Below are positions 1 through 64,000 of a stretch of DNA of 64,000 nt, one piece after another. Within the stretch, counting starts at the first letter, position 1; each line of letters begins with the position of its first letter. Source of the DNA: a virus; IMG/VR virus record IMGVR_UViG_3300027917_000042, positions 1 through 64,000 of that record; one strand, 5' to 3'. The notes beneath the pieces were generated by a model that was not told the origin of the DNA, did not search any database, and worked only from the letters and a program-made list of their open reading frames with translations. The position numbers were made by a program, and so were the translations under genes.

Positions 1-165
1 AAGCTCGTTGACGAGGACTACGGCGTCTCCGAGGTCGAGGTCATCATCGACTCCGGCACGCTCTGGTCCATCGATTCCAAATTGTCTGAGCAAGAGCGCC
101 ACGAACGCAACGCGCAGAGCCTGATGGGGCGTCGCGTACTGGGCACGATCAGGAGACTGAAATGA
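1..165 (+). CDS. Hypothetical protein, 3' fragment
   Basis: An open frame enters from the left edge and runs 54 codons to TGA at 163-165; its start lies outside the window. The visible part is acidic at first (LVDEDYGVSEVEV) and basic at the end (RRVLGTIRRLK). I do not recognise the family. Its stop overlaps the next start as ATGA, which indicates translational coupling and supports it as a real gene at the head of the small-gene train. Confidence 0.6.
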   Translation, partial: KLVDEDYGVSEVEVIIDSGTLWSIDSKLSEQERHERNAQSLMGRRVLGTIRRLK

Positions 166-350
166 CTGTGAAAGAACTGCTCGAACGGTTGCAGTGCTGC
201 AACCCCGACTCAGAGGTGATCATCTCGATCCGCCAGAACGAACAGGGCAACGCCATGTTCGGCACCTCGTGCGGACTGTCCGATGTTTTCACCGTTCCCA
301 ACCAGCACCCCGTGCTGATCACCGACGCGACCATGGAGGATCTGCGATGA
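162..350 (+). CDS. Small hypothetical phage protein (62 aa)
   Basis: A 62-residue protein starting with MTVKELLERLQCCNPDSEVI. The pattern of a short amphipathic helix followed by 'P-x-S/A-E-V-I' and a beta-rich tail is seen in many small phage proteins of unknown role. The start overlaps the upstream stop (ATGA) and its own stop overlaps the next start (ATGA), so it sits in a tightly coupled operon. No catalytic motif is visible. Function unknown. Confidence 0.7.
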   Translation: MTVKELLERLQCCNPDSEVIISIRQNEQGNAMFGTSCGLSDVFTVPNQHPVLITDATMEDLR

Positions 351-838
351 ACACCACCATCTTCACCGTCACCGGGCGCGGCCAGTTCCCAACCGACATG
401 CTGCGCTACGACCAGTGCTACCCGTTTGGGCCTGACGATGCGGTCAACCTGTATCTCGCCCCCTGCGACGATGGCCTGCACTACGTCAACGACGCGCAGG
501 CAGCGGGCCGCTCGACCACCCGGCAAGTCACTCTGGTCCATGTCAGCGACCGCCGCCACTGGGCCCCGACCAAGGACCGCTGGGCCAGCTTCGGCTGGGT
601 CGTGTGCCGCGTCAACGACGTGGACATCGACGGCGAGGCCAGCTGGTACCGGGCGGTCTACGGCGAGGCCGCGCACAACTTCCTCGACGAGTTCTGCTTC
701 GAGGTCTGGCTCGGCACCGGCACCGGCTACGCGGAACGCAGCGTCGCCCGCGTCAAGGCCAGCAGCGCCGAAGAGGCTGATCGGGAACTGCGCAAGCTCT
801 ACGGCGACACGCTGGAGGACTGGACGCTCATCGACTGA
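347..838 (+). CDS. Hypothetical protein (163 aa)
   Basis: The open frame extends upstream to 194, but the ATG at 347 overlaps the previous stop as ATGA and gives a start MNTTIFTVTGRG, so I choose it. The product is 163 residues, soluble, with a mixed alpha/beta look, aromatic-rich in the middle and an acidic helical C-terminus (EEADRELRKLYGDTLEDW). No family recognised; no membrane segment or signal peptide. The gene stops just before a GC-rich hairpin, so it may end one transcription or translation unit. Confidence 0.7.
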   Translation: MNTTIFTVTGRGQFPTDMLRYDQCYPFGPDDAVNLYLAPCDDGLHYVNDAQAAGRSTTRQVTLVHVSDRRHWAPTKDRWASFGWVVCRVNDVDIDGEASWYRAVYGEAAHNFLDEFCFEVWLGTGTGYAERSVARVKASSAEEADRELRKLYGDTLEDWTLID

Positions 839-846
839 TGTCGAAA

Positions 847-863
847 CCCCGGGTCGCCCGGGG
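847..863 (+). promoter_or_regulatory. GC-rich hairpin in leader of the 922 gene
   Basis: Perfect inverted repeat: CCCCGGG (847-853), loop TCG, CCCGGGG (857-863). No T-tract follows, so it is not a classical intrinsic terminator. It is followed at about 871-904 by a weaker pair, GTGGCT and AGCCAC, and then by the Shine-Dalgarno of the next gene. It may protect or attenuate the downstream transcript. Confidence 0.5.
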
Positions 864-921
864 TCGTCGCGAGGGTGGCTCCCTCCGGCCTGATGAGACA
901 AGCCACAACAGGAGAAACAAC

Positions 922-1506
922 ATGCCAAGAGTGCATCACGTGAAGAAAGCCCAGAAGGACAATTCTGTCGCGAAGAAGGGCGAGAGCTACTACTGGTGGA
1001 AGTTCCGCTACGGCGGCAAGCAGTACTCGAAGACCTATCCCCGGGCCAGCCAGCTGACCCAGTCGGACAAGCTGAGCCGCGTCTACAGCGCACAGGAGAG
1101 CGTTGAGGATTCCGGGCAGCCTCCGACCGACGCTCGGGCCTACGGCACGCCTGACGAGCTGGCAGCGGCCCTGCGCGAGGTCTACGACGTCTGGGAGAGC
1201 GCCATTCAGGAACTCAACGAGGTGGCCGACGAGTACGAGGAGTCCGCCGACAACAAGGAAGAGTACTTCCCGGGGACCGGCGACGAGATCCGCGAGAAGG
1301 CTGACGCCCTGCGCAGCAGTGCCGATGAGGCCGAGAGCCGGGCCGATGAGATCTCGCAGGCTGCCGACGAGCTGGACGGCTACGAGGACCAGTTCAAGGA
1401 AACCGATACTTCTTCGGGGCGAGTCGAGTGGAACGACGACTGGTACGACGAGGCGCAGATGCTCCTCGACAACCTGCCGTCCGAGCTGGAAGTGGAGGTG
1501 TACTGA
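922..1506 (+). CDS. Hypothetical coiled-coil protein (194 aa)
   Basis: The frame is open from 838, but ATG 922 has a good Shine-Dalgarno (AGGAG about 9 bases upstream) and a natural start, MPRVHHVKKAQKDN, so 922 is preferred. Residues 1-60 are basic and aromatic (YYWWKFRYGGKQYSK), suggesting nucleic-acid or ligand contact. About residues 75-165 form a strongly charged, Glu/Ala-rich helical stretch (EIREKADALRSSADEAES) typical of a coiled coil. The C-terminus is acidic. No enzyme motif is visible. It is followed by two further genes with overlapping stop/start codons. Role unknown; a DNA-binding or host-takeover accessory protein is possible but not shown. Confidence 0.75.
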   Translation: MPRVHHVKKAQKDNSVAKKGESYYWWKFRYGGKQYSKTYPRASQLTQSDKLSRVYSAQESVEDSGQPPTDARAYGTPDELAAALREVYDVWESAIQELNEVADEYEESADNKEEYFPGTGDEIREKADALRSSADEAESRADEISQAADELDGYEDQFKETDTSSGRVEWNDDWYDEAQMLLDNLPSELEVEVY

Positions 1507-1694
1507 TGGAGGTCTACGTCCTGCTGGATCGCGACGACTCGTTCGAGTGGTCCATCGTCGGCGTGGTCAGTAGCGAGAAGTCTGCCAAGGACTGGGTGGC
1601 CTTCTGGCCTGATGTGCGCCAGTACGAGACTCACAAGGTGGAGTTCTTCATCGCGCTGGTCACCGGCCAGCACCCTGTAGAGGAGGACAGCTGA
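1506..1694 (+). CDS. Small hypothetical protein (62 aa)
   Basis: The frame is open from 1428, but the ATG at 1506 overlaps the upstream TGA (TGATG) and gives the sensible start MEVYVLLDRDDSFEW. The product is 62 residues, acidic, and ends with VEEDS. It is coupled to the next gene by another TGATG. No family recognised. Confidence 0.65.
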   Translation: MEVYVLLDRDDSFEWSIVGVVSSEKSAKDWVAFWPDVRQYETHKVEFFIALVTGQHPVEEDS

Positions 1695-1993
1695 TGCTGA
1701 TCTACAAGATCTCTCGCGCTCGCAAGGAGCGGCGCAACATCGAGCATGCGGTGCCGGTCTGGACAGGCCGTCCGCTCAATCAACACCCGCGCTGGCAACG
1801 CTGGCACACCGATTTCCCGAACCACGATGGCGTCACCATTCAGAAGGGCGACCGGATCCACATCGAGCTGGATCAGGAAGACGTCCGCCGGATCATCGCG
1901 GCGACCACGGTCGGGGTCATGTCACAGCGCCTCACCAGCGAGGAAGCGAAAACCTTCATGGCCCTCGCTCGCAAGCTGTACGGCAGCGACTGA
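1694..1993 (+). CDS. Small hypothetical protein (99 aa)
   Basis: A 99-residue basic protein starting MLIYKISRARKERR. The Shine-Dalgarno GAGGA lies inside the end of the preceding gene and the start overlaps its TGA. The middle carries W-R-W and a 'GDRIHIELDQEDVRRI' stretch, and the C-terminus is helical (SEEAKTFMALARKLYG). No known domain recognised. It closes a three-gene coupled set starting at 922. Confidence 0.65.
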   Translation: MLIYKISRARKERRNIEHAVPVWTGRPLNQHPRWQRWHTDFPNHDGVTIQKGDRIHIELDQEDVRRIIAATTVGVMSQRLTSEEAKTFMALARKLYGSD

Positions 1994-2036
1994 GTCAGGT
2001 ATTATTTCACCACTCACTGGGAATACGGAGAACCCA

Positions 2037-2444
2037 ATGGCAACACTGAAAGCAAACGGCTGGGAAGTCGCCCGCATGCACCGGCACGTCACGACCGTGC
2101 TGGGTGAGGCGCATCAGACGCTCAGCTTCCGCTCTAACGGCTGGATCCTCGAAAAGGTGGACACTACGTTCGCCGACACCGGGAACCTCGTGAAGGGCAA
2201 CTGGAAGCGCCGCTGGCGCGTCAAGGGCGTGCGGGGCAAGGGCCCCGCGCTGCTCGATACAAAAATGCCGGAGTCAGATCCCCGGCGTCAGAAGGCAGCG
2301 GCCACCCTCAACAAGATCCGCAACGCCGCCAAGCGATGGATCGATTCGTCGATCGATGTCGCTGAGCGCGGCGGCAACGCCACCCAGTTCAGGGTGACCG
2401 GCGGTCTGATGAAGATCGAGGAGGATCGTAATGGCGCAGCCTGA
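2037..2444 (+). CDS. Hypothetical basic protein (135 aa)
   Basis: The frame is open from 1746, but ATG 2037 follows a GGAG site and the 43-base gap after the previous gene, and starts MATLKANGWEVARMHRHV. The product is 135 residues, rich in Lys/Arg (KGNWKRRWRVKGVRGKG), which suggests nucleic-acid binding. The gap upstream (1994-2036) could hold a promoter, but no convincing -10/-35 pair is visible. The 3' end overlaps the next gene by 14 bases. Confidence 0.65.
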   Translation: MATLKANGWEVARMHRHVTTVLGEAHQTLSFRSNGWILEKVDTTFADTGNLVKGNWKRRWRVKGVRGKGPALLDTKMPESDPRRQKAAATLNKIRNAAKRWIDSSIDVAERGGNATQFRVTGGLMKIEEDRNGAA

Positions 2445-2643
2445 ACACGACTTCGTCTGGAATCCCAACGGCGGGCCGACTGGCGTCCTGACCCCTGTCT
2501 CTGCGCAGGGCGAAGAGTGGGCCATGAAGCACCTGCCGCAGGACGACCTGACACACCTCGGCGGACACATTCTCGATGCCCGCTATTTCGAGGATGTCGC
2601 CGAGGCGATCGCCGAGGCAGGCATGACGGTGGTGCGCGAATGA
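2431..2643 (+). CDS. Small hypothetical protein (70 aa)
   Basis: A 70-residue acidic protein that starts inside the end of the previous gene with GAGGA as ribosome-binding site. It begins MAQPEHDFVWNPNGGPTG; the helical C-terminus is DARYFEDVAEAIAEAGMTVV. The stop overlaps the following ATG (ATGA). No family recognised. Confidence 0.6.
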   Translation: MAQPEHDFVWNPNGGPTGVLTPVSAQGEEWAMKHLPQDDLTHLGGHILDARYFEDVAEAIAEAGMTVVRE

Positions 2644-2804
2644 ACTACCACTGCCCGCACTGCGACGCCCGCTTCAGCGACACCGAAGCCAACACGGTGG
2701 TCGTGCCCGACGACCGCGACCAGATGTACGACCGCCCGCTCAGCGGCACGCTTGAAGTGCTGTGCTGCCCCGAGTGCGGCCACATCGACATCGAGGAGGC
2801 GTGA
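2640..2804 (+). CDS. Small zinc-ribbon protein (54 aa)
   Basis: A 54-residue protein with two CxxC knuckles, CPHC near residue 5-8 and CPEC near residue 44-47, spaced as in a minimal zinc ribbon. The start ATG overlaps the upstream stop (ATGA), which fixes it against the longer open frame from 2517. The stop also overlaps the next start. Phages use such proteins as small DNA-, RNA- or protein-binding modulators of host machinery; the target here is unknown. Confidence 0.7.
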   Translation: MNYHCPHCDARFSDTEANTVVVPDDRDQMYDRPLSGTLEVLCCPECGHIDIEEA

Positions 2805-2908
2805 TGCTGGATCTCTTATACCGACTGAGCCGTTACCGCATGACGTGGTACGTCTCCGGCGTGATCGACACGCTGATCATTCTTTTCATCATCTGGATCA
2901 TTCTGTAA
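2804..2908 (+). CDS. 34-residue single-span membrane microprotein
   Basis: A short gene whose ATG overlaps the upstream TGA (TGATG). It reads MLDLLYRLSRYRMTWY, then a Val/Ile/Leu/Phe-rich stretch of about 17 residues to the end (VIDTLIILFIIWIIL). The N-terminus is basic and the C-terminal half would span a membrane, so an inner-membrane, N-in topology is likely. Position and coupling support it as real despite its size. Possible roles include host-envelope modulation or superinfection exclusion; none is demonstrated. Confidence 0.55.
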   Translation: MLDLLYRLSRYRMTWYVSGVIDTLIILFIIWIIL

Positions 2909-2918
2909 GGGGACCGCG

Positions 2919-3266
2919 ATGGATGTCACCAACATCGGCGAAGTTTTCCGCACCGTCTACAACGGGCAGATGAACTTCATGACGCCGTCACTGCAGAAGT
3001 ACCGCAAGGCCGGGAACCTCCTCGTGGAGGTTTCCAGCGGCATCGGATTCTGCGAGGACACGATCTACGGCATCACCGTGCTGGAGGTCGCCCACCGAGC
3101 CAAGGTGGATCACAAGGACTGGGAGCTGCACAACGTGCATGGGCTGGGCTGGGTCGCCGTCAAGAAGCGCCACGACCTGTCCTGCTGCAAGGGCAGCATG
3201 CCGGAAGTGAATGAATACATCGATACGCACATCAAGGGGAAACTCAATGCCAACGAACAACACTGA
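2919..3266 (+). CDS. Hypothetical protein (115 aa)
   Basis: A 115-residue protein with GGGG as ribosome-binding site 8 bases before ATG. It starts MDVTNIGEVFRTVYNGQ; the core is beta-rich (LLVEVSSGIGFCEDTIYGIT) and there is a Cys pair (CC) near residue 90. It overlaps the next gene by 20 bases. No family recognised. Confidence 0.65.
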   Translation: MDVTNIGEVFRTVYNGQMNFMTPSLQKYRKAGNLLVEVSSGIGFCEDTIYGITVLEVAHRAKVDHKDWELHNVHGLGWVAVKKRHDLSCCKGSMPEVNEYIDTHIKGKLNANEQH

Positions 3267-3486
3267 ACTGAAGAAGATCATGAGGGCCAACCCGGATCTC
3301 ACCCGGGCGCAGGTCGCCCGCCTGACGCGCTGCAAGGACGTCAGCACGGTGGACCGCTGGCTCAGCCCCGCCACTCGTGGCGGCAAACCGAATCCCACGC
3401 ATCGCAACATGCCGGACGTCCGACTGTTCGCGCTGCGTGTGGCACTGGGCTCGATGAAGGTCATCGAGCAAAGCAACGACAAGTAG
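3247..3486 (+). CDS. Putative helix-turn-helix protein (79 aa)
   Basis: Start at ATG 3247 rather than 3211 because of the AAGGGGA site just upstream. The 79-residue product has a probable helix-turn-helix in residues 9-40 (DLTRAQVARLTRCKDVSTVD followed by RWLSP), of the kind found in small phage Cro-like DNA-binding proteins. The C-terminus is a helix of about 15 residues. It may regulate the early operon, but no cognate operator could be assigned. Confidence 0.65.
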   Translation: MPTNNTELKKIMRANPDLTRAQVARLTRCKDVSTVDRWLSPATRGGKPNPTHRNMPDVRLFALRVALGSMKVIEQSNDK

Positions 3487-3498
3487 GAGAACCACTAC

Positions 3499-4647
3499 AT
3501 GCAAACTCAGAAACTGACGAAAGACGCGGGACGCCTGTCCCTGACTGAACTGGCCGAAGAGCTGGAGCGCCAGCGCAAGGCCAAGGTGGACTTCACGGCG
3601 GACACCCGCCAGCTGGAGGTCATTCCCCACGAGACCACCGGGCTCGCCTTCACGGTGCCCGAGCCACTGCAGGAGAAGGTCGAGGCATCTGTCATGCCGA
3701 TCAACACCCACGCCCTGCGGCAGATCGGCAGCACCCTCGGCATCCCGGCCCCGTTCGTGGACAAGCTGAAGGACCGGCACCCGGACATGCTGGCGTGGAC
3801 CGTCAACCAGCTGTTCGAGCGCGAGCCCAAGGCCCGCATGGTGCGGACCCTCGATGGCGTTGCCCGGGCGTTCATGTCCGACAGCTACCGCCCGCTCGAT
3901 AACTTCGATCTGGCCGAAGCGGTGCTGCCCGAGCTGATCAGGATGGAGGCCGACGTGTTCAGCTGCGCCATCACCCAGACGCGGATGTACATCAAGGCCA
4001 TCATCCCCGGCGTCGTTCGCGAGGTGAAGGCAGACGGCGTGTTCTTCGGTGACGGCGGGCACAACACCATCCACGTGCTGAAACCGGGCTGCGTCATCGG
4101 CAACTCGGAAGTCGGCGCAGGCTCGCTGTTCTTCCAGCCCGGCATCCACGAGCGCCACTGCTCCAACCTCGCGGTGTTCTCCCGGGACGCCATGCGCAAG
4201 TTCCACGTGGGGCGCAAGCAGAACGGCGACGACGACATCTGGACGATCCTCTCCGAGGAGACGCGCCGGGTGCAGGACGCCGGGTTCTGGATGCAGGTCC
4301 GCGACATGGTCAAGGCCAGCTTCGAGGGCAAGCTGTTCGACAAGATGGTGCGCCAGTGCGAGGAGGCCATCAGCGGCGACAAGATCGAGGCCCCGATCGA
4401 GGCCATCAAGTTGCTGCCGGATACGTCTGTCACGCAGGCCGAGCAGGACGGCATCCTCAACACGCTGATCAAGGGCGGCGACCTGTCGCAGTTCGGCATG
4501 CAGGCTGCGGTCACGCGCTTCGCGCAGGACGTCGAGTCGCCGGATCGCCAGTTCGAGCTGGAACAGCTGGGCGGCAAGATCCTCGAACTGCCGCGCTCCC
4601 AGTGGACCCGGATCGCCAACGCGGGCGTCGATAGGGTGGCGGCATGA
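3499..4647 (+). CDS. DUF932-like phage/plasmid protein (382 aa)
   Basis: The largest gene of the left arm. Residues about 50-260 resemble the DUF932 / phage-plasmid-like family: 'AFMSDSYRPLDNFDLAEAVL' and the following beta-rich block are characteristic. The biochemical role of this family is not established; members occur in phage, plasmid and integrative-element replication or defence neighbourhoods. The N-terminus is a charged helix (ELAEELERQRKAKVDF). The 382-residue length is similar to other family members. Start ATG 3499 follows AGGAG closely. The stop overlaps the next gene by 4 bases. Confidence 0.75.
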   Translation: MQTQKLTKDAGRLSLTELAEELERQRKAKVDFTADTRQLEVIPHETTGLAFTVPEPLQEKVEASVMPINTHALRQIGSTLGIPAPFVDKLKDRHPDMLAWTVNQLFEREPKARMVRTLDGVARAFMSDSYRPLDNFDLAEAVLPELIRMEADVFSCAITQTRMYIKAIIPGVVREVKADGVFFGDGGHNTIHVLKPGCVIGNSEVGAGSLFFQPGIHERHCSNLAVFSRDAMRKFHVGRKQNGDDDIWTILSEETRRVQDAGFWMQVRDMVKASFEGKLFDKMVRQCEEAISGDKIEAPIEAIKLLPDTSVTQAEQDGILNTLIKGGDLSQFGMQAAVTRFAQDVESPDRQFELEQLGGKILELPRSQWTRIANAGVDRVAA

Positions 4648-4928
4648 GCGAGCTGCAAGCCTTGATCGATGCGTCCAAGGTCGAGTCATTCACTGACCCG
4701 TCCAAGGCATCCGACACGGAGATGCTCGGGATCTTGGTAGCCCGCCACTGCGAGTGGACCGGGATCGAGATTCTGAAGGTCGCCGTAGAGGCGCTACAGG
4801 ACGCCAACTTCCACACCATGGCCTGCGCCATTGAAGAGGGCATCGAGTCCATCGAGAACAACCCTCAGGACGACGCAAGCGTGGAAACCCGTCAGCTGCT
4901 GCAGTCCGCTCTGGACTCGCTGAAGTAA
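4644..4928 (+). CDS. Hypothetical acidic protein (94 aa)
   Basis: A 94-residue, mostly helical acidic protein starting MSELQALIDASKVESF. The start overlaps the DUF932-like gene's stop (ATGA), suggesting co-translation and possibly a complex with that protein. An intrinsic terminator lies directly after its stop, so it ends this transcription unit. No family recognised. Confidence 0.65.
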   Translation: MSELQALIDASKVESFTDPSKASDTEMLGILVARHCEWTGIEILKVAVEALQDANFHTMACAIEEGIESIENNPQDDASVETRQLLQSALDSLK

Positions 4929-4934
4929 CTCACC

Positions 4935-4960
4935 GGGGCCGGGTTCGCCCGGCCCCCTTT
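4935..4960 (+). terminator. Intrinsic terminator with TTCG tetraloop
   Basis: GGGGCCGGG (4935-4943), loop TTCG, CCCGGCCCC (4948-4956), then CTTTT. A nine-base-pair perfect GC stem with a stable UUCG loop and a short T-tract right after the stop at 4928 is a good Rho-independent terminator, probably partial because the next gene follows in the same direction after 16 bases. Confidence 0.85.
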
Positions 4961-4976
4961 TCCGAAGGAGACAACA

Positions 4977-5516
4977 ATGCCAACGCCAAGAGAACACGCC
5001 ACCACCATGCTGGACCGGCTCATCGAGCTGGATCAGATCGTCAACGGCCACTGCTATGAGATGGGGCAGATCCTGTCCGCCATCGAACATGGCAAGCTGT
5101 GGGAGGTGCTGGAGTACCAGTCATTCGCGCATCTGGTGCAGGAAGAGCTGAGCTTCTCCGACCAGACCGCGTACAACTACATGCACCTGTACCGTGGGCT
5201 GCGCCGCCTGAAGTACACCAAGCTGGAGTCGCTGGCCCTGATCCGGCGCTTCGGTATGTGGCGCATGCTGCAGTACCTGCGCACGGCGAAGACCAAGGAG
5301 TCCACCCGGGCCATCACCAAGGCCATCCAGACGATCCGCGAGAACACCCGCACCGTGGCGTTCTCCCTGTCCAAGGATGAATACGCCGCCGTGATGGACC
5401 TGCTGCATGAGCTGGGACTGGAGCATGGGCCGTCTGGCCGGGCCACCAATCTCACCGAGACTTTCCTGCAGCTGGTGGATCTGGTGAAGGAGCGGGGCGT
5501 CAAGCAGGCCGCGTAG
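4977..5516 (+). CDS. Putative DNA-binding regulator (179 aa)
   Basis: A 179-residue protein with AAGGAG just before ATG. The N-terminal half (residues 1-70) is helical and includes 'SFAHLVQEELSFSDQTAYNY', which looks like a helix-turn-helix of the type used in phage and plasmid regulators (an adaptor-like 'degree of choice' similar to DUF3102/ParB-family HTH proteins). The middle is basic (RAITKAIQTIRENTRTV) and the C-terminus (about 125-170) again helical. Two perfect palindromes with GTTCAA half-sites begin at its stop codon, which would fit autoregulatory or partition-like binding. Function inferred only. Confidence 0.65.
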   Translation: MPTPREHATTMLDRLIELDQIVNGHCYEMGQILSAIEHGKLWEVLEYQSFAHLVQEELSFSDQTAYNYMHLYRGLRRLKYTKLESLALIRRFGMWRMLQYLRTAKTKESTRAITKAIQTIRENTRTVAFSLSKDEYAAVMDLLHELGLEHGPSGRATNLTETFLQLVDLVKERGVKQAA

Positions 5517-5553
5517 CGTTCAATGAACGCGGGCGTTCAACGCGATTGAACGC
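5516..5553. repeat. Two adjacent palindromes with GCGTTCA half-sites
   Basis: First palindrome: GCGTTCA (5516-5522), one base, TGAACGC (5524-5530). Second: GCGTTCAA (5533-5540), CGCGA, TTGAACGC (5546-5553). Both are perfect and share the same half-site. They sit between a putative DNA-binding gene and a terminator, so they look like protein-binding sites rather than a terminator stem. Confidence 0.75.
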
Positions 5554-5564
5554 ACAAACAGCAA

Positions 5565-5588
5565 GGGCCCCGCAACGGGGCCCTTTCT
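5565..5588. terminator. Intrinsic terminator between converging operons
   Basis: GGGCCCCG (5565-5572), loop CAA, CGGGGCCC (5576-5583), then TTTCT. It ends the left plus-strand block; the minus-strand operon from the right also converges on this point (its last gene ends at 5649), so it may act in both directions, though the T-tract favours plus. Confidence 0.85.
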
Positions 5589-5648
5589 CACTGTGGAGAA
5601 CCGCATGCAGGGGAGGAACCACCTCCATCTACAGCGGACTTCATCTTC

Positions 5649-6017
5649 TCATAGACACCGCTCGGCATTCAAGCTCTTCGACCTGTGTTCCTGTTCCCAT
5701 TGATTAGCCAGCTCGAAGACATCGTAGCCCAGCTGATCGATCACCCATTGCAGATGGCGCATCTGCGTTCCAAAGCCACGCTCCCAGCGCAGCACGCCCA
5801 TGCCGCCATCGATGCCGAAGAGACCGGTGTGATATTTCTCGTGCAGCGGGATTTGCAGGTATGGGTTTTGCTTCTGGGCGATACCCACGTGCCAGCCCGC
5901 CTCCTTGATGGACCCGCCATGGCAATGATGCAGCGTCACCGGCCTGAGCCGGGACACGCAGCATGGCAACTCACGTAGTTTCTTCTCCCAGCCAGTCACT
6001 GATATCGAGGCAGCCAT
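5649..6017 (-). CDS. Putative HNH/Ref-like endonuclease (122 aa)
   Basis: Start chosen at the ATG ending 6017, which has GGAGA upstream; the open frame extends to 6119. The 122-residue protein carries His30-His31 in 'PVTLHHCHGG', then 'LQIPLHEKYHTG' and 'MGVLRWERGFGTQMRHL'. This order (HH, P-L-x-x-x-x-H, then G...RWE..xG.Q) resembles the HNH-type nucleases of phage, such as the RecA-dependent P1 Ref family and related small replication-module nucleases. Unlike typical members, the zinc-binding cysteines are incomplete (a CC at 19-20 and C32). It is the last gene of the replication operon. The assignment is by motif, not alignment. Confidence 0.65.
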   Translation of the reverse strand: MAASISVTGWEKKLRELPCCVSRLRPVTLHHCHGGSIKEAGWHVGIAQKQNPYLQIPLHEKYHTGLFGIDGGMGVLRWERGFGTQMRHLQWVIDQLGYDVFELANQWEQEHRSKSLNAERCL

Positions 6018-6486
6018 GTCCGGGCTCTCCGTTGTCGATGTTCGGCAAGGGCAAGTAGACCACCGGTTCCTTGTCCCCGTTCTGTTTGCGGTCGTTACCG
6101 CCCCACTCCAGTCTAGCAATCGGCACTCTTCGACAGTCGATCAAATACAGCAGGTGCGGCTCCACCTCAAACTGGTAGATCATCCAAGCTGGGCAGCATA
6201 TCTGGTTCCCCCAGTGCATCAGAGCAGCGTGCTTGGCGAGACCCAGCATCATCTCCGGGTACTTGCCACTGCCAGACTCGCTCTTCTCCCGGTACTTGAA
6301 CTCGGCCACGCCCATGATTTCTTTCTCTCGGCGAAAGCACCAGTCGATCTCGTAAAGGAACGGGCTCAGGTTCTCTACCGTGTAGTTATGCCCGGTTCGC
6401 CGGGCCAACTCCTTCTCGATCGCACGAGCGGCTGCATTCTGTCTGGCGATATCCTTCTTGGATTCGTTGCGCGGTCTCCAGCTCAT
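5971..6486 (-). CDS. Putative PD-(D/E)XK-fold nuclease (171 aa)
   Basis: ATG at 6484-6486 overlaps the upstream stop (TGATG), so I prefer it to the frame's first codon at 6516. Residues 45-66 read 'YEIDWCFRREKEIMGVAEFK', giving Asp48 and Glu62-x-Lys64, the spacing of a PD-(D/E)XK catalytic core, with a preceding helix containing Glu24. Phages often encode such a small nuclease as a Holliday junction resolvase or VRR-NUC-type enzyme next to primase and helicase. The C-terminal half has a conserved-looking beta stretch (HLLYLIDCRRVPIARLEW). Overlaps the downstream HNH-like gene by 47 bases. No experimental support is visible. Confidence 0.6.
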   Translation of the reverse strand: MSWRPRNESKKDIARQNAAARAIEKELARRTGHNYTVENLSPFLYEIDWCFRREKEIMGVAEFKYREKSESGSGKYPEMMLGLAKHAALMHWGNQICCPAWMIYQFEVEPHLLYLIDCRRVPIARLEWGGNDRKQNGDKEPVVYLPLPNIDNGEPGHGCLDISDWLGEETT

Positions 6487-7157
6487 CAGAACGGCGTCTT
6501 GCCGCGATCGATCCACTCGGCGAATGGCTTGCGGATCTGCTCGTGGAACATCTCAGCCACGCCCTCGTCTTCATCCAGCTGACGGCGCGATTCGATGCCA
6601 AGCTCGTCGCGCATCCACTGGACCACGTCACTGGTCTCGGGCTCTTGCTGGCGCACCCAGTCGGAGAAATCCGGGTTCATGCACATCATCGCCGCTACCT
6701 GAGATAGCCTCTGAGGCCCCTTGCGAGGCCGCTGACGAGATTTTTCGGCCTCCTCGACCACGGCCCTTGCTTTCTGGTCGATCGCCTCGTCATCGTCGTC
6801 CAGCTCCACGAGACAGGCCATAAACGAATCCTTGCCGCGCTCAAATCCCTCGAAGATGTGCATGCCCTCGTCCGGCGGCTCACACCAGAACTCGACCGCG
6901 TGCCCGGAGGTCGAGCTGTCAGTCCAGTTCGCCAGCATCAGCTCCGAGTCCACGAACCGGCTGCCATTTACTTTGACCAGTCGCGCCTGAAACCGCGTCC
7001 CGGCATGACCCTTCCTGCGCTTGGTGAAGTACTTGAACGGGTTCGGCCCCTCCCGGCCACCGACCACCCTGAACTTGACCTTGTGGCCGTCCTTGTCGGA
7101 CCACGTGGCAGCGGCGAGGATCAGCTCGCCCTTCCATGCGACGAGATTCTCGGTCAT
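6486..7157 (-). CDS. Hypothetical replication-operon protein (223 aa)
   Basis: A 223-residue protein of unknown function. The N-terminal 70 residues look beta-rich with basic patches (FKYFTKRRKGHAGTRF), which may be an OB-like or DNA-binding fold. The middle is very acidic (LVELDDDDEAIDQKARAV) and the C-terminus helical. It lies between a Toprim primase and two nuclease-like genes in one overlapping operon, so a role in replication or recombination is inferred from context only. Start overlaps the previous stop by ATGA. Confidence 0.7.
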   Translation of the reverse strand: MTENLVAWKGELILAAATWSDKDGHKVKFRVVGGREGPNPFKYFTKRRKGHAGTRFQARLVKVNGSRFVDSELMLANWTDSSTSGHAVEFWCEPPDEGMHIFEGFERGKDSFMACLVELDDDDEAIDQKARAVVEEAEKSRQRPRKGPQRLSQVAAMMCMNPDFSDWVRQQEPETSDVVQWMRDELGIESRRQLDEDEGVAEMFHEQIRKPFAEWIDRGKTPF

Positions 7158-7324
7158 TGAACAGTCTCCTCTGGTTTCGCCGCTGCCCGAGCCGCTTTCA
7201 GCTCCTCCATATCGGGAGCCAAGCCCTCAAACATATCCCCCAGATCGTTGCCAGTGATTTCGCCCTTGGCATAACCGACCAACCCCGCAACCAATCCCCA
7301 TAATTTCGCTTCATTCTCAGTCAT
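7154..7324 (-). CDS. Small hypothetical protein (56 aa)
   Basis: A 56-residue protein starting MTENEAKLWGLVAGLVGYAKGE. I choose the ATG ending 7324 (A/G-rich ribosome-binding site upstream) over the frame's earlier start at 7372. It overlaps the primase by 4 bases and the next gene by 4. A short Gly-containing hydrophobic helix is followed by an Ala/Glu-rich helix. No family recognised; the start MTEN is shared with its downstream neighbour. Confidence 0.6.
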   Translation of the reverse strand: MTENEAKLWGLVAGLVGYAKGEITGNDLGDMFEGLAPDMEELKAARAAAKPEETVQ

Positions 7325-8286
7325 TGCATATCCCCCCCTGTGATGTTGAACTCGGCCCTGAACTGCGGCCACATCCTGTGCCTGTGCCAGACGTCCAGAG
7401 GATCTTCCGCTATGCGGGCCGGGATGTAGACATTCACGGTGCAGTGCTTGTTGACGCGCTTGTACCGCTGAGCCAGCTCCATGGCGGCTGATGGCCCCAC
7501 GAAGTTCGCGTCATGGTCGGCGAAAATGTGCAGGCCATTCAGCCCGTCCGGCAGCCGCATCTCGCGCATGCCGTTGGCCGAGATCCCACACCAGACCGGC
7601 AGGCCCTTGGTCGCTCCGCGCACGGCAAGCCCGGACTCAACCCCCTCGGCCACGCACAGGATCCTGTCATCGATCTCGCCCAGCCGGATCGCCGCCCCGG
7701 TGATCGTGCCGATCGGCGGCATGACCTTCTTCCAGCGTTCACCGTTCTGGAAATAGATACGGTGAAGACTCACTGGCTGCCCCTGTGCGTCCTGAATCAG
7801 AGAGACGACGCCGCAGTGCTTGCTGCCGGTCTTGGAATCCCACAGCTGGGTACTGCCACGCATGGTGGTCACCCCGTCCACGATGTGGGCAGGCAGGCGG
7901 CGGGATTCGAGGTAGGAATACAGCGCCTGCTGGGCCTTGGCCTTCTGCCAGACCGCGTTGAGATTACGCCGCTTGTCCTCTTCCGACTGCACCGGGTGAA
8001 AGGGCGTGCTGACATCGATAGTGCCGAGGATCTTGTCGATCTCCTTGGCGACGGTTTCGAACGGTTGATCCATCCACTTCATCGCTAACTCAAAACCGAA
8101 TCCCGGGCCACAGTTGTTGCAGTAGTAGGATCCGCTGCCGTCCTTGTCGTCGAATCGAAAGCGGTCCTTGCCACCGCACAGCGGACAGGGGCCATGCTCG
8201 TTTCTCAGAAATTTCTGATCGAGACCGAGGCCGACCAGTATGCCCGGCCACTTACCCCGGGCCAGTTCCTTGGTTCGTTGCTTCAT
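7321..8286 (-). CDS. DNA primase with zinc finger and Toprim domain
   Basis: A 321-residue protein. A zinc-binding domain opens it: Cys34-Pro-Leu-Cys37 and Cys56-Asn-Asn-Cys59, with the primase-type 'GGKDRFRFDDKDGSG' between them. The second half has Toprim motifs: 'VAEGVESGLA' near residue 217 (catalytic Glu) and 'FADHDAN' near residue 260 (the DxD acid pair). This pattern matches Toprim-containing phage and mobile-element primases that lay down RNA primers for lagging-strand synthesis. There is no fused DnaB-like helicase domain; the helicase is the neighbouring SF2 gene. Start ATG 8286 has a strong GGAG site; the 5' end overlaps the helicase gene by 35 bases. Confidence 0.9.
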   Translation of the reverse strand: MKQRTKELARGKWPGILVGLGLDQKFLRNEHGPCPLCGGKDRFRFDDKDGSGSYYCNNCGPGFGFELAMKWMDQPFETVAKEIDKILGTIDVSTPFHPVQSEEDKRRNLNAVWQKAKAQQALYSYLESRRLPAHIVDGVTTMRGSTQLWDSKTGSKHCGVVSLIQDAQGQPVSLHRIYFQNGERWKKVMPPIGTITGAAIRLGEIDDRILCVAEGVESGLAVRGATKGLPVWCGISANGMREMRLPDGLNGLHIFADHDANFVGPSAAMELAQRYKRVNKHCTVNVYIPARIAEDPLDVWHRHRMWPQFRAEFNITGGDMQ

Positions 8287-9805
8287 GGGTTCTCCTTCGT
8301 TCCATGCTCTTGGCATAGGCTATGTCGCAGTGGCGGACAAACCCCGCCACTTCCTTCGAGGGCGGCACCGCCCCCCAGTTGTCGTAGATTTCTTTCGCCG
8401 TGCTGTTCGGCCACACACCGAACTTCTTGCGATAGGTATTGGCGACCCAACCATCGGCTCGGTTGCGCTCGGCCCTGATGTATTGAAGCTGCGCGTACCA
8501 GTTCTGTTTCTCCTCCATGGTGAACGCTCGCTTCTTGGCGGTCTTCCTGCCCTTCAGCTCCATCAGGTCCGCGTGCCGGGTCTCCACCCAGCGGCCACGG
8601 CGCACCGGTTTGTAGCCGCATTCCGGGCACTCCGGCTGGCTGTCGTAAGTGTGACCGCATTCCTTGCAGGTAATGATGCGCTGCTCGTTAAGCCGCGCCT
8701 CGTGCTGCTTGTTGTCATTGAGCGCCTTGCCCTCGGTCAGATGCCAGTCGCGCTCGTCGGTCACGAAACCATGCTCATAGACGTTGCCGGAATGGTCGAT
8801 CAGCTTGCAGTGGTCCTTGCCCTCGGCTGGACGCAGCGTGCGCCCGGCCATCTGCAGATACAGGCCGACGTTCTTGGTCGGTCGCGCCAGTATGTTGCAG
8901 CCCAGCTCAGGCTCGTCAAAACCTTCGGTCAGCACCATGCAGTTCGAGATCACCTGAATCTCTCCCCGACGCAGCTCATCGAGAATCTTGTCCCGCTCGC
9001 TCCTGTCGGTGTCGCCATCGATGTGCGCCGCCTTCACGCCGTGCCTGCGGAACTCCTCGGCGATGTGCATGGAGTGCTGAACGCCGGATGCGAAGATGAT
9101 GGTCTTGTCGTTGGGCGCGATGCGGGCCCAGTTGGTGTAGATGTCACCGACCAGCGACCGCTTGTCGAGAGCTTCCTGCAGATCCTTCTCGGCGTAATCG
9201 CCCATGCGCACCTTGACGCCGGTCAGATCGGGGATCGTCGGGGCCCAGTAACGCACCGGCACGAGGTGGCCCATGTTGGTCAGCTCGGCCACGCTGGGGC
9301 AATGCACCATGTCGTGATAAAGGTGGCCCAGCCCTTTGCCATCGGAGCGCACCGGGGTCGCGGTCATACCGATGATCACTGCTTCCGGGTAAGCGTCCAT
9401 CAGCTTGCGGTAGGTCGGTGCCAGCGAGCGGTGAGCCTCGTCGATGAAAATGATGTCGGCCTTCGGCAGCGGGATGCGGTTGGCGTTCATCGCCCGGACA
9501 CGCAAGGTATCGATCGAAGCGACCTGCACCTCGTACTCGTACTGCAGGAACTCGCCCGCCATGATGATGCCGTGGTCGCAGCCGAATTCATGCAGCTTGT
9601 TGCCGCACTGGTGGACCAGCTCACGACGGTGAGCAAGGAACAGGATCCGGCTGCCCTTGTCTGCCGCTCGCTCGATCACGTGTGCCCCGATGACAGTCTT
9701 GCCCGATCCAGTCGGGGCGACCAGCAGCAGGCGTCGATGCCCGGCGGCGACCGATTGCCTCAGTTCAGAAACGGCGGTGCGCTGATAATCGCGTAGCGTA
9801 ATCAT
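8252..9805 (-). CDS. SF2 DEAH helicase with C-terminal zinc ribbon
   Basis: A 517-residue superfamily 2 helicase. Motifs in order: 'RDYQ' near residue 5, Walker A 'APTGSGKT' at 30-37, 'DEAH' near 121, 'TATP' near 150, then the second RecA-like half with 'GFDEP' and 'QMAGRTLRP'. It resembles the UvsW/RecG-UvrB-like phage helicases that unwind forks and D-loops. A CxxC...CxxC zinc ribbon (CKECG, CPECG) follows near residues 370-390, and a lysine-rich tail after that. In this operon it probably serves as the replicative or recombination helicase. Its start overlaps the preceding gene's stop (ATGA). Confidence 0.9.
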   Translation of the reverse strand: MITLRDYQRTAVSELRQSVAAGHRRLLLVAPTGSGKTVIGAHVIERAADKGSRILFLAHRRELVHQCGNKLHEFGCDHGIIMAGEFLQYEYEVQVASIDTLRVRAMNANRIPLPKADIIFIDEAHRSLAPTYRKLMDAYPEAVIIGMTATPVRSDGKGLGHLYHDMVHCPSVAELTNMGHLVPVRYWAPTIPDLTGVKVRMGDYAEKDLQEALDKRSLVGDIYTNWARIAPNDKTIIFASGVQHSMHIAEEFRRHGVKAAHIDGDTDRSERDKILDELRRGEIQVISNCMVLTEGFDEPELGCNILARPTKNVGLYLQMAGRTLRPAEGKDHCKLIDHSGNVYEHGFVTDERDWHLTEGKALNDNKQHEARLNEQRIITCKECGHTYDSQPECPECGYKPVRRGRWVETRHADLMELKGRKTAKKRAFTMEEKQNWYAQLQYIRAERNRADGWVANTYRKKFGVWPNSTAKEIYDNWGAVPPSKEVAGFVRHCDIAYAKSMERRRTHEATNQGTGPG

Positions 9806-10176
9806 GACGCTTTCTTCTTCTGGTCATGGTACTGCTTGCGCCAATGTGCCTTCAGGGCTTCCCGGTTGATGGCTTTCGAGTAGACCTCGTAGTTGATGAC
9901 GCGCCAGCCCCACGGTCTCGGCGGGGCACTCAGCTCGATGCGCCTGCCATCGTTCTCGTCACTGCGACTGTGAGGATCGGGCTCCATCAGCGCGGCCAGT
10001 CCACGCTCGATGATCTCCAGCGGAATGGTGGTGCGGTTGCTCAGCGCCTGAGGGGTCATGTCTACCTCGCCGTCCTTGTCGGCAAATACGATCAGGACCA
10101 TGAACGTGATGATCGCTTCCCAGCCGCTGGCAACCAGAGATCCATCGAACATGGATTTGAAAATCTTCCCATACAT
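9802..10176 (-). CDS. Winged-helix replication initiator-like protein (124 aa)
   Basis: A 124-residue protein whose N-terminus, 'MYGKIFKSMFDGSLVASGWE', and the block 'DKDGEVDMTPQALSNRTTIP' plus 'EIIERGLAALMEPDPHSRS' are characteristic of the phage replisome-organiser/DNA-binding family found in many podo- and siphophages. These proteins have a winged helix and are thought to recruit the primase/helicase to origin DNA. AGGAG precedes ATG. It is the first gene of the minus-strand replication operon after the repeat-rich segment 10187-10480, which makes that segment its likely target. Confidence 0.8.
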   Translation of the reverse strand: MYGKIFKSMFDGSLVASGWEAIITFMVLIVFADKDGEVDMTPQALSNRTTIPLEIIERGLAALMEPDPHSRSDENDGRRIELSAPPRPWGWRVINYEVYSKAINREALKAHWRKQYHDQKKKAS

Positions 10177-10186
10177 GCGGTTCTCC

Positions 10187-10275
10187 TAGATTGTTCTAGT
10201 ACTTAAATCCTTCTTCTCTCTGGATAGGGCTCTTCTCTTATTCTTAGATCTATATCTATATCTACATCTATATGG
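10187..10275. other. AT-rich segment with TCTATA repeats, candidate DNA-unwinding element
   Basis: The only clearly AT-rich stretch in this high-GC window. It holds four TCTA(T/C)A steps in a row near 10249-10271 ('atctatatctatatctacat'). It lies immediately upstream of the winged-helix replication protein, next to several repeat arrays. No gene is supported here; two short open frames of 64 and 78 codons overlap the repeats and lack ribosome-binding sites. Confidence 0.55.
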
Positions 10276-10279
10276 CGAG

Positions 10280-10356
10280 AAACTCAGAGAGTTTACTCGG
10301 AAACTCCGAGAGGATTGACGAGCCTCTGAGAAAACTCTTAGAAACTCTGAGAGTTT
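10280..10356. repeat. Cluster of AAACTC-N3-GAGTTT operator-like sites
   Basis: Two perfect palindromes, AAACTC-AGA-GAGTTT (10280-10294) and AAACTC-TGA-GAGTTT (10342-10356), with two further imperfect copies starting at 10301 (AAACTCCGAGAGG) and 10332 (AAACTCTTAG). A nested inverted repeat CTCGGA-AAC-TCCGAG occupies 10296-10310. The consensus AAACTCnGAGAG suggests a dimeric DNA-binding protein. Confidence 0.8.
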
Positions 10357-10396
10357 TCCGAGAGCCGCTGAAGCTACCACACAATGGGAGAAAAAA

Positions 10397-10438
10397 ATAT
10401 AGCGTCTGCGCGCAGAGATATAGCGTCTGCGCGCAGAG
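10397..10438. repeat. Tandem 21-bp repeat with perfect TCTGCGCGCAGA palindrome
   Basis: Two identical, contiguous 21-base units (10397-10417 and 10418-10438). Each contains TATAGCG and the 12-base perfect palindrome TCTGCGCGCAGA. A run of seven A precedes the first unit. Iteron-like. Confidence 0.9.
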
Positions 10439-10450
10439 ACACTTTTCTGT

Positions 10451-10480
10451 TTCAGGACGTTTCAGGACGTTTCAGGACGT
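10451..10480. repeat. Three tandem copies of TTCAGGACGT
   Basis: Perfect 10-base repeat, three contiguous copies (10451-10460, 10461-10470, 10471-10480), one helical turn each. The last two copies lie inside the 3' end of the XRE gene and encode its final residues, so they have a double function. Confidence 0.9.
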
Positions 10481-10719
10481 GCATAACGGCGGATCTCGTC
10501 GGCAGTAAGCGGGTAGTTGTTGCGCTCGGCGCAGGCAATCAACCGCTCCATGGCAGAGGGCCTCGGGATCGACGGCTCGCGCTTCTCCCAGACGCGCAGG
10601 GTTTCATGTGAGACATCGATCAGCTCAGAAAACTGTTCCCGCGTAAGCCTCAGGGCCTCTCGAAAGCGCCGGACGGGATTGGGATGAAGGGGTCTTTGGT
10701 CGGGCATGTTGTCCGGCAT
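10462..10719 (-). CDS. XRE-family HTH regulator (85 aa)
   Basis: An 85-residue protein with a helix-turn-helix in residues about 17-62: 'FREALRLTREQFSELIDVSH' followed by 'ETLRVWEKRE' is the canonical XRE pattern (A-x-x-x-x-L-x-V-S-x-x-T-(I/L)-x-x-W-E). Start ATG ending 10719 has AAGGAG; the frame continues to 10758. It is transcribed divergently from the exonuclease/RecT operon and faces the repeat cluster at 10280-10480, so it could control either operon. It is too short to be a full lambda-CI repressor and no second repressor gene is seen. Confidence 0.85.
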   Translation of the reverse strand: MPDNMPDQRPLHPNPVRRFREALRLTREQFSELIDVSHETLRVWEKREPSIPRPSAMERLIACAERNNYPLTADEIRRYARPETS

Positions 10720-10772
10720 TTCTTGCTCTCCTTGGATGGGTGTAATGGACACTCGCATGCTACCAGAAAGTG

Positions 10773-10834
10773 GTTGCCCTGATGGGGCCCCGGGTGTACG
10801 ATTTCAGTGACCCCGGGCGCAGTGTCCGGGCAAC
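10773..10834 (+). promoter_or_regulatory. Structured leader before the exonuclease gene
   Basis: Outer arms GTTGCCC (10773-10779) and GGGCAAC (10828-10834) are perfectly complementary and enclose two CCCGGG-containing segments that can pair with each other. The Shine-Dalgarno of the 10848 gene follows within three bases, so the fold could gate ribosome access. The 10720-10847 interval must also contain divergent promoters for the XRE gene and the exonuclease operon; I could not assign -10/-35 boxes with confidence. Confidence 0.5.
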
Positions 10835-10847
10835 ACAGGAGAATCGC

Positions 10848-11807
10848 ATGGCGATCACCGAAAAGCAGAGAGAGTTTCGGCTCTCCGGCATCGGCGGTTC
10901 AGATGCCGGGGCTATCCTCAGGATCAGCCCGTTTCAGGAACCGTACACCCTGTACCTCGAAAAGATCGGCGAGCTGGAGCCGGAAGACATTTCCGGGCAG
11001 CCGCAGATTCGCTGGGGGCACCTGCTTGAAGAGCCCGTCGCGCAGGCGTATGTCGAAAAGACCGGGCGCAAGGTCCAGCGGGACAATCGTTCCTACCGGC
11101 ACAAGCAGCACCCGTTCATGATCGCTCACCTCGATCGCAAGGTCGTCGGTGAGAGGCGCGGGCTGGAGTGCAAGACCTCCGCGTTCGGCATCGGCTATGG
11201 GCAATCGGGCACCAACGAGATCCCGCCCTACGTCTACGCTCAGGTGCAGCACTACATCAAGGTCCGCGAGTTCGACCAGTGGGATGTCGCCTGTCTGGTG
11301 GGCGGCAACGACCTGCGCCTGTACGAGATCGGGCGCGACGATGAATTCATCGCCCGGCTGGTCGAGGCCGAGGAGGAATTCTGGGATCGCGTCGAGGCCC
11401 GGGTGCCGCCCTCGCCAACGTGGGAACACAGCGAGCTGATCAAGACTCTGCAGCGCATGTACCCGGGCACCAACGGCTCGGTTGTCGAGCTGCCCGAGGT
11501 GGCGCAGAAGTACTTCGATGTGATGCAGGATGCCAAGGAAGTCATGAAGACTTACGAGGGCGTGGTGGATGGCTGCAAGACCCGCATCCAGATGCTGATG
11601 GGCGAAGCCTCGGTCGCGCTGCTACCCGATGGATCCTGCTTCACTCGCAAGGAGGTTACGCGCAAGGGTTACACCGTCGAGGACAAGTCGTTCCTCAATT
11701 TCACGCACACCAAGCGGGTGCCCAAGGTCGCGCAGGACGCGATCGAAAATGGCGACGTGCTGACCATCAGCAACGTGCTGATCGAGGGAGGGTCTAGCGA
11801 TGAGTGA
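10848..11807 (+). CDS. YqaJ-type viral recombinase exonuclease
   Basis: The frame opens at 10770, but ATG 10848 follows AGGAG and begins MAITEKQREFRLSGIGGSD. The 'GIGGSDAGAILRISPF' block, 'WGHLLEEPVAQAYVEKTGRK' and 'GLECKTSAFG' (the E-x-K catalytic segment) together mark the YqaJ / lambda-exonuclease family of the PD-(D/E)XK superfamily. It resects double-strand ends 5' to 3' to make 3' single strands for the annealase encoded next. The length of 319 residues is normal. The C-terminal third is helical and family-specific. The start of recT overlaps its end by 8 bases, fitting a two-component Red-like recombination system. Confidence 0.9.
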   Translation: MAITEKQREFRLSGIGGSDAGAILRISPFQEPYTLYLEKIGELEPEDISGQPQIRWGHLLEEPVAQAYVEKTGRKVQRDNRSYRHKQHPFMIAHLDRKVVGERRGLECKTSAFGIGYGQSGTNEIPPYVYAQVQHYIKVREFDQWDVACLVGGNDLRLYEIGRDDEFIARLVEAEEEFWDRVEARVPPSPTWEHSELIKTLQRMYPGTNGSVVELPEVAQKYFDVMQDAKEVMKTYEGVVDGCKTRIQMLMGEASVALLPDGSCFTRKEVTRKGYTVEDKSFLNFTHTKRVPKVAQDAIENGDVLTISNVLIEGGSSDE

Positions 11808-12618
11808 CATGAATCAAAACCCGGACGACCTCACCATGTCCAACATCGACGACGTCAGCGAGGCCGAGCGGCGCTACAAGCTGATCCACAATCTGGCGAT
11901 CGTCTGCGCCAAGTCTTCCATGGTCCCGAGGTACTACCGGGACAACGTCAATGACGCCTTTGTCGCCATCCAGATGGGAGCCGAGCTGGGCCTGCCGCCG
12001 TTTCAGGCGATCCAGTTCATCGCGCCGATCTACTCGGAGAAGAACGACGAGTGCCGCCCAACCCTGTGGGGCGATGGTCTGCTCGCCGTGGTGCGGGGCA
12101 GCAAGGTCTGCGAGTACGTCAGGGAGTGGCTATCAGACGACGGGCAGGAAGCCTTCTGCGAAACCAAGCGCAAGGGCGAGCCGGAGCCTGTCGTGCGGTC
12201 CTACACCATGGACCGGGCCCGGGCCAATGGATTGCTGGGTAAGCCGATCTGGCGCAAGGATCCGCAGCGCATGCTGCAGATGCGGGCCCGGGGGTTCTGT
12301 CTTCGCGACGTCTACGCCGACATCCTGAAGGGCGTGGGCATGGCCGAGGAAGTCATGGACTATGACGCCCCGGTGCCGCCGCAAGACGTGCCGGAACACA
12401 AGGATCCGGTCGAGGAGGCTGCGCCGATCGTGGAGGAAGACACCACGCTTGATGACGTTCTTGACGACATCAAGGACGCCAAGTCCATGGCCGATCTGTT
12501 GAAGGCCGGGGATGCAGCGAAGCGCCTGTCGGAAGAGGACAGGGGGAAAGCGCGGGACGCCTATGCGGCGAAGCGCACCGAGCTGAAGGAGAACCAGAAA
12601 GGAAACGACGATGCCTAG
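11800..12618 (+). CDS. recT: RecT-family single-strand annealing protein
   Basis: A 272-residue protein. Residues about 20-190 match the RecT fold of phage annealases: 'AFVAIQMGAELGLPPFQAIQ' followed by 'FIAPIY', then 'GDGLLAVVRGSKVCEYVREW' and 'RMLQMRARGFCLRDVYADIL'. The tail (about 195-272) is acidic and helical, probably a partner-binding region. It anneals resected strands during recombination-dependent replication or concatemer formation, together with the exonuclease upstream and SSB downstream; these three are in overlapping reading frames. Confidence 0.92.
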   Translation: MSDMNQNPDDLTMSNIDDVSEAERRYKLIHNLAIVCAKSSMVPRYYRDNVNDAFVAIQMGAELGLPPFQAIQFIAPIYSEKNDECRPTLWGDGLLAVVRGSKVCEYVREWLSDDGQEAFCETKRKGEPEPVVRSYTMDRARANGLLGKPIWRKDPQRMLQMRARGFCLRDVYADILKGVGMAEEVMDYDAPVPPQDVPEHKDPVEEAAPIVEEDTTLDDVLDDIKDAKSMADLLKAGDAAKRLSEEDRGKARDAYAAKRTELKENQKGNDDA

Positions 12619-13027
12619 CATGCAGAAGTTACAGCTAATCGGACACCTCGGGGGCGACCCCGAGGTTCGGTACACCAGTGGCGGCACTGCCGTCGCGAAT
12701 TTCTCGGTGGCGACGACCGAGAAGTGGAAGGACAAGAACACAGGGGATCCACAGGAGCGCACCGAATGGCACAAGTGCGAGTGCTGGGGCAAGTCCGCCG
12801 AGCGGGCCGGAGAATGGCTCTCGAAGGGCAATCTGGTCTATGTCGAAGGCAAGCTCCAGACCGACAAGTGGCAGGACCGTGACGGCAACGACCGTTACAC
12901 CACCAAGGTGCGCGTCGCCATGTGGGAGAATCTGAGCCCGAAGGAGCGTTCCGCACCGTCCAGACCGCAGGGAGGTCAGACCAATGCGCCGCAAGAGCCG
13001 CAGCTCGACGACGACATCCCGTTCTGA
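12611..13027 (+). CDS. ssb: Single-stranded DNA-binding protein
   Basis: A 138-residue bacterial-type SSB. The OB-fold occupies residues 1-110 ('LQLIGHLGGDPEVRYTSGG', 'NFSVATTEKWKDKNTG', 'VYVEGKLQTDKWQDRDGNDR'). The C-terminus ends LDDDIPF, the conserved acidic tip used to contact host repair and replication proteins. It starts 8 bases inside recT. It would coat single strands made by the exonuclease and helicase. Confidence 0.97.
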   Translation: MPSMQKLQLIGHLGGDPEVRYTSGGTAVANFSVATTEKWKDKNTGDPQERTEWHKCECWGKSAERAGEWLSKGNLVYVEGKLQTDKWQDRDGNDRYTTKVRVAMWENLSPKERSAPSRPQGGQTNAPQEPQLDDDIPF

Positions 13028-13226
13028 GCAATGCCTGACGCTCCCCCCGTATCTGGATCTCCGGGGCAGGGACGCAATCCTGCAGGACAGGACGCTGGCC
13101 CGCCGCCGATCTATCGCTCTCGGCTGGCTGGGTTCTGCATCCTTATTGGCTGCTCGGGTTGCACCCAGAGATGCCCCGGAGATCCAACCTGTTCCATCCT
13201 CAGGAAAGCCTTCAGATGACGGATGA
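12984..13226 (+). CDS. Hypothetical protein overlapping the ssb 3' end (80 aa)
   Basis: ATG 12984 lies inside ssb with an ideal GGAGG seven bases upstream. The product is 80 residues, starting with an Arg/Ser-rich shadow of the ssb tail, then 'LTLPPYLDLRGRDAILQDRT', a short hydrophobic stretch (ALGWLGSASLLAARV) and an acidic tail. A competing frame, 13031-13219, ends with an ATGA overlap to the next gene but has no ribosome-binding site. I favour 12984 because of its site and high third-position GC, but only one of the two is likely real. Confidence 0.45.
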   Translation: MRRKSRSSTTTSRSEQCLTLPPYLDLRGRDAILQDRTLARRRSIALGWLGSASLLAARVAPRDAPEIQPVPSSGKPSDDG

Positions 13227-13611
13227 GGTCTGGACACGCATCGAGCAGTGGGCCCGCTGCAAGGTCTGGCTTAACCGGATAGAGGCGCGTCCGTTTGATG
13301 GCTTGCTGACGCGCAGCGACAAAGTGGTCAGCGTTGCCAACCTGTACGCCGGAGAAAAGGTCGCGGAGGACGAGGGTCACTACCTGATCGACGCCATGGC
13401 GTTCTACCAGCTGCGCGACTGGTCAGGGAAATTTCTCGTGCCCCACGTGTGTTTTGTGGCGCATTTCGAGGAGGATGCAGACGACATTCATGCGGTCTAC
13501 CAGCGGGCATGGCCTGCGCATTCCGGGCAGCGATACGAGCTTACGGTCAAGCATGGCCTGCCACAGCTGAAGATCCCGAAGAACGAATTCAAGCTCTGTG
13601 AGGCGAGATGA
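13216..13611 (+). CDS. Hypothetical protein (131 aa)
   Basis: The frame opens at 13159; ATG 13216 (AGGA upstream) gives MTDEVWTRIEQWARCKVWLN. The product is 131 residues, soluble, alpha/beta, rich in aromatic residues ('EGHYLIDAMAFYQLRDWSGK'), with 'HVCFVAHFEEDADDIHAVYQ' in the centre. No family recognised. It follows the recombination genes and may be an accessory of that operon. Confidence 0.65.
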   Translation: MTDEVWTRIEQWARCKVWLNRIEARPFDGLLTRSDKVVSVANLYAGEKVAEDEGHYLIDAMAFYQLRDWSGKFLVPHVCFVAHFEEDADDIHAVYQRAWPAHSGQRYELTVKHGLPQLKIPKNEFKLCEAR

Positions 13612-13679
13612 AAATTTTGAAACGGTGGTGGAAATTTTTGACCGCAGACTTGCCGGACCTGTCTGACTGGGGCCGGTGA
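13608..13679 (+). CDS. 23-residue amphipathic micro-ORF
   Basis: ATG overlaps the preceding stop (ATGA), with GAGG upstream. It reads MKILKRWWKFLTADLPDLSD then WGR: a basic, tryptophan-rich N-terminus and an acidic C-terminus. The composition resembles small membrane-interacting peptides. Evidence is positional only. Confidence 0.3.
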   Translation: MKILKRWWKFLTADLPDLSDWGR

Positions 13680-13689
13680 AGGTGGAACC

Positions 13690-13956
13690 ATGAACAAGAG
13701 CAGACTATTCATGATCGCCATGTTGTTCGTCTGGGTGAACGCCGAGGCCGAGACTATGGTGGGTGATTATCCGTGGTGTGCCACAGACGGCTATATCTAC
13801 GAGTGCTACTACACCAACCCGTCCAGATGCGAGGAAGCGGCTGAGATGGCCGGAGAATCGCGCTGGTGCGAAAGGAACCCCGAGGTCTACGAGCTGGGTC
13901 GCCCGTGGGAGAAGTACCGCAGGCCGGGCTGGCATGGAGACTACGGCGACATCTGA
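13690..13956 (+). CDS. Secreted cysteine-containing protein (88 aa)
   Basis: An 88-residue protein with a clear Sec signal peptide: basic start MNKSR, hydrophobic core LFMIAMLFVWV and a likely cleavage after NAEA near residue 20. The mature part has four cysteines in a pattern WC-A...EC-YY...RC-EEA...WCERNP, which recalls the small DUF3551-type periplasmic proteins known mainly from alphaproteobacteria. It would be disulfide-bonded in the periplasm. A phage gene of this type could act on the envelope or in superinfection exclusion; that is inference. It precedes a non-coding control segment. Confidence 0.75.
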   Translation: MNKSRLFMIAMLFVWVNAEAETMVGDYPWCATDGYIYECYYTNPSRCEEAAEMAGESRWCERNPEVYELGRPWEKYRRPGWHGDYGDI

Positions 13957-14048
13957 TAGACTCCGGGGCGTACCTCCCCAAAAGGTGCGTTCTCGAACTT
14001 GGCAGTGAGAATCTCCGGCAGGCTTGCAAGGCCCTTATGGAGAATTCC

Positions 14049-14089
14049 GGCCCCTGATTGGCTTACCGGCCTTGATGGGGCCTTTTTTT
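14049..14089 (+). terminator. Intrinsic terminator with T7 tract
   Basis: GGCCCC (14049-14054) pairs with GGGGCC (14077-14082), with a smaller GGC/GCC pairing inside the loop, followed by seven T (14083-14089). It ends the exonuclease-recT-ssb operon. Confidence 0.85.
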
Positions 14090-14120
14090 GTGCGCAAATC
14101 TGCGCAACCCCACCAGAACT

Positions 14121-14169
14121 CAATGACTTAGGTCGCGCAACCCGGCCAACAAACCCTTGTAAGTCATTG
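14121..14169. repeat. 10-base inverted repeat CAATGACTTA / TAAGTCATTG
   Basis: CAATGACTTA (14121-14130) and TAAGTCATTG (14160-14169) are perfect complements separated by 29 bases. They lie just upstream of the 14193 promoter and are placed like an upstream regulator-binding pair. Confidence 0.8.
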
Positions 14170-14192
14170 ATCTAAGCCCTAAAACTGCAGTG

Positions 14193-14201
14193 TGATATAA
14201 T
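14193..14201 (+). promoter_or_regulatory. Extended -10 promoter (TGaTATAAT)
   Basis: A perfect TATAAT (14196-14201) with the extended TG motif one base upstream (14193-14194) in an AT-rich pocket; no good -35 box at 17 bases. Host sigma70 should read it. It points at the genes at 14261 and 14500. Confidence 0.8.
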
Positions 14202-14207
14202 GTAATT

Positions 14208-14230
14208 GTGGTAAATCACTGTATTACCAC
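14208..14230 (+). promoter_or_regulatory. Operator-like palindrome at the transcription start
   Basis: GTGGTAA (14208-14214), nine bases, TTACCAC (14224-14230): a perfect inverted repeat that begins seven bases after the -10 box and so covers the expected transcription start. A repressor bound here would block the promoter; alternatively it is a 5' stem of the transcript. Confidence 0.7.
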
Positions 14231-14260
14231 GTGTTCTTTAACAACCAAAGGAGAACCGCC

Positions 14261-14500
14261 ATGCAGAAACGTCTGCAGTACGAGGTGCGTCGCATCCGCA
14301 AGGGCCCCCACGCTGGCAAGTGGATATGGGAAGTCGGATACATCGATCAGATCGTGCCGGGTTTCAACTGTTTCTCCATCGAGGCGTCCTCCCGGGGCAG
14401 CCGTCGATGGGACGACCCGGAGAAGATCGGCCTGTATACCCACGCCATTGCCGCTCGCAGCGCGGCCCGAGCCGCCATCCGCAAACTGGGAGGTGCGTGA
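14261..14500 (+). CDS. Hypothetical protein (79 aa)
   Basis: The frame opens at 14231; ATG 14261 with AAAGGAG upstream is chosen. The 79-residue basic product starts MQKRLQYEVRRIRKGPHAGK and ends in an Ala/Arg-rich helix (AIAARSAARAAIRKLGGA). First gene after the extended -10 promoter, so likely expressed early by host RNA polymerase. Function unknown. Confidence 0.7.
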   Translation: MQKRLQYEVRRIRKGPHAGKWIWEVGYIDQIVPGFNCFSIEASSRGSRRWDDPEKIGLYTHAIAARSAARAAIRKLGGA

Positions 14501-14766
14501 TGCAAGTAGTCAAGTACCGGCACCCGGTCCAAGGGCTGGGAACCAAGGCGGCACTGGTCGTCGAGAAGCGCACGCTGCTCCACATCCTTTTCATGGATGG
14601 CAAGCTGCACCCGCGCACGGCACCGAAGTCCGAGCAGCGTTACATGACGCCGCTCACCAAGAACGGCAAGCCCTACCCACTGGGCAGGGCGAAACGGCTC
14701 TTCCGCCACTACGGCAGGGCTTTCGGGATGACCAAGGCAGCCCAACGCTTTCTCTCCGAAGCGTAA
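14500..14766 (+). CDS. Hypothetical basic protein (88 aa)
   Basis: ATG overlaps the preceding TGA (TGATG). It is 88 residues, strongly basic ('LGRAKRLFRHYGRAFGMTKA'), which suggests nucleic-acid binding. It ends just before a strong terminator. With 14261 it forms a two-gene operon under the 14193 promoter. Confidence 0.7.
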   Translation: MQVVKYRHPVQGLGTKAALVVEKRTLLHILFMDGKLHPRTAPKSEQRYMTPLTKNGKPYPLGRAKRLFRHYGRAFGMTKAAQRFLSEA

Positions 14767-14772
14767 CCAGAG

Positions 14773-14803
14773 GGGGCCCGCACTCGCGGGCCCCTTCCTT
14801 TTT
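14773..14803 (+). terminator. Strong intrinsic terminator
   Basis: GGGGCCCGC (14773-14781), loop ACTC, GCGGGCCCC (14786-14794), then TTCCTTTTT. A nine-base-pair perfect GC stem. Confidence 0.9.
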
Positions 14804-14811
14804 GGGCCGTA

Positions 14812-14848
14812 TTACCTGATACTGGTATTGCGATGTTGATACAGGTAA
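14812..14848 (+). promoter_or_regulatory. Inverted repeat before the 14855 gene
   Basis: TTACCTG (14812-14818) and CAGGTAA (14842-14848), 23 bases apart, with flanking GATAC/GATAC similarity. It sits directly before the ATG at 14855, whose ribosome-binding site (AGG within the right arm) would be hidden by the stem. It could be an operator or a translational control element. Confidence 0.55.
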
Positions 14849-14854
14849 CAGCCC

Positions 14855-15055
14855 ATGACGACTGCAAAGACCCAGCGGGTCCACGACGCGCAGCCGCCGA
14901 CTGTCGTTCGAATCACGCGCATTGCCTATCGATGCGGCTGCACCAAGACCATTGGTCCATGGACCAAGGGTGACACTCCAGCCATGTGCCTGACACATGG
15001 CTCGACCGTCGCCAGCGTCGAACACACCGACAAGGAAATCCACCCGGCAGCCTAA
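14855..15055 (+). CDS. Small Cys/His protein (66 aa)
   Basis: A 66-residue protein starting MTTAKTQRVHDAQ. It contains 'YRCGCTKTIGPW' and 'MCLTHG', giving CxC...CxxH, a possible single zinc-binding site. The last plus-strand gene; its end overlaps the end of the minus-strand 15052 gene by four bases, tail to tail. Function unknown. Confidence 0.6.
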   Translation: MTTAKTQRVHDAQPPTVVRITRIAYRCGCTKTIGPWTKGDTPAMCLTHGSTVASVEHTDKEIHPAA

Positions 15056-15351
15056 CGATTTTCGCCACAGTAACGACTGTTCGGATACTGGAGGCACAGC
15101 TCATCGAGCAATTCCTCCAGCTCATCCATGACATCGTCGTACCACTCGGTATCCCCGGCACGCTCGGCTTCCCGTAGCTCCTTGCGCAGGTCACGGATGT
15201 CCGACTCCATGTAGTCCTGATGGAACTGCTGGAATTCGGCTGCCTTGACGTAACGAGTATCGACGGCGAACACGGTCGAGACAAACCCGGCCAGCAGAAC
15301 GATGTTGGTGACCACCGAGCCGATGTGCAGGCTCTTGCTGATTCCAGCCAT
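15052..15351 (-). CDS. Membrane-anchored coiled-coil lysis-cassette protein
   Basis: ATG ending 15351 has AGGAG eight bases upstream, preferred to the TTG at 15357. The 99-residue product has one N-terminal membrane span (residues about 10-32, 'IGSVVTNIVLLAGFVSTVFA'), then a charged, helical region (FQQFHQDYMESDIRDLRKEL) and a tail with two cysteines near the end. Size, topology and place directly after the holin gene resemble an inner-membrane spanin (Rz-like), but no outer-membrane partner was found, so this is a tentative call. It ends the late operon. Confidence 0.65.
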   Translation of the reverse strand: MAGISKSLHIGSVVTNIVLLAGFVSTVFAVDTRYVKAAEFQQFHQDYMESDIRDLRKELREAERAGDTEWYDDVMDELEELLDELCLQYPNSRYCGENR

Positions 15352-15353
15352 AG

Positions 15354-15869
15354 TCAATGCTCCTGTGCCGCCATGACTTGCGTCTTCTGCTTGCTGCCCA
15401 CGCTGGACCCGAACCAGAAGTCCATCACCTTCATGACCCCAGCAGTGAGGACGCCGACCAGACCGGCGACCAGCTCTTCAGCGCCCTCCGGCGGGTGCCA
15501 GTCGCCCGAGACCAGCAGGTAGAGCATGACGAAGTAGCCTAGCGTATAGACCACGGACAGCACCACCTGCGGCCACATGCCGAGCTTCGCCGCCATCTCG
15601 CGGGCGCTGCCCCGGTCCTTCTGGTGCAACTCCTGCTCGCGGATGCCCAGCTCGCGCATCTTGGTCTTGAAGGTCTGGTCGCTTTCCTTGACCTTCATCA
15701 GCACCTCCGGGTTGCCGGAGAGTATGGCCTCCTCGACCTTGTCCTCCTCGATACCCAGAGCCTCACCCAGCACGGCGACTGCCATGCCGCCGAACGGGCC
15801 TCCGACTGCGGTCGCCACCGTGGGTGCCAACTTCTTCAGCACCGACAGGGCTTTTTTCCCAAAGCTCAT
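15354..15869 (-). CDS. Holin of the GTA 3-TM type
   Basis: A 171-residue protein. It opens with a Gly/Ala-rich helix ('KKLAPTVATAVGGPFGGMAV'), has a long soluble charged middle ('QKDRGSAREMAAKLGMW'), and ends with two hydrophobic spans ('VVLSVVYTLGYFVMLYLLVS' and 'LVAGLVGVLTAGVMKVMDFW') and the 'FWFGSSVGSKQK' tail. This is the pattern of the three-TM holin family first described from gene transfer agents. It makes membrane lesions that let the endolysin, encoded just upstream, out to the peptidoglycan. Ribosome-binding site GAGGAGG. Confidence 0.85.
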   Translation of the reverse strand: MSFGKKALSVLKKLAPTVATAVGGPFGGMAVAVLGEALGIEEDKVEEAILSGNPEVLMKVKESDQTFKTKMRELGIREQELHQKDRGSAREMAAKLGMWPQVVLSVVYTLGYFVMLYLLVSGDWHPPEGAEELVAGLVGVLTAGVMKVMDFWFGSSVGSKQKTQVMAAQEH

Positions 15870-15872
15870 CGC

Positions 15873-16313
15873 TCAGCCTCCTCGCTTGCGTAATTCGACA
15901 TGTCCCCAATCCAGCAATTTCTGATCCTTTGTCGATCCATCCGTATCCCAGTCTCCGCCCCAGCGCAGGCTGACGCGCATTTCCGCAGCGGCGGCGGTCA
16001 TCAGCCCGGCTATGTGAGCGAAGATATGAGTATCGTTCCACGGGATCGTGCCGTTGACCCACGGGGCAAAATCGATCGCCAGCGAATTCGGCTCGCCGTT
16101 ATCTCTGGTGTAGTTGTGTTTCGAGTCCGGCCATCGTTTCGTTGAGGCCCCGGATTCCTGAAGTGCGTTTTGTACTTCTTCGCCCCGCCAGCCGTGAACG
16201 ATGGTGATGTCGTAAGGTGACAGCTCCAGCGCCCGCTCCGCGATGGCCCGCAACACCGGGTCACAAGTCTTCAGCTTGCTCATCGACTTGGATCCATAAC
16301 TGTAACCGTTCAC
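15873..16313 (-). CDS. Endolysin, M15-type L-Ala-D-Glu peptidase
   Basis: A 146-residue protein with GTG start (GGAGG six bases upstream). Zinc ligands are visible as 'SKHNYTRDNGEPNSLAIDFA' (His and Asp of the S-x-H...D pair) and 'LLDWGHVEL' (the W-G-H-x-E pair); 'GWRGEEVQNALQESG' is the typical N-terminal block. This is the VanY/T5-endolysin-like peptidase fold that cuts stem peptides in Gram-negative peptidoglycan. It has no signal peptide or membrane span, so it needs the holin. Its start overlaps the giant gene's end by four bases. Confidence 0.92.
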   Translation of the reverse strand: MNGYSYGSKSMSKLKTCDPVLRAIAERALELSPYDITIVHGWRGEEVQNALQESGASTKRWPDSKHNYTRDNGEPNSLAIDFAPWVNGTIPWNDTHIFAHIAGLMTAAAAEMRVSLRWGGDWDTDGSTKDQKLLDWGHVELRKRGG

Positions 16314-19300
16314 CGCAATCCTCCCTTACTGACGTCTGCATATAGCTCAGCGGTGGCCGGGTACTTCTTTTGCAGCCAGCCGATGACTTCCTCGTCGGAC
16401 AGTTTCTGCCGCTCTTCCCACATCTCCTCGGTCATGATCAGCGGCGGCAGCTCTTCGGGCCTGACGTCTTCGCCCGGTTCCTTGAACCCGGACCCCGGTC
16501 TGCCGACGTACCACTCCAAGGCTGCCTTCTCGATCTCGCGATACTTCTTCTCCAGCTCCATCAGCTTGGCTTCGGGGGTCATCACCTTGTTGCGCATGAC
16601 CTCGTCAATCTCTTTACGGATCTCGCGGATCTCCTTGCTGGAATCCTTGACGTCTCGGATGGCGTCATAAACCTGCTCGTTGGTCAGGCCCTTGAAGTAG
16701 CGGGCACGCCGGGCCATGTAACCTTTTTCCAGATGATCTGGCAGGCGCTCGCCTTCCTCGATGTCGCGCATGGTCTCCTCGACCTGCACCGCCGCCTTGC
16801 GGAAGTCGTACAACATGGACTCCCAAGCTGTCCGCCGGGGGAAGGTCGCGCCCTCTTCTACCTTCGGCAGGACAATGACGTTGCGCCCGTCTTCCATCTT
16901 CTCGTAGCTCACGGGTGGCTCGTAGCCACGCCAGAACCGCTTCATGATGGGCAGCTGATCCGCCCTGAGCTGCGGGGCCTTGGCGTACTTGTCCGACTGG
17001 GCCCGGATCGCGGTGTCGGTCGCCATCATGATGTAGCTGCCCAGCGTGCCGAAATAACCGCGCATGATGTGTTCCACCATCATGGGTGACTCGATGAAGT
17101 CCGGCAGCATCGGCCAGTCGTAGGGCATGGCTTCGGCAATCTCTCGCGCCGTGGGACTGGTCGTCTCCGTGTACTGGTAACGCGGATCCACCTTCTGCAG
17201 GTAGTACGGAACGATCGGGCCCTTGAAGAAGCTGTTGTAATTGCGAGCGGCCTCGACCAGCGGCGTGACCAGCTGAATCTGTCGCAGGTCGAAGTTGAAC
17301 ATCTCGCCAATGATCCAGCCAAGACGATCCATGGCGAGCTTGGTGGCGTCGTCGGCGTCCGACTCGATCCACTCCCACATCCGCTCCGGCACGGTCCCGT
17401 ACAGCGCCCCCACTTCGAACGGCTTCGGCTGACGGTAGTGCATGTCGCCGACCCAGAAATGCCAGTAGAGATCCTTGTCTTCCTGAGTGAGACGCTTGTA
17501 CCGCTCGTCGTCGCGGTTGTACCAGTACAGCGCCAGCGTCGCCATGGTGATGATCATCGATTTCAGCAACGTAACCCCGGCAGCTTTCACGCCTTCGCCC
17601 ATCTGCCGCTGACCGTAACGGTACAGGCCCTGCATTCTGGCATTCAGGAAAGGCACGGTCTGGATGAAGAACGCCACGATCGGCAGGTCGCCATGCTTGG
17701 CGAAGTTCATCAGATCCTTGGACTCGAATACCGCCTCCATCACAGAGCCGGTCTCGTCGAGTGCGGGCTTGTAGCCGTAGGCGATGCGGTTCGAGTTCTC
17801 CATGGCGGCAGCCACGTCGTTATAGGCATGCGCCAACCGGAACGGCGTGTTCAAAATCTTGCCTTTGACACCACTGCGGCGCACAGCTCGCTTGATCGAT
17901 TTGCTCATCGCCGCAGGATCCCCGGCATTGATGTAGCCGGAGTAGAACGCAGCGCCGGACGCCATCATCGTTTTCATCTGCTTGGATAGGGTCAGCGCCT
18001 CGCCGATCCCGGCCAAAGATCTATCAGGTCGCAGCATCTTGGCGTAGCGACTGTTGACGAAAGCCATCGGCCCGTCCCGCATCCAGTTCGCGCCCATGAA
18101 GGCCGGGTCCAGCGTGATCATGGTCGTCAGCAACCGCTTGGTGAAACGGAACGGAGCCATCGCCAGTGACCCGAAGAAGCTCTGGAAGTGCCGCTGGTTG
18201 ATTGCCGTCAGCGAGCGGAACAGTAGCTCATCGTGGACGTGGTAGAACTCTTTCTTGCCGTTGCGCAGGATCGTGATGACGTCCGGGTCTTTCGGCGTGC
18301 CCACCACCCACATCTTTTTCAGCGCCGAAAGCGCCGCCTGATCCATGTCGGCCACGTCGATGCCGACGTTGCTGAGCCGCCGTTTCAGGTCGCCCTCGGC
18401 GATCGTCTTCTCTTCGAGGAACTCGAAGCCTTTCACCTTGGTGACCATGCCGGACCCGTCGAGCGCGTCGATCGTCATGAGCGCCGCGTTGTTCCTCATC
18501 GTGGTCTGCATCAGCATGTTCAGGTTGATGAGGATGTTTTCCATCGGGTTGCCGAGCATGCTCTTGCCGCCGCGCAGCTTGCGGATCGGCGATCGCTGGT
18601 TCGCCAGTCCCTGCGTCAGCATCTGTCTGGCGACTGCTGATGTGCCCGTCAGGGTCGGCGGCACCGTGCCGGACTGCTCGCTGAAACCCGCGCCCAGCTG
18701 ATCATCCCTGAGGCGATAGAACGGAATGTAGTCGGCGTTCTCCCACAAGGGCCGGGTCTCTGGATTGATGACGCCAGCGGTCTGGGCCCAGTCCAGCATT
18801 TCCTTCATGAACTGTGCGTAGTCGTCGGCGACTTGCTCGAACACGGGGTTCTGCTCGCCCAGCCAGAGCCCGGCAGCGATCGCTTTCGGGCTCAACAGCT
18901 GTTCCCGACCTGCCCGTTGGATCTGATCCTGAATCTCCTGCGGCAGGCTGCCATCGAGAATGCCCTGCCATACCGCCTCGCGGATCCATTCCAGCTCAGA
19001 CGGCGGGGCCCGCATGTACTGTTCTGCGCCCACGTCGGCCAGTTTCCCGAAGGGTACCGACTGGGTCCGCTCCAGATGCTGCTTGATGTTAAACAACATC
19101 CCCTCTGAGCCTTCCTTGCCAATGCCTTCGAGGTACAGGCGCTTGGCCCGGCGGGCCACCATGAACTTGCCCCACTCATCGATGCGCTTGCCGACAGGTT
19201 CGAGGATTTTCAGCAGGCCATTGCTGCCTTCCTTTACCTGAGACACACCGTCACGCCATTCCAGCGTGCCCTCCATCAGGGTCACGTAGATCTGCGAGTC

Positions 19301-22300
19301 TGGTGACGTGGTCAGATGCGCATGCTTGTACGGGTCCAGCTCGGGCGGCAATCCCTGCTGTCCGTAGTAAGAACGGATGGCGTGGCGGATCCCGGCGAAC
19401 TGATCAAGCAAGGCTTGTTCAATGTGCGCCTTCTTGTTTTCGACGCCGAGAACTCGATACACGAAGCTCTGGAATCTCTCCAAAGGCCCGGGGCCTTCCC
19501 CGGCTACCTTCTGGTCCAGCTCCTTCAGGCCCTCTGCCTGCTCAGGCGGTGGCGCACGAGAGAACAATGGCAGGCCACGATCATTCAGCTCGGTTTCCAG
19601 CTTCGGCGGGATGTCGATCATCCACGCGCCGAATGCTTTGGCGGCAGATTCCAGCTCATCCATCACGATGGCTTCGAGCTGTTTTCTGACATCACGAGAG
19701 TCCATGTGATACAGACGCTTGTCTTCATCACTTACCCAGTCAGCCCGAGTGCCGTATGTCGTGATCGCTTTCGCTGGATCTGCCTGACTGTTCCACCCTG
19801 TCTTGTCGCCAGATGAAGTCACTCTCGTGACCTTTTTCTGCAACACGAAGATCGGCTCACGCTTGATGCGCTGCCGCTCTGCTGCAACTTCTTCCTTGGT
19901 CGCAATCAGGTAATAATCATTGACCTCAACTTCGCGGAACTCGCCTTGCTGACCGCTAAGCATCCGGTACTTGTCTCCCATGCTCTTCGGTCTTTTCCAG
20001 ATCTTTTCCCGAAACACTGCGTCGTCAGCCCATTGACGGCTCGCGCCCAATGCTCTGGTGTTGATCCGGTATTTACCAAAGTCCACATCCTCGGGGACCG
20101 TCACTTCTTCGCCGTAACTGTTGGCGATGTATTCGTCGATCTCCTCCTCGGTCATGCGGGTTTCTTTCACCCGGTACTTCTGTCTGATTTCCTTCTCGAC
20201 TGCTTCAATGGGCTTGTCGAAATAAGGGATCATCCCGGCTTCCATATTTGGCTTGCCTTTGATCGCGCCCCATTCGACTTTGGTGCCAAACTTTTTCAGC
20301 AGCTTGTTGGTAAAGACGTTCGGCTGAATCTTGTTGTAAACCGAGCGGCTGCCGGTCATGAATCTTGGCGAGTATCCGCCTGCCGCCATTTGCCTGTGGC
20401 CCGTCAAGTCCACAGCATCGACGCCCACAAAGTTGACGTCACTGCCGCTTGCAGAACGAGCCTCTTCCTCGTCGGCAATGACCTGCTTGGCGACGGCGTT
20501 ACCGAGGAACTGCGGCAGATCTTCCCGGGTTACGACATACCGGGTCTTGGCCTCGCCCTTGTCATAAGTTTGCAGCCGGTATAGACGGTCAACATTCTCG
20601 TTAGCCCACTCGTACAGGTTGCCCGAGTAACCAGCATCTCTTGCTTTCTGAAATTTCCTCGCGATGGACGTGTCTTTGAACTCTGATTCTGGCGGGATCT
20701 CATTGGAAGGTGTGTTCTGGAACAGCGCATTGGGCCCGGCAAACCCTTCGACGTTAGACGAGCTGACCACCTCGACATAATCGTAGAGCTGCCCGGCGTT
20801 CCAGCGGAACCCATGCACTTCGCCATTGGCGATGGCGACTTTCTTGATGCCTCGTCGATTCGCCTCGGCAAGCGCCCATTTCAATGCGAGCAGGTGATAA
20901 GTTTTTTCGAAAGGCGCTGGATCCATGCCCGTCTCAGCACGGTGAATCTTGTCCTCCCGCTCTGTAAACTCCAGAGCCATCTGGCCTATCGAAGAATCTC
21001 TGAAATCACTGAGATCATTAACCAGATCGCTGAGCTTGTAATCGCCACCTCGTTCTTTATACGACTGCGGCAGCCACTCCTGCGCCGGGACAAGAGTTGT
21101 CTCATCGAACAGCGGACCCTGACCATTGCGGCTGATCTTGTTTAGATACCCGGCCAGTGCCTCGGCATACGCCCCGGTCACCATTCGATTCTGCTGATCA
21201 AACTCCGGGTGAGTGACGTCGTAGGTCAGATCCAGATCTCGCAGCGAACGAAACAGCTGCTTGATCAATGTGCTTTTGATTTCAGCGACTTTGTCAGGCG
21301 CGAAGATTTCCTTGATATCGTCTGGCGTAATGACCGCATCGACCCAGCCAGCCGAGCCGGTGGCCCGCCAGTCGGGAGCCGGAGAACCGTCATACCATTG
21401 ATAGGTGTGCGTGCCGTCATCGCTGACTTTTGCTTTCGGATAGGCGATGACAGTTTTTCCGTCATATTCCCTGAAATACGCAAACTTGCCTGTCAGTGCG
21501 TTTGCAATGATCGCTCCGTACTGAGCCTCGTTCTCGTTTTTGTGAGGCGTGTTATTTTGGGCAAGACGTTCCAGCATGGCCCGATTGGCAAACGTGCCAA
21601 GAGCTTCAAGCATCTGATCGGTGACCCTGCCAAGCGGTGCGGCGTGCTTCGAATCCAGCGTGCTGAGATTCTGGAACTGGTTGCGCGGATGTTTGCCAAC
21701 GACCTGATCCAGCCATTTTTGGCGGAAGTGAAATGCAGGGCCGCCGGGATTCTCCATCAGCTGTTCGGCAGATGGATTATCGTTCCACTGTTTGTGAGTT
21801 TCTCCGTAGACGATGAAGTCCATGAGGTCTACGAAGCTCATCGTCTCCAGAGCATCCTCGATCAGCGTCTCGCCTTTCGGGCGCACACTGCGGTTGTACT
21901 CGTTCAGATGCAGCTGGTGAATTTCTTCTTTCAGTCGCCGTGCTGTCTCCGGGCTCTTCACCCCGGCATCACGCAACTCCTGATGCCAGTCAGACTGGAT
22001 CTCATCGATGAACAGGATCTTCTCGCCATCAGGCGTATAGCGAATGTCATGCCGCAAGTGAACAATGATGTTGGGGATGTCATCCCAGTGAGCATCCGCA
22101 GTAAAGAGAGTCTCGTTGATGTCCCATTGAATCAACGTCTCTTCGTAATCTTCGCCGCCTTCGAGGTTGTAAGAAGGCCCGGTCCACTTGGTGGCTGGGA
22201 GCTGCTCCTGCTCATCTACCCACTCGCGAATGCTTTCGGTCACGTCCTCGGCAGCCATGGCGGTGCCCCAGTCCGTGCCATCAATGGTCAGGTCGTACTC

Positions 22301-25300
22301 ATCTTCTGCGACGTTGCCTTCGACATTGAACTGGTGGTTCTCGTAGATCCAGTACCATTTGGCGACCAGCCCACTGTTGTACTCTTTCTCCCAGTCTTCT
22401 TTATTGCTTGACGTGAGAATATCTGAAGCGATGTACTCGCCGTCAATCTCGGTTTCGTTGTTGCTGGCATACTCGCGCAGCTCGTTCTCGTAGTCAGCAT
22501 CATCTTCTTCAACAGCATCCCGCTCTTGGCTGTACCAATGCTCCGCGATGCCTCGCCATCCAGCGTCCTCCAGCTTCTTGTCGAGCGCATCACTGGTGCC
22601 GAATGCTGATGTACCGAACTGCTCTTTCATTTCCTCCTCGGCCTTGGCGTCGAGGAAGCTGTTGTAATCGTCGTAGTCCGGGTGGCTTTCTTCGTCCGGG
22701 CTTGTTGAAGTAAAGCTATCCGCTTCCGCCCAGTCGAGATCCGACTTGGGATTTGTGACCGTGACCTTGACGCCCACTTCCCCAACCCAGTTCAGCATCA
22801 CCTGAACCGGGATCCTTTTAGCTGGACGTTCTCCGTATCTGACGATCATGGACCGGAGGTCGTTATATTCCTCCTCCATGTCCCGAATGCGTTTCACCAT
22901 TCGCCTGACCGCCCGATAGGTGGCGTCGGTGTCGCTCAATCCTTGCGTGTAATCCTGCCAGCTGTACCGCTGGTCATAATTTTCGAGTCCGGCCCGGCTG
23001 ATCTCAGCGGTGCCGTTGACAAGCGCATTGACGATCGTCTTCCGATGGTACATATCGGTGCGACTGGGCCAGAGCGTACTGGCAATCTTTTCTTCGAGCT
23101 GGCCGCGTTCGACATCAAGCTCATCCTTGCGACTGTACGCCGCCTCGACATCCTTGTCGGGGTACAGATGGAACACCTCGTCGATCTTGTCATCGCGCCT
23201 GCCGCTCCAGTGCCGGTAAATGTCGTTGATGGTCGGGCTTTCAAGCAGCGTGTCGATGTCGGTCCAGTCAAGCTCATCTTGTTTGATCAAGCCTTTCTTG
23301 ACTGCCGACGCGATCTCCTGCTGCCACTGCTCCTTGGTCCGGCCACCCGATTTGATCTCGGGCAAAGAGCCGAGCCAGCGATGCAGGGCGCTGTAGAAAT
23401 GCGGCGAGTACATCGAGAAGCGGTGGTTGCGGTGCAGCTTGACCACCTGATGCTTGTAGCCGCCGGGCCGGTGAACGAAGTTCCAGCCTTCCGAAATGAT
23501 GCCCCGGATCTGCCGCTTGGTGATGCCGTGGCCCTTGCCCATAGCGCGGTCCAGCCAGACCCGGAACATCTCCACCAGATCCTCGATGATCTGCTTCATC
23601 TTCTCGGGAATGGATTTGCTGCGCAGGGCCTGCCCCGTGTAGTAGGCGATCACTTCTTCAGACGCGATGCGGCGCTGCGTCAAATCAGCGACGTTCAGCC
23701 CATTGCGTTTGGCGGCATCCTTGACCAGATCGGGAAACGTATTCCAGATCCGATCCATGACCCGTTCCCACTGCGCCGTGGACAAGACACCCTGTGTCCC
23801 GTAGTGGCCGACCACCTCGTGCAACAGGGTCTCGATCGCATCCTCGTTGGTGTTGATGTTGGCCCCGATCAGGTAGACCGTGTCGAACATCCCGTGGATG
23901 TCGTACATGCCCTGCGTCCGGGTCAGCGCCTGCGACTGTGGATCCTGTGCCTGCTCCTCTTTCAGCTTCAGGTAGATGTCGTGCGGCAGATCTTCAACGG
24001 TCTCCACCACGATCACCCGGGGCGCTGAGTTCATGCGCCGGTAAACCTGCCTGACAGCGTTCTGGACTGCCTGCTTGCCGAGCCCCTTACCTTCGTTGGT
24101 CTTCTTCTTGCTGTAGCGCGTCGCCTTTCTGGGACGGCGCTCGTAGAGGAACGGAGCCTCGGCCCTGAGCCGGAATCCGTTGCGCTTGTACCAGTTCACC
24201 AGCTGACCACGGGTCAGACCTTCCTCGCCGAACGGCACCGGGTTCAGCTGCAGGGTGACGCCGTGCTTGTCAGCCAGCTCGTTGATGCGACGCAGCGCCA
24301 TGCCGCCGTCGCCCTTGTTGATCTCGAAGGCCCGGATGGACTCGATGCTGATGGTATTCTTGTCAGCCGGGCGCAGCTGGGCAGCCGCCTTCCATTCAAC
24401 GATCCGCTCAGGCGCACCGAACGGATTGGCCTCGGTGCCTTCCATCCATTCCTTGATCATCGCCTCGACGTTTTTGCCATAGTCCGGCGTCGAGATCTTG
24501 ACCTTGCGGCTGAACCGCTTGGGCTCTTTCAGGGTCAGGGTGCCGTCCTCGCTGACGCTGATGCGCATGTCGTCGAGCGACTGGCCGGTAGTCGGGGCCT
24601 GATGCTCGGCCCTGCGTTGGTCCATCAGCCTGCGCAGCTCGCTGTCTGGCACGCGCTGCCACGTATTGAGGTTGATACCTTCGGTCGGTTCGCGCCCGGC
24701 CTTCTCAGCGAGCGCCTGCTCGGTCTCCTGAAGGCTCTTCAGAACGTCCTTGATCGCCACCCTGCGAGCGGCATTCGGCATGAACCCATATTCCCCGGGG
24801 TCACCGAACTCGCCCGTCAGGCTGCGGTACATCGCGTCTGACAGGTTGGTGTTGTACTCTTGGGTGAACTGCTCTTCGCTGATCGTGATGCCGACCTGTT
24901 CCAGCAGCATGCGCTGAAGGCGGAACGCAAGGTCTTCCCACTCCAAGGCCCGCTGCGCTTCTTTCAGCGTCATTGGGCGCTGCTCGACCAGCTTCTGGTT
25001 CGGTGGCTTGCCACGCGGCAGCATGGCGATCCGGCCCAGCCTGCCATAACGGTAGCTGTCGCCGTACTTCTCCTGCATCAGCTGTTCAGTGATGCCGTGA
25101 GCAATCTCGTGGGAGACCCGCCATGCGCGGGTGTACTCGGTATCCTTGAAGGATCCGCGCTCGACCTCTGGGTCGTAGATCCAGACGGTGCCCTGCTCGT
25201 ACCCTTGCTTCTTCAGCTTGGGCAAGCGGAACCGATCCGGGTCGTAACTGAAAACTTCCAGCTCGTACCCGTAATCGGCGAGTAGCTTCTCGGTGGTGCC

Positions 25301-28300
25301 CTGCGGATTGTCGATCGCAGGGGCGAGGTTGTAGATCTTCAGCCGGTTGGTGGTCGGTTCCTTTCGCAAGGAACCGAACCGACCGTAGATCTCTACTTGG
25401 GCTCGTCCTCCGTGGTCGAGTCGATCCACGGGTACTGGTGCGGCAGCCGACCTTGGTGAGGTCTTTGCGCGACCGGCCCAGCGTTTGGTGACCTGCTCGG
25501 CCCGCCCACGCCAATCGTCAAGCCGCGATTCAAGGCCCGGGCGTCGGGCTTGTATTTCATCACGTAGTCGAGATCCTTTTTCGTCAGCTTCCCAGTCATG
25601 TACGGTTCTCCTGTATCCAGATGACTCCACCGTCATTGGTGAAGAATCGTCTTTGATTATACCGAAAGGTGTTGAAATTTCCGAGATCCATGAGCGAACC
25701 CCGTCCAGCCACTTCGCGTTGTTTGCGGCCTTCTTTCTCGATGTGGACGGAGCCTCTCCGGTTTCCGGGTCAACGCCGTCCAGATTGATCAGGGTAATTT
25801 CGTCCGGCTCTGTGACCGTGAACCCCTGTCCCGGGAAGTACTGTTCGAGCATCGCTGCCAGCAAGCCGATGTCCTCGCTGGTCAGGGCCTTATCGAATCT
25901 GACGGCGAATGCTTGATCGTAGCCCTCCTTGTTTGGGGATGGCGGCTCTTTCGCCTCGCTCTTCACCGGGCGGAACCAGATCACCGAATCCTGCCGGTAG
26001 ATGTATTGCAGCGCCTTGGCGATGATGTCCGCCGTGTTCCTGTCGTAGCCCTCTGCCGCCTTTAACAGCGGCGCTTCCATCAAGGCTCCGGGCGCGGTGG
26101 TGCCAAGATAGCCGCCACGCATCTGCTCGGTGACGTACAGCGGCAGACCCAGTGCATCGAGCAACTCGTTGCGCCCGTCATCCGCGCCAAGGACGTTGAG
26201 CATTTCCTCGGTGAACTGGGTGCGCTCCGCGTCTGTCAGGCGAGCCAGCACCCGGCCCTCGTTGAAGCTCTCAGAAGGAATGGTCTCGAATGCCGCGTTG
26301 GCCGAGGATCCGCGAATCAGCTCAGCAAACGATCCCCGGCGACCGCCACGAGCCAGCACCCAGAGCGCCGCCTGAAACTGGCGCGGCCTGTAGTCGGTGT
26401 TGTACTGCTGGTTGTAATCCGCTGTCGCATCGACGATAACCTTGCGGGCGAATTCGTATTGGTTCGGCGTCAGTTTTTCTTCGTTCGTGAACCCGAACTC
26501 GCGAGCCATCCACAGATCAATCGTCACCGCATCCGGGTAGCGGTCCTGCTCGAATGTCGCATCCCACAGGTTGCGGTAGAAGTTGAGCAGTTTTGGACCA
26601 ACCCCCCGGGTGTTGATGGTCAGCTCGTCTGCTTCGAGGGCCTTGATCAAGTCCTCGTTGCCCATCAGGGCACCGGGGATCTTGGTCAGGTCACTGAGAC
26701 GACCTTCTTTGTAAGCGTTGTAGATCCCGGTGATCCACTTCGTGACATTGGTTTCAACGGAGGTGTTCGGCGACATGAGCGCCAGCAGGCGCACCATCTT
26801 CTCCATGTCCTGCATGTCGCCCTTGACGAGCTTGCGGATCACGGCTCCGGCGTCTTCGTACCACGTCCACGCATCGGGCGGGATCAGCGCCCGGCCACCA
26901 CCATCCTTGCCCTCGCCACGGCGGACCCGGTTGCGCAGCTTGGTGACGAAGCGACCCACCGCCCGGACGTCTTTGATGCCGGGCGGTGAGCCAACCGGCT
27001 TTTCGCCCCGGGTTGGATACCGCTCCTGATACCACTCGCCAGAAGGTGCCCGGCGGCGTCTCCTCACCCGGGAGAGGGAAGGGGTGGTGATGGAGGGGTG
27101 CCGCCGGGCATTACTGACCCAGCGATCCACGCTGGGTTTCTGGTCAAGCGCAGGTTTTGGAATCGATATCGGCCCCTCAGGAAGGTCGATGGTATCGAGG
27201 TTCTGTGGATCGTCAGGATCCACCATCATCTCGCGCAAACGCTTCAGCCGACTTGTGGCAAGGTCGAACTTCTGTTCGCCAAGCGCCACCGCTACGTCCC
27301 GGGCGGTCTTCTGAGCCTCATTGTATGCGGGCAGCTTGCGGTGTTCGTCGGCGTATTCCTTCAACGCCCGATCCACCAGCTCGCGGTAATCCTCGAAGGT
27401 CGGAGCTTTGCCCGTTTTTTCCTCGAACTTCTTCCACCACTTCGGCGCGAACCGGGGTTCTTCCTGCCAGAGCCGGAAGTTGTTCTGCAGATTCTCCTCG
27501 AACTCCCGCTTGAATCCATACGGATTGGTGAGGTAGCTGATGCCTCGCTGGACCTTGGGCCACACAAACTCCAGCCCCTGATCCCGGCTCTCGTTGGCGG
27601 TGCGCTCAGACATGCGGTGCGTCAGGTCGCCGAGATGCTCGACCATCACCTGCATCACGCCACCCCCGGTCAGGGACTGGGCCCGCAGCATCGCCATCTC
27701 CGGCTTGCCGCGCTGCGCGTCAGCCAGCGCCTCGAAATCCTGCTTGGCGTCACGAGTAAACCCGTACTCGTCCCGACCATCGTCGCCAGACCCTCGCACG
27801 TAACGCAGGATGCTGGGATCAAGCGCGATCGCCTCGCCGCTGTCACTAATGATCGCGTCGTAACCTTCCCGCCGGATGAACTCGAATTCCTCAGGGCGCA
27901 GCTGATCGAATGCATCTCGCGGCAGCTGCAGGGGATTTTCCGGGTTGATAGTGACCGACAGCATGCCTTCCCGGCGTTTCTTCTCCAGCCGGGGCATGCC
28001 GCCCGCTTCCATGTCGGCGTAGAAGACCTTGCCTTGGATCTGCTTGGCGAGGTCAGTTTCTGTCGGGGCCTGCCCGATCAGGCTCTCGACATCGCCCATG
28101 GAGCGAACTTTCTGGCGCAGCTCCGCGTCGGTCAGGCGAGTGATGTCCGGCGTGCGTGACTGTCGGATCCGCTGATCGAGCGCCTGCGCCCGGGTCTGGC
28201 CTTCGCCCACCAGCTGCCGCCTGCCCTCGGGTGTCAGGGTCATGCGACCCTCGGCGGCATTCAGCACCCGGCCAAGACCGGAACGCTGCAGGTTGAACAT

Positions 28301-29995
28301 CTCCTCGTCGGTCAGGGGATCGCCATTGGCGACGCGCTGCAGGGTGTCGTTGCTGACATCCCTGACTTCCATGCCTGCTTGGGCAGCCTCTTCGGCGCTG
28401 ACCTCGTCGGCCCGTTCAATGTAATCATCTCGTGGAGGTGGCTCAGAGCCACTCTCCTGCGCTCTGATGCGATCCGCAAGGTAACCGAGCCCACCACCAG
28501 CCGCACCCAGTCCAGCGCCTCCCAGAGCGGCTGGGAAGCCGCCCTCCGTGAGAATCTTGGCTGCCTCGACGTAGTCCCCGTTTTCCAGCGCGGTATTGAG
28601 CTTGTCGCGGGTCTCTTCGTCGTACACCAGACCCGCCACGTTCTGCATTGTTTCCTGCAGGAACTCGGTCGCGCCTTCGCCGGTCATCGCCAGCGCCAGT
28701 CGTCCGACAAGGCTCTTGCCCCCGGGCAGCTTGCCGAGGATGGCATCGAGGCCGGTCTTCTCCAACGCCGCGTTGACCGCTCCGGTCACCGAGGTCGCGA
28801 TCACATACTGGTCATCCGAGATCTCGGAGCCTGTCATCTCTTCGAACTCGTTGATGTTCCCGGCCTGATCCATGGCCTCCATCCAGCCCATGAAAGACAT
28901 TGGCGAGCCGGTCTGGCTGGCGAGGTAGGCCGCGTACAAGGTCGGAATGCCCTGACCGATGGCCGCGCCGAGAACATCCGGGTTCTTCGCCGCCTCCCAC
29001 AAGAGCGCGACATCACCCTCTTCGAGGAACCGCTCCCATGCTTTCTGTCCCTCTTCGATACCCGCCGCTTTCTCTTTGAACATCGGCACGGTGTCGTTGA
29101 GGATCTGCATCGAGCGACCGATCTCGTCGGCCACGTCGCTGGTGCCCGCCGCGTGGAACTTGCCGAAGTCGTGGCCTTTGGCAATCTTGTCGAGGATCAG
29201 GGTCGGAGCCCCGAACGGGTTCAGCCAGTCCGGCACGCCCCGCTCCTGCAGCGCACGGTATGCGCCACGGGTATATCTGGAGGCCGACTCCGGCGTGCGG
29301 TAGATCATCTCGCTCATGCCGAGCGTGCCTTCGATGCCGCCCGCAGCCCCGGTCTCGGCAAATTGCCCGAGCCAACTGCCCTCGTCTTGCGGCTCGGCTG
29401 GCATGTATTTCTTCCATGGCCCCTGATCGCCTGACTGAGTCAGGTTCTGGGGCATGCTGGGAGAAATTTTGGTAGCGTCTATTTCCTCCGGCGTCCATGG
29501 ACGGCCCGTGTCTGGATTGATTTCCTGCTGCTCTGGCTGCTGGGTCTGGTATTTCGACCATGGGCCCTCGTCCTGTGGGGCCTCCATGCGAGCCATCACT
29601 TTCTGGACATAGGGCTCGGTCTCCTGCCGCTTCGGCAGCGAAGCATAATCTCGCCCGGACGCCAGCCACCTGTCCGCGTTGCGTGGCCCGGCGTTGTACG
29701 CGATCAGCGCCGCTTCGGTATCGCCGCCGTACTTGCGGTACATGGCCGACAAGTATTCCTCGCCCTTCTGCTGCAGCGCCATCGGATCTTCCCATTTCTC
29801 CTCAGGCAATGGCTCAACGCCGTACCCCGGATCCCGCAAGGTCTCCGGCATAGTCTGCATCGTGCCAATCGCACCGACTGGAGAAACCGCGCTGGGATCA
29901 GCGCCGCTCTCGGCGTAGCGCACCGCTTCAAACAGGCGGGGGTCTGGATCCTGAGGCCGCTGGTACTTCGACCAAGGCCCGGCGGGCGTCGTCAT
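16310..29995 (-). CDS. Giant polyvalent virion protein with lytic transglycosylase domain (4561 aa)
   Basis: The largest gene, over a fifth of the window, in one uninterrupted frame. Residues 20-120 form an SLT lytic transglycosylase: Glu29-Ser30, 'GAIGTMQTMP' (41-50) and 'AYNAG' (99-103). Three GPW(S/K)KY linkers follow (6-11, 144-149, 192-197), then an Ala/Gly-rich, partly hydrophobic region (about 205-560). About 1040-1240 is a helical block also seen in polyvalent proteins. 'SHEIAHG' places a zincin HExxH at His1629-His1633. A GNAT-like stretch lies at about 1835-1955, and a second metal-type motif 'HEVVGHYG' at 2059-2066. 'DEIQSDWHQ' (2664-2672) and 'DPAPFEKTYH' (about 3025) mark a further conserved block. 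From about 3490 comes the large polyvalent C-terminal region with a probable membrane span near 4139-4158. It is probably an ejected virion protein that cuts peptidoglycan and carries enzymes into the host. Domain calls are from motifs. Confidence 0.9.
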   Translation of the reverse strand: MTTPAGPWSKYQRPQDPDPRLFEAVRYAESGADPSAVSPVGAIGTMQTMPETLRDPGYGVEPLPEEKWEDPMALQQKGEEYLSAMYRKYGGDTEAALIAYNAGPRNADRWLASGRDYASLPKRQETEPYVQKVMARMEAPQDEGPWSKYQTQQPEQQEINPDTGRPWTPEEIDATKISPSMPQNLTQSGDQGPWKKYMPAEPQDEGSWLGQFAETGAAGGIEGTLGMSEMIYRTPESASRYTRGAYRALQERGVPDWLNPFGAPTLILDKIAKGHDFGKFHAAGTSDVADEIGRSMQILNDTVPMFKEKAAGIEEGQKAWERFLEEGDVALLWEAAKNPDVLGAAIGQGIPTLYAAYLASQTGSPMSFMGWMEAMDQAGNINEFEEMTGSEISDDQYVIATSVTGAVNAALEKTGLDAILGKLPGGKSLVGRLALAMTGEGATEFLQETMQNVAGLVYDEETRDKLNTALENGDYVEAAKILTEGGFPAALGGAGLGAAGGGLGYLADRIRAQESGSEPPPRDDYIERADEVSAEEAAQAGMEVRDVSNDTLQRVANGDPLTDEEMFNLQRSGLGRVLNAAEGRMTLTPEGRRQLVGEGQTRAQALDQRIRQSRTPDITRLTDAELRQKVRSMGDVESLIGQAPTETDLAKQIQGKVFYADMEAGGMPRLEKKRREGMLSVTINPENPLQLPRDAFDQLRPEEFEFIRREGYDAIISDSGEAIALDPSILRYVRGSGDDGRDEYGFTRDAKQDFEALADAQRGKPEMAMLRAQSLTGGGVMQVMVEHLGDLTHRMSERTANESRDQGLEFVWPKVQRGISYLTNPYGFKREFEENLQNNFRLWQEEPRFAPKWWKKFEEKTGKAPTFEDYRELVDRALKEYADEHRKLPAYNEAQKTARDVAVALGEQKFDLATSRLKRLREMMVDPDDPQNLDTIDLPEGPISIPKPALDQKPSVDRWVSNARRHPSITTPSLSRVRRRRRAPSGEWYQERYPTRGEKPVGSPPGIKDVRAVGRFVTKLRNRVRRGEGKDGGGRALIPPDAWTWYEDAGAVIRKLVKGDMQDMEKMVRLLALMSPNTSVETNVTKWITGIYNAYKEGRLSDLTKIPGALMGNEDLIKALEADELTINTRGVGPKLLNFYRNLWDATFEQDRYPDAVTIDLWMAREFGFTNEEKLTPNQYEFARKVIVDATADYNQQYNTDYRPRQFQAALWVLARGGRRGSFAELIRGSSANAAFETIPSESFNEGRVLARLTDAERTQFTEEMLNVLGADDGRNELLDALGLPLYVTEQMRGGYLGTTAPGALMEAPLLKAAEGYDRNTADIIAKALQYIYRQDSVIWFRPVKSEAKEPPSPNKEGYDQAFAVRFDKALTSEDIGLLAAMLEQYFPGQGFTVTEPDEITLINLDGVDPETGEAPSTSRKKAANNAKWLDGVRSWISEISTPFGIIKDDSSPMTVESSGYRRTVHDWEADEKGSRLRDEIQARRPGLESRLDDWRGRAEQVTKRWAGRAKTSPRSAAAPVPVDRLDHGGRAQVEIYGRFGSLRKEPTTNRLKIYNLAPAIDNPQGTTEKLLADYGYELEVFSYDPDRFRLPKLKKQGYEQGTVWIYDPEVERGSFKDTEYTRAWRVSHEIAHGITEQLMQEKYGDSYRYGRLGRIAMLPRGKPPNQKLVEQRPMTLKEAQRALEWEDLAFRLQRMLLEQVGITISEEQFTQEYNTNLSDAMYRSLTGEFGDPGEYGFMPNAARRVAIKDVLKSLQETEQALAEKAGREPTEGINLNTWQRVPDSELRRLMDQRRAEHQAPTTGQSLDDMRISVSEDGTLTLKEPKRFSRKVKISTPDYGKNVEAMIKEWMEGTEANPFGAPERIVEWKAAAQLRPADKNTISIESIRAFEINKGDGGMALRRINELADKHGVTLQLNPVPFGEEGLTRGQLVNWYKRNGFRLRAEAPFLYERRPRKATRYSKKKTNEGKGLGKQAVQNAVRQVYRRMNSAPRVIVVETVEDLPHDIYLKLKEEQAQDPQSQALTRTQGMYDIHGMFDTVYLIGANINTNEDAIETLLHEVVGHYGTQGVLSTAQWERVMDRIWNTFPDLVKDAAKRNGLNVADLTQRRIASEEVIAYYTGQALRSKSIPEKMKQIIEDLVEMFRVWLDRAMGKGHGITKRQIRGIISEGWNFVHRPGGYKHQVVKLHRNHRFSMYSPHFYSALHRWLGSLPEIKSGGRTKEQWQQEIASAVKKGLIKQDELDWTDIDTLLESPTINDIYRHWSGRRDDKIDEVFHLYPDKDVEAAYSRKDELDVERGQLEEKIASTLWPSRTDMYHRKTIVNALVNGTAEISRAGLENYDQRYSWQDYTQGLSDTDATYRAVRRMVKRIRDMEEEYNDLRSMIVRYGERPAKRIPVQVMLNWVGEVGVKVTVTNPKSDLDWAEADSFTSTSPDEESHPDYDDYNSFLDAKAEEEMKEQFGTSAFGTSDALDKKLEDAGWRGIAEHWYSQERDAVEEDDADYENELREYASNNETEIDGEYIASDILTSSNKEDWEKEYNSGLVAKWYWIYENHQFNVEGNVAEDEYDLTIDGTDWGTAMAAEDVTESIREWVDEQEQLPATKWTGPSYNLEGGEDYEETLIQWDINETLFTADAHWDDIPNIIVHLRHDIRYTPDGEKILFIDEIQSDWHQELRDAGVKSPETARRLKEEIHQLHLNEYNRSVRPKGETLIEDALETMSFVDLMDFIVYGETHKQWNDNPSAEQLMENPGGPAFHFRQKWLDQVVGKHPRNQFQNLSTLDSKHAAPLGRVTDQMLEALGTFANRAMLERLAQNNTPHKNENEAQYGAIIANALTGKFAYFREYDGKTVIAYPKAKVSDDGTHTYQWYDGSPAPDWRATGSAGWVDAVITPDDIKEIFAPDKVAEIKSTLIKQLFRSLRDLDLTYDVTHPEFDQQNRMVTGAYAEALAGYLNKISRNGQGPLFDETTLVPAQEWLPQSYKERGGDYKLSDLVNDLSDFRDSSIGQMALEFTEREDKIHRAETGMDPAPFEKTYHLLALKWALAEANRRGIKKVAIANGEVHGFRWNAGQLYDYVEVVSSSNVEGFAGPNALFQNTPSNEIPPESEFKDTSIARKFQKARDAGYSGNLYEWANENVDRLYRLQTYDKGEAKTRYVVTREDLPQFLGNAVAKQVIADEEEARSASGSDVNFVGVDAVDLTGHRQMAAGGYSPRFMTGSRSVYNKIQPNVFTNKLLKKFGTKVEWGAIKGKPNMEAGMIPYFDKPIEAVEKEIRQKYRVKETRMTEEEIDEYIANSYGEEVTVPEDVDFGKYRINTRALGASRQWADDAVFREKIWKRPKSMGDKYRMLSGQQGEFREVEVNDYYLIATKEEVAAERQRIKREPIFVLQKKVTRVTSSGDKTGWNSQADPAKAITTYGTRADWVSDEDKRLYHMDSRDVRKQLEAIVMDELESAAKAFGAWMIDIPPKLETELNDRGLPLFSRAPPPEQAEGLKELDQKVAGEGPGPLERFQSFVYRVLGVENKKAHIEQALLDQFAGIRHAIRSYYGQQGLPPELDPYKHAHLTTSPDSQIYVTLMEGTLEWRDGVSQVKEGSNGLLKILEPVGKRIDEWGKFMVARRAKRLYLEGIGKEGSEGMLFNIKQHLERTQSVPFGKLADVGAEQYMRAPPSELEWIREAVWQGILDGSLPQEIQDQIQRAGREQLLSPKAIAAGLWLGEQNPVFEQVADDYAQFMKEMLDWAQTAGVINPETRPLWENADYIPFYRLRDDQLGAGFSEQSGTVPPTLTGTSAVARQMLTQGLANQRSPIRKLRGGKSMLGNPMENILINLNMLMQTTMRNNAALMTIDALDGSGMVTKVKGFEFLEEKTIAEGDLKRRLSNVGIDVADMDQAALSALKKMWVVGTPKDPDVITILRNGKKEFYHVHDELLFRSLTAINQRHFQSFFGSLAMAPFRFTKRLLTTMITLDPAFMGANWMRDGPMAFVNSRYAKMLRPDRSLAGIGEALTLSKQMKTMMASGAAFYSGYINAGDPAAMSKSIKRAVRRSGVKGKILNTPFRLAHAYNDVAAAMENSNRIAYGYKPALDETGSVMEAVFESKDLMNFAKHGDLPIVAFFIQTVPFLNARMQGLYRYGQRQMGEGVKAAGVTLLKSMIITMATLALYWYNRDDERYKRLTQEDKDLYWHFWVGDMHYRQPKPFEVGALYGTVPERMWEWIESDADDATKLAMDRLGWIIGEMFNFDLRQIQLVTPLVEAARNYNSFFKGPIVPYYLQKVDPRYQYTETTSPTAREIAEAMPYDWPMLPDFIESPMMVEHIMRGYFGTLGSYIMMATDTAIRAQSDKYAKAPQLRADQLPIMKRFWRGYEPPVSYEKMEDGRNVIVLPKVEEGATFPRRTAWESMLYDFRKAAVQVEETMRDIEEGERLPDHLEKGYMARRARYFKGLTNEQVYDAIRDVKDSSKEIREIRKEIDEVMRNKVMTPEAKLMELEKKYREIEKAALEWYVGRPGSGFKEPGEDVRPEELPPLIMTEEMWEERQKLSDEEVIGWLQKKYPATAELYADVSKGGLR

Positions 29996-31336
29996 TTATT
30001 GTCTCTGCCAGTTTCTGGGATCGGAGGGATCGCCCCCCTTGAACACGTAACCGTCCTCGACTGTCCCAACGGGCGGCGCTCCGGCTTGCGGAGCAATCCC
30101 TTGCGTGCCCGGCGGCATGCCTTGCGGTGGTCCGCCCTGCTGCTGCGGGTTCAGACCGCCCTGCTGCTGTCCCGCCCCTTGACCACCGTACATGGCCCCG
30201 GCCATTTCACGAAGGATCCTGTCGAACTCCATGCGGCCCTGCTCCGTGGCTTGCCAGTCTTCGACTTTTCGGCCACGCACTTTGAGCTTCGGATCCTTCG
30301 CATAGATCACCTGCAACTGAGCGTACTGGTCTTCCACAGACCGGGCATTGCTTGCCGCGATCATACCCGCGATCCTCGGCTCCACACCGGACTCGATCAG
30401 CACCTGATATTTTTGCTGGAAGACGCTGTCCTTTGCGTGCCCGCCCGGCGTCAAACCCGGCTGAATCGGCTGGCCCGTCTCCGGGTCCAGAGACTGATCC
30501 CACTGGCCGGTCTCGGCATTCCACGTCCGCAGTCCGCTCGCCGAATCGTAGGTGGCCGGTGGCTTCGCTGCCCGGTCCAGTGCGCCCTCGCGCTGACGAA
30601 CCCGCTCGGACAGGATGTCGAGAGCCCGCTGCCTGCGATTCTCGGTCATTTCTCTTGCCGTCGCTTCGCGGCCCTGTTTCAGGCCCTGCATCTCCTGCAC
30701 CGTGGGCACACCTGCCGCGCCGAAAGCTCCCCCGGCACTCATGGTCTCAGACGCAGCCATCATCCTGAGCCCAAAGCTCATGATGAACAGGCCCTTCTCT
30801 TCCTTGGTCAACTCGGTCTCGGGCTTTTCAACCCCGCCAAGCTGATCGAACAACTCGTTGTACGCCTCCACCAGATCCACGCCGGTCCCTTCCAGCGCAT
30901 CGGCCATCTGCTTGGCTTTCTCCGGCGCGGCCTTGGCTCCCTGCTTGGCGCGATCTATTTCCTGCTTCACCATCTCGGGCCCGGACTGCTGAGCGGCGGC
31001 AGGAGAGGGCGTCGCAGGGGGCTGCTGAGCCCCAGCCAGCGCAGGGGCAGCTGCTGGTTGGTTGCCCGGCAAACCACCCTGCGACGCCGCAGGCTGATTG
31101 TTGCTAGGCAAGGCCCCTGCGGACGTCGCCGGTTGTGCGATTGGGGCCGCGCCGGAAACGGCATCAAACCCCGCGTTCGTCTGTTCTTTGTCTCCGCCGC
31201 CGAACAGGTTGGCGAACATCCCCGGAAGATCAAACTTCGGTTTGCCGCCGTATATCTCTGACGCTGGCGGTGCCTGCGCCGGTCTGATTCTGCCGTCCGG
31301 CAACTGCTGAAACTTGTAAGGCTCGAATGCTGGCAT
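29996..31336 (-). CDS. Pro/Ala/Gln-rich ejection-type virion protein (446 aa)
   Basis: A 446-residue protein. The N-terminal 120 residues are low-complexity (Ala/Pro/Gln), then helical segments (KQGAKAAPEKAKQMADALEG, SERVRQREGALDRAAK), and a C-terminal Gln/Gly/Pro tail that ends 'VFKGGDPSDPRNWQ'. That end block is common in internal or ejected proteins of podoviruses. It stops exactly one codon before the giant gene's ATG (TAA-ATG), so the two are translated together and probably work together during DNA ejection. Confidence 0.75.
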   Translation of the reverse strand: MPAFEPYKFQQLPDGRIRPAQAPPASEIYGGKPKFDLPGMFANLFGGGDKEQTNAGFDAVSGAAPIAQPATSAGALPSNNQPAASQGGLPGNQPAAAPALAGAQQPPATPSPAAAQQSGPEMVKQEIDRAKQGAKAAPEKAKQMADALEGTGVDLVEAYNELFDQLGGVEKPETELTKEEKGLFIMSFGLRMMAASETMSAGGAFGAAGVPTVQEMQGLKQGREATAREMTENRRQRALDILSERVRQREGALDRAAKPPATYDSASGLRTWNAETGQWDQSLDPETGQPIQPGLTPGGHAKDSVFQQKYQVLIESGVEPRIAGMIAASNARSVEDQYAQLQVIYAKDPKLKVRGRKVEDWQATEQGRMEFDRILREMAGAMYGGQGAGQQQGGLNPQQQGGPPQGMPPGTQGIAPQAGAPPVGTVEDGYVFKGGDPSDPRNWQRQ

Positions 31337-31350
31337 GATTACGTTCCCCC

Positions 31351-32427
31351 TCAGTAGCCGCTCGGCCCGAAACTACTGGTGTCGCCAAAGTAAGGGCTCT
31401 GCTCTGGCGGCGTGCCCGGCATGCCAGCCCAGCCGGTGTTGGCTGCTGACTGCATCATCCATGGGCTTGGCGTATAGGTGTTGCCACCGTAAGAATTAGG
31501 CGATGCCGCTGGCATGCCAAAACCCGGCGCAGGCTGGGAACCGCCGCCGAAGAAGCTCTTCGCCACACCCATGGCCCCGGTGAACAAGCCGCCGGTCGAT
31601 GCCCCGTAGATGGTTGCCGCGAGGCCCACCGCCTGACCGAGGGCGCTGGGCTTGTTCTTGGTCTCTGAAGTCTCGGTGACGGTGTAGGATCCCTTGATCC
31701 CATCCAGCGTAGTCAGGAGCGCATCGAGCCCGCGCATGTCCCAGTCCCGGCCCTCGACAAATTGCTGATAGTCGAAGTCCTTCCGCATCTGCTCCACGCC
31801 GCGCTGGGTCGCACCCGTGGTCATCAGGTTCTGGATGTCCTGCGTGTTCATGTTCATCGTGTTCTGAGCCAGCGTCAGGTAATCCCCAGCTGCCTGTCTG
31901 GACCGGTCCATGTCCTGTGCCCAGCGATCAGCGCCCGCCTCGAACGCTTGGAAGTATCCCTGCCCGTAGAGATCCTTGACGTTCTGGCCGGTCGATTTCC
32001 TGAGCGCCTCGTACCCGGCGGCGGTCCTGCCACCACCGAATGCGCCCTGCGAAGACTGCATGCCCTGCAGACGGTTCTGCTCCATCAGCGCCTGCTCGCG
32101 GATGTTTCGTGCTGCAGGATTGAGCGCCCCTTCGAGGTAGGGGTTCATATACGCCTGAATGTCAGCGTCGGTGAATCGCTCGGTCGTTCTGCCCAGCAGG
32201 CCCCGGGCCGTATCCACGTCCCCGGCCCACTGGCCTGCCGCCGTCCGGGCCAGACCGATGCCCTGCTGCTCGTTCTGGGTCAGCCCGGCAACCCGTTCCC
32301 CGGTGTACGGGGTGTACTGCTGGTTAGCAATACGCTGACCAATCCCGACCGCCTGCCGAGAAGTTCCCTCGACCCAGTCAGGAACTTCCCTACTACTCTT
32401 CGTCTTCGTCTTGCTGGACCCGCCCAT
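31351..32427 (-). CDS. Internal/ejection virion protein (358 aa)
   Basis: A 358-residue protein with 'YTPYTGERVAGLTQNEQQGI' early on, a long helical centre with 'GMQSSQGAFGGGRTAAGYEA', and a Gly/Pro/Ser-rich tail. This layout matches ejection proteins of P22-like and related podophages (functionally like T7 gp14). A hydrophobic Gly-rich segment (LGQAVGLAATIYGASTGGLF) could insert in membranes. Neighbours on both sides are virion proteins. Confidence 0.75.
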   Translation of the reverse strand: MGGSSKTKTKSSREVPDWVEGTSRQAVGIGQRIANQQYTPYTGERVAGLTQNEQQGIGLARTAAGQWAGDVDTARGLLGRTTERFTDADIQAYMNPYLEGALNPAARNIREQALMEQNRLQGMQSSQGAFGGGRTAAGYEALRKSTGQNVKDLYGQGYFQAFEAGADRWAQDMDRSRQAAGDYLTLAQNTMNMNTQDIQNLMTTGATQRGVEQMRKDFDYQQFVEGRDWDMRGLDALLTTLDGIKGSYTVTETSETKNKPSALGQAVGLAATIYGASTGGLFTGAMGVAKSFFGGGSQPAPGFGMPAASPNSYGGNTYTPSPWMMQSAANTGWAGMPGTPPEQSPYFGDTSSFGPSGY

Positions 32428-32869
32428 GCTCGCTCCTCAGGAATGTGCCGCCGAGATATTGGTATCCCTTCATCTTCAGCAGCCGATCTTTGATGTCGAT
32501 GTTTTCGCCCCCGGCATTGATGCCGAGCAGTATAGGTGCATTCTTGTCATCCGCGAAGGCATGCGCAGCCCTCATTAATGCGTCGAAAGCACCCAATTCC
32601 CTGTACTTCTTTTGTACGTAGAGCCATTCGAGATAGAGAAACCACTTTGGACTCCACGGAAACTGGTAACTCGTCAGCGCCATGGAGCCAACGATGCGCC
32701 CAGAAAGATCAACGCACATCACGTAGCCTTCCGCGAGGGTACGTGCTATCCAGTTGATCGCTCGTGCTTCATCAGCTTCCGGGTAAGCGCCTCCTTCTGA
32801 ATGACAACTCAGCAACAGCCTCAGGATGTTGCTGGCGTCGAGGGGCTTAGCCTGTCTGATCTTGATCAC
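32393..32869 (-). CDS. GNAT-family N-acetyltransferase (158 aa)
   Basis: GTG start with TAGGAGGAG upstream. The 158-residue protein follows the GNAT fold: N-terminal 'IRQAKPLDASNILRLLLS', central strands 'IVGSMALTSYQF', and the acetyl-CoA-loop helix 'LYVQKKYRELGAFDALMRAA'. The usual R/Q-x-x-G-x-G/A loop is represented by K-K-Y-R-E-L-G. The last strand gives 'MKGYQYLGGTFLR'. It may modify a virion or host protein, or be structural only. It overlaps the next gene by 35 bases. Similar GNAT genes sit in late operons of other podophages. Confidence 0.8.
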   Translation of the reverse strand: MIKIRQAKPLDASNILRLLLSCHSEGGAYPEADEARAINWIARTLAEGYVMCVDLSGRIVGSMALTSYQFPWSPKWFLYLEWLYVQKKYRELGAFDALMRAAHAFADDKNAPILLGINAGGENIDIKDRLLKMKGYQYLGGTFLRSEHGRVQQDEDEE

Positions 32870-32877
32870 TTCTCCTC

Positions 32878-33219
32878 CTAGATCATTCGCCGTAATGCGT
32901 CGAAGATGTTCGACGGTGTGATGTCGTTGCCATTGGCAGCGACGTAAAGATCATGGATGCCCTGCATGGTCTCGCGAGCATCCGCGATGATGGCGACCTG
33001 CTCAGCAGTAGCCGTACCAGCAATGGGGTCCGGGTTGCCATTGGTATCCTGAAACAAAAGATCAGCCATGCCTTGATCCGTGCCGCCCGCGTATTGGTAA
33101 ACCTCGATGAAGCGTTGATACGACTCTTCCCCATCGTTCAGGCTTTTCACCATGTTCGATGCGAGCGTGCCTATTTCGTTTTGTGCTGGTATCCAGCGTT
33201 TGGTGCTGGTGTGGCTCAT
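32878..33219 (-). CDS. Hypothetical protein (113 aa)
   Basis: A 113-residue acidic, helical protein starting MSHTSTKRWIPAQNEIGTLA. The middle has 'QDTNGNPDPIAGTATAEQVA'. It lies between a fibre-region gene and the GNAT gene. No family recognised; likely a minor virion or assembly protein by context. Confidence 0.65.
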   Translation of the reverse strand: MSHTSTKRWIPAQNEIGTLASNMVKSLNDGEESYQRFIEVYQYAGGTDQGMADLLFQDTNGNPDPIAGTATAEQVAIIADARETMQGIHDLYVAANGNDITPSNIFDALRRMI

Positions 33220-33228
33220 AACTTTCTC

Positions 33229-33642
33229 CTACGGCACGCTGAGCGTGCCAGTGAAACTTCCATCAAAAGACCCGATTGTCGCGCCTGACCTTGTATTGTC
33301 GAACGACAGATAAATTGTGTACGCTCGGTCCAGCCCGGAATTGTTATGCCACCATTCGCGGGCCGTACCGTTACCGATTTGCAACCACGTATTCTGTGCA
33401 TCCGTACCGACTACGCCAGCCGATGAAAAATAAACCGAGAACTCTTGTGAAGTCACTGTCGGCGTGACCCAGTCACCTTTTGCTGAATAGGTGATGTTGG
33501 CCGTCCGCTGATCCATGCTGCCGTCAGCGTTCAAACGAAGACCGGCGTGAGTGGTGCCAGTGACATTGACCGTACCGCCGAGAAAATCGAATACCCGCCC
33601 CGCTGCTGCTACGACCCCATAAGGAAATGCGCTCACGCTCAT
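33229..33642 (-). CDS. Fibre-cluster beta protein, paralogue of 42266 (137 aa)
   Basis: A 137-residue protein closely similar to the product of 42266-42691: both share 'GLRLNADGSMDQRTAN', '(K)G-WVTP-VT-QEFS(V/I)YF', 'IGNGT(A/P)REWWHN' and 'RAYTIYLSFDNT', and both end LSVP. All-beta, so probably a receptor-binding or adhesion module associated with the fibres. Its start overlaps the large fibre gene's stop (ATGA). The duplicated pair brackets the fibre cluster. Confidence 0.75.
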   Translation of the reverse strand: MSVSAFPYGVVAAAGRVFDFLGGTVNVTGTTHAGLRLNADGSMDQRTANITYSAKGDWVTPTVTSQEFSVYFSSAGVVGTDAQNTWLQIGNGTAREWWHNNSGLDRAYTIYLSFDNTRSGATIGSFDGSFTGTLSVP

Positions 33643-36632
33643 GCCGTGATCTCCGATCCCCAGATGTAGTAGACGGTTGAGGACTGTCTCCAGATCGTTG
33701 CTACTCCGCCGGGGCCGACCGTGCAGCCGCCAGCGGTGTCTACCCGCCCTGAGCCCGGCTCTATGTAGTAGAGCGTGGTGCTGGTGCCTTCGGTGATGGT
33801 GTAGTTACCGGAGGTGCCTGCGTTAACGACGGTCGTGACGCCGTCTACAGGGAAGTCGAGGTCGCTGCTTGCCGCGAGCGTCAGCGTGTAGGCCGTGGTG
33901 TTGTCCGTGAACGCCATCGCCCCACAATGCCCTGCTTCCAAGGTATCGGAGACGTTGTTGTTGAAGTCAGAAAGCTGGTTAAATCCAATGTCTAGCAGGT
34001 TTCCAGCGTGGTCTCGTATCTCTCCGCCAGAGGTGTTTCCAGTGTTGTCATAAACCTGAGTGCCGAACGCCCAGTTTGTTTGGCTGGCGGCGTAGAACTG
34101 CACCCTGAGGTCTGGGTCGGCAATGATGAGGTTACGGTTGTTGTTGCCCGCATCCTCTCCCTGAATCAGCCACCGCGCACTGTTGTTCTGGCTTCGGATA
34201 AAGTGATCGCCGCCGCTGACGCACTGGATGAAGGCGAGTCTGTTGGAGAATGTAGTGGTGTCGTAGAACCCAATGAAAGGCTGGTTCGTGACGCCCGTGC
34301 TATCTGTTATGTCAAAGCCGTACTGGTGCGTCCGAAAGACCTGCGCCCCATCGAAGTAGAGAGACAGCTCATTGTCGCTTACAGACTCGTTGTACTGCCA
34401 GACCCACTGGTTGTTGATGTCGTCGTAGAGCCCAACCCTGTTAGTCGTGCCAACGCCGGTCAGGTTCGACATCAGCACAGTTTCACCACCGATGCTGTAA
34501 CCGGACCATGTGCCGCTGCTTCCTGCCGCGCCTATGGCCTCAATTGATCCGAAGCTGCCGGTGACCTCGCGAATGTAGCCTACGTTTGCTGACCCGACGT
34601 AGAAGTTGTTGCCGTAGATTCGCTCAAAAATATTACCGGCGCTGCCGACATAATAGGTGTCTGTCGTGTACGGCAAGACGTTGCCGTTTACGTCTATTCC
34701 TACATTGAAATAGAACCTAGCACGGTCAGTCTGGAAGTGGCTGTAGGTTGAGTTCTGTGGGCCAAACAGAAGGTAGCCAGAAGACGTATCCAGCCGAAGG
34801 TTAGTGCTGTTGTCGGACACCGTGTTGGTGCCCATAACGAGGTCGATCCCCGAGGCAAGCGTGAGGGCTGTGTTCGATACAGTCGCTCGCGTGGAGTTTC
34901 CAATGCGGAAAACCATGTTAGCGTTGCCGCCGGTGGACCATGTGTTGTTAAGAAACGCCGTGCCATCGGCATCCATCCCCATGCGGAAACGCTGATTGGT
35001 TCCTGCGCCCTGCGTGGTGTTGTCGCCACGTATTTCGATGTGGTGAGTCCCGACGCCGGTATCGTAGTCCCAGTTGAACGTCAGGGTGTCGCCTTGGTTC
35101 CTGAAGATGACATCGTGGTAGAAGTTGCTGTTGCCGCTCTGAATCAGCAGGTACGTTGGTGACGCGCCCTGAGCGCGGAACTCGTGGACAGTAGCATCGT
35201 AGAAGGCGTTGTTCGCCTCAGTGGCATGGCTGCCGCCGTACAGCTCTATGTTTGCGCCTGTGCCGTCACCGCCATAAAGCGTAAGGCCTGATGTATCGCT
35301 ATCCTTGCGGATGCTTCCGCTGACGCGCAGATTATCGAGTATGGTGAAATTGGTCGTGTCGATGTTCGCGACTTGGGTGCCAGCAACGCTGATGTCCAGA
35401 TTGTTACCGGCAGACCGGAAAAAACCAGTGTTGGTCTCGGACGCAAAAGATATGCCCGGCGCGCTTGCATTGCCGCCTTGGAATAGAGCTGGCGAGGCTT
35501 CGACCTTGAACCCCTCAGTGAACACAAGACGCTCGGGAGCAGTCCCGTCCGCCTCCATTCTGATGATTGTGGTGAAGCTGGGATTGGCAAGCTGGACCTG
35601 CACATCCGCAGCGTTGCCAGTGCCAGTGTTGAAGACCATCCTCCACACATCTTCGTAGGCAGAAACACCGTCCCAGTTTTCAAACTCCAGCAAACGACGG
35701 GTAGCCGCCGTTGCGTCGGCCTGCCCTCTGACGTAGGGCGCAGAGGCAGTCAGCGTGACCGCTCCAGTGACCGCCAAGTCGGTACCGTTGTACGTAAGCC
35801 CGCCAGCGGTGTCGATCCAGCTTCCGCCAGAGCGGTACAGCAGGTCGTTGTTTGCTGCGCCTGTGAGATCGACATCGGAAAGATCACCGAGTGTTGCAGC
35901 CCCGGCTGTAAGGTCTTCGGTGACTCCATTGACCCGAGCAAACACGCCAGCGGTGGTGGTCCACATATCCCCATCCACGGGCGTGGTAGGGGCAGTACCG
36001 TGCGGCAAACTGATGCTGGCTGCACCCGTGGATGTGGCAGGCATGGTCTGCTTGCTGGTCCACGTGTTGGCGGCTTCGAGACGAGCGAACGAATAGGTAA
36101 CACCGTCCATGCGCATGTAAAGCTGCCGAGTGCCGCCCCCGGTGTGCCATATATCGCCATCAACGGGGGCTGTCGGGGGAGAGCCAGAGGGGAAGCTGAA
36201 CCCGGCCCGAGTAGCTGTTGAGGAGGTCAACAGTACCTTGCCGTTCGCCTGCAACGTCATTGCGTTGCCGCCAGTACCAATGAAAACAAGGTTTTCGCTA
36301 GAATCGAATCGCTGGGTGTACTGGACAGTTCCTACGTTATTTGCGAACTCGATGTTGAAGGTCTGTGCGTCGTTCTTCCTGAACTGGAATGATCCGGCTC
36401 CAGAGCCGCCTGTCGCGTCCAGCCGTAAGGTCGGCGTGGTGGTCGGGGTCAGCCACGCTAACGCACCGCCCGTGTCCTCCCAGTTCCCCCCTATGCGGTA
36501 TAGAAGATCGCCGTCTGCTGCACCCGTCAGGTCCGGTATGAACACCGGCACCCCATCGACCCGAAGCTCTCCGGCTTGGGTGGAGTCGAGGGTGATGTCC
36601 CCCGCTCCGGTGTGATCCATCTTCAATGCCAT
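33639..36632 (-). CDS. Large tail fibre protein (997 aa)
   Basis: A 997-residue protein rich in Thr, Asn, Gly and Ser, with repeated beta-type motifs such as 'DGDLLYRIGGNW' and 'NNDLLYRSGGSW', and 'PVDGDIWHTGGGTRQLYMRM' and 'PVDGDMWTTTAGVFARVNGV'. The N-terminus (MALKMDHTGAGDITLDSTQA) matches that of the 36632 gene, suggesting a shared virion-attachment segment. The C-terminus ('TLYYIEPGSGRVDTAGGCTV') looks like a fibre tip fold. It likely binds the host surface. No chaperone/peptidase domain was seen. Translation is coupled to neighbours. Confidence 0.85.
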   Translation of the reverse strand: MALKMDHTGAGDITLDSTQAGELRVDGVPVFIPDLTGAADGDLLYRIGGNWEDTGGALAWLTPTTTPTLRLDATGGSGAGSFQFRKNDAQTFNIEFANNVGTVQYTQRFDSSENLVFIGTGGNAMTLQANGKVLLTSSTATRAGFSFPSGSPPTAPVDGDIWHTGGGTRQLYMRMDGVTYSFARLEAANTWTSKQTMPATSTGAASISLPHGTAPTTPVDGDMWTTTAGVFARVNGVTEDLTAGAATLGDLSDVDLTGAANNDLLYRSGGSWIDTAGGLTYNGTDLAVTGAVTLTASAPYVRGQADATAATRRLLEFENWDGVSAYEDVWRMVFNTGTGNAADVQVQLANPSFTTIIRMEADGTAPERLVFTEGFKVEASPALFQGGNASAPGISFASETNTGFFRSAGNNLDISVAGTQVANIDTTNFTILDNLRVSGSIRKDSDTSGLTLYGGDGTGANIELYGGSHATEANNAFYDATVHEFRAQGASPTYLLIQSGNSNFYHDVIFRNQGDTLTFNWDYDTGVGTHHIEIRGDNTTQGAGTNQRFRMGMDADGTAFLNNTWSTGGNANMVFRIGNSTRATVSNTALTLASGIDLVMGTNTVSDNSTNLRLDTSSGYLLFGPQNSTYSHFQTDRARFYFNVGIDVNGNVLPYTTDTYYVGSAGNIFERIYGNNFYVGSANVGYIREVTGSFGSIEAIGAAGSSGTWSGYSIGGETVLMSNLTGVGTTNRVGLYDDINNQWVWQYNESVSDNELSLYFDGAQVFRTHQYGFDITDSTGVTNQPFIGFYDTTTFSNRLAFIQCVSGGDHFIRSQNNSARWLIQGEDAGNNNRNLIIADPDLRVQFYAASQTNWAFGTQVYDNTGNTSGGEIRDHAGNLLDIGFNQLSDFNNNVSDTLEAGHCGAMAFTDNTTAYTLTLAASSDLDFPVDGVTTVVNAGTSGNYTITEGTSTTLYYIEPGSGRVDTAGGCTVGPGGVATIWRQSSTVYYIWGSEITA

Positions 36633-38287
36633 TAGCCGGTACTCTGAATGATCTCCACGTGGGCGACCCAGCGAATCGTCTTCGCCGCCTCCCCGGTGAC
36701 CTGCACTCGCAGGGAGCCGTTGGTGGTCTCAGCGTCCACCGCCGCGTCCCATGCCGTGGTGGACTCTGCGTAGATGTTCTTGACCACCGTGCCCACAATG
36801 GCGGTCGAGGCCGCGTTGGTGTCGCGCTTGATCGAACCCTTGAACTCGTAGGAGGCGGACTCCCCGTCCACGTCGGCGCGTCTGGCGGCGATAGTGACCC
36901 GGAAGCCCCACGTCGTGTCGTTCGGCATGATCATGGTGTTGGACGCGCTTTCGGCAGAGCCGTTGGTGGTCAGCACCGACTGAGTCGCGTCCGTGGTCTG
37001 CCGCCTCAAAACGTAGACCACAGCCTGAGCGTCGCCTGCTGCGGCGAACTGGCCGCTCGACATGGACAGGACACCCTCGACACCGTTGGGAGAAGAATCA
37101 CCGTTAGGTCCGATCTGCGTGCCCGTGTCGGTGATATCCGGGGCGGCGGAAAAGGTCCACGTATCGGACACGGTGACTTGGTCAGCGCCGAGCGCCGCCT
37201 TGACGTTCGCCCACGTGATGTCCCGATGAGACGTGTTGGCGCTGTCATAAATCAGCATCGAGTCGGCATCGAGGATGTCGGTATTGGTGGTCAGGCTGGT
37301 GATATCCAGCTGTACCGTGTCAGTGACGATGGCAATACCTTCGCCTACCTGAACGTCTACATCATCCACGTTGATGATCAGACCCGCGCCCGCATTGACG
37401 TTGAACGTCCCGGCGGGAGACTCGCTCAGACCGTCGCCTGCGGTATAGACCGTGCCAGTGCCGGTGAACTGGGTCCACGTCACATCCGTCGTGTTCAGCG
37501 TGCCGCCAGCATCCACGGTACAGACGTAAGCCACGTCCTGATTCGTGGTGCCCTCGGAGACGAAGACCGCTGCCGAGACCAGCTCGTCCCACGTATCGGC
37601 ATCCGTCGCTCTGGACCACGCGCCCGCCGCCACCACGTAGATGCCATTCTGGGACAGCGTGCTTTGGTTCTTGACCAGCACCCGGTCATCGGCCACCACG
37701 CCCACGCCGTCGATGGTCTGGGTGCCTGACAAGGTGATGTTGCCGGTCGTCGCTACCCTCACCGCCTCTTTCCAGCTCAGCCCGTTGGCGATGTTATCGA
37801 CGTAGGTCTTATTGACGAGATCGTTGGCATTGGTCGGGGCAATCGAGGACTGCGGCAGCTGGGTGTTGAAGTCCACGTCCACGTTGTTGAATACCACCGC
37901 AGTGCCAGAATCGAACGTCAGGGTGCCGGTGCTGTAGTTGTCAGACGCATCCGAACGCAGCAGGCTCCCCCCGTCCAGCCCATCCAGCTGATCGGCATTC
38001 AGGTTGGTCACCAGCGTGGTCGAGTCCACCGTGAACGGCGAGGTGCCGGTGGTCATGTTGAAGTTGACTGTGGCCCCGTCATCGAAGTCCAGCGTGGTGG
38101 CGGCTGCGAAGTTCCACGTGTTGGCCCCGGTGAACGAGTCGGACGCATCCGCCCGGAGGAACGAGGTGCCCAGCGTGGTGTAGTTGTTGGTATGGAACAC
38201 CGTGTAGGTGTCGATCCGCATCGTCTCTGCGGCGTTGGAATCGACTTGGATGTCGCCCGCCAACGAGTGGTCGAAGTTGATAGCCAT
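36632..38287 (-). CDS. Tail fibre protein (551 aa)
   Basis: A 551-residue, Thr/Asp/Asn-rich protein. The first 30 residues (MAINFDHSLAGDIQVDSNAA) match the 33639 fibre, and its last 150 residues ('RVTIAARRADVDGESASYEF', 'TGEAAKTIRWVAHVEI') match the end of the 38287 protein. Between these are beta-repeat segments with 'NQSTLSQNGIYVVAAGAWSR', a motif of fibre shafts. It looks like a mosaic fibre built from modules of its two neighbours. Start and stop overlap neighbours by single bases. Confidence 0.85.
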   Translation of the reverse strand: MAINFDHSLAGDIQVDSNAAETMRIDTYTVFHTNNYTTLGTSFLRADASDSFTGANTWNFAAATTLDFDDGATVNFNMTTGTSPFTVDSTTLVTNLNADQLDGLDGGSLLRSDASDNYSTGTLTFDSGTAVVFNNVDVDFNTQLPQSSIAPTNANDLVNKTYVDNIANGLSWKEAVRVATTGNITLSGTQTIDGVGVVADDRVLVKNQSTLSQNGIYVVAAGAWSRATDADTWDELVSAAVFVSEGTTNQDVAYVCTVDAGGTLNTTDVTWTQFTGTGTVYTAGDGLSESPAGTFNVNAGAGLIINVDDVDVQVGEGIAIVTDTVQLDITSLTTNTDILDADSMLIYDSANTSHRDITWANVKAALGADQVTVSDTWTFSAAPDITDTGTQIGPNGDSSPNGVEGVLSMSSGQFAAAGDAQAVVYVLRRQTTDATQSVLTTNGSAESASNTMIMPNDTTWGFRVTIAARRADVDGESASYEFKGSIKRDTNAASTAIVGTVVKNIYAESTTAWDAAVDAETTNGSLRVQVTGEAAKTIRWVAHVEIIQSTG

Positions 38288-39699
38288 TAGTGTCTCGTCT
38301 CCGTGATGTAAACGCGGGCAACCCAGCGGACGGTCTTGCCCGCCGATCCCGTGACGTTGATCCGTACCGCCCCGACAGACGTATCAACGGCAGCTGCCAC
38401 GTCCCACGTTGCGTCATCTTTGTGATGCGTCGTCTTGGCGAAACCGTGGATGCCGGTGGACCCCGGTGTTGCCGCTCGATCCGCGCCGCCTTCCAGCGTC
38501 CATGCCCCGGACTCCTGTGCCCCGGTGTTCTTGCAAGTGATCTCAGCCCGCACGTGATACGAGGAATTGTTGGGCAGCTCGATCTGGTTAGTGCCGCCGG
38601 GATTGGAAGCATCGGTGGTCAGCGTCACCGTAGAGCCATCGGTCGTCTGGCGGCGCAATACGGTGGTCCATACCTGCGCATCGCCCGCCGTAGTGAATTG
38701 CCCAAGCGACCCAAACCACAGGGCATCGACCACCGTCTGATCCAAGTTCTGGCCGAACAGAAATTCACCCTGCGCCCGCCAGCTGCCCGTGATGATCTCA
38801 TTGAGGTCCAGCTCGCCGTAGTTGCCAAGATCGCTGATCTGGCTCTCGGTAATCGAGATCGTGGCCTGAACGTCGGCCCAAGAATCCTGCCGGTGATTGG
38901 TGCCGTTCCAGTAAGCGATCAGATCAGTGCCTGAGATCGCTGCCTCAGTCAGTCCGCTGAAGTTGAGCGCGACGTCATTGGTGTTGACGAGGATGCCTTC
39001 TCCCTGACCGACTGCCACGTCGTCCGCATTGACGACGATACCGTTGCCAGCGCCGACATCGAGAGTTCTCGTAACAGAGAGATCACCACCGCCAGTAAGA
39101 CCAGCGCCAGCAGTGATGTCCACAGTAGTGTGGTCGATATGCTCATTGGCGACGAAGTTGGTGAGGACGTCGTGGTCGATAAGGTCATTGCGCACCGTCA
39201 GGGTAAGAACGTCGCCGTAGGTCACATCGTCATCAGTGACGACCGCCTCCAGCAGGGCGTTGCCGGAAAGAAACCTGAAGTATTCGTCGCCGGTCAGTGA
39301 GGTGGAATTGCCGAGGGTATCCCGAAACCCGATGTACTGATCGACAGCGCCCCCGCCAGCGGCCTCTTCGGCCATAACGAACGACGCGGATCCGCTGTCG
39401 TATTTCAGGATGTAGCCATCGACGGCTGGCCCGGTGACGTCGGACAGGTCGAAAATCGACTCGTTGGTAATGTCCGTCAGGTAGTTGCCGAGGTCGGTGA
39501 TCTCGGCGCTGACGTGGGTATGGTTAAGCGGTGCGAAGTTTCCGCCGGTCGTGAACAGCGACACCTCGCGATCGAGATCCAGCAGGCCGGTATTGATGGC
39601 TCGCAAGCGGCGCTCGATGATGTCCACCAGCGACCGCATCCGAAACCCATCGTAGGTCTCGGTGGGAAAGTCTGGGAGTCTTTCGCGAGTGTCGGCCAT
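38287..39699 (-). CDS. Tail fibre protein with N-terminal helical adaptor (470 aa)
   Basis: The frame opens at 39735, but the ATG ending 39699 overlaps the stop of the upstream gene (TAATG). The 470-residue product starts with a helical segment ('DGFRMRSLVDIIERRLRAIN') typical of a fibre docking region, continues with beta-rich repeats ('GAGLTGGGDLSVTRTLDVGA') and ends with the C-terminal module shared with 36632 ('GSAGKTVRWVARVYITETRH'). It may be the proximal fibre to which the others are related. Confidence 0.85.
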   Translation of the reverse strand: MADTRERLPDFPTETYDGFRMRSLVDIIERRLRAINTGLLDLDREVSLFTTGGNFAPLNHTHVSAEITDLGNYLTDITNESIFDLSDVTGPAVDGYILKYDSGSASFVMAEEAAGGGAVDQYIGFRDTLGNSTSLTGDEYFRFLSGNALLEAVVTDDDVTYGDVLTLTVRNDLIDHDVLTNFVANEHIDHTTVDITAGAGLTGGGDLSVTRTLDVGAGNGIVVNADDVAVGQGEGILVNTNDVALNFSGLTEAAISGTDLIAYWNGTNHRQDSWADVQATISITESQISDLGNYGELDLNEIITGSWRAQGEFLFGQNLDQTVVDALWFGSLGQFTTAGDAQVWTTVLRRQTTDGSTVTLTTDASNPGGTNQIELPNNSSYHVRAEITCKNTGAQESGAWTLEGGADRAATPGSTGIHGFAKTTHHKDDATWDVAAAVDTSVGAVRINVTGSAGKTVRWVARVYITETRH

Positions 39700-42266
39700 T
39701 ACCGTTTGCCATGCGCTCCGACCCGGGCCCGCCATTCACCCATGCGCCAGTCGTCGCCGATCGCGTCCGATCGGACTTCCAGCGACACCTGCCTGCCACG
39801 GAAGCGCATGCTGATCTTGCGCGTGCCCGGCGCGACTGTGTAAGGGCCCTTGTCGATGGTCTCGATATCCTGCGGGTAACGCCGCCCGTTCATGCTCACA
39901 TCGACCGCCCCCTCCAGCCTGAGGAAATCGGGAATCAGCTGATCCACGTGAACCAGATACTCGCCAGCCTCCGGCAGCTCCATGTCGTAAGACTGCAAGT
40001 ATGATCCTAGCGCCGCGCCATTGGCGTCCACGCCGGTCTCGTGCTTATACAGATAGCCATCGGTCGCGGCGGCGTAGGGTTTCTCCAGCACCGGGCTGCG
40101 ATCTGCCCATGCTGTCCTCGACAGAGAGCCGATCGACCACGTGTTTTCTTCGTAATTGAACATCACGTAGCGATTGACCTCTGGCGACGGGTAACCGACT
40201 ACCGGCGACGTGGTTGGCACAGTGATGTTTTGCCCGCTGGTGTTGAACAGCACGTCACGTGTCATGACGATGTTGTCGATATATCCGGGCCAGTTGCGCA
40301 TGGAGGCCCCGCCCCAGCCGTTGACATTGCCTATGCCCACAATGATCTTATTCAGATCGTCGTCGAAAGTAGTAATGTTGGTTGATTGCGCAATCCATTG
40401 ACCGTTCATCCAGACATCCACGCGATTTCCGCTGCGCTGTGCTGTAAACCAATTCCATGTGTCCAGCGGAAAAGTCGCCGTGGTCATGTTGGATATCCCA
40501 GCGCCTGTCGAATTGCCACTGGCCGCAGTCCAAGCAAAATAGTATTGAAAGTCTCCGGCGATGTTTGGAACGAGCTGGATGTTCCAGCCCTTGTTGATGG
40601 TGCCGCCCCAGCTGCCCTGCGGCAATTGATTGCCCATGATCCCGTATGGGTTTGCGCCAGTAAGATACGAGCCGGTCGGCAGGTACACCCAGCCATGGAT
40701 CGTCCAGTCACCCGTTCCTAGCGCGTACTGTGAGCCGGTCCACGAGATGGCGTTGTCGGCAGTGGTGCCGTCGCCTTGTACCGAGTTGACGCCGAACTTG
40801 GCCTGATCTGTCGTCAGGGTCAGGCCAGCGCCCTCGGCAGTCGCAAACTCGCCAGTCAGCGCATCGACGTTGCCCGACTCGTTCTCGTACAGGAACATCG
40901 GGTTGCTGCCCGTTTGAGCGGCATCCTGCTCCTGATCCTGCTCGCCGATCTGCCCCGGGTAGAAGAACCAGATCTCGTTGAACTCCCGGTTCAGCCCGCC
41001 GAACGACTTGGCTTTCTGGGCGACGTTGAGGTTGTCGTAAACCTTGTTTCGCACGTCGCACGGCAACACCCGGAGGACGCCGTCGTACATGAAGAAGTCG
41101 CCCTCGCCCATGAAGAACACCCGGTAGTCCGTGGCGACCACCGCATTGGGCCCGAGGATCGAGACGTTCTCGCCGACCACGTTGACGCCGTAGACGTCGA
41201 AGCCACCGAGGTAGTCCACCGAATGCACAGACTCATCCGTGAAAGCGAGGATCTGCCCCCGGGTCTTGACCGCCGCGATGATCTCCGAGCCCCGGTACAA
41301 GCGCAGGTCGCCTGAGGTATTGGTGTCCCTCGGGATCCAGTCGCCGAAATCTTCCTGAGAACACCAGCGGATGAGAAGCGGGTCGAATACCCCCGAAAAT
41401 CGCTCTGTCGAGCCCATGGCGAAGAGATGTCGGTCTCGCTGGGAAATGATAGCCACATTGCAGTTGACGGGCGCTTGCGACAGGAGAACGGCTCTGGAGG
41501 CCGCTCCCGAGGTTCGGTCCCACCAGTAGATCGATTTCCCGAACGGACAGGCGATCAGATCCTCGCCCCAGTTATCGAGGCTCCACGTCCGCGCCGCCAC
41601 GGTTACCTGACTGGATGGGCGCGGCGTGTCGTAGCCCTGCTCGCTCAACGGCAGAGAAGTATCGTCCGCACCATAGCCGTAGATGCCGTAGCCATTCGCC
41701 AGCGACCCGGAACGCAGCCCGGTGTTGATCTGGTACTCCATGCCGACCGTGCCACCGCCCGTTGCATTTGCAATGGCAGTAACCCCGGTCTCGATGGTGT
41801 AAGAGCTGAACGACGTGGACAGGATCTGGTATTCACCACTGACCGTGATACCACCGACTGCCGTGGCCCCGGAGAACGTGACGAAATCGTTGGTAATCGC
41901 CCCATGGCCGACATCCGTGATGGTGACGATCGAGGATCCGTTGACCGTAGTGATCGGGTCCACCACCGAGGACGTGCGCCTGATCGGCGTAATGTCATAG
42001 AGGTTGCCGTCCTGCCACAGGTAGAGCTTCCAGTCTGTCCCGATGGCCGTCCACAGCGACCCGTCCAGCGCAGCCCAGTCATGGATATCCCGGGCCACGC
42101 CGAGAAACATCGGTTGAATCTGTTCCCAGCCACCAATCTTTTCCGGCAGGCCATAGCGGAAACGCACCTTGTCGGCCTCTTTCCACCGACCCTTCGCGCC
42201 GCGATCGGTCTCCTCGGTATAGATCCCCGGGGCGACTGGCAGATTGATGATGGTCTTCTGGGTCAT
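39699..42266 (-). CDS. P22 gp10-like tail hub protein with LamG-like insertion (855 aa)
   Basis: An 855-residue protein. The first 450 residues follow the phage stabilisation-protein (P22 gp10-like) family: 'INLPVAPGIYTEETDRGAKG', 'WKEADKVRFRYGLPEKIGGW' and 'WCSQEDFGDW' with 'SFGGLNREFNEIWFFYP'. Such a protein forms the hub below the portal ring. A LamG/ConA-type sandwich appears inserted at about residues 480-670 ('TGDWTIHGWVYLPTGSYLTG', 'NRVDVWMNGQWIA', 'GYIDNIVMTRDVLF'), after which hub sequence resumes. The inserted domain may bind host sugars. It overlaps both neighbours by a base. Confidence 0.85.
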   Translation of the reverse strand: MTQKTIINLPVAPGIYTEETDRGAKGRWKEADKVRFRYGLPEKIGGWEQIQPMFLGVARDIHDWAALDGSLWTAIGTDWKLYLWQDGNLYDITPIRRTSSVVDPITTVNGSSIVTITDVGHGAITNDFVTFSGATAVGGITVSGEYQILSTSFSSYTIETGVTAIANATGGGTVGMEYQINTGLRSGSLANGYGIYGYGADDTSLPLSEQGYDTPRPSSQVTVAARTWSLDNWGEDLIACPFGKSIYWWDRTSGAASRAVLLSQAPVNCNVAIISQRDRHLFAMGSTERFSGVFDPLLIRWCSQEDFGDWIPRDTNTSGDLRLYRGSEIIAAVKTRGQILAFTDESVHSVDYLGGFDVYGVNVVGENVSILGPNAVVATDYRVFFMGEGDFFMYDGVLRVLPCDVRNKVYDNLNVAQKAKSFGGLNREFNEIWFFYPGQIGEQDQEQDAAQTGSNPMFLYENESGNVDALTGEFATAEGAGLTLTTDQAKFGVNSVQGDGTTADNAISWTGSQYALGTGDWTIHGWVYLPTGSYLTGANPYGIMGNQLPQGSWGGTINKGWNIQLVPNIAGDFQYYFAWTAASGNSTGAGISNMTTATFPLDTWNWFTAQRSGNRVDVWMNGQWIAQSTNITTFDDDLNKIIVGIGNVNGWGGASMRNWPGYIDNIVMTRDVLFNTSGQNITVPTTSPVVGYPSPEVNRYVMFNYEENTWSIGSLSRTAWADRSPVLEKPYAAATDGYLYKHETGVDANGAALGSYLQSYDMELPEAGEYLVHVDQLIPDFLRLEGAVDVSMNGRRYPQDIETIDKGPYTVAPGTRKISMRFRGRQVSLEVRSDAIGDDWRMGEWRARVGAHGKR

Positions 42267-42691
42267 TACGGTACGCTCAGAACGCCCGTGAAGCTGGCGT
42301 CATAGGTCTCTCCCGGGGCATACGGCGGGGTCGTCCCGGTCTTCGTGTTATCGAACGACAGGTAGATGGTGTAGGCCCGGCTCAATGTCGAGAAGTTGTG
42401 CCACCATTCACGGGGAGTTCCATTGCCGATCTGTATCCACTCTTCCACCGGGGATCCGGTGATGTTCCCAATAGTATCGAAGTAGATCGAGAATTCTTGC
42501 GTGGTCACGTCCGGCGTGACCCAGCGCCCTTTCTGCGTATAGGTCAGGTTCGCCGTTCTCTGGTCCATCGAACCATCGGCGTTCAGTCGGAGCCCGGCGT
42601 AGGTTGTCCCGTTGACATTGGCATCTGCCGTCCGAAACACGAAAGTGATCGGCGGCTGCTGGATCAGGGCTGGCGATCCCCAGAACGGCAT
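42266..42691 (-). CDS. Fibre-cluster beta protein, paralogue of 33229 (141 aa)
   Basis: The frame opens at 42724; the ATG ending 42691 overlaps the previous stop (TAATG) and gives MPFWGSPALIQQPPITFVFR. The core is the same as the 33229 protein: 'YAGLRLNADGSMDQRTAN', 'QKGRWVTPDVTTQEFSIYF', 'IGNGTPREWWHN', 'RAYTIYLSFDN', ending LSVP. All-beta; probably a small virion decoration or fibre-associated protein. Confidence 0.75.
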   Translation of the reverse strand: MPFWGSPALIQQPPITFVFRTADANVNGTTYAGLRLNADGSMDQRTANLTYTQKGRWVTPDVTTQEFSIYFDTIGNITGSPVEEWIQIGNGTPREWWHNFSTLSRAYTIYLSFDNTKTGTTPPYAPGETYDASFTGVLSVP

Positions 42692-43629
42692 TACGAAACG
42701 TCCAGCAGGGCCGAGCCGACCCACTTGCCGCCACCCGGGTAATTCCTGAAGTACTCGAAGGCGACGTAGTCCACTGCCCCGGCGCTACCCGTGGTGAGCG
42801 TCGGTGGTGTGCCGCCCACCCATGCGTAGGCGCTCCCCCACGTGATCGTGGCCCCGGACGTCTGGTGATGGATCATGATCCGAATCACCTGCCCGTCCGC
42901 ATCGGCAGTCTGTGTCGTCGGATTCTGGAAGGTCGCCGAGATCGCACTGGTCACCGTGACATTGAACGCATTCGAGTTCTGGTTGGGCACCGCGATGGTG
43001 CTGCCCCATGTCAGCGCCTCCCTGACCGCATTCTGGCCCTGCGTAAACGTCTGCACCTTCGACGTGCCGACGCCCAGATCTTTCCTGACAAAATCCTCGC
43101 CCGTGACGTAGCCGCCATCGGACAGCAGGTTGTCGGCATTCTCGGCGTTGGTGGCGTTGATCGCATTGGTGACGTCGCCGGAATCCACGAGGTAGGCGTC
43201 AGTGCTGTCCACGAACACCAGCCGGGTTTCACCATTAGGGATGGTGACGCCCGTACCAGTGGCCGTCTTGAACGTGATGTCGTAAGCCGGACTGTAGGCA
43301 TTCCTGACGAGGTAAACCTTCGCGTACTCTGCCGAAGAGCCGAAGGCCCCGCCACCCTCGATCGGCGCGGTGATGGTCACTGGCCCGCCGGGATTGTCGA
43401 TGCAATCCAGCATCATGGCCCGGGCATCCGGGTTCACCGGGTCGGGCTCGCCGTTACCGTATCCCAGAGAAATGGTGGATCCGGTGACCGTGCCGTCGAG
43501 AACCTCGCGTTTGACCACGGCGTCTTCCAGCATCTTGAAGACGCTGTTGTTCAGGACCGTGCCCCACGTATCCGGGTTGTCGTTAGTTTCCTGCATCGTA
43601 AGACGCAGGTTCTTGGTCGTCTGTGCCAT
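42691..43629 (-). CDS. Fibre/tail-associated protein (312 aa)
   Basis: A 312-residue protein starting MAQTTKNLRLTMQETNDNPD then TWG, a start typical of phage tail-fibre N-termini that dock onto the tail hub ('T-x-N-L-x-L-x-x-x-x-x-x-D-(x)-P-x-T-W-G'). The middle has 'VDSTDAYLVDSGDVTNAIN' and the C-terminus 'ISATFQNPTTQTADADGQVI', beta-rich. It probably anchors or forms a side fibre. Overlaps both neighbours by one base. Confidence 0.8.
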   Translation of the reverse strand: MAQTTKNLRLTMQETNDNPDTWGTVLNNSVFKMLEDAVVKREVLDGTVTGSTISLGYGNGEPDPVNPDARAMMLDCIDNPGGPVTITAPIEGGGAFGSSAEYAKVYLVRNAYSPAYDITFKTATGTGVTIPNGETRLVFVDSTDAYLVDSGDVTNAINATNAENADNLLSDGGYVTGEDFVRKDLGVGTSKVQTFTQGQNAVREALTWGSTIAVPNQNSNAFNVTVTSAISATFQNPTTQTADADGQVIRIMIHHQTSGATITWGSAYAWVGGTPPTLTTGSAGAVDYVAFEYFRNYPGGGKWVGSALLDVS

Positions 43630-44297
43630 TATCTAACTCCCTGTGGGGCAGGTATCGGCGTCATCCCGAGCTGGTTGTAGCGGGTATTCACCAAAGCATC
43701 CATCTCCCGCTTCGCAGCCGGGAAACGGCTCATGTAATCGTTCTCCCATATCGCCACTCTATCGTCCGCCTTGACGAACTTCTCCGCTTCGGCAAGGCAG
43801 GCATACAGCAGGATGTCTGCGGCGTTGTCGCTGAGCCAGTTGCTTTCTGTCGTGCCGACTTCCAGCGGCGTGGGTCGCGAGCGGAAATTGATGTTCACCG
43901 TGTAGATTGCGTCCGCGCTCGGTGCGAGTCGCCACTGCGACAAACCGTCCTCGGCGAAATACTTCGGCAGCCCGTCCACGCCATTAAGGTAATCGCGCAC
44001 GAAGTCGATCGAGCGCAGCTCCAGCCACTTCGTTTCCCCATTAACCGAGATGTACATCCAGCGCACGCCCAACTGAAAGTCGCTGGTGTACGCGGCTGGC
44101 TTTGTCAGGACGTCGTTGCCGACTGCCGTGCTGGCCGTAGTGCCCACATCGAAGATCGTCAGGTCCAGATCTTTCAGCAAGCGAAGCTCGCCGAGGTTGA
44201 TGACCTCTGGAATCGACGCGGTGAATTCTGTGCCGTCGTCTTCCAGCCACGCTTGAAGATCGGCGGTCAGCTGGGTTGCAGTGGTCTTGTAGCTCAT
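43629..44297 (-). CDS. Connector/adaptor protein (222 aa)
   Basis: A 222-residue protein starting MSYKTTATQLTADLQAWLED, with 'INLGELRLLKDLDLTIFD' and 'LRSIDFVRDYLNGVDGLPKY' followed by 'FAEDGLSQWRLAPSAD'. This sequence pattern belongs to a widespread phage family proposed to act as a head-tail adaptor or connector; exact position in the particle is not known. The C-terminal helix (ADILLYACLAEAEKFVKADD) resembles ring-forming adaptors. Four-base overlap with the 44294 gene. Confidence 0.7.
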   Translation of the reverse strand: MSYKTTATQLTADLQAWLEDDGTEFTASIPEVINLGELRLLKDLDLTIFDVGTTASTAVGNDVLTKPAAYTSDFQLGVRWMYISVNGETKWLELRSIDFVRDYLNGVDGLPKYFAEDGLSQWRLAPSADAIYTVNINFRSRPTPLEVGTTESNWLSDNAADILLYACLAEAEKFVKADDRVAIWENDYMSRFPAAKREMDALVNTRYNQLGMTPIPAPQGVR

Positions 44298-47047
44298 GGG
44301 TTCTGCCCCAGTGTGAACAGGTCGGTGACGCCGGTCAGCGCCGCGAACTCTGTGTTCGTGTTGATGGTGAAGGTCGCTCCTTTGTCAGTAGATACGCCCA
44401 CCATGCCCTGCGCGGGTGAGAAATTAGACTGACCCACGATGTAGAGCTTGCCGTTGATGATCCCGCCATGCTTCACGTTGCCTCGGTTGCTCAGATACAC
44501 GGAGCGGACATTCAGATATGACCACGTCGGGTCCGATGTCAGTGGGCCGCTGGTCTTCCAGATTCCGCCGAACGAAACGAAATACCCATACCCGCCGCTG
44601 TCCACAAAGAACTGCACAGGCTGATCCAGCGTGCTGCCCCAGCTGATCTCGTTGGTGTTGGTGTTCCACGTGGAACCATCGTCCGTAGAGATGACGATGG
44701 TCGCGTCCCTGTTGATCGTGTTGAAGATCGCCGCGTACAGGTTGGTTCCGTCTGAGGCGATCCACGTCGCGTGCCCGCCCAGCGTGTTGACGGGCGTGTA
44801 GGGATAACTTCCCGACCAGCCAGCCGGAACCTTGGTGGTCAGGTCAACGACAGTTGTGAGGTCGCTATTCTCCCACGGCACCAGCCGGGTGTTCGTGTCC
44901 CACTTGATGATCTCCATGGCCCGGTTGGTTTGGGCACCAGCATTATCAACGTCACCCAGCCAGCCAAACATCTCGCCCTTGTGCAGCGCCATGCCATACA
45001 GATAGGTGCCGGGGCTGTTTTGCACGAGCAGAAACGACCCATGCTGGTGAAGGCGCGGGTCAGAATGCGCACTGATGAACGAACCCCGGCCCCCGGCATC
45101 GGTGCGGTTGTAGATCATCACGTCTTCGCCCGTGGTCGGCCAGCGTTTCTTCTGATACAGCCTTTGGACCGCCGTGCCGATCTGCCCGCCGTTGCCATAC
45201 GTCACGCGAGCAAAATGTTCTGTGATTCTGATCTCGTCGATGTTGCCGTCCGCGTAAGCCAGATTGTCATCGTTACGTCCGGCAGTGGAGCCGGAGCCGT
45301 CGCTTCCGATGCGAAAGTTGGAATCGATCTGTTGCGTCGTTGTGAGTGTGGCAGCAGACAAAGCGCCGTGCCGCAAGCGGATGTTTGTAGAGCCTTCTTT
45401 CTGGGCGCGGGAGATCGCAATATGCTGCCAGCCGTTGGGCGAATCCAGCCGATTGGCCGTGCTTGCGCCAAGCGCCGCCGCTCCCTCGATGCTGGTGCCG
45501 TTATGCACCACGATGCCGTAGGTCAGATCACTGGAGAACGGGGCCTGCACGTAGACATACCAGCTGCCCGCCGTTCCCCACGGCAGATCGGAATGCAGGA
45601 TGACTCGCTCCGTAGTCGAGTCTGCGGCCAGATCGTTGGCGCTGGGCTTGTAGCTGAACTCGATGGTCCACTCTTTCATGTCGAACAGGCCATCGGCAGC
45701 GTTGTACGCACGCAGATAGCTGGTGCCGCTGCCTGACAGGCTGATTGACCCACCTATCCCGAAATCCGTAGCAACCCCTTCTGAGTAGCTGGGCGCGGAA
45801 GGCCCAACCGAGGTCAGGGTCTTGTTGCCAATGGCATCCTCGATCACCTCTGCCAACACATCGCTGGTGCGGATCAGCGCCGTCACGTCCAGCGGCGCAC
45901 CCGAGCCGTAGGTGATGGACTTCTCGAAAGTGCTGTTGCCGCCGCCGTTGGCAAGTCCGAGCAGCGTGTTGTTGTGGGCGATGATTTCTTCCCACGTTGC
46001 TCCATCGTCAGGCGAATACCAGCCTTCCTGCTCGTCACTCATCGTCAGAATGGTGCTGCCCGCTGACATGACGAGGACATTGTCCCAGTTGTCGCCAGAA
46101 GGTGAATCCAGACTTTCGTTGACCAGCGTGGTCAGGTCGTCGTCTGAGGTCAGCAGTGTCTGCCCTCCAGCGATGTCAGGGGCACCCAGAATGATCTGGG
46201 CGATGGAAGCGAGGGTGATGGTGACGGGGATGTTCACGGTCGTACTCTGTGGCGTGCTGGCAGTGTCGGTGATCGTCACCAATAGCTCGCCCTGATACGA
46301 CCCATCTGCCAGCGAACCGATAGTCAGAGTGGAATTGTCAGAGGTTGGTGACGTGATCGTGATGAGCGGGTCCGGCTGGGTCACCCACTCCCATTGGTAC
46401 AGGTACGGCGGGCACCCGCCCACCGCGTTGATCTGGATCGCCGAGCTGGTCGAATCTGCCGAAGCCGATTCGCTCAGAGAGGATGGCACCGCCGCAGCGG
46501 CCAGCACGAAGTTGCTGTCATTGCCCGCCACCACCTTGGCCCCGGCAGAAATCGGCGAGGGCCCGTCGAACGGATAAGCGAGGTTGATGGTGTAGGTCGG
46601 CGTACACTGGATGGGCACCACGATCGGCGAGCAGTACCAGTCGCCGTTGTCCATCTGGATGTAGACGAATCCTTCCTTGCCCCGGGCATCATCGAAGCGC
46701 AGGGCGTCGTTGATGCCGACCTGCGTCGCGCCCGTGGGGACCGCACCAGCGGTCGTGGTGTTCTCGGGGATCGAGGGATCCAGATTGCAGCACCCGGTCC
46801 TCGGATCGTCGCCCTCGCCGGGCGGCTTCGAGATCTCCGGGGAGGGACGCCACAGGGCCACCGGGTCATCGACGCTGACCGGGATCTCCTGCGGATGCTT
46901 CGGCTCCCACCAGTCAGGATGCACGAGCAGGCCCGGGACATGGCCGTCTTCAACCAGATCCCGGTATCGCATCTTCTGGCCGGAACGCTGGCATTCCGCC
47001 AGTGCGTGCCGACCTTTCGCGTATTGCCGCCTGCCCGAGCGAGCCAT
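44294..47047 (-). CDS. Structural protein with Asp-box and LamG-like domains (917 aa)
   Basis: A 917-residue protein. Residues 1-60 resemble a zinc-ribbon phage structural domain (motif end 'PDWWEPKHPQE') but only Cys19 remains of its usual cysteines. A LamG-like sandwich is centred on about 440-610 ('LFDMKEWTIEFSYKPSANDL', 'NIDEIRITEHFARVTYG'). Three Asp boxes (S-x-D-x-G-x-T-W/F) follow the sialidase pattern: SPDDGATW near 345, STDDGSTW near 786 and STDKGATF near 884, suggesting a beta-propeller. It may bind or degrade a host glycan; no catalytic triad could be assigned. Its start overlaps the P22 gp4-like gene. Confidence 0.75.
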   Translation of the reverse strand: MARSGRRQYAKGRHALAECQRSGQKMRYRDLVEDGHVPGLLVHPDWWEPKHPQEIPVSVDDPVALWRPSPEISKPPGEGDDPRTGCCNLDPSIPENTTTAGAVPTGATQVGINDALRFDDARGKEGFVYIQMDNGDWYCSPIVVPIQCTPTYTINLAYPFDGPSPISAGAKVVAGNDSNFVLAAAAVPSSLSESASADSTSSAIQINAVGGCPPYLYQWEWVTQPDPLITITSPTSDNSTLTIGSLADGSYQGELLVTITDTASTPQSTTVNIPVTITLASIAQIILGAPDIAGGQTLLTSDDDLTTLVNESLDSPSGDNWDNVLVMSAGSTILTMSDEQEGWYSPDDGATWEEIIAHNNTLLGLANGGGNSTFEKSITYGSGAPLDVTALIRTSDVLAEVIEDAIGNKTLTSVGPSAPSYSEGVATDFGIGGSISLSGSGTSYLRAYNAADGLFDMKEWTIEFSYKPSANDLAADSTTERVILHSDLPWGTAGSWYVYVQAPFSSDLTYGIVVHNGTSIEGAAALGASTANRLDSPNGWQHIAISRAQKEGSTNIRLRHGALSAATLTTTQQIDSNFRIGSDGSGSTAGRNDDNLAYADGNIDEIRITEHFARVTYGNGGQIGTAVQRLYQKKRWPTTGEDVMIYNRTDAGGRGSFISAHSDPRLHQHGSFLLVQNSPGTYLYGMALHKGEMFGWLGDVDNAGAQTNRAMEIIKWDTNTRLVPWENSDLTTVVDLTTKVPAGWSGSYPYTPVNTLGGHATWIASDGTNLYAAIFNTINRDATIVISTDDGSTWNTNTNEISWGSTLDQPVQFFVDSGGYGYFVSFGGIWKTSGPLTSDPTWSYLNVRSVYLSNRGNVKHGGIINGKLYIVGQSNFSPAQGMVGVSTDKGATFTINTNTEFAALTGVTDLFTLGQNP

Positions 47048-47799
47048 CAGCGATAGCTCCTCGAAGTTCCTCGCCTCCGGGCCCAGTTGCTGCCCGGCAC
47101 GATCCTGACGTCACCGCGCTCGCGGGTCGCCGCGATAGCCCGGCCAACAGCGCCGTTGTCGGTCGGATTCATCGGGCTGCCGTAGGCTTTGACCCGCAGC
47201 CGGTCCTCGATGACCACCTCGGAGAACTTCTCCGCCAGCCGTGCCGCCAGATCGGCCACGAACGCCTCGCGGGCGTAGTAGGGCACGTCCGGGTTATCGG
47301 CTGCCGAATCGTGGTCCTCGAAGCGGCTGACGATGTCGAAGTAGATCTCGTCGGTAGAATTCTCTGGCGTGGTCCAGAACGACACCGTGATGGCGTCGCG
47401 CTGTTTGTCGATGAAGATCCTGTCCGGGCGACCCTGCACGTCTTTGTCGGGAATGTCCGCCCACTCCTGCCGCGACATGAATTCGATAGGTGTATCGATG
47501 CCGTTGCGTCGCAGAAAGACGTTCATGACGTCGAGGTACTCCGCCGACAGGGTGTAGGTCGCCGTGCCCTGTGTGATCGGCGTGCCGAGGCTCGCCAGCG
47601 TCTGCAGATCGACCCGGGAGATCTTCCACTCCTGAAGATCCCGCGTCGCCCAGTCCGCGAGCATGTAGTTGATGGACCGCCGAGCGGACTGGATATGACG
47701 GAAGCTGAGCGTGGCGGGGTCCACCCGCGCACGCTCGAACGCCTCGTCTACCATGTCGGCCAGCTCGGGGGACCAGAGAAATGTCCCGCTGGTCGCCAT
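47047..47799 (-). CDS. P22 gp4-like head-to-tail adaptor (250 aa)
   Basis: A 250-residue protein with the helix-rich N-terminus typical of the P22 tail accessory factor gp4 family ('ELADMVDEAFERARVDPATL', 'ARRSINYMLADWATRDLQEW'), a beta centre ('GTPITQGTATYTLSAEYLDV') and a basic tail ('RIVPGSNWARRRG'). It forms a ring under the portal and, in P22, may have muralytic function; here only the adaptor role is inferred. The short stop-start overlap with 44294 (TGATG) couples them. Confidence 0.8.
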   Translation of the reverse strand: MATSGTFLWSPELADMVDEAFERARVDPATLSFRHIQSARRSINYMLADWATRDLQEWKISRVDLQTLASLGTPITQGTATYTLSAEYLDVMNVFLRRNGIDTPIEFMSRQEWADIPDKDVQGRPDRIFIDKQRDAITVSFWTTPENSTDEIYFDIVSRFEDHDSAADNPDVPYYAREAFVADLAARLAEKFSEVVIEDRLRVKAYGSPMNPTDNGAVGRAIAATRERGDVRIVPGSNWARRRGTSRSYR

Positions 47800-47802
47800 G
47801 GC

Positions 47803-48141
47803 TTACCCTCCGCTTGTCATCGTGTCCTGAAGGATTGTGATCGCGCCCGATCCAGTGCCTCCAAGTACCACCCTTACCGAGTCGATCGCCCAGCCGATCC
47901 GGTACGATCCATCGGCGTCTGCCGCCCGGGCGATCCAGTTCGCCGAAGCTGGGGCCACCGCAGTCGCCACGCCGCTGTAGGAATTCGCTCCTGCATTGGC
48001 GCGGATGTTGTCGATGGTCCAGCTCACTGACGTCACGGTGAGCCCGGTGACTTCCACGGTGATGACGGTTTCATCGGTGTAGCGGTTAACCGGGATGTAG
48101 TACGTCCCGGCTGCCGTCACGTCTTTCCTAATGGGGCGCAT
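47803..48141 (-). CDS. Small beta-rich structural protein (112 aa)
   Basis: A 112-residue Thr/Ala/Gly-rich protein starting MRPIRKDVTAAGTYYIPVNR. All-beta pattern with no Cys. Sits between capsid-linked and connector genes, so a minor head or decoration protein is likely. Family not recognised. Confidence 0.7.
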   Translation of the reverse strand: MRPIRKDVTAAGTYYIPVNRYTDETVITVEVTGLTVTSVSWTIDNIRANAGANSYSGVATAVAPASANWIARAADADGSYRIGWAIDSVRVVLGGTGSGAITILQDTMTSGG

Positions 48142-48152
48142 GAGTCACCCCC

Positions 48153-48605
48153 TTAATCGTTGACTACGCCGTCGTCGTTGAACCCGAACGTGATGATTGC
48201 GGTGATGTTGCCCGTACCAGCGGTGCCAGTGCCGTCGTCGCCAGCGGTGATCTCGGCATCGGCAGCGAGCGCCGTGCCCACCAGTACGCCAGACGCGGCG
48301 TCGCCGACGAGGTAACGTCCGGTGGTCGTCGAGGTGGCCCCGTTGAGGATGGCATCCGGGTCCGGGGTCGCCGTGTTCACGCCGATATCGAACGCCGGGG
48401 TCGTGCCGCCAGTATGGCCGGACACGATGTCCACGTGGGTGATGATGGCCCCTGCCGGAAGCCACTTGCCTGTCAGGGTCGTGTTGGCAGCTGCGCCGTC
48501 GAAGGTGACGGCGAGATGCGAGAGTACCGGGGCCGGAGTTGCCTTCGACTCTGCGCCGCTACCGCGCTGTCGCCAGTAGCCTTTTACCGTAGAACGCTTA
48601 CCCAT
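48153..48605 (-). CDS. Beta-rich structural protein (150 aa)
   Basis: A 150-residue protein with a basic start (MGKRSTVKGYWRQRG) followed by a beta-rich, Thr/Gly/Asp-rich body ('GTAGTGNITAIITFGFNDDG'). Probably a head decoration or fibre-linked protein. It is the first gene after the large hairpin following the capsid gene. Family not recognised. Confidence 0.7.
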   Translation of the reverse strand: MGKRSTVKGYWRQRGSGAESKATPAPVLSHLAVTFDGAAANTTLTGKWLPAGAIITHVDIVSGHTGGTTPAFDIGVNTATPDPDAILNGATSTTTGRYLVGDAASGVLVGTALAADAEITAGDDGTGTAGTGNITAIITFGFNDDGVVND

Positions 48606-48652
48606 CTGTCTTCTCCAGTGTCCCTTAAAGGGTCGTCAGGGTAGAAATAAAA

Positions 48653-48716
48653 GGGGCCCCGGGGCGACGGACGCAAAGCAGCCGGTCTAACTGCAATTTG
48701 TCCACCCCGGGGCCCC
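48653..48716 (-). terminator. Long-loop GC hairpin after the capsid gene (possible partial terminator)
   Basis: CCCCGGGGCCCC (48705-48716) pairs with GGGGCCCCGGGG (48653-48664); 40-base loop; on the minus strand the second arm is followed by TTTTATTT. It lies 8 bases after the capsid stop in the direction of transcription. It could be a leaky terminator that sets capsid mRNA above downstream genes. Confidence 0.75.
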
Positions 48717-48724
48717 CCGTCCGC

Positions 48725-49639
48725 TTACGCGGTGCCGGAGCTGCCGAACGCAGCGCGATAGTCGGACCAGCCGAAGCTGTACCGCTCACGCGCCTTGTAC
48801 CGCATGTTGCCGGTCTCGAAGTCACCCTCGATGCCGCGCTGGATGCCCTTCCGCACCATGTGCTTCAGACCATCCGGGCAGTCGGTGAGCAGGAACCATG
48901 CGTTGGCGTCGGTGAACCTGTGGTTCACGTGAACGCCGCCGGGGAGCATGCCCATCGACTTCATCGCGTTGACATCGTTGTCAGCCGTGCCCGGGCGATA
49001 GGGCGAGGCCACCAGACGCTCGGCCACGAACATCAGGTCTGACGGGATTGCCAGCTTCTGAGCCCGGACGGCGATCGGGATGCCCCGCTCATCGACGTAC
49101 TTGCTGATGGCGATGAACGCCTCTTCGAGTGACGTCTCCGAGAGGTCGGCCTGCGTGGCGAAGGTGTTCGCCTGCGTGCCGCCGCCCCAGAGCGGATGCA
49201 CGGTGCTGAACAGCGGTACTGCATCACCACCCGGGAAGTTCACATCGAAGCCATTGTTGAAGATGGCTGCGCCCTTCACTTCCTTGGTGTGCTGCATGGA
49301 CCGGGCCAGCGCCCGTGCATACTTGCCACCGATCGAGCCGTAGAGGTTGTCCTCTTCCGCTTCCTCGGTCAGCGCGAAAGCCAGCGCGATCGTCTCGTGG
49401 ACGTACCTGCTGACGAACGCTTCGCCACCGGCATCGTAGGACACCGGGCCACCCTCGGGCTTGACCGGAGCCCCGGCCAGACCTGCGAGCAGCACGTCTT
49501 CCTCGTATGCCTTGTTGGACTGGTTGATCTCGAACAGGGGACGCCACTCGTTGGGATAGCGGCGATACTCCATACCGAAGACCGTGTTGAGCCCTTCCTG
49601 CAGTTCTTTGCGGAAGGTTGCGCGATTCATGGTTGCCAT
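48725..49639 (-). CDS. Major capsid protein (304 aa)
   Basis: A 304-residue protein with ribosome-binding site GGGAGG. 'MNRATFRKELQEGLNTVFGM' and 'RYPNEWRPLFEI' open it, 'AFALTEEAEEDNLYGSIGGK' is a helical E-loop region, and 'RERYSFGWSDYRAAFGSSG' closes it; the pattern matches major capsid proteins of the HK97 fold, of the Mu gpT-like group. Position between scaffold and decoration genes supports the call. The length is normal for this group. Confidence 0.9.
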   Translation of the reverse strand: MATMNRATFRKELQEGLNTVFGMEYRRYPNEWRPLFEINQSNKAYEEDVLLAGLAGAPVKPEGGPVSYDAGGEAFVSRYVHETIALAFALTEEAEEDNLYGSIGGKYARALARSMQHTKEVKGAAIFNNGFDVNFPGGDAVPLFSTVHPLWGGGTQANTFATQADLSETSLEEAFIAISKYVDERGIPIAVRAQKLAIPSDLMFVAERLVASPYRPGTADNDVNAMKSMGMLPGGVHVNHRFTDANAWFLLTDCPDGLKHMVRKGIQRGIEGDFETGNMRYKARERYSFGWSDYRAAFGSSGTA

Positions 49640-49654
49640 GATCTAAAACCTCCC

Positions 49655-50239
49655 TTAGAACGTGGTTGTGGTGCTGCCCTTCTCATGAGTGAGAATCGAG
49701 CAACGCACTTTGGCGAAAGCACCGTATTCGGTAAGCGAAATACCGTCGATGCCGGGGGCAAGCCCTTCGACCTTGACCTGCGGGGCCCCGGTCTGAGCTT
49801 GATCGATGTAACCGCCGCTACGGCCATTGGCCGCGTTGCCGGTTCCGTTCTGCCACTCGAACGCCGCGCCCACGTCCGTCGCAGCGACGGTCGTGATCTG
49901 AGCGATGAGTTCCAGTTTCGGGTCGTCGTACACATACGCGATGCACGTAGTGCCGGTCGCCAACGTCGTGTCGGCGGGCCAGTACTGGCTGAACTTCACG
50001 TCACCGTTGGCATCGACATACTGGCACCCGGCGAAAACGCCGAGAACCCGAGCTGCCGTGCCGTCCGGGCAAAGTTCAATCACTCGGCCACCAGTGGTGG
50101 CGTCGGATCGAACCAGATCCCCGGAAAAGATGGACGTGTCGTAAGCCGAGGCGATCTCGTACTCGTTGAGCCTGTTCGGGCAGCCACCCGCCTGATGGAC
50201 GTTTGGGCGGAACCCGAATGGCGCGTTTACGTTTGCCAT
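49655..50239 (-). CDS. Putative head decoration/structural protein (194 aa)
   Basis: A 194-residue protein beginning MANVNAPFGFRPNVHQAGGC, a start common to phage head structural proteins encoded next to the capsid. Beta-rich with 'FSGDLVRSDATTGGRVIELC' and 'PKLELIAQITTVAATDVGAA'. Likely a decoration or cement protein. Two cysteines. The gene is 15 bases from the capsid gene start. Confidence 0.75.
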   Translation of the reverse strand: MANVNAPFGFRPNVHQAGGCPNRLNEYEIASAYDTSIFSGDLVRSDATTGGRVIELCPDGTAARVLGVFAGCQYVDANGDVKFSQYWPADTTLATGTTCIAYVYDDPKLELIAQITTVAATDVGAAFEWQNGTGNAANGRSGGYIDQAQTGAPQVKVEGLAPGIDGISLTEYGAFAKVRCSILTHEKGSTTTTF

Positions 50240-50250
50240 TGAGCTTTACC

Positions 50251-50838
50251 TCACTCGTTGTCGGCCACTTCCACCCTTCTTCCTACTGTACGGGCGGGAT
50301 GCGTGACCGCAGTCCTGTGATCGCGAACGATCGGAGGTCCGCCAGCTATCTGGGAGTTCTCCAGATCGACTTCGACCGAGTACATCTGGAGCCGTCTGCG
50401 CTCCTGTTCGTCGGCCTTAATCTCCTCGAAGATCTCCTCCGGCAGCTCGCAGAGGATCAGATCGTTCACCGCGAATACCCCATCCCCTGACGAAGACTTC
50501 GTGCAGAACATCTTCCACTCATCGGGAATCGTTTCTGCTGGCCGGGGAGCCCAGCCAATGCGAAATGCTTTGTTCAGGTTCATGGGGTCGTCCTCACCGC
50601 GCACAGTCCGGCGGATCCATCTCTGGACCATTCCTTCCCTCGGTGGCGGAGCATCGAGAGCGGTTCCCCGATCCCATGGCTTCGCCTTCGCTTGGTGGGT
50701 GGCACGCTCCGCCGACAGCTCGTCCACACGGCTGCCGTGTCCACGTTCTACTTCGTGGGTGCCCACGGTCGGGACAGGGCGGTTGCCCGTACCAACGGCG
50801 GGATTGCTCTTCCTGCTGGGTGCTTTGCTTCTGGTCAT
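50251..50838 (-). CDS. Hypothetical assembly-region protein (195 aa)
   Basis: A 195-residue protein. The first 85 residues are basic, Pro/Arg-rich and probably disordered; from 'MNLNKAFRIGWAPRPAETIP' on it is a compact domain with 'GDGVFAVNDLILCELPEEIF' and a helix 'EEIKADEQERRRLQM'. Similar proteins occur between scaffold and capsid genes of podophages without a defined role. Start overlaps the scaffold gene's stop (ATGA). Confidence 0.7.
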   Translation of the reverse strand: MTRSKAPSRKSNPAVGTGNRPVPTVGTHEVERGHGSRVDELSAERATHQAKAKPWDRGTALDAPPPREGMVQRWIRRTVRGEDDPMNLNKAFRIGWAPRPAETIPDEWKMFCTKSSSGDGVFAVNDLILCELPEEIFEEIKADEQERRRLQMYSVEVDLENSQIAGGPPIVRDHRTAVTHPARTVGRRVEVADNE

Positions 50839-51836
50839 CGGTTCGCCTCCTGAAGTTCGGCCTCGCGCTTGTTGCGAGCGAACTCCTTCAGGGTTTCGGG
50901 GTCGTTGGTGTCGAGGCCGAATGTGCGCATGACCCTGAAGTCATTGTCATCCAGCGTTACCTTCGAACCGAGCCCTGTGGTCTTGCCCGATGTCCGGTCT
51001 TCGCCACTCCCAGTCGGCGCAACGGGAGGTCTCTCCCGATTGCGCTTGCCTGACGGCGTCAGGTCTTCATCGTCGAAAAGTTCCGGGGCCTTTTCTTTAA
51101 GACGCCGGTCCAGTTCCTCGAAGTACTCCTCGGTCTGGGGATCGTACCCATCCTTGAAGACTTCTTTGTCCAGCCGGTTGACCAGCCGGGTTTGCCGCTC
51201 GAAGCCCTTCATGCCGTACCAGTCCGAATGGTTACCCATCCAGTCATCGGCATACGGGTTCTCATCAGGTTTGCCGGACGGCTTCCCGCTTCGCGTCGAG
51301 CCAGAATCGTCATTCTCGCCCATCAGCTCAGCGGCCTTCTTGGCGACTTTAAGTTCCGCCTGAAGATCGGTCATCTTGCGAGTGAGACTGAGCTGGGTCT
51401 TGGTTTCGCCTTTCTCGATGGCGTCCTCCAGCTGCTTCTCGATGTCGCCGATGTTGCGCTCAATCTCGTTTAGCTCACGCTCGGAATGTGAGCTTTCCAG
51501 CTTCTTTAACCGGGCTTCGAGGCGAGCGTTCTGCTCGCGAATTTCCCGAGCTTCATCCTGCGCCTTCTTTTTAGCCCGTTGCTCACGAGAGAGGCGATCA
51601 CGAAACTTCTTGCTGAACTTATCGTCACCGCTGTCCTCTTCACCCTCATCCGCCTTGCCTTTGGCTCCCTTGGAGGCATCGGCATCGTCGGACGGTTTCC
51701 GGGCATCGTCGGCAGCGCCATCGTCAGGGGCTACCTCGCGAATGCCTTTCGACTCGGCTTCGAGGTCAACCTCCACAGCTTTGCCGTCCGGCACGCCATG
51801 GAGATCTTCGAATTGAATTTCATACTTTTCGGACAT
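50835..51836 (-). CDS. Scaffolding protein (333 aa)
   Basis: A 333-residue, highly charged protein. The N-terminal third is acidic and disordered ('PSDDADASKGAKGKADEGEE'), the centre is a long coiled coil ('EIREQNARLEARLKKLESSH' on), and the C-terminus is a short helical domain with 'GLDTNDPETLKEFARNKREA'. Position just upstream of the capsid gene in transcription order and this composition are those of phage scaffolds, which guide capsid assembly and leave before packaging. Confidence 0.85.
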   Translation of the reverse strand: MSEKYEIQFEDLHGVPDGKAVEVDLEAESKGIREVAPDDGAADDARKPSDDADASKGAKGKADEGEEDSGDDKFSKKFRDRLSREQRAKKKAQDEAREIREQNARLEARLKKLESSHSERELNEIERNIGDIEKQLEDAIEKGETKTQLSLTRKMTDLQAELKVAKKAAELMGENDDSGSTRSGKPSGKPDENPYADDWMGNHSDWYGMKGFERQTRLVNRLDKEVFKDGYDPQTEEYFEELDRRLKEKAPELFDDEDLTPSGKRNRERPPVAPTGSGEDRTSGKTTGLGSKVTLDDNDFRVMRTFGLDTNDPETLKEFARNKREAELQEANR

Positions 51837-51880
51837 AATCTTGCCTTCGATTATAGGGTTGCTGACTCAGTCAGGACAAG

Positions 51881-52273
51881 CTAAACCCATTGCTTGTACA
51901 AACTGGGATTTCCGACCACGGCAAGGATCTCGTCGTCGTTCAGGATCACGTACTCGCGCCCGTCCCGCATCTGAATCCTGCGCCCCGCCTGTGTGTGGTA
52001 CTGGACCCACGAGCCGATCTCCGGCTTATGGACCTCGTCCGCCATCGACAGGCCGGACTTGGTCTTCTCCTTGTAGGCCAGCGAACCCATGTCCACTACC
52101 CGCCCGTAAGAGGCCAGCAACGCCGTCGTGTCGAGGACTTCCTGAGGCAGGGCAATACCTCCCTCAGTGGTATCCGGGGGCCGGTAAGGCTCGACCAGAA
52201 TCCGCCACAGCAGCGGCTTCGGTCGCTCAGGCTCGGCCTCAGGCGGAATGAACGGCACTTCTTGCGTACTCAT
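51881..52273 (-). CDS. GroES-like co-chaperonin (130 aa)
   Basis: ATG ending 52273 overlaps the upstream stop (ATGA); the frame continues to 52366. The 130-residue protein has the Cpn10 fold order: 'PLLWRILVEPYRPPDTTEGG' (core strand and the T-x-GG-I-x-LP start of the mobile loop), 'IALPQEVLDTTALLASYGRV', then 'EIGSWVQYHTQAGRRIQM' and 'EYVILNDDEILAVVG', as in GroES where the chain ends with K-x-Y-I-V-x-x-x-D-I-L-A. A 20-residue N-terminal extension is added. In phage T4 and relatives a similar protein (gp31) makes host GroEL fold the capsid protein; its position among the head genes fits this. Confidence 0.88.
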   Translation of the reverse strand: MSTQEVPFIPPEAEPERPKPLLWRILVEPYRPPDTTEGGIALPQEVLDTTALLASYGRVVDMGSLAYKEKTKSGLSMADEVHKPEIGSWVQYHTQAGRRIQMRDGREYVILNDDEILAVVGNPSLYKQWV

Positions 52274-52485
52274 TCGCCGTCCTGCTCGTCCATGTCCAGC
52301 TCCAGCTTGCGCATCATGGCGCGGGCCGTCTCGACCGCACGCATCATGCCCTTGTTGATGCCGCACTGTTCACGGTACGTCTCCATGTTGGCGCAGCCGC
52401 CCTGTCCGATGTTTGCCGACCGAGCTGCAATATCGGCCTGACAATTCCGGTCCAAATCATTCACGAATCTTGCGAGTAGGTTCAC
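52270..52485 (-). CDS. Small hypothetical protein (71 aa)
   Basis: GTG start with GGAGT upstream. The 71-residue, helical product starts MNLLARFVNDLDRNCQADIA and includes 'ETYREQCGINKGMMRAVETA'. Three cysteines. It lies between the portal-adjacent 52457 gene and the GroES-like gene, with stop/start overlap to the latter. Function unknown. Confidence 0.6.
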   Translation of the reverse strand: MNLLARFVNDLDRNCQADIAARSANIGQGGCANMETYREQCGINKGMMRAVETARAMMRKLELDMDEQDGE

Positions 52486-52639
52486 TTGATACTCCTGCTA
52501 GAAATTCGAGCAGTGCTCTGTATGAGAGACCCGTCTCCTGACTGGAGCGGGCAAATTTCCGAGGGGACACGTTCCGCACGCCCCGCTTTCGCAGGAACGC
52601 TCGGGCAGCCCGGACGTCCTCAGGCTTTACGTGCGCCAT
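52457..52639 (-). CDS. Small hypothetical basic protein (60 aa)
   Basis: A 60-residue basic helical protein starting MAHVKPEDVRAARAFLRKRG. A helix-turn-helix-like pattern (VSPRKFARSSQETGLSYRAL) is visible but the sequence is too short to classify. It overlaps the portal gene's end by 20 bases and the 52270 gene by 29. Function unknown. Confidence 0.6.
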   Translation of the reverse strand: MAHVKPEDVRAARAFLRKRGVRNVSPRKFARSSQETGLSYRALLEFLAGVSSEPTRKIRE

Positions 52640-55121
52640 CTTGATTTCCTGACGCCTTCGCTTTCTGGTTTTGCCTCTTTATCTCAGCTTCGGTCTCCTT
52701 GTCTTCGCGCTTCTGTTCCCGCTTGAATTCACGGTCTTCGCGGGCTTGTTCGCGCCGCGACTCAGCGTCCTTGCGGGCCTCTTCTGCCATTGCCATCAGC
52801 TCACGCCGGGCTTCCTCGGTCAGGGCCGCTTCCGCAGCCTGACGGAGTTTCTCGGCGTGCGCCTCGGCCTCCCGTGCCAGACGGTTCTGGTGTTCCTCAT
52901 CCTTGCGTCGCTCTTCGTTCTCGAAGGCGATCTGCTTGAACTCTTCCTCGCTGGGCGGCGGCTCGGACTGCGGCATCAGCTCCATGGTGCCTTCCATGGC
53001 CGCAGCCTGTGCGATCAGCGCCTCCACCTCGGGGGCCAGCTCTTCCTGCTCCTCGTCGTTGCCGTCGAGATCCAGCGGCGGCAGCACGCCTTCCAGACGG
53101 GCATTCATGTTGACCCAGTACTTGTGGGCGTAATGCTCGGCGAGGTGTGCTTCGAGAATTGGCCCGGCCACCATCATGGCCTCGTCGTTCAGGCCCTGCA
53201 TGAAGCTCATGTGGACCTGTATGTGAGCGTCGTGGTCCTGTTCGAGGAATGCCTTGGCCGCTCGCCCGGTCAGCATCTTGGCATTCTCGGTCACCGGGTC
53301 GCAACGCTTGACCTCGTTGCTGACCAGCAGTTCCTCGTAATCGGGGATTCTGATGGCCTGCAGGAACCGCTCCTCGACCTTGTTGCGGTCGTAGAGGTCA
53401 GGGGCCATTTGTGACCGCTCCAGCAGCGCCTGCGCCTGCGCGATGCGCTGGGTCGAGCTGAACACGTTGGGATCCGACACCGGCACCACGTCCACGCGCC
53501 CGTCGTAGTCCTGCTGGTAGACCTGCTTGGACTCGCCGTCGATCTCGTAGGGATACTCCTGCGGCAGCCACTCGAAGTTCAGTTCGGCCCTAAGCTGGAA
53601 TTCTTCCGCCTGACTCATGTGCAGGCGGCGGTGAACGCCGGAGAACACCTTCGATGCCTGCTCGATCAGGGCCACCGTGGTGCCAACGGGCCCCGTGTTG
53701 GGCGCGTCGCCGACGTTCTCGTCGGTGATCGAGGCGAACCTGCGGCCCGCGTCCGTGATGACGTTGAACAGTTCCACGAGCGCCGGGGACGGTTGTTTGA
53801 ACGGTGGCGTGTAGAACGCCCGGGACAGCTCCTCGGCGGTCATGTCGCATTCTTTGTACAGCCCCGGAGTGATGTGGTTGTCGCCCTTCGCCAGCTTGGC
53901 GTCCTTCGACATGAATCCGCCCTGCATGTTCGAAAATGCAGCGGAATCCAGCAGGGCCCGGATGGTGCCACTGGAGGTCTCGGCCACGGAGCCGATCATG
54001 TGCAGCAGGCCGAAGCCGTAGAACCCGAGACCCGGCAGGTAACGGTAATGGGTGAACCAGACCCGCTTCAGGCACTTGTCGTCCTGCTCCTTCCAGTTGC
54101 GGCGGATCGACAGAATCTTGCGGGACTCGTTCTCGATGGTGATCACGTAGGGCAGCGGCACGTCTTTCTTGCCGTACCGCTTCTGATCAGGCTCGAACTC
54201 CCAGTCCATGTGGCATTCGTAGACCGTGTACATCCGGTCATGCTCATCGACGCTGGGCGTGCGGCTGTCGGCTTCGTCCTCCATGGCCCGGCCCGAATCG
54301 TTGCCGATGGTGTCAGAGTCGATGTCGATGATCGTGTCGGGCAGCTCGACCTCGCGATAGAACTCGTTGTGAAACAGTTTCTTCAGCTGCACGTCGGTCA
54401 TGCGCATGCGGTGCGTGTAGCGCACGGCGGAGTGCAGGTCGGTGGCGGTGTAGGCGACGATCAGATCCTCGGCCTTCACGAACCGGCTGACCACCATGTC
54501 CTGCACCGTATCCGGGTAGGTCTTCTTGAAAGCAGACCCGGCCAACGGCAGGTAGAACAGCATCTGGTCGGTGTGCCAGAAGTACGCCTTGTCCTGATCC
54601 ACCATCTGGTAGTTCATGTGGTCCTTGACGCGCTCGGCCTGCTCGACCCGCTCCATGTCGCGTTTGCCTACGACTTTGGTCTTAACCGGGCCTTCGGACG
54701 GGAACGCTTCCTCGATCGCCCGCGCCTGAAACTGCACCACCGCTTCACCAATGAGCGGGTAAGTGACCGAGGAAGCGCCCTCGAATGGCAGATCCTCCAT
54801 CGGAATGTTTCTGAGGCCCAGTAGCTCCATGGCCTGATCCATGCGGCTCTGCCAGTCCTCGCGACTGTGCAGGTCGGCCTCGATCTTCCTCAGGGTCTTC
54901 TCCGCCAGCTCCATTTGCTCGCGGTCTGAGAGCTTATCGACGAGGTTCTCGCCATGACCTTTCGAGTCCATGCTGGAGACCCGGCGAGCGCCGGGGTTGA
55001 AATCCACCTCGACGCTCTTGCCGCGTCGCGTCACCCGCACGTCGCCATCGTCCAGCACGCCATCGGCTGGCATGTCGGTCTTCATCTCGGGCACCCGGGG
55101 TGCGTCCAGTAGTTTCGCCAT
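52620..55121 (-). CDS. Portal protein (833 aa)
   Basis: An 833-residue protein directly after the terminase. Helical wing and clip segments are visible ('EAFPSEGPVKTKVVGKRDME', 'YHWRYLPG'-like 'WFTHYRYLPGLGFYGFGLLH', 'IGSVAETSSGTIRALLDSAA', 'QGGFMSKDAKLAKGDNHITP'); these blocks are characteristic of large podophage portals that also form the barrel. The last 110 residues are an extremely charged Glu/Arg/Lys coiled coil (AREDREFKREQKREDKETEA). It forms the dodecameric DNA gate. Confidence 0.92.
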   Translation of the reverse strand: MAKLLDAPRVPEMKTDMPADGVLDDGDVRVTRRGKSVEVDFNPGARRVSSMDSKGHGENLVDKLSDREQMELAEKTLRKIEADLHSREDWQSRMDQAMELLGLRNIPMEDLPFEGASSVTYPLIGEAVVQFQARAIEEAFPSEGPVKTKVVGKRDMERVEQAERVKDHMNYQMVDQDKAYFWHTDQMLFYLPLAGSAFKKTYPDTVQDMVVSRFVKAEDLIVAYTATDLHSAVRYTHRMRMTDVQLKKLFHNEFYREVELPDTIIDIDSDTIGNDSGRAMEDEADSRTPSVDEHDRMYTVYECHMDWEFEPDQKRYGKKDVPLPYVITIENESRKILSIRRNWKEQDDKCLKRVWFTHYRYLPGLGFYGFGLLHMIGSVAETSSGTIRALLDSAAFSNMQGGFMSKDAKLAKGDNHITPGLYKECDMTAEELSRAFYTPPFKQPSPALVELFNVITDAGRRFASITDENVGDAPNTGPVGTTVALIEQASKVFSGVHRRLHMSQAEEFQLRAELNFEWLPQEYPYEIDGESKQVYQQDYDGRVDVVPVSDPNVFSSTQRIAQAQALLERSQMAPDLYDRNKVEERFLQAIRIPDYEELLVSNEVKRCDPVTENAKMLTGRAAKAFLEQDHDAHIQVHMSFMQGLNDEAMMVAGPILEAHLAEHYAHKYWVNMNARLEGVLPPLDLDGNDEEQEELAPEVEALIAQAAAMEGTMELMPQSEPPPSEEEFKQIAFENEERRKDEEHQNRLAREAEAHAEKLRQAAEAALTEEARRELMAMAEEARKDAESRREQAREDREFKREQKREDKETEAEIKRQNQKAKASGNQDGARKA

Positions 55122-55124
55122 GTC

Positions 55125-56798
55125 TTACCTCGCTGCCCCGCCGTACAGCCTGCGTTGTGCCGGGCCCTTCTTGAATTGATCCATGAGGTCGATGTCGTCG
55201 TCGTCCTCGTCCAGATACTCCACGTTCCAGCGCCGCCTGAGCCACAGGGCCATCAGGATCACCGTGTCGTGCATGTCATCGTATTCCGCCGCCGGGAACT
55301 GCACCGTCTGCTCGATCACTTCCTGTGCCCAGTTGCGATCGACGTAGAACATGCAGCCGCGCTCGAACACCAGTGACGCCGCATGCGTCCTGACAAACTT
55401 CGAGTCGCTCACCTTGATGCGTCGCACCGGCAGGGTTTCACCGTGGATGCGGGTGCGCTTCAGCTCCTGATACAGAGAGTGCCCGGATGCTTTCTTCTCG
55501 ATCAGGATGACGTCGGGGTTCCACTTGCGGGCGCTGGCCTTGGCCTCTTCACGCAGATCGGGGAAACCGACGCGCTCATTGTACCGTTCCAGCAGGATGG
55601 CGCAGAGACGCTTTTGGCCCTTGTACTGGGCGGTCCACGGTTGCCTCGGATCCAGCACCTCCTCGTGTTCGAAGATGCCCCACGTGGTGCGGGCCGAGTA
55701 GTCGTTGTCCTCGTTCTCCTCGAACGCCGTGTCGTATACCTGAACCACCATCGAGCAGACCGGCAGCTCGGCATCTTCCCATTTGCGCCAGTGCTTGCGC
55801 TTGATGATGTTGCCGCCCTCGGCCACAGGATCCTGCTGGATCTGCGCCGCGAATCCACGTTCGGTCAGTTCCAGCGCCAGCTCGGCCATTTCGCGCTGCC
55901 CGAATCGATCCGGGGCCAGCAGGTCGTCCTTGTTCTGGCGCGGATCCTGCCAGATGATCTGGTCCTTCTTCAGCGGCTCGGCGAACCGCTTCAGCCTGAC
56001 CGGCGGCGGGATGTCCTTCTCGGTCTTGTAATCGCGAGTGCCGGTGTCCTTGGCGATGGTCGTGCAGCGTCGATTGGGATCGAAGTAGCCGGGCAGGTTG
56101 AGGTGGACCCACATACCGGTGGTCAGGGCGTAGCCGCACAGGTCCATGTGATGACCGCGCTGGGCGATGATGACGCGGGCGGATCGTTTTGGATCGTTGC
56201 GCCGCGTGGACATGGTGTCGCGCCACCAGTCGATCACTGCGGCCCGTTTCACGTCGGAGTTGATCTCGCGCATGTTGTGCGGGTCGTCAACCACAATGCG
56301 GTGACCCCCCTCACCCGTGTTGCCGCCATCCACCGAGGTGGCGAGACGGTAACCATTATGGTTGTTCTGGAAGCGGCTCTTGATGTTCATGTCCCCGACC
56401 AGCGAGAACACGCCACCGAAGCGTTGCTGATACCACGGCGAGCGAATCAGCGCCCGGCATTTGACCGAGTCCCTGAGTGTCAGCTCTTTCTGGTAGGTGG
56501 AGAACAGCCACTGGGTCCACGGCAGCCACGTCCACTCCCATGCGGGCCAGAACACCGCACAGGTCAGTGACTTGGTGTGTCGGGGCGGGATGTTGATGAC
56601 GAGGTTGCGGATGTCACCGATCGACACGTAGGTCAGGTGGTCGCAGATCGCATCCAGATGAATGCCGCCGATAAATCGGCTGCCCGGCTCAATGATGTGC
56701 CATGCCCGTTGCACGAAGCGGCGCAGATCCCGCCGCATGTTCTCGATCTGGATCTCGGTGAACTGGTGGGCCAGCTGATATGCGGTGCCGACTTCCAT
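55125..56798 (-). CDS. terL: Large terminase subunit
   Basis: A 557-residue packaging motor. ATPase half: 'NIPPRHTKS' (residues 69-77) is the Walker A in its PPRH-x-KS form, and 'RIVVDDPHN' the Walker B. Nuclease half: 'VYDTAFEENEDND' near 370 supplies the first aspartate, and 'YDDMHDTVILMALW' near 510 the last acids of the RNase H-like fold. The C-terminus is an acidic stretch (YLDEDDDDIDLMDQF). No small terminase gene could be identified with confidence; the coiled-coil 58282 protein is one candidate by position only. Confidence 0.93.
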   Translation of the reverse strand: MEVGTAYQLAHQFTEIQIENMRRDLRRFVQRAWHIIEPGSRFIGGIHLDAICDHLTYVSIGDIRNLVINIPPRHTKSLTCAVFWPAWEWTWLPWTQWLFSTYQKELTLRDSVKCRALIRSPWYQQRFGGVFSLVGDMNIKSRFQNNHNGYRLATSVDGGNTGEGGHRIVVDDPHNMREINSDVKRAAVIDWWRDTMSTRRNDPKRSARVIIAQRGHHMDLCGYALTTGMWVHLNLPGYFDPNRRCTTIAKDTGTRDYKTEKDIPPPVRLKRFAEPLKKDQIIWQDPRQNKDDLLAPDRFGQREMAELALELTERGFAAQIQQDPVAEGGNIIKRKHWRKWEDAELPVCSMVVQVYDTAFEENEDNDYSARTTWGIFEHEEVLDPRQPWTAQYKGQKRLCAILLERYNERVGFPDLREEAKASARKWNPDVILIEKKASGHSLYQELKRTRIHGETLPVRRIKVSDSKFVRTHAASLVFERGCMFYVDRNWAQEVIEQTVQFPAAEYDDMHDTVILMALWLRRRWNVEYLDEDDDDIDLMDQFKKGPAQRRLYGGAAR

Positions 56799-58282
56799 CA
56801 GAGATCCTTCAGCCCGAGGAACTTGGCGAGCGTCAGCAGCTTGCCCTGCACGAACTCACCGAACGATCCGGCGGCGTTGTAGGTCACGGTCAGGGCGTTC
56901 CATACGGCAGCAGCGATGGAGGTCGTGTTGGTCATCTGGTCATCGACCGTGGTCGTGCCAGCATAGGTGGCCTCGTTGTCCCACACACCGCTGCCACGCA
57001 GCGTCATGCTGCCGGTCGTATTGTTGTCGTTAACCTGCACGCGGCCACTGGTCATATCCCACGAGAACGCAGCGGTGCTGGTCTTCTGCAAGAACTCAAC
57101 GCCGCCTGTCCAGCCGCGCCCCGCTACGATGGCATCATTGACGTTGAACTCCGGCGTCTGCGTCGGCCCGCCACCAGCGACGCCCGAATAACACTGATAG
57201 ATATTGAGCTGACCCGTGCCGATCATGTTCTGCGTGCCAATGAAACTGCACTCGAAGTAGAAACCCGCGCCAATCTCCATGTCTTGGATTACGCAACGCT
57301 CGATAAGGTTGGCGTTATCGAGGAAGCCATTGAGCAACGTCACATCCTGAACACGCAGGCTGTCGGTGTTGGCACTGTCAGGGATGACCAGTGAAGTCAC
57401 GGTTGCCCCTTCACCGATGATCCAATAATTCTTCGACAGATCAGTGCTAGCTGGCACTGTCTGGCTCGCATGAACGAATATCTTGGTAAGGCCAAGGCTA
57501 TCCGCGATAGCAAGCGCGTCAGGCCAGTTATCGGATGGCGCAGCCAGCGTGCCTGCCGGATAGTCCGTGCCCGAGATGGCTGTCGGTCGCGCCGGATCGA
57601 TGGTCACCCCGCCGCCATAGGCTGAGAACCTGATCTCGCTCAGTTCCTGAATCGTCGCCGAGGAGGACGTGGTCAGGATCACCTGCGTGCCCCACGTCGG
57701 CAGGATCGGCGAGATGATCGAGGCCGGAGCGCCGTCATCGATAGCCACGAGATTGCCGCCCGAGGTCCGCACCTGCACTACGTTCCAGATGGTGTAGTCG
57801 TCGCTGATGTCGAAATCGTTGTCGGTGCCGTTCTGGAGCGCCCTGACTTCCAGCTGAGTCGCGCTGATAACGCGCAGCACATCGCTCACCGAACGGTCGG
57901 TCCAGTTGACGAGGTAAGACCCCGGCGCGACATTCGCCGCCACGAAGTCGGCATTGGTGTCGGTCAGGGTCTGACGGTTGCGCTGGTCGGGTGGACCACT
58001 GGCGCTGGTAGCCGAGCCGGTCTCCGCCGGAGTGAAGCGCGGCTGGAACGCCAGCTGGAGGTTCTGCTCCTCGACCGTGATGGCAACCAGCACGCCGCCA
58101 CCGAGGTCTTCCTTGCCGGACGCATCGAGCAGATACGGGTAGGACATATTCTGGAAGTCGTCTTCCAGACTCCGCAGGGTGTCCACGTAGTCCTGCATGA
58201 TGATCTCGGTCGAGGGCGCGGCGATCTCCGCGTACCTCGGCGATACGTCTTGGACTACAACGATGTCTTCCCGGTCTGCCAT
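56798..58282 (-). CDS. Beta-helix-type structural protein (494 aa)
   Basis: A 494-residue protein. The N-terminus (MADREDIVVVQDVSPRYAEI) and following 'IIMQDYVDTLRSLEDDFQNM' look like a docking segment; from about 130 to 430 the sequence is repetitive beta ('VVQVRTSGGNLVAIDDGAPA', 'EFNVNDAIVAGRGWTGGVEF'), consistent with a right-handed beta-helix. The C-terminus has a hydrophobic helix. Probably a minor virion or fibre protein. Stop overlaps terL by one base. Confidence 0.75.
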   Translation of the reverse strand: MADREDIVVVQDVSPRYAEIAAPSTEIIMQDYVDTLRSLEDDFQNMSYPYLLDASGKEDLGGGVLVAITVEEQNLQLAFQPRFTPAETGSATSASGPPDQRNRQTLTDTNADFVAANVAPGSYLVNWTDRSVSDVLRVISATQLEVRALQNGTDNDFDISDDYTIWNVVQVRTSGGNLVAIDDGAPASIISPILPTWGTQVILTTSSSATIQELSEIRFSAYGGGVTIDPARPTAISGTDYPAGTLAAPSDNWPDALAIADSLGLTKIFVHASQTVPASTDLSKNYWIIGEGATVTSLVIPDSANTDSLRVQDVTLLNGFLDNANLIERCVIQDMEIGAGFYFECSFIGTQNMIGTGQLNIYQCYSGVAGGGPTQTPEFNVNDAIVAGRGWTGGVEFLQKTSTAAFSWDMTSGRVQVNDNNTTGSMTLRGSGVWDNEATYAGTTTVDDQMTNTTSIAAAVWNALTVTYNAAGSFGEFVQGKLLTLAKFLGLKDL

Positions 58283-58824
58283 CAGCTGCCCTGCGGTTTC
58301 GCCCCCAGCTTCGCCAGCTCCTTGTCACGCTGCCGACACAGGCCGATCACCTCCGTGTGTTCGCGGATGGCTTCGTCCTCCTGCCGGATCACATCCTCGG
58401 TTGCCGCGATGGATTCCCTGAACTGCTCGATCTGCGCTTTCAGTGCAGACTCGTCCCAGCGGCCCCACTCCCGGTAGATCACCTTGCGCCTGTCCTCGTC
58501 GTCTTCTGACTTCAGCAATTTGTCGCGTACCGTGCAGTTCATGATGAGCTGTTGGTACTCGCTGATCTTGGCCTGTGTGTCGGCGATGAACCCCTTCATG
58601 CGGTTCTTGTTCATCTCGCACTCGTTGATGCGAGCCGAGAGGTAGTCCACCCGCTGGTGCGGGTACTTGGCGTTGACCTCGGCGATAGCGTTCAGGCGCT
58701 CGGTCTCGATGGCATCTGCCAGCTGCTCCTTGGCCTGATTGCCCGTACCAAGCGGCATGTCCTCGATCCGCCTGCCTTTCAAGCGAATCGAGGCCACACC
58801 TTTCTGGCCGATGTTGCTACTCAT
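58282..58824 (-). CDS. Coiled-coil phage protein (180 aa)
   Basis: A 180-residue protein dominated by long helices ('QLADAIETERLNAIAEVNAK', 'FIADTQAKISEYQQLIMNCT', 'QFRESIAATEDVIRQEDEAI'). Family not recognised, but proteins of this type are found between structural genes upstream of the terminase in related phages. It could be an assembly or small-terminase-like protein; unproven. Confidence 0.7.
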   Translation of the reverse strand: MSSNIGQKGVASIRLKGRRIEDMPLGTGNQAKEQLADAIETERLNAIAEVNAKYPHQRVDYLSARINECEMNKNRMKGFIADTQAKISEYQQLIMNCTVRDKLLKSEDDEDRRKVIYREWGRWDESALKAQIEQFRESIAATEDVIRQEDEAIREHTEVIGLCRQRDKELAKLGAKPQGS

Positions 58825-61379
58825 CAGACGGCGATGGTGTCTTCCTGCCGGACGGTCGTGACCGTCAGACCGGAATCACCCACTGTCGCGTTCTGCGTGA
58901 ACGGCAGGATCACCTTGCCCTGTCGCACGTTGACCACCACACCAAAGTTCGACGCCGGGATCTTGACGATGGTGTTGGAGATCGAGGTCGTGCTGGCCTC
59001 GTAGTCGAGGATCAGGTCGTAGATGTCATCAGCAGGTTCGTATGCCTGAATCGTTTCATTGATGGTGTAGGGATCAGTTGAAACGAATCCGCCCGCGCCG
59101 TACAGCAATCGCAGCTGGAGCGTGTTCAGGTCCGTGACCTCCGTCACCTCGTAGGTCGAGGCTCGGCTTGCCACGTGGACCAGCATCCCGATCTGCACGC
59201 CCTCGGTGACGAAGTCCGCTGTCGAATCCTCCAGCACCGTATCCGACGTGCCTGCGGTCGCAGTCGATTCCGTGATGTCGATGAAATTGAAGGTGTTCGT
59301 GGTGTAGCTGTCGTAGTAGTACCGATGCTCTTCAAACGTGCCGGTATCGACCACTCTGACCACGCCAGCGTCAGCCACTTCGGAATCGATAGTGCCGCTC
59401 ACGGTGATGGACTTGGACGAGATCGCCGTCACCGTCACGCCACCGAACTGATCCCGGTCGATGACGCCCGCCGTGCCAGTGTCGCGAGCCACCAGCACCC
59501 GGTCGCCGGTTGCAGTGTTCTCGACCACGATGGACACTGTGTTCGGCGGCGGTCTGAGCGTGCCCAGATCATCGGTCAGGGTGTATGCCTGCGGGTTCAC
59601 GTCGATGCCGGTGAACAGCACGCCCGGCGCACCGAAGATCACCGAGCCGGTGAAGGTGCCGAACGGGCTGGCCTTGGGCGAGCTGATCGACAGGGAAGCT
59701 CCGCCTGCGCCGCCGGTATCGATGGTCGCTGAATCAGTAGACTCATCCTGCACCACGTCGGCATCGACCAGCGTCTCCAGCGAGGTCTGACCGTCCGTGA
59801 TGGTGATGTAGGACTGCAACACGTCCTCACCCGCTGCGGTCTGGTTCGAGCCAATCAGTCGGCCCGTCCAGCCACCGCCCACGGTCTGGGTCAGGTCGTC
59901 GCCCTCGGTGAGCGATGCAGAGTGCGAGACGGTGTAGTACAGCGCCGACAATCCGCGATAGGACTCACCGGGGATGTTCACGCCTGCGCCGAACAGGTCG
60001 GTGTTGGGAGCGCCACGCCGGGTGATGTACTTCAGCCGCTCGTAGACCTTCGCCACCGGGATGTTGGTCTGGGCGTTGACCGTGATGGAGTAAGGCTCTG
60101 CCGTGCCGTTGCCGTCGAAGTCACTGGTCACGGACCCGATGCTGACCGTCAGGTTACCGCCCTCGCCAGCTGTCGTATCGGTCGGCCCACCCAAGTTGGT
60201 GGTCGGCGTGCCTGCCGTGCAGGTTGCGTCACCATCCGCCTGCGTGCTGAACACGTACTCCTTGACGGCATCCGAATTGGCGAAGTCGCTGAGATCGCCG
60301 ACGAGGTAATACTCCAGTACCGGAGCGCCCGTGGTGCCGCCGACTGCCGTGATGATGCCCTTCTTGGCATCCACCGCGCCCCAGCTCGATCCCACGTAAA
60401 TGCCGTTGCCGACATTGAACGCGCCCGAGCCTGCCGAACCAGTGAAGGTTTGGTAGCCGGTGGTGTTGTTGATGTCCGGGGCCGAGGCCAGCGGCAGGGC
60501 TGAGAAACCACCACCCGCCACGTTCAGGCGGAAGTTGTCGTACAGCGACGTGTAGCGCCGGGCGAAGACTTCGAGGTCGGCATCCGCGATGCCGTTGGTG
60601 GCGATGAGCGACGCGGCCTGAAGGTGCGTCCTGATGAGGACCGAGATGATGCCCAGCGAGACGTTGGGATCGGTGTCCCACCACTGGAAGTTGCCCTCCC
60701 AGTCGGTGATCTTGTTGCGGTCCTGATAGATGTAGACCTCGGTGCCCTGCGCCACGCTACCAATCGCCTGAATGGCGGTGTAGCGGGTCTGCCCGATCAG
60801 CGCGTTGCTGGAGCTGGTCGCGGACATCGTGCCGCCCGAGACGATCAGCGTGCCGGTGCCGTCGAACACGTCGCCCGTAGTCGGGGTCGAATCGTCCGGC
60901 CTGATCCAGACCACCGTGGTGGTGCCATCCGGCAGCGTCTCGAAATCCAGCAGGGTGCCGGTGTCGCCCGAGTCGCCCTGCGTGATGAGCCTGCCGATGT
61001 CACCAGATACCGGACCAGTGCCGCCACTCCACTCGACGCACACCACGCCGTTGCCCGAATTGTCAGGCAGTGCGGTGTAGCTCCAGTCGGCAGAGATCGT
61101 GCCCTCCTTCAGCCACTCGGTCGAGGATCGTGGAATGAAATACTTGTTCTCCATGGTGAACGCATTCGGCGTCACCGGGAGCATGGGGTTGCGGAAACCC
61201 ATTGCCTGAAATTCGTCCGCTGCGTCAGCGACCGCAGAGTACAACTCCAAGGTCGTGTAGATGGTTGTAGAGGCACCAGCTGCGCGACGGATCATCCGCA
61301 TACCCGTGGTGCCCGAGCCAACCGTCTCGTCAGCGAACAGGATTTCCCAGTCCCCGTTCAGGATTGCGAGAGTCGTCAT
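58824..61379 (-). CDS. Large virion structural protein (851 aa)
   Basis: An 851-residue beta-rich protein (Thr/Gly/Ser/Asp-rich) starting MTTLAILNGDWEILFADETV. It contains several 'VVRVVDTG'/'DRVLVARDTG'-type strands and no enzymatic motif. Its last 20 residues, '...SGLTVTTVRQEDTIAV', match the end of the 61395 protein ('SGLTATLTQQEDTISTF'), suggesting a shared C-terminal contact. Likely part of the virion exterior; neighbouring genes are structural too. Confidence 0.75.
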   Translation of the reverse strand: MTTLAILNGDWEILFADETVGSGTTGMRMIRRAAGASTTIYTTLELYSAVADAADEFQAMGFRNPMLPVTPNAFTMENKYFIPRSSTEWLKEGTISADWSYTALPDNSGNGVVCVEWSGGTGPVSGDIGRLITQGDSGDTGTLLDFETLPDGTTTVVWIRPDDSTPTTGDVFDGTGTLIVSGGTMSATSSSNALIGQTRYTAIQAIGSVAQGTEVYIYQDRNKITDWEGNFQWWDTDPNVSLGIISVLIRTHLQAASLIATNGIADADLEVFARRYTSLYDNFRLNVAGGGFSALPLASAPDINNTTGYQTFTGSAGSGAFNVGNGIYVGSSWGAVDAKKGIITAVGGTTGAPVLEYYLVGDLSDFANSDAVKEYVFSTQADGDATCTAGTPTTNLGGPTDTTAGEGGNLTVSIGSVTSDFDGNGTAEPYSITVNAQTNIPVAKVYERLKYITRRGAPNTDLFGAGVNIPGESYRGLSALYYTVSHSASLTEGDDLTQTVGGGWTGRLIGSNQTAAGEDVLQSYITITDGQTSLETLVDADVVQDESTDSATIDTGGAGGASLSISSPKASPFGTFTGSVIFGAPGVLFTGIDVNPQAYTLTDDLGTLRPPPNTVSIVVENTATGDRVLVARDTGTAGVIDRDQFGGVTVTAISSKSITVSGTIDSEVADAGVVRVVDTGTFEEHRYYYDSYTTNTFNFIDITESTATAGTSDTVLEDSTADFVTEGVQIGMLVHVASRASTYEVTEVTDLNTLQLRLLYGAGGFVSTDPYTINETIQAYEPADDIYDLILDYEASTTSISNTIVKIPASNFGVVVNVRQGKVILPFTQNATVGDSGLTVTTVRQEDTIAV

Positions 61380-61394
61380 TCAATTAGCTCCATG

Positions 61395-63485
61395 TCAGAA
61401 AGTTGAGATCGTGTCTTCTTGCTGCGTCAGCGTTGCGGTCAGGCCGGAAGACGTGACTGTTCGCTGAAGCACCCCGGTTGGCGGAATAGGCAGATAGCGG
61501 GTCACATCGAGTGACGACCATCGGCCAGTGGCTTGTGTCGGGGTCGAGACTGCGGACAGCCTCGCCCGGACGTAGTAATACGGACCCTGCGTGGTGTTCT
61601 CGGTGGACGTTGCCCAGTTACCGGGAAGCGTCCAGCTCACATAGTTGAGGCCCGCCGTCGTGAAGCTGTTGGTTCCGTCTACCACGCCAGATAGCGCGGT
61701 CCATGTTGAACCGTTCCAGTACTCCCACGTGATCGTCAGTCCCGAGCCTGCGGTGCTGACGTTGATCTTCATCTGGTTGAATTGCTCCGGGTGGCCCCAG
61801 TAGTAAGCATCGTTGACCGCCGGGGACGCAGGAGTGAGCGTCATGTCATCCGAAGTGCCGGAGTTTGCCTCGGTCGTCTCGTCGGTCAGCACGCCGCCGT
61901 CGTCGGCAATCGCTGCCGTGGGCAGGCCCTGATTGCGGGCCGTGATGAGAACGTCGAGTCCTGCGCCGAACGCGCCTTCGTAGTTGAGGCTGAAGCTGTA
62001 CGTGCCAGTGCTGTCAGCCAGCCCCTGTCCAAGAGTGTCCCCGGCGGTGACTGTCCCTGCCGTCTCGTCGGCAACCACCTTGATTGCTGTGCCTTCTGCC
62101 ACGCCATCGACTGTGACGGTGACCGAGTTGTTAATGGTGGTGGATGCGCCTGCACCGTTACGGACTGTGGGTGTGTCGCCGCCGAGGACATTGATCGTGA
62201 CTGCGCCGCCTGTGAGGTTGTAGACCGCCGCGTTGGTCGTGCCGTCTGCGCCGTAGCCGCTGAACGTGAAGTTGTTGAAGTCGTAGCTGCCCTGCGCCCC
62301 GGAACCCGAGAGCAGAATCGCATGGCCCGTGCCATCCGAGGTGAACGCGATGCCGTCGATGTTGTCGAGGTGCGTGTTGGTATCGACCTGTAGCGCCCCG
62401 TTGCTATCCTGTCCGCCGTTCACCACCCAGTTGCTGCCGTTGCAGCCATTCGGGTCCGACGCGCCGCAGTTGTTCAGCGTGATGTTGTCGAAGGTCTTGT
62501 CCACGTCTTGGAGGGCGAATTTGATACCTCCAACGAAGTCGGTGAACGAGACCGTGTCCAGCGCCATGACATCGACGTTGGCCTCGGTCCCGGTCGAGGA
62601 GATGCCGAGGTAGACGAAACCCACGTCGCCGATAGCGGTGATGTTCACGTTGGTCAGCGTGAAGCTGATCGTGTCGGTGGTGTTGCCGACCACACGGAAA
62701 ATCATGTGGTTCACATCGACGTTGCGACCACCGCCGTTGTTGCCCAGCCACAGCCATGTTTCGTTGCTGGCCTCGAAGTATGAGTCGGCGTTAGCAGTCG
62801 GCTCGCCCCACTCGGTCGGGCCGATGAAGTAATACACCGCGCCCACCGGGTTGGAGATTAGACCCCAGCCCCCGGTGATGTCGTCTGCGACTACGTCACT
62901 GGTCGTCTCCGGCGTGCCCACGGTGCCGCCGTTGATCCGCAGCGCGTAGCTGTCGTTGGCGTGATAGGAGAGCGCGTCGAAGAAGCAGTTGTTGGAGTTG
63001 CCGGTCGCTTTCGACAGATGCTGCCCGCCGTAGCCTGCTTGCGTGATCGCGGTCTGGTCGAGGTTCGCTTCCGAGCCGCTGATGACGGTGAACCCGGTGC
63101 CCGGTGTCGCCACGATCACGGACACGTCGAGCTTGATGCTGAAGTAGTAGTCCGGCAGCGGCAGGCCCTGCGCATCGGCTCCCGCCACGTCGTAGGCGAT
63201 CAGGTCGGTGCCGTCACCGATGGCGATCTGCAATCCTTGGTTGGTGTAGGTATCGACGAGGTTGTCCTTGACCAGCCCGTACACCGTGGTGTCCGACAGG
63301 TCGGTGCTGGTCAGGCTGGACTCGTAGATTTCCTCCTGACCCTGATTCGACCACTGGGTCGCCATGGCCCCGGTGGGTTCATAGAACAACCCGGTCGCGG
63401 TAGTCAGCGACGGGCCTGCGCCGGACGACGTGACGTTGGTCGTCGAGTCGAAGCCGGTGATCTGGGTTCTGAGGTCGGTTGCCAT
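61395..63485 (-). CDS. Large beta-helix-like structural protein (696 aa)
   Basis: A 696-residue protein. It starts MATDLRTQITGFDSTTNVTS. Central repeats of short beta-turns ('NVDVNHMIFRVVGNTTDTIS', 'TLNNCGASDPNGCNGSNWVV', 'NFTFSGYGADGTTNAAVYNL') suggest a beta-helix fibre or tailspike-like fold. Later comes a sandwich-type region ('LTITWEYWNGSTWTALSGVV') and the C-terminal QEDTI motif shared with 58824. No hydrolase residues can be placed. Confidence 0.75.
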   Translation of the reverse strand: MATDLRTQITGFDSTTNVTSSGAGPSLTTATGLFYEPTGAMATQWSNQGQEEIYESSLTSTDLSDTTVYGLVKDNLVDTYTNQGLQIAIGDGTDLIAYDVAGADAQGLPLPDYYFSIKLDVSVIVATPGTGFTVISGSEANLDQTAITQAGYGGQHLSKATGNSNNCFFDALSYHANDSYALRINGGTVGTPETTSDVVADDITGGWGLISNPVGAVYYFIGPTEWGEPTANADSYFEASNETWLWLGNNGGGRNVDVNHMIFRVVGNTTDTISFTLTNVNITAIGDVGFVYLGISSTGTEANVDVMALDTVSFTDFVGGIKFALQDVDKTFDNITLNNCGASDPNGCNGSNWVVNGGQDSNGALQVDTNTHLDNIDGIAFTSDGTGHAILLSGSGAQGSYDFNNFTFSGYGADGTTNAAVYNLTGGAVTINVLGGDTPTVRNGAGASTTINNSVTVTVDGVAEGTAIKVVADETAGTVTAGDTLGQGLADSTGTYSFSLNYEGAFGAGLDVLITARNQGLPTAAIADDGGVLTDETTEANSGTSDDMTLTPASPAVNDAYYWGHPEQFNQMKINVSTAGSGLTITWEYWNGSTWTALSGVVDGTNSFTTAGLNYVSWTLPGNWATSTENTTQGPYYYVRARLSAVSTPTQATGRWSSLDVTRYLPIPPTGVLQRTVTSSGLTATLTQQEDTISTF

Positions 63486-63892
63486 TATTGCTTCAAGTAC
63501 AGGGCAATCGCCGCCGCGTTGGGGCCATACAAATGAGGATGCTTGGACGGGGCATCGATGCGGTAGGTTTCGCCCGGCAATGCCATGTCGAGATTCGACT
63601 GGTCAGTGTTGCCAAAGATCAGTGCCACGTCACCCGCCGGGATGGCGTACACGTCGTATTCGCCCTCGGGTTCGAGGAAGCACCGGGGCATATCTTCGAC
63701 TTCACGCAATGCGGCCCGCATGGTTTCTACCTGCTTGATGCGACCATCCACCCCGGGCAGGCCCAGCCCATGAACGATCGGCGTGAAGATCAGGTTGCGC
63801 ACACCGAACGAATCGGCCAGCGCCTTCCACATGCGGAACTCGACATCCGGTTCCATCTGCGCCTGATCCCAGCGTGTGATGATCGTGGTCAT
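63485..63892 (-). CDS. Hypothetical protein with SPOUT-like C-terminal motif (135 aa)
   Basis: A 135-residue protein starting MTTIITRWDQAQMEPDVEFR. Residues 85-135 ('VALIFGNTDQSNLDMALPGE', 'YRIDAPSKHPHLYGPNAAAI' and ALYL) resemble the knotted SPOUT RNA-methyltransferase signature (V-x-x-F-G-x-x-x-x-S-N-L, then N-x-A-x-A-I). The length is short for a SPOUT enzyme, so it may be a reduced form. It overlaps the next upstream gene by four bases. A structural role is the alternative. Confidence 0.55.
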   Translation of the reverse strand: MTTIITRWDQAQMEPDVEFRMWKALADSFGVRNLIFTPIVHGLGLPGVDGRIKQVETMRAALREVEDMPRCFLEPEGEYDVYAIPAGDVALIFGNTDQSNLDMALPGETYRIDAPSKHPHLYGPNAAAIALYLKQ

Positions 63893-64000
63893 GAGTACGA
63901 CAGGCTCAGCCTGTTGTCCCAGATGTTGTCGAAGTTACCATCACCATCGGCCCACTCGACCGCCACATCGTCATCGCTCTGGATGATGATGCGACTGATC
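63889..64000 (-). CDS. Unknown protein, C-terminal fragment at window edge
   Basis: The frame is open from the right edge to TGA at 63889-63891 (read on the minus strand), and ends 'NIWDNRLSLSYS'. Its stop overlaps the start of the 63485 gene (ATGA). It shows that the late operon continues beyond the window. Family unknown. Confidence 0.6.
   Translation of the reverse strand, partial: ISRIIIQSDDDVAVEWADGDGNFDNIWDNRLSLSYS

Follow-up and report, generated by a model that had tools for sequence, protein, structure and literature searches.

What kind of protein is encoded by a single phage reading frame of 4561 residues, and how might the phage use it? The frame lies on the minus strand of a 64,000-nt stretch of DNA, referred to here as the window, which comes from a virus record of 71,711 bp (IMGVR_UViG_3300027917_000042). 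Its product, P0001, had been described in a sequence-only reading as a polyvalent virion protein encoded without interruption in more than one fifth of the window; the frame is indeed continuous and fills 21% of it (Table 1). That reading mentioned neither the strand nor the DUF7178 domain (residues 1044-1218), the total absence of cysteine, or the constancy of the C-terminal module.

Table 1. Features of P0001 and of its neighbours, with coordinates in the window
Feature	Coordinates	Strand	Evidence or remark
Endolysin, directly downstream of P0001	15873..16313	-	PHROG 465, 6.6e-37
P0001, giant ORF, 4561 aa, without cysteine	16310..29995	-	intact homologue L001 10001-23635, 75% identical
Constant C-terminal module, about 1,000 aa, residues 3486-4496	16508..19540	-	contains LPD38 (4163-4350)
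Junction motif LFSR (3477-3480)	19556..19567	-	between EIQSDWHQ domain and C-terminal module
EIQSDWHQ-type domain, residues 2196-3476, about 1,280 aa	19568..23410	-	alignments A6-A8 with relatives
Junction motif RFSM (2192-2195)	23411..23422	-	between MPTase2 and EIQSDWHQ domain
MPTase2, zincin-like, HEXXXH (HEVVGH 2059-2064)	23426..24106	-
Junction motif RYSK (1960-1963)	24107..24118	-	precedes MPTase2
GNAT-like domain, residues 1831-1958	24122..24505	-	degenerate acyl-CoA loop KGDGGMA
Junction motif RFSR (1827-1830)	24506..24517	-	precedes GNAT-like domain
MPTase1 region, HEIAH at residues 1629-1633	24518..25378	-	motif invariant in both genomes
DUF7178, residues 1044-1218, predicted divergent HhH-GPD (DNA glycosylase/AP lyase)	26342..26866	-	Pfam 1.8e-9
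Residues 740-940	27176..27778	-	common to Salicola phage SCTP-2 gp47: 34% identity, E 8e-20
Gly/Ala-rich region, residues 210-530	28406..29368	-	EGxTExxQE helix motif (440)
GPW[SK]KY repeats x3, residues 6, 144, 192	29405..29980	-	around SLT
SLT lytic transglycosylase domain, residues 8-135	29591..29974	-	Pfam PF01464, 7.2e-19
446-aa ORF, Cys-free, putative second ejection protein	29996..31336	-	immediately upstream of P0001
358-aa DNA ejection protein, Cys-free	31351..32427	-	PHROG 4287, 6.7e-17

Is the frame real? An assembly artefact joining several genes might be suspected, given that homologous domains occupy separate ORFs in another contig (L003). This is excluded by an independent contig of 72,059 bp, IMGVR_UViG_3300009506_000018, which encodes a homologue of 4544 aa that is intact and syntenic, with the same architecture, no internal stops and 75% identity over the full length; the order of ORFs around it resembles that around P0001. 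Because such a homologue exists, the frame is far beyond chance, and with relatives of similar size also known the probability of an artefact is negligible. Residues 1000-2300 of the two proteins are about 77-95% identical, residues 3500-4400 74-95% (69% in one block) and residues 2400-3500 43-69%; the last of these stretches evolves fast because the EIQSDWHQ domain of P0001 is inflated by long lineage-specific inserts. A DNA-level search of phage records gave no match.

The size and the combination of domains had both been called exceptional. The longest proteins that share the C-terminal module measure, at full length, 4683, 4561 (P0001), 4544, 4504, 4464, and 4441 aa; since several relatives are equally large, the claim about size has to be given up. 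Nor is the combination supported as exceptional, as the class to which it belongs was already described in 2017 (PMC5512222).

In the order of minus-strand transcription, genes for the terminase large subunit, the portal, the major capsid protein and several structural proteins are followed by a GNAT gene, a DNA ejection protein (PHROG 4287), the 446-aa ORF, P0001 and the endolysin. P0001 is the third ORF of the ejection cassette and precedes the endolysin; by analogy with known podoviruses, this would be an ejection cassette of the podovirus type that closes with lysis. A family search with the 446-aa ORF gave no match. Being encoded alongside portal and terminase virion genes is a criterion for polyvalent proteins (Iyer et al. 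2017), and the position of P0001 agrees with it. The stand-alone GNAT acetyltransferase gene (32393-32869) sits within the structural and ejection cluster, and genes for a RecE-like exonuclease and a RecT-like annealing protein are found on the opposite (plus) strand at 10770-12618.

Could P0001 instead belong to the tail, as a tape measure or another structural protein that bears an SLT domain? Its SLT part does match PHROG families named "lytic tail protein". However, the structural genes searched include no match to a tail tube, tail sheath or tape measure, the middle of P0001 consists of enzyme-like domains rather than coiled coil, and PTXU04, a phage with a related protein, is a podovirus by transmission electron microscopy (PMC6563267). 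A tail protein is therefore very improbable. The best reading of P0001, with a probability of about 75%, is that a podovirus-like phage uses it as its large ejection protein and that it is built as a polyvalent protein. The earlier proposal, that P0001 is polyvalent and enters along with the DNA, agrees, at the level of sequence, with the position in the ejection cassette, the SLT domain, LPD38, the HEXXXH motif and the absence of cysteine.

The constant C-terminal module and the exclusion of cysteine

The large polyvalent region that had been noticed at the C-terminus contains LPD38, a catalogued polyvalent domain (Pfam E 3e-40, above the cut-off). LPD38 is part of a longer module that is present in at least 569 IMG/VR stretches. 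The module was located at the extreme C-terminus in all 84 ORFs scanned, which range in length from 794 to more than 4000 aa and some of which are cut at the 5' end. The cargo upstream of it varies: there is none in ORFs of 794-802 aa, and up to thousands of residues elsewhere. Thus, the module is preceded by a methylase and ddrB-ParB in phiARM81mr, by a helicase-methylase-GNAT combination in Vibrio 1.232.O, and by Zeta-toxin-like, helicase and LPD37 domains in L052. A profile search of the PDB with the module alignment gave nothing meaningful.

Three named relatives, PTXU04 gp25, Vibrio 1.232.O gp28 and phiARM81mr p69, have the module at the C-terminus with about 30% identity to P0001. Like P0001, they are poor in cysteine or free of it and are encoded at the end of the structural cluster. 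They differ in their cargo, which is other and smaller than that of P0001, and none of the three has an SLT domain according to Pfam. The module is one part that can be tested as an ejection carrier across a widespread phage group.

In the same phage, 25 other ORFs contain 75 cysteines in 11,660 residues (0.64%), and at this rate 29 would be expected in P0001, which has none in 4561 residues (P about 2e-13). Both ejection ORFs next to it, of 446 and 358 aa, are also without cysteine. Among 44 non-redundant proteins with the C-terminal module there are 8 cysteines in 133,623 residues (0.006%), and 37 of the 44 have none at all. The known ejected proteins gp50, gp51 and gp52 of N4 and gp15 and gp16 of T7 have no cysteine; the small T7 proteins gp14 and gp6.7 have one each, and other N4 and T7 proteins mostly have several.

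The rule is not universal. The Dar proteins of P1, a contractile-tailed phage, are packaged in the virion and injected, yet they contain cysteine (nine in DarB, two in DdrB), so its absence is not obligatory for all injected proteins. Cysteine is also present in polyvalent proteins from a cyanobacterial phage. ORFs with the EIQSDWHQ domain but without the C-terminal module are nearly free of it (22 in 77,248 residues), and the exclusion is therefore not specific to the C-module family. In N4-like virion RNA polymerases (vRNAPs), the absence of cysteine has been remarked upon and ascribed to passage through the tail and periplasm (PMC3715699, PMC3915230). Its absence from P0001, its neighbours and its relatives supports a passage through the periplasm of the kind proposed for the N4 vRNAP.

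These remarks on N4-like vRNAPs were the only ones found; for polyvalent proteins, no statement on the absence of cysteine turned up in the freely accessible literature, and near-total exclusion is not mentioned by Iyer et al. 2017 (PMC5512222). The near-total ban on cysteine across the C-module family, together with a probable DNA-repair-like domain inside P0001, looks new. The absence of cysteine offers a sequence-only test of which polyvalent proteins pass from a short-tailed virion through the periplasm, and which giant phage proteins are ejected could be checked with it genome by genome.

Enzyme-like domains upstream of the module

Which activities might be carried by the rest of the chain? 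The SLT domain, already recognised in the sequence-only reading, matches Pfam PF01464 over residues 8-115 (E 7e-19) and has the canonical ESG...GxxQ.MP motif with Glu29 as the putative catalytic residue. It matches SLT70 (phmmer 5e-5), and residues 20-135 are common to 21 loci. Repeats of the type GPW[SETK]KYQ flank the domain, with an extra copy, GPWSQH, in the L001 homologue; a GPW[SK]KY-type motif also occurs at residues 3 and 20 of SLT-type ORFs of 824-906 aa from other phages (L007-L022). It is possible that these repeats are a packaging or ejection tag.

The Gly/Ala-rich region that follows is weakly N4-like and is found in L042 too, and the EGxTExxQE motif recurs in giant ORFs of L096, L049 and L003. 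Residues 343-622 weakly match the N-terminal part of the profile of PHROG 2206, the N4 virion RNA polymerase family (E 2e-4). Residues 600-735 (27791-28198 in the window) form a stretch ending GYDAIISDSGEAIALDPSILRYVRG, which looks like the end of a polyvalent ART domain; a Pfam search with these residues gave no match. One contig, L003 (9272-22543), has distant relatives of the two parts SLT and MPTase2 in separate ORFs, so that modularity is seen between genes too and not just within a single one.

Two metal-protease motifs had been seen in the frame, and both are invariant across the two genomes. For the first region, MPTase1, there is no relative among the fetched loci and no Pfam match. 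Across the fetched loci, 70 ORFs have segments homologous to MPTase2, and the HEXXXH-type motif is retained in 28 of 30 diverse copies. HEXXXH is one of the peptidase types named for polyvalent proteins by Iyer et al. 2017 (PMC5512222). By its motifs, P0001 contains the zincin peptidases (HEXXH/HEXXXH) of that class, and peptidase activity is predicted.

A GNAT-like region, which lies between the peptidases, had been proposed as well, and this stands in part. The segment matches residues 2101-2155 of the Vibrio 1.232.O protein (E 1.2e-18 after iteration), which score as Acetyltransf_7 weakly, below the cut-off, but residues 1831-1958 of P0001 have no Pfam match of their own. In a profile test against the GNAT gene of the window, the segment did not score above shuffled controls.

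The Pfam match to DUF7178, like those to SLT and LPD38, lies above the cut-off. A DUF7178 family was assembled from 20 viral loci, where it occurs mainly as solo proteins of about 190-240 aa. Lys in GxGPK and Asp in AVT[IV]DxW do not vary across its alignment (Lys1135 and Asp1160 in P0001). The family was compared by hhalign with an HhH-GPD profile of ten sequences (EndoIII, MutY, AlkA, Mig and relatives). With two of the five choices of master the probability was 45-51% at E of about 2e-4, and with the three others it was about 15-22% (lowest 14.7%); E ranged from 1.6e-4 to 1.8e-3 across masters, and scores were 27-33, against a maximum of 17.8 in 30 column-shuffled controls. The alignment places K1135 on K120 of EndoIII, the Lys of the HhH motif, and D1160 on the catalytic Asp, D138. 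The ten-sequence profile was needed for this, as hhalign against single E. coli sequences remained at noise level.

An AF2 fold of residues 985-1500 (mean pLDDT 56.6) is usable in the DUF7178 part only, which is all-helical with pLDDT mostly 60-87. Foldseek comparison of this part with the PDB found nothing significant, the AGOG glycosylases appearing at E 0.56 and 0.92, and a literature search on DUF7178 found nothing. On this moderate evidence from sequence comparison, DUF7178 likely has an HhH-GPD-like fold, with putative glycosylase activity; an injected enzyme of the DNA glycosylase type would come as a surprise. In mycobacteriophages (L113, and L110, which is Mycobacterium phage Kimona gp88), solo DUF7178 genes lie some genes away from a DNA methylase, a neighbourhood from which a link to DNA modification is possible.

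The EIQSDWHQ block that had been noticed lies at residues 2665-2672, and alignment with relatives shows residues 2380-3480 to be a single domain with the motifs NYRE, HWDxPNVLAHxR, EIQSDWHQ, APFxxTW, LALKR, GGEGMKxFYD, DITPxMR and G[QL]PLF. The domain is widespread, in at least 580 IMG/VR stretches. A compact copy from L052 folds at pLDDT 83 and pTM 0.76. This model had no PDB match at E<=0.001; its best-ranked PDB matches are mostly GNAT-fold enzymes (E 0.04-0.3), so that a GNAT-like nature may be taken as a lead only. Its significant matches in BFVD are other proteins of uncultured phages, several annotated with polyvalent domains, and a profile search of the PDB with the domain alignment gave nothing meaningful. 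In EIQSDWHQ ORFs (L132-L211), LFS[RK] or LFQx usually forms the border to other domains that follow, whereas proteins ending with the domain mostly finish in LF[AST] and a hydrophobic tail.

Are these domains an effector payload, or is P0001 a purely mechanical ejectosome protein whose middle mostly forms a channel or fills space? Cys-free ejection proteins can be mechanical, as T7 gp15 and gp16 are, which counts for the latter. The only relative that has been tested, PTXU04 gp25, is essential by CRISPRi-ART, with a large drop in EOP, and belongs to a group of genes that are toxic or interfere with infection when expressed, so that complementation was impossible (PMC11879866). Its essentiality also counts for the mechanical reading and points to a core ejection role first. 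A point against the ejection reading as a whole is that, of the four PTXU04 bands on SDS-PAGE that mass fingerprinting could assign, none was gp25 (PMC6563267). Against a purely mechanical protein, the C-terminal module is kept as the middle varies from nothing to helicase, methylase, ParB, Zeta-toxin-like and peptidase domains, and variation at the catalytic residues of SLT, HEXXH, HEXXXH and DUF7178 is absent or very rare. A purely mechanical protein is unlikely.

Junction motifs and possible self-cleavage

Tetrapeptides resembling [RLK][FY]S[RK] mark four borders in the C-terminal half of P0001 (Table 1). They are not recombination sites, a reading ruled out by codons that differ between the copies; the differing Ser and Arg codons point to selection on the protein and not on a DNA site. 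Do they mark sites of cleavage? P0001 could be a self-processing polyprotein, cut at [RL][FY]S[RK] junctions by MPTase2 and/or MPTase1, in the head or after entry, which would free separate enzymes from a C-terminal carrier.

Apart from the protein-level nature of the motif and its presence at four borders, several observations speak for this. In relatives, [FY]S[RK] starts at most 35 aa before the C-terminal module in 16 of 44 non-redundant ORFs (1.2 expected), at most 20 aa before MPTase2 in 9 of 30 (0.5 expected), and inside the final 60 aa matched to MPTase2 in 11 of 30 (1.4 expected); at control positions inside domains the count is 0. These statistics are descriptive, because the motif was picked after the sequences had been seen. 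The retention of the MPTase2 HEXXXH in 28/30 copies also counts in favour. P1 DdrB, which has KRFSYN 116 aa before its HELGHH, is reported to be processed and to bear an MPTase (PMC5512222).

However, at any given junction most relatives have no [FY]S[RK], and the G[QLF]PLF that precedes the last junction is also kept in proteins that end at the EIQSDWHQ domain. A cut at KRFSYN in DdrB would yield a fragment of 83 kDa, as against the reported 76 kDa, and the N4 vRNAP is packaged uncut (PMC5512222). With a post hoc motif, and GxPLF conserved where no domain follows, self-cleavage is only a hypothesis, and a rather doubtful one. More doubtful still is its fullest form, in which an injected Cys-free polyprotein is cut at [RL][FY]S[RK] by its HEXXXH peptidase, freeing separate enzymes, a DNA glycosylase/AP lyase among them, inside the new host, with the C-terminal module staying as the ejection carrier. 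A common junction motif would nevertheless turn the long-suggested self-processing by these peptidases into a testable prediction of cleavage sites.

A model for P0001 and its place among known systems

How would a large ejection protein of this kind work? P0001 would be synthesised late and, together with the proteins of 446 and 358 aa, packaged into the head. Around the time of DNA ejection, it may be threaded, at least partly unfolded, via the short tail and a channel formed transiently across the periplasm; in that oxidising compartment, its lack of cysteine could avoid trapping by disulphides. The N-terminal SLT domain would open the peptidoglycan, and the constant C-terminal module may be the conserved virion or ejection part that permits varied cargo. 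The enzymes of the middle (a probable HhH-GPD-like glycosylase, two zincin peptidases, and the GNAT-like and EIQSDWHQ domains) would enter the cytoplasm and there, during the first minutes of infection, act on macromolecules of the host or the phage; MPTase2 may process the P0001 chain itself. By analogy with the polyvalent class, a counter-defence function may be supposed. The antirestriction domains recognised in relatives (helicase-methylase, ddrB-ParB) are absent from P0001 according to Pfam.

Several known systems resemble this arrangement. Like the gp50 virion RNA polymerase of N4 (3500 aa), P0001 is giant, Cys-free and encoded beside two Cys-free ejection proteins, with a weak similarity near the N-terminus. 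An identity as an N4-type vRNAP was rejected, as no RNA polymerase family was found in Pfam or NCBIfam and the PHROG 2206 match is confined to residues 343-622. T7 gp16, of the gp14-gp15-gp16 ejectosome, is likewise large and Cys-free, with an N-terminal SLT domain and a gene near the end of the virion operon; P0001 is three times longer and has added enzyme domains. Outside the SLT domain, no homology to T7 core proteins was found in PHROG, Pfam or PDB sequences, and P0001 has no similarity to T7 gp16 or N4 gp50 beyond the SLT domain and the weak N-terminal match.

DarB and DdrB of P1 are large proteins that are packaged in the virion and injected, DdrB having a peptidase motif. They contain cysteine, in contrast to P0001, and DarB is a helicase-methylase. 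A DarB-type antirestriction protein was rejected as an identity for P0001, which has no Pfam match to an SF2 helicase or adenine methylase; its relatives have them.

A close parallel is in the polyvalent proteins of Iyer et al. 2017 (PMC5512222), where many unrelated enzyme domains are likewise joined in one chain; in P0001 these are SLT, DUF7178, two zincin motifs, EIQSDWHQ and LPD38. Shared features are LPD38, zincin-like peptidases including HEXXXH, a lysozyme-like domain and a location among virion genes. The cargo of P0001, with its DUF7178/HhH-GPD-like domain, MPTase1 and inflated EIQSDWHQ domain, is unlike the helicase-methylase type. The polyvalent class is known; the architecture of P0001 and several of the generalisations drawn from it are new.
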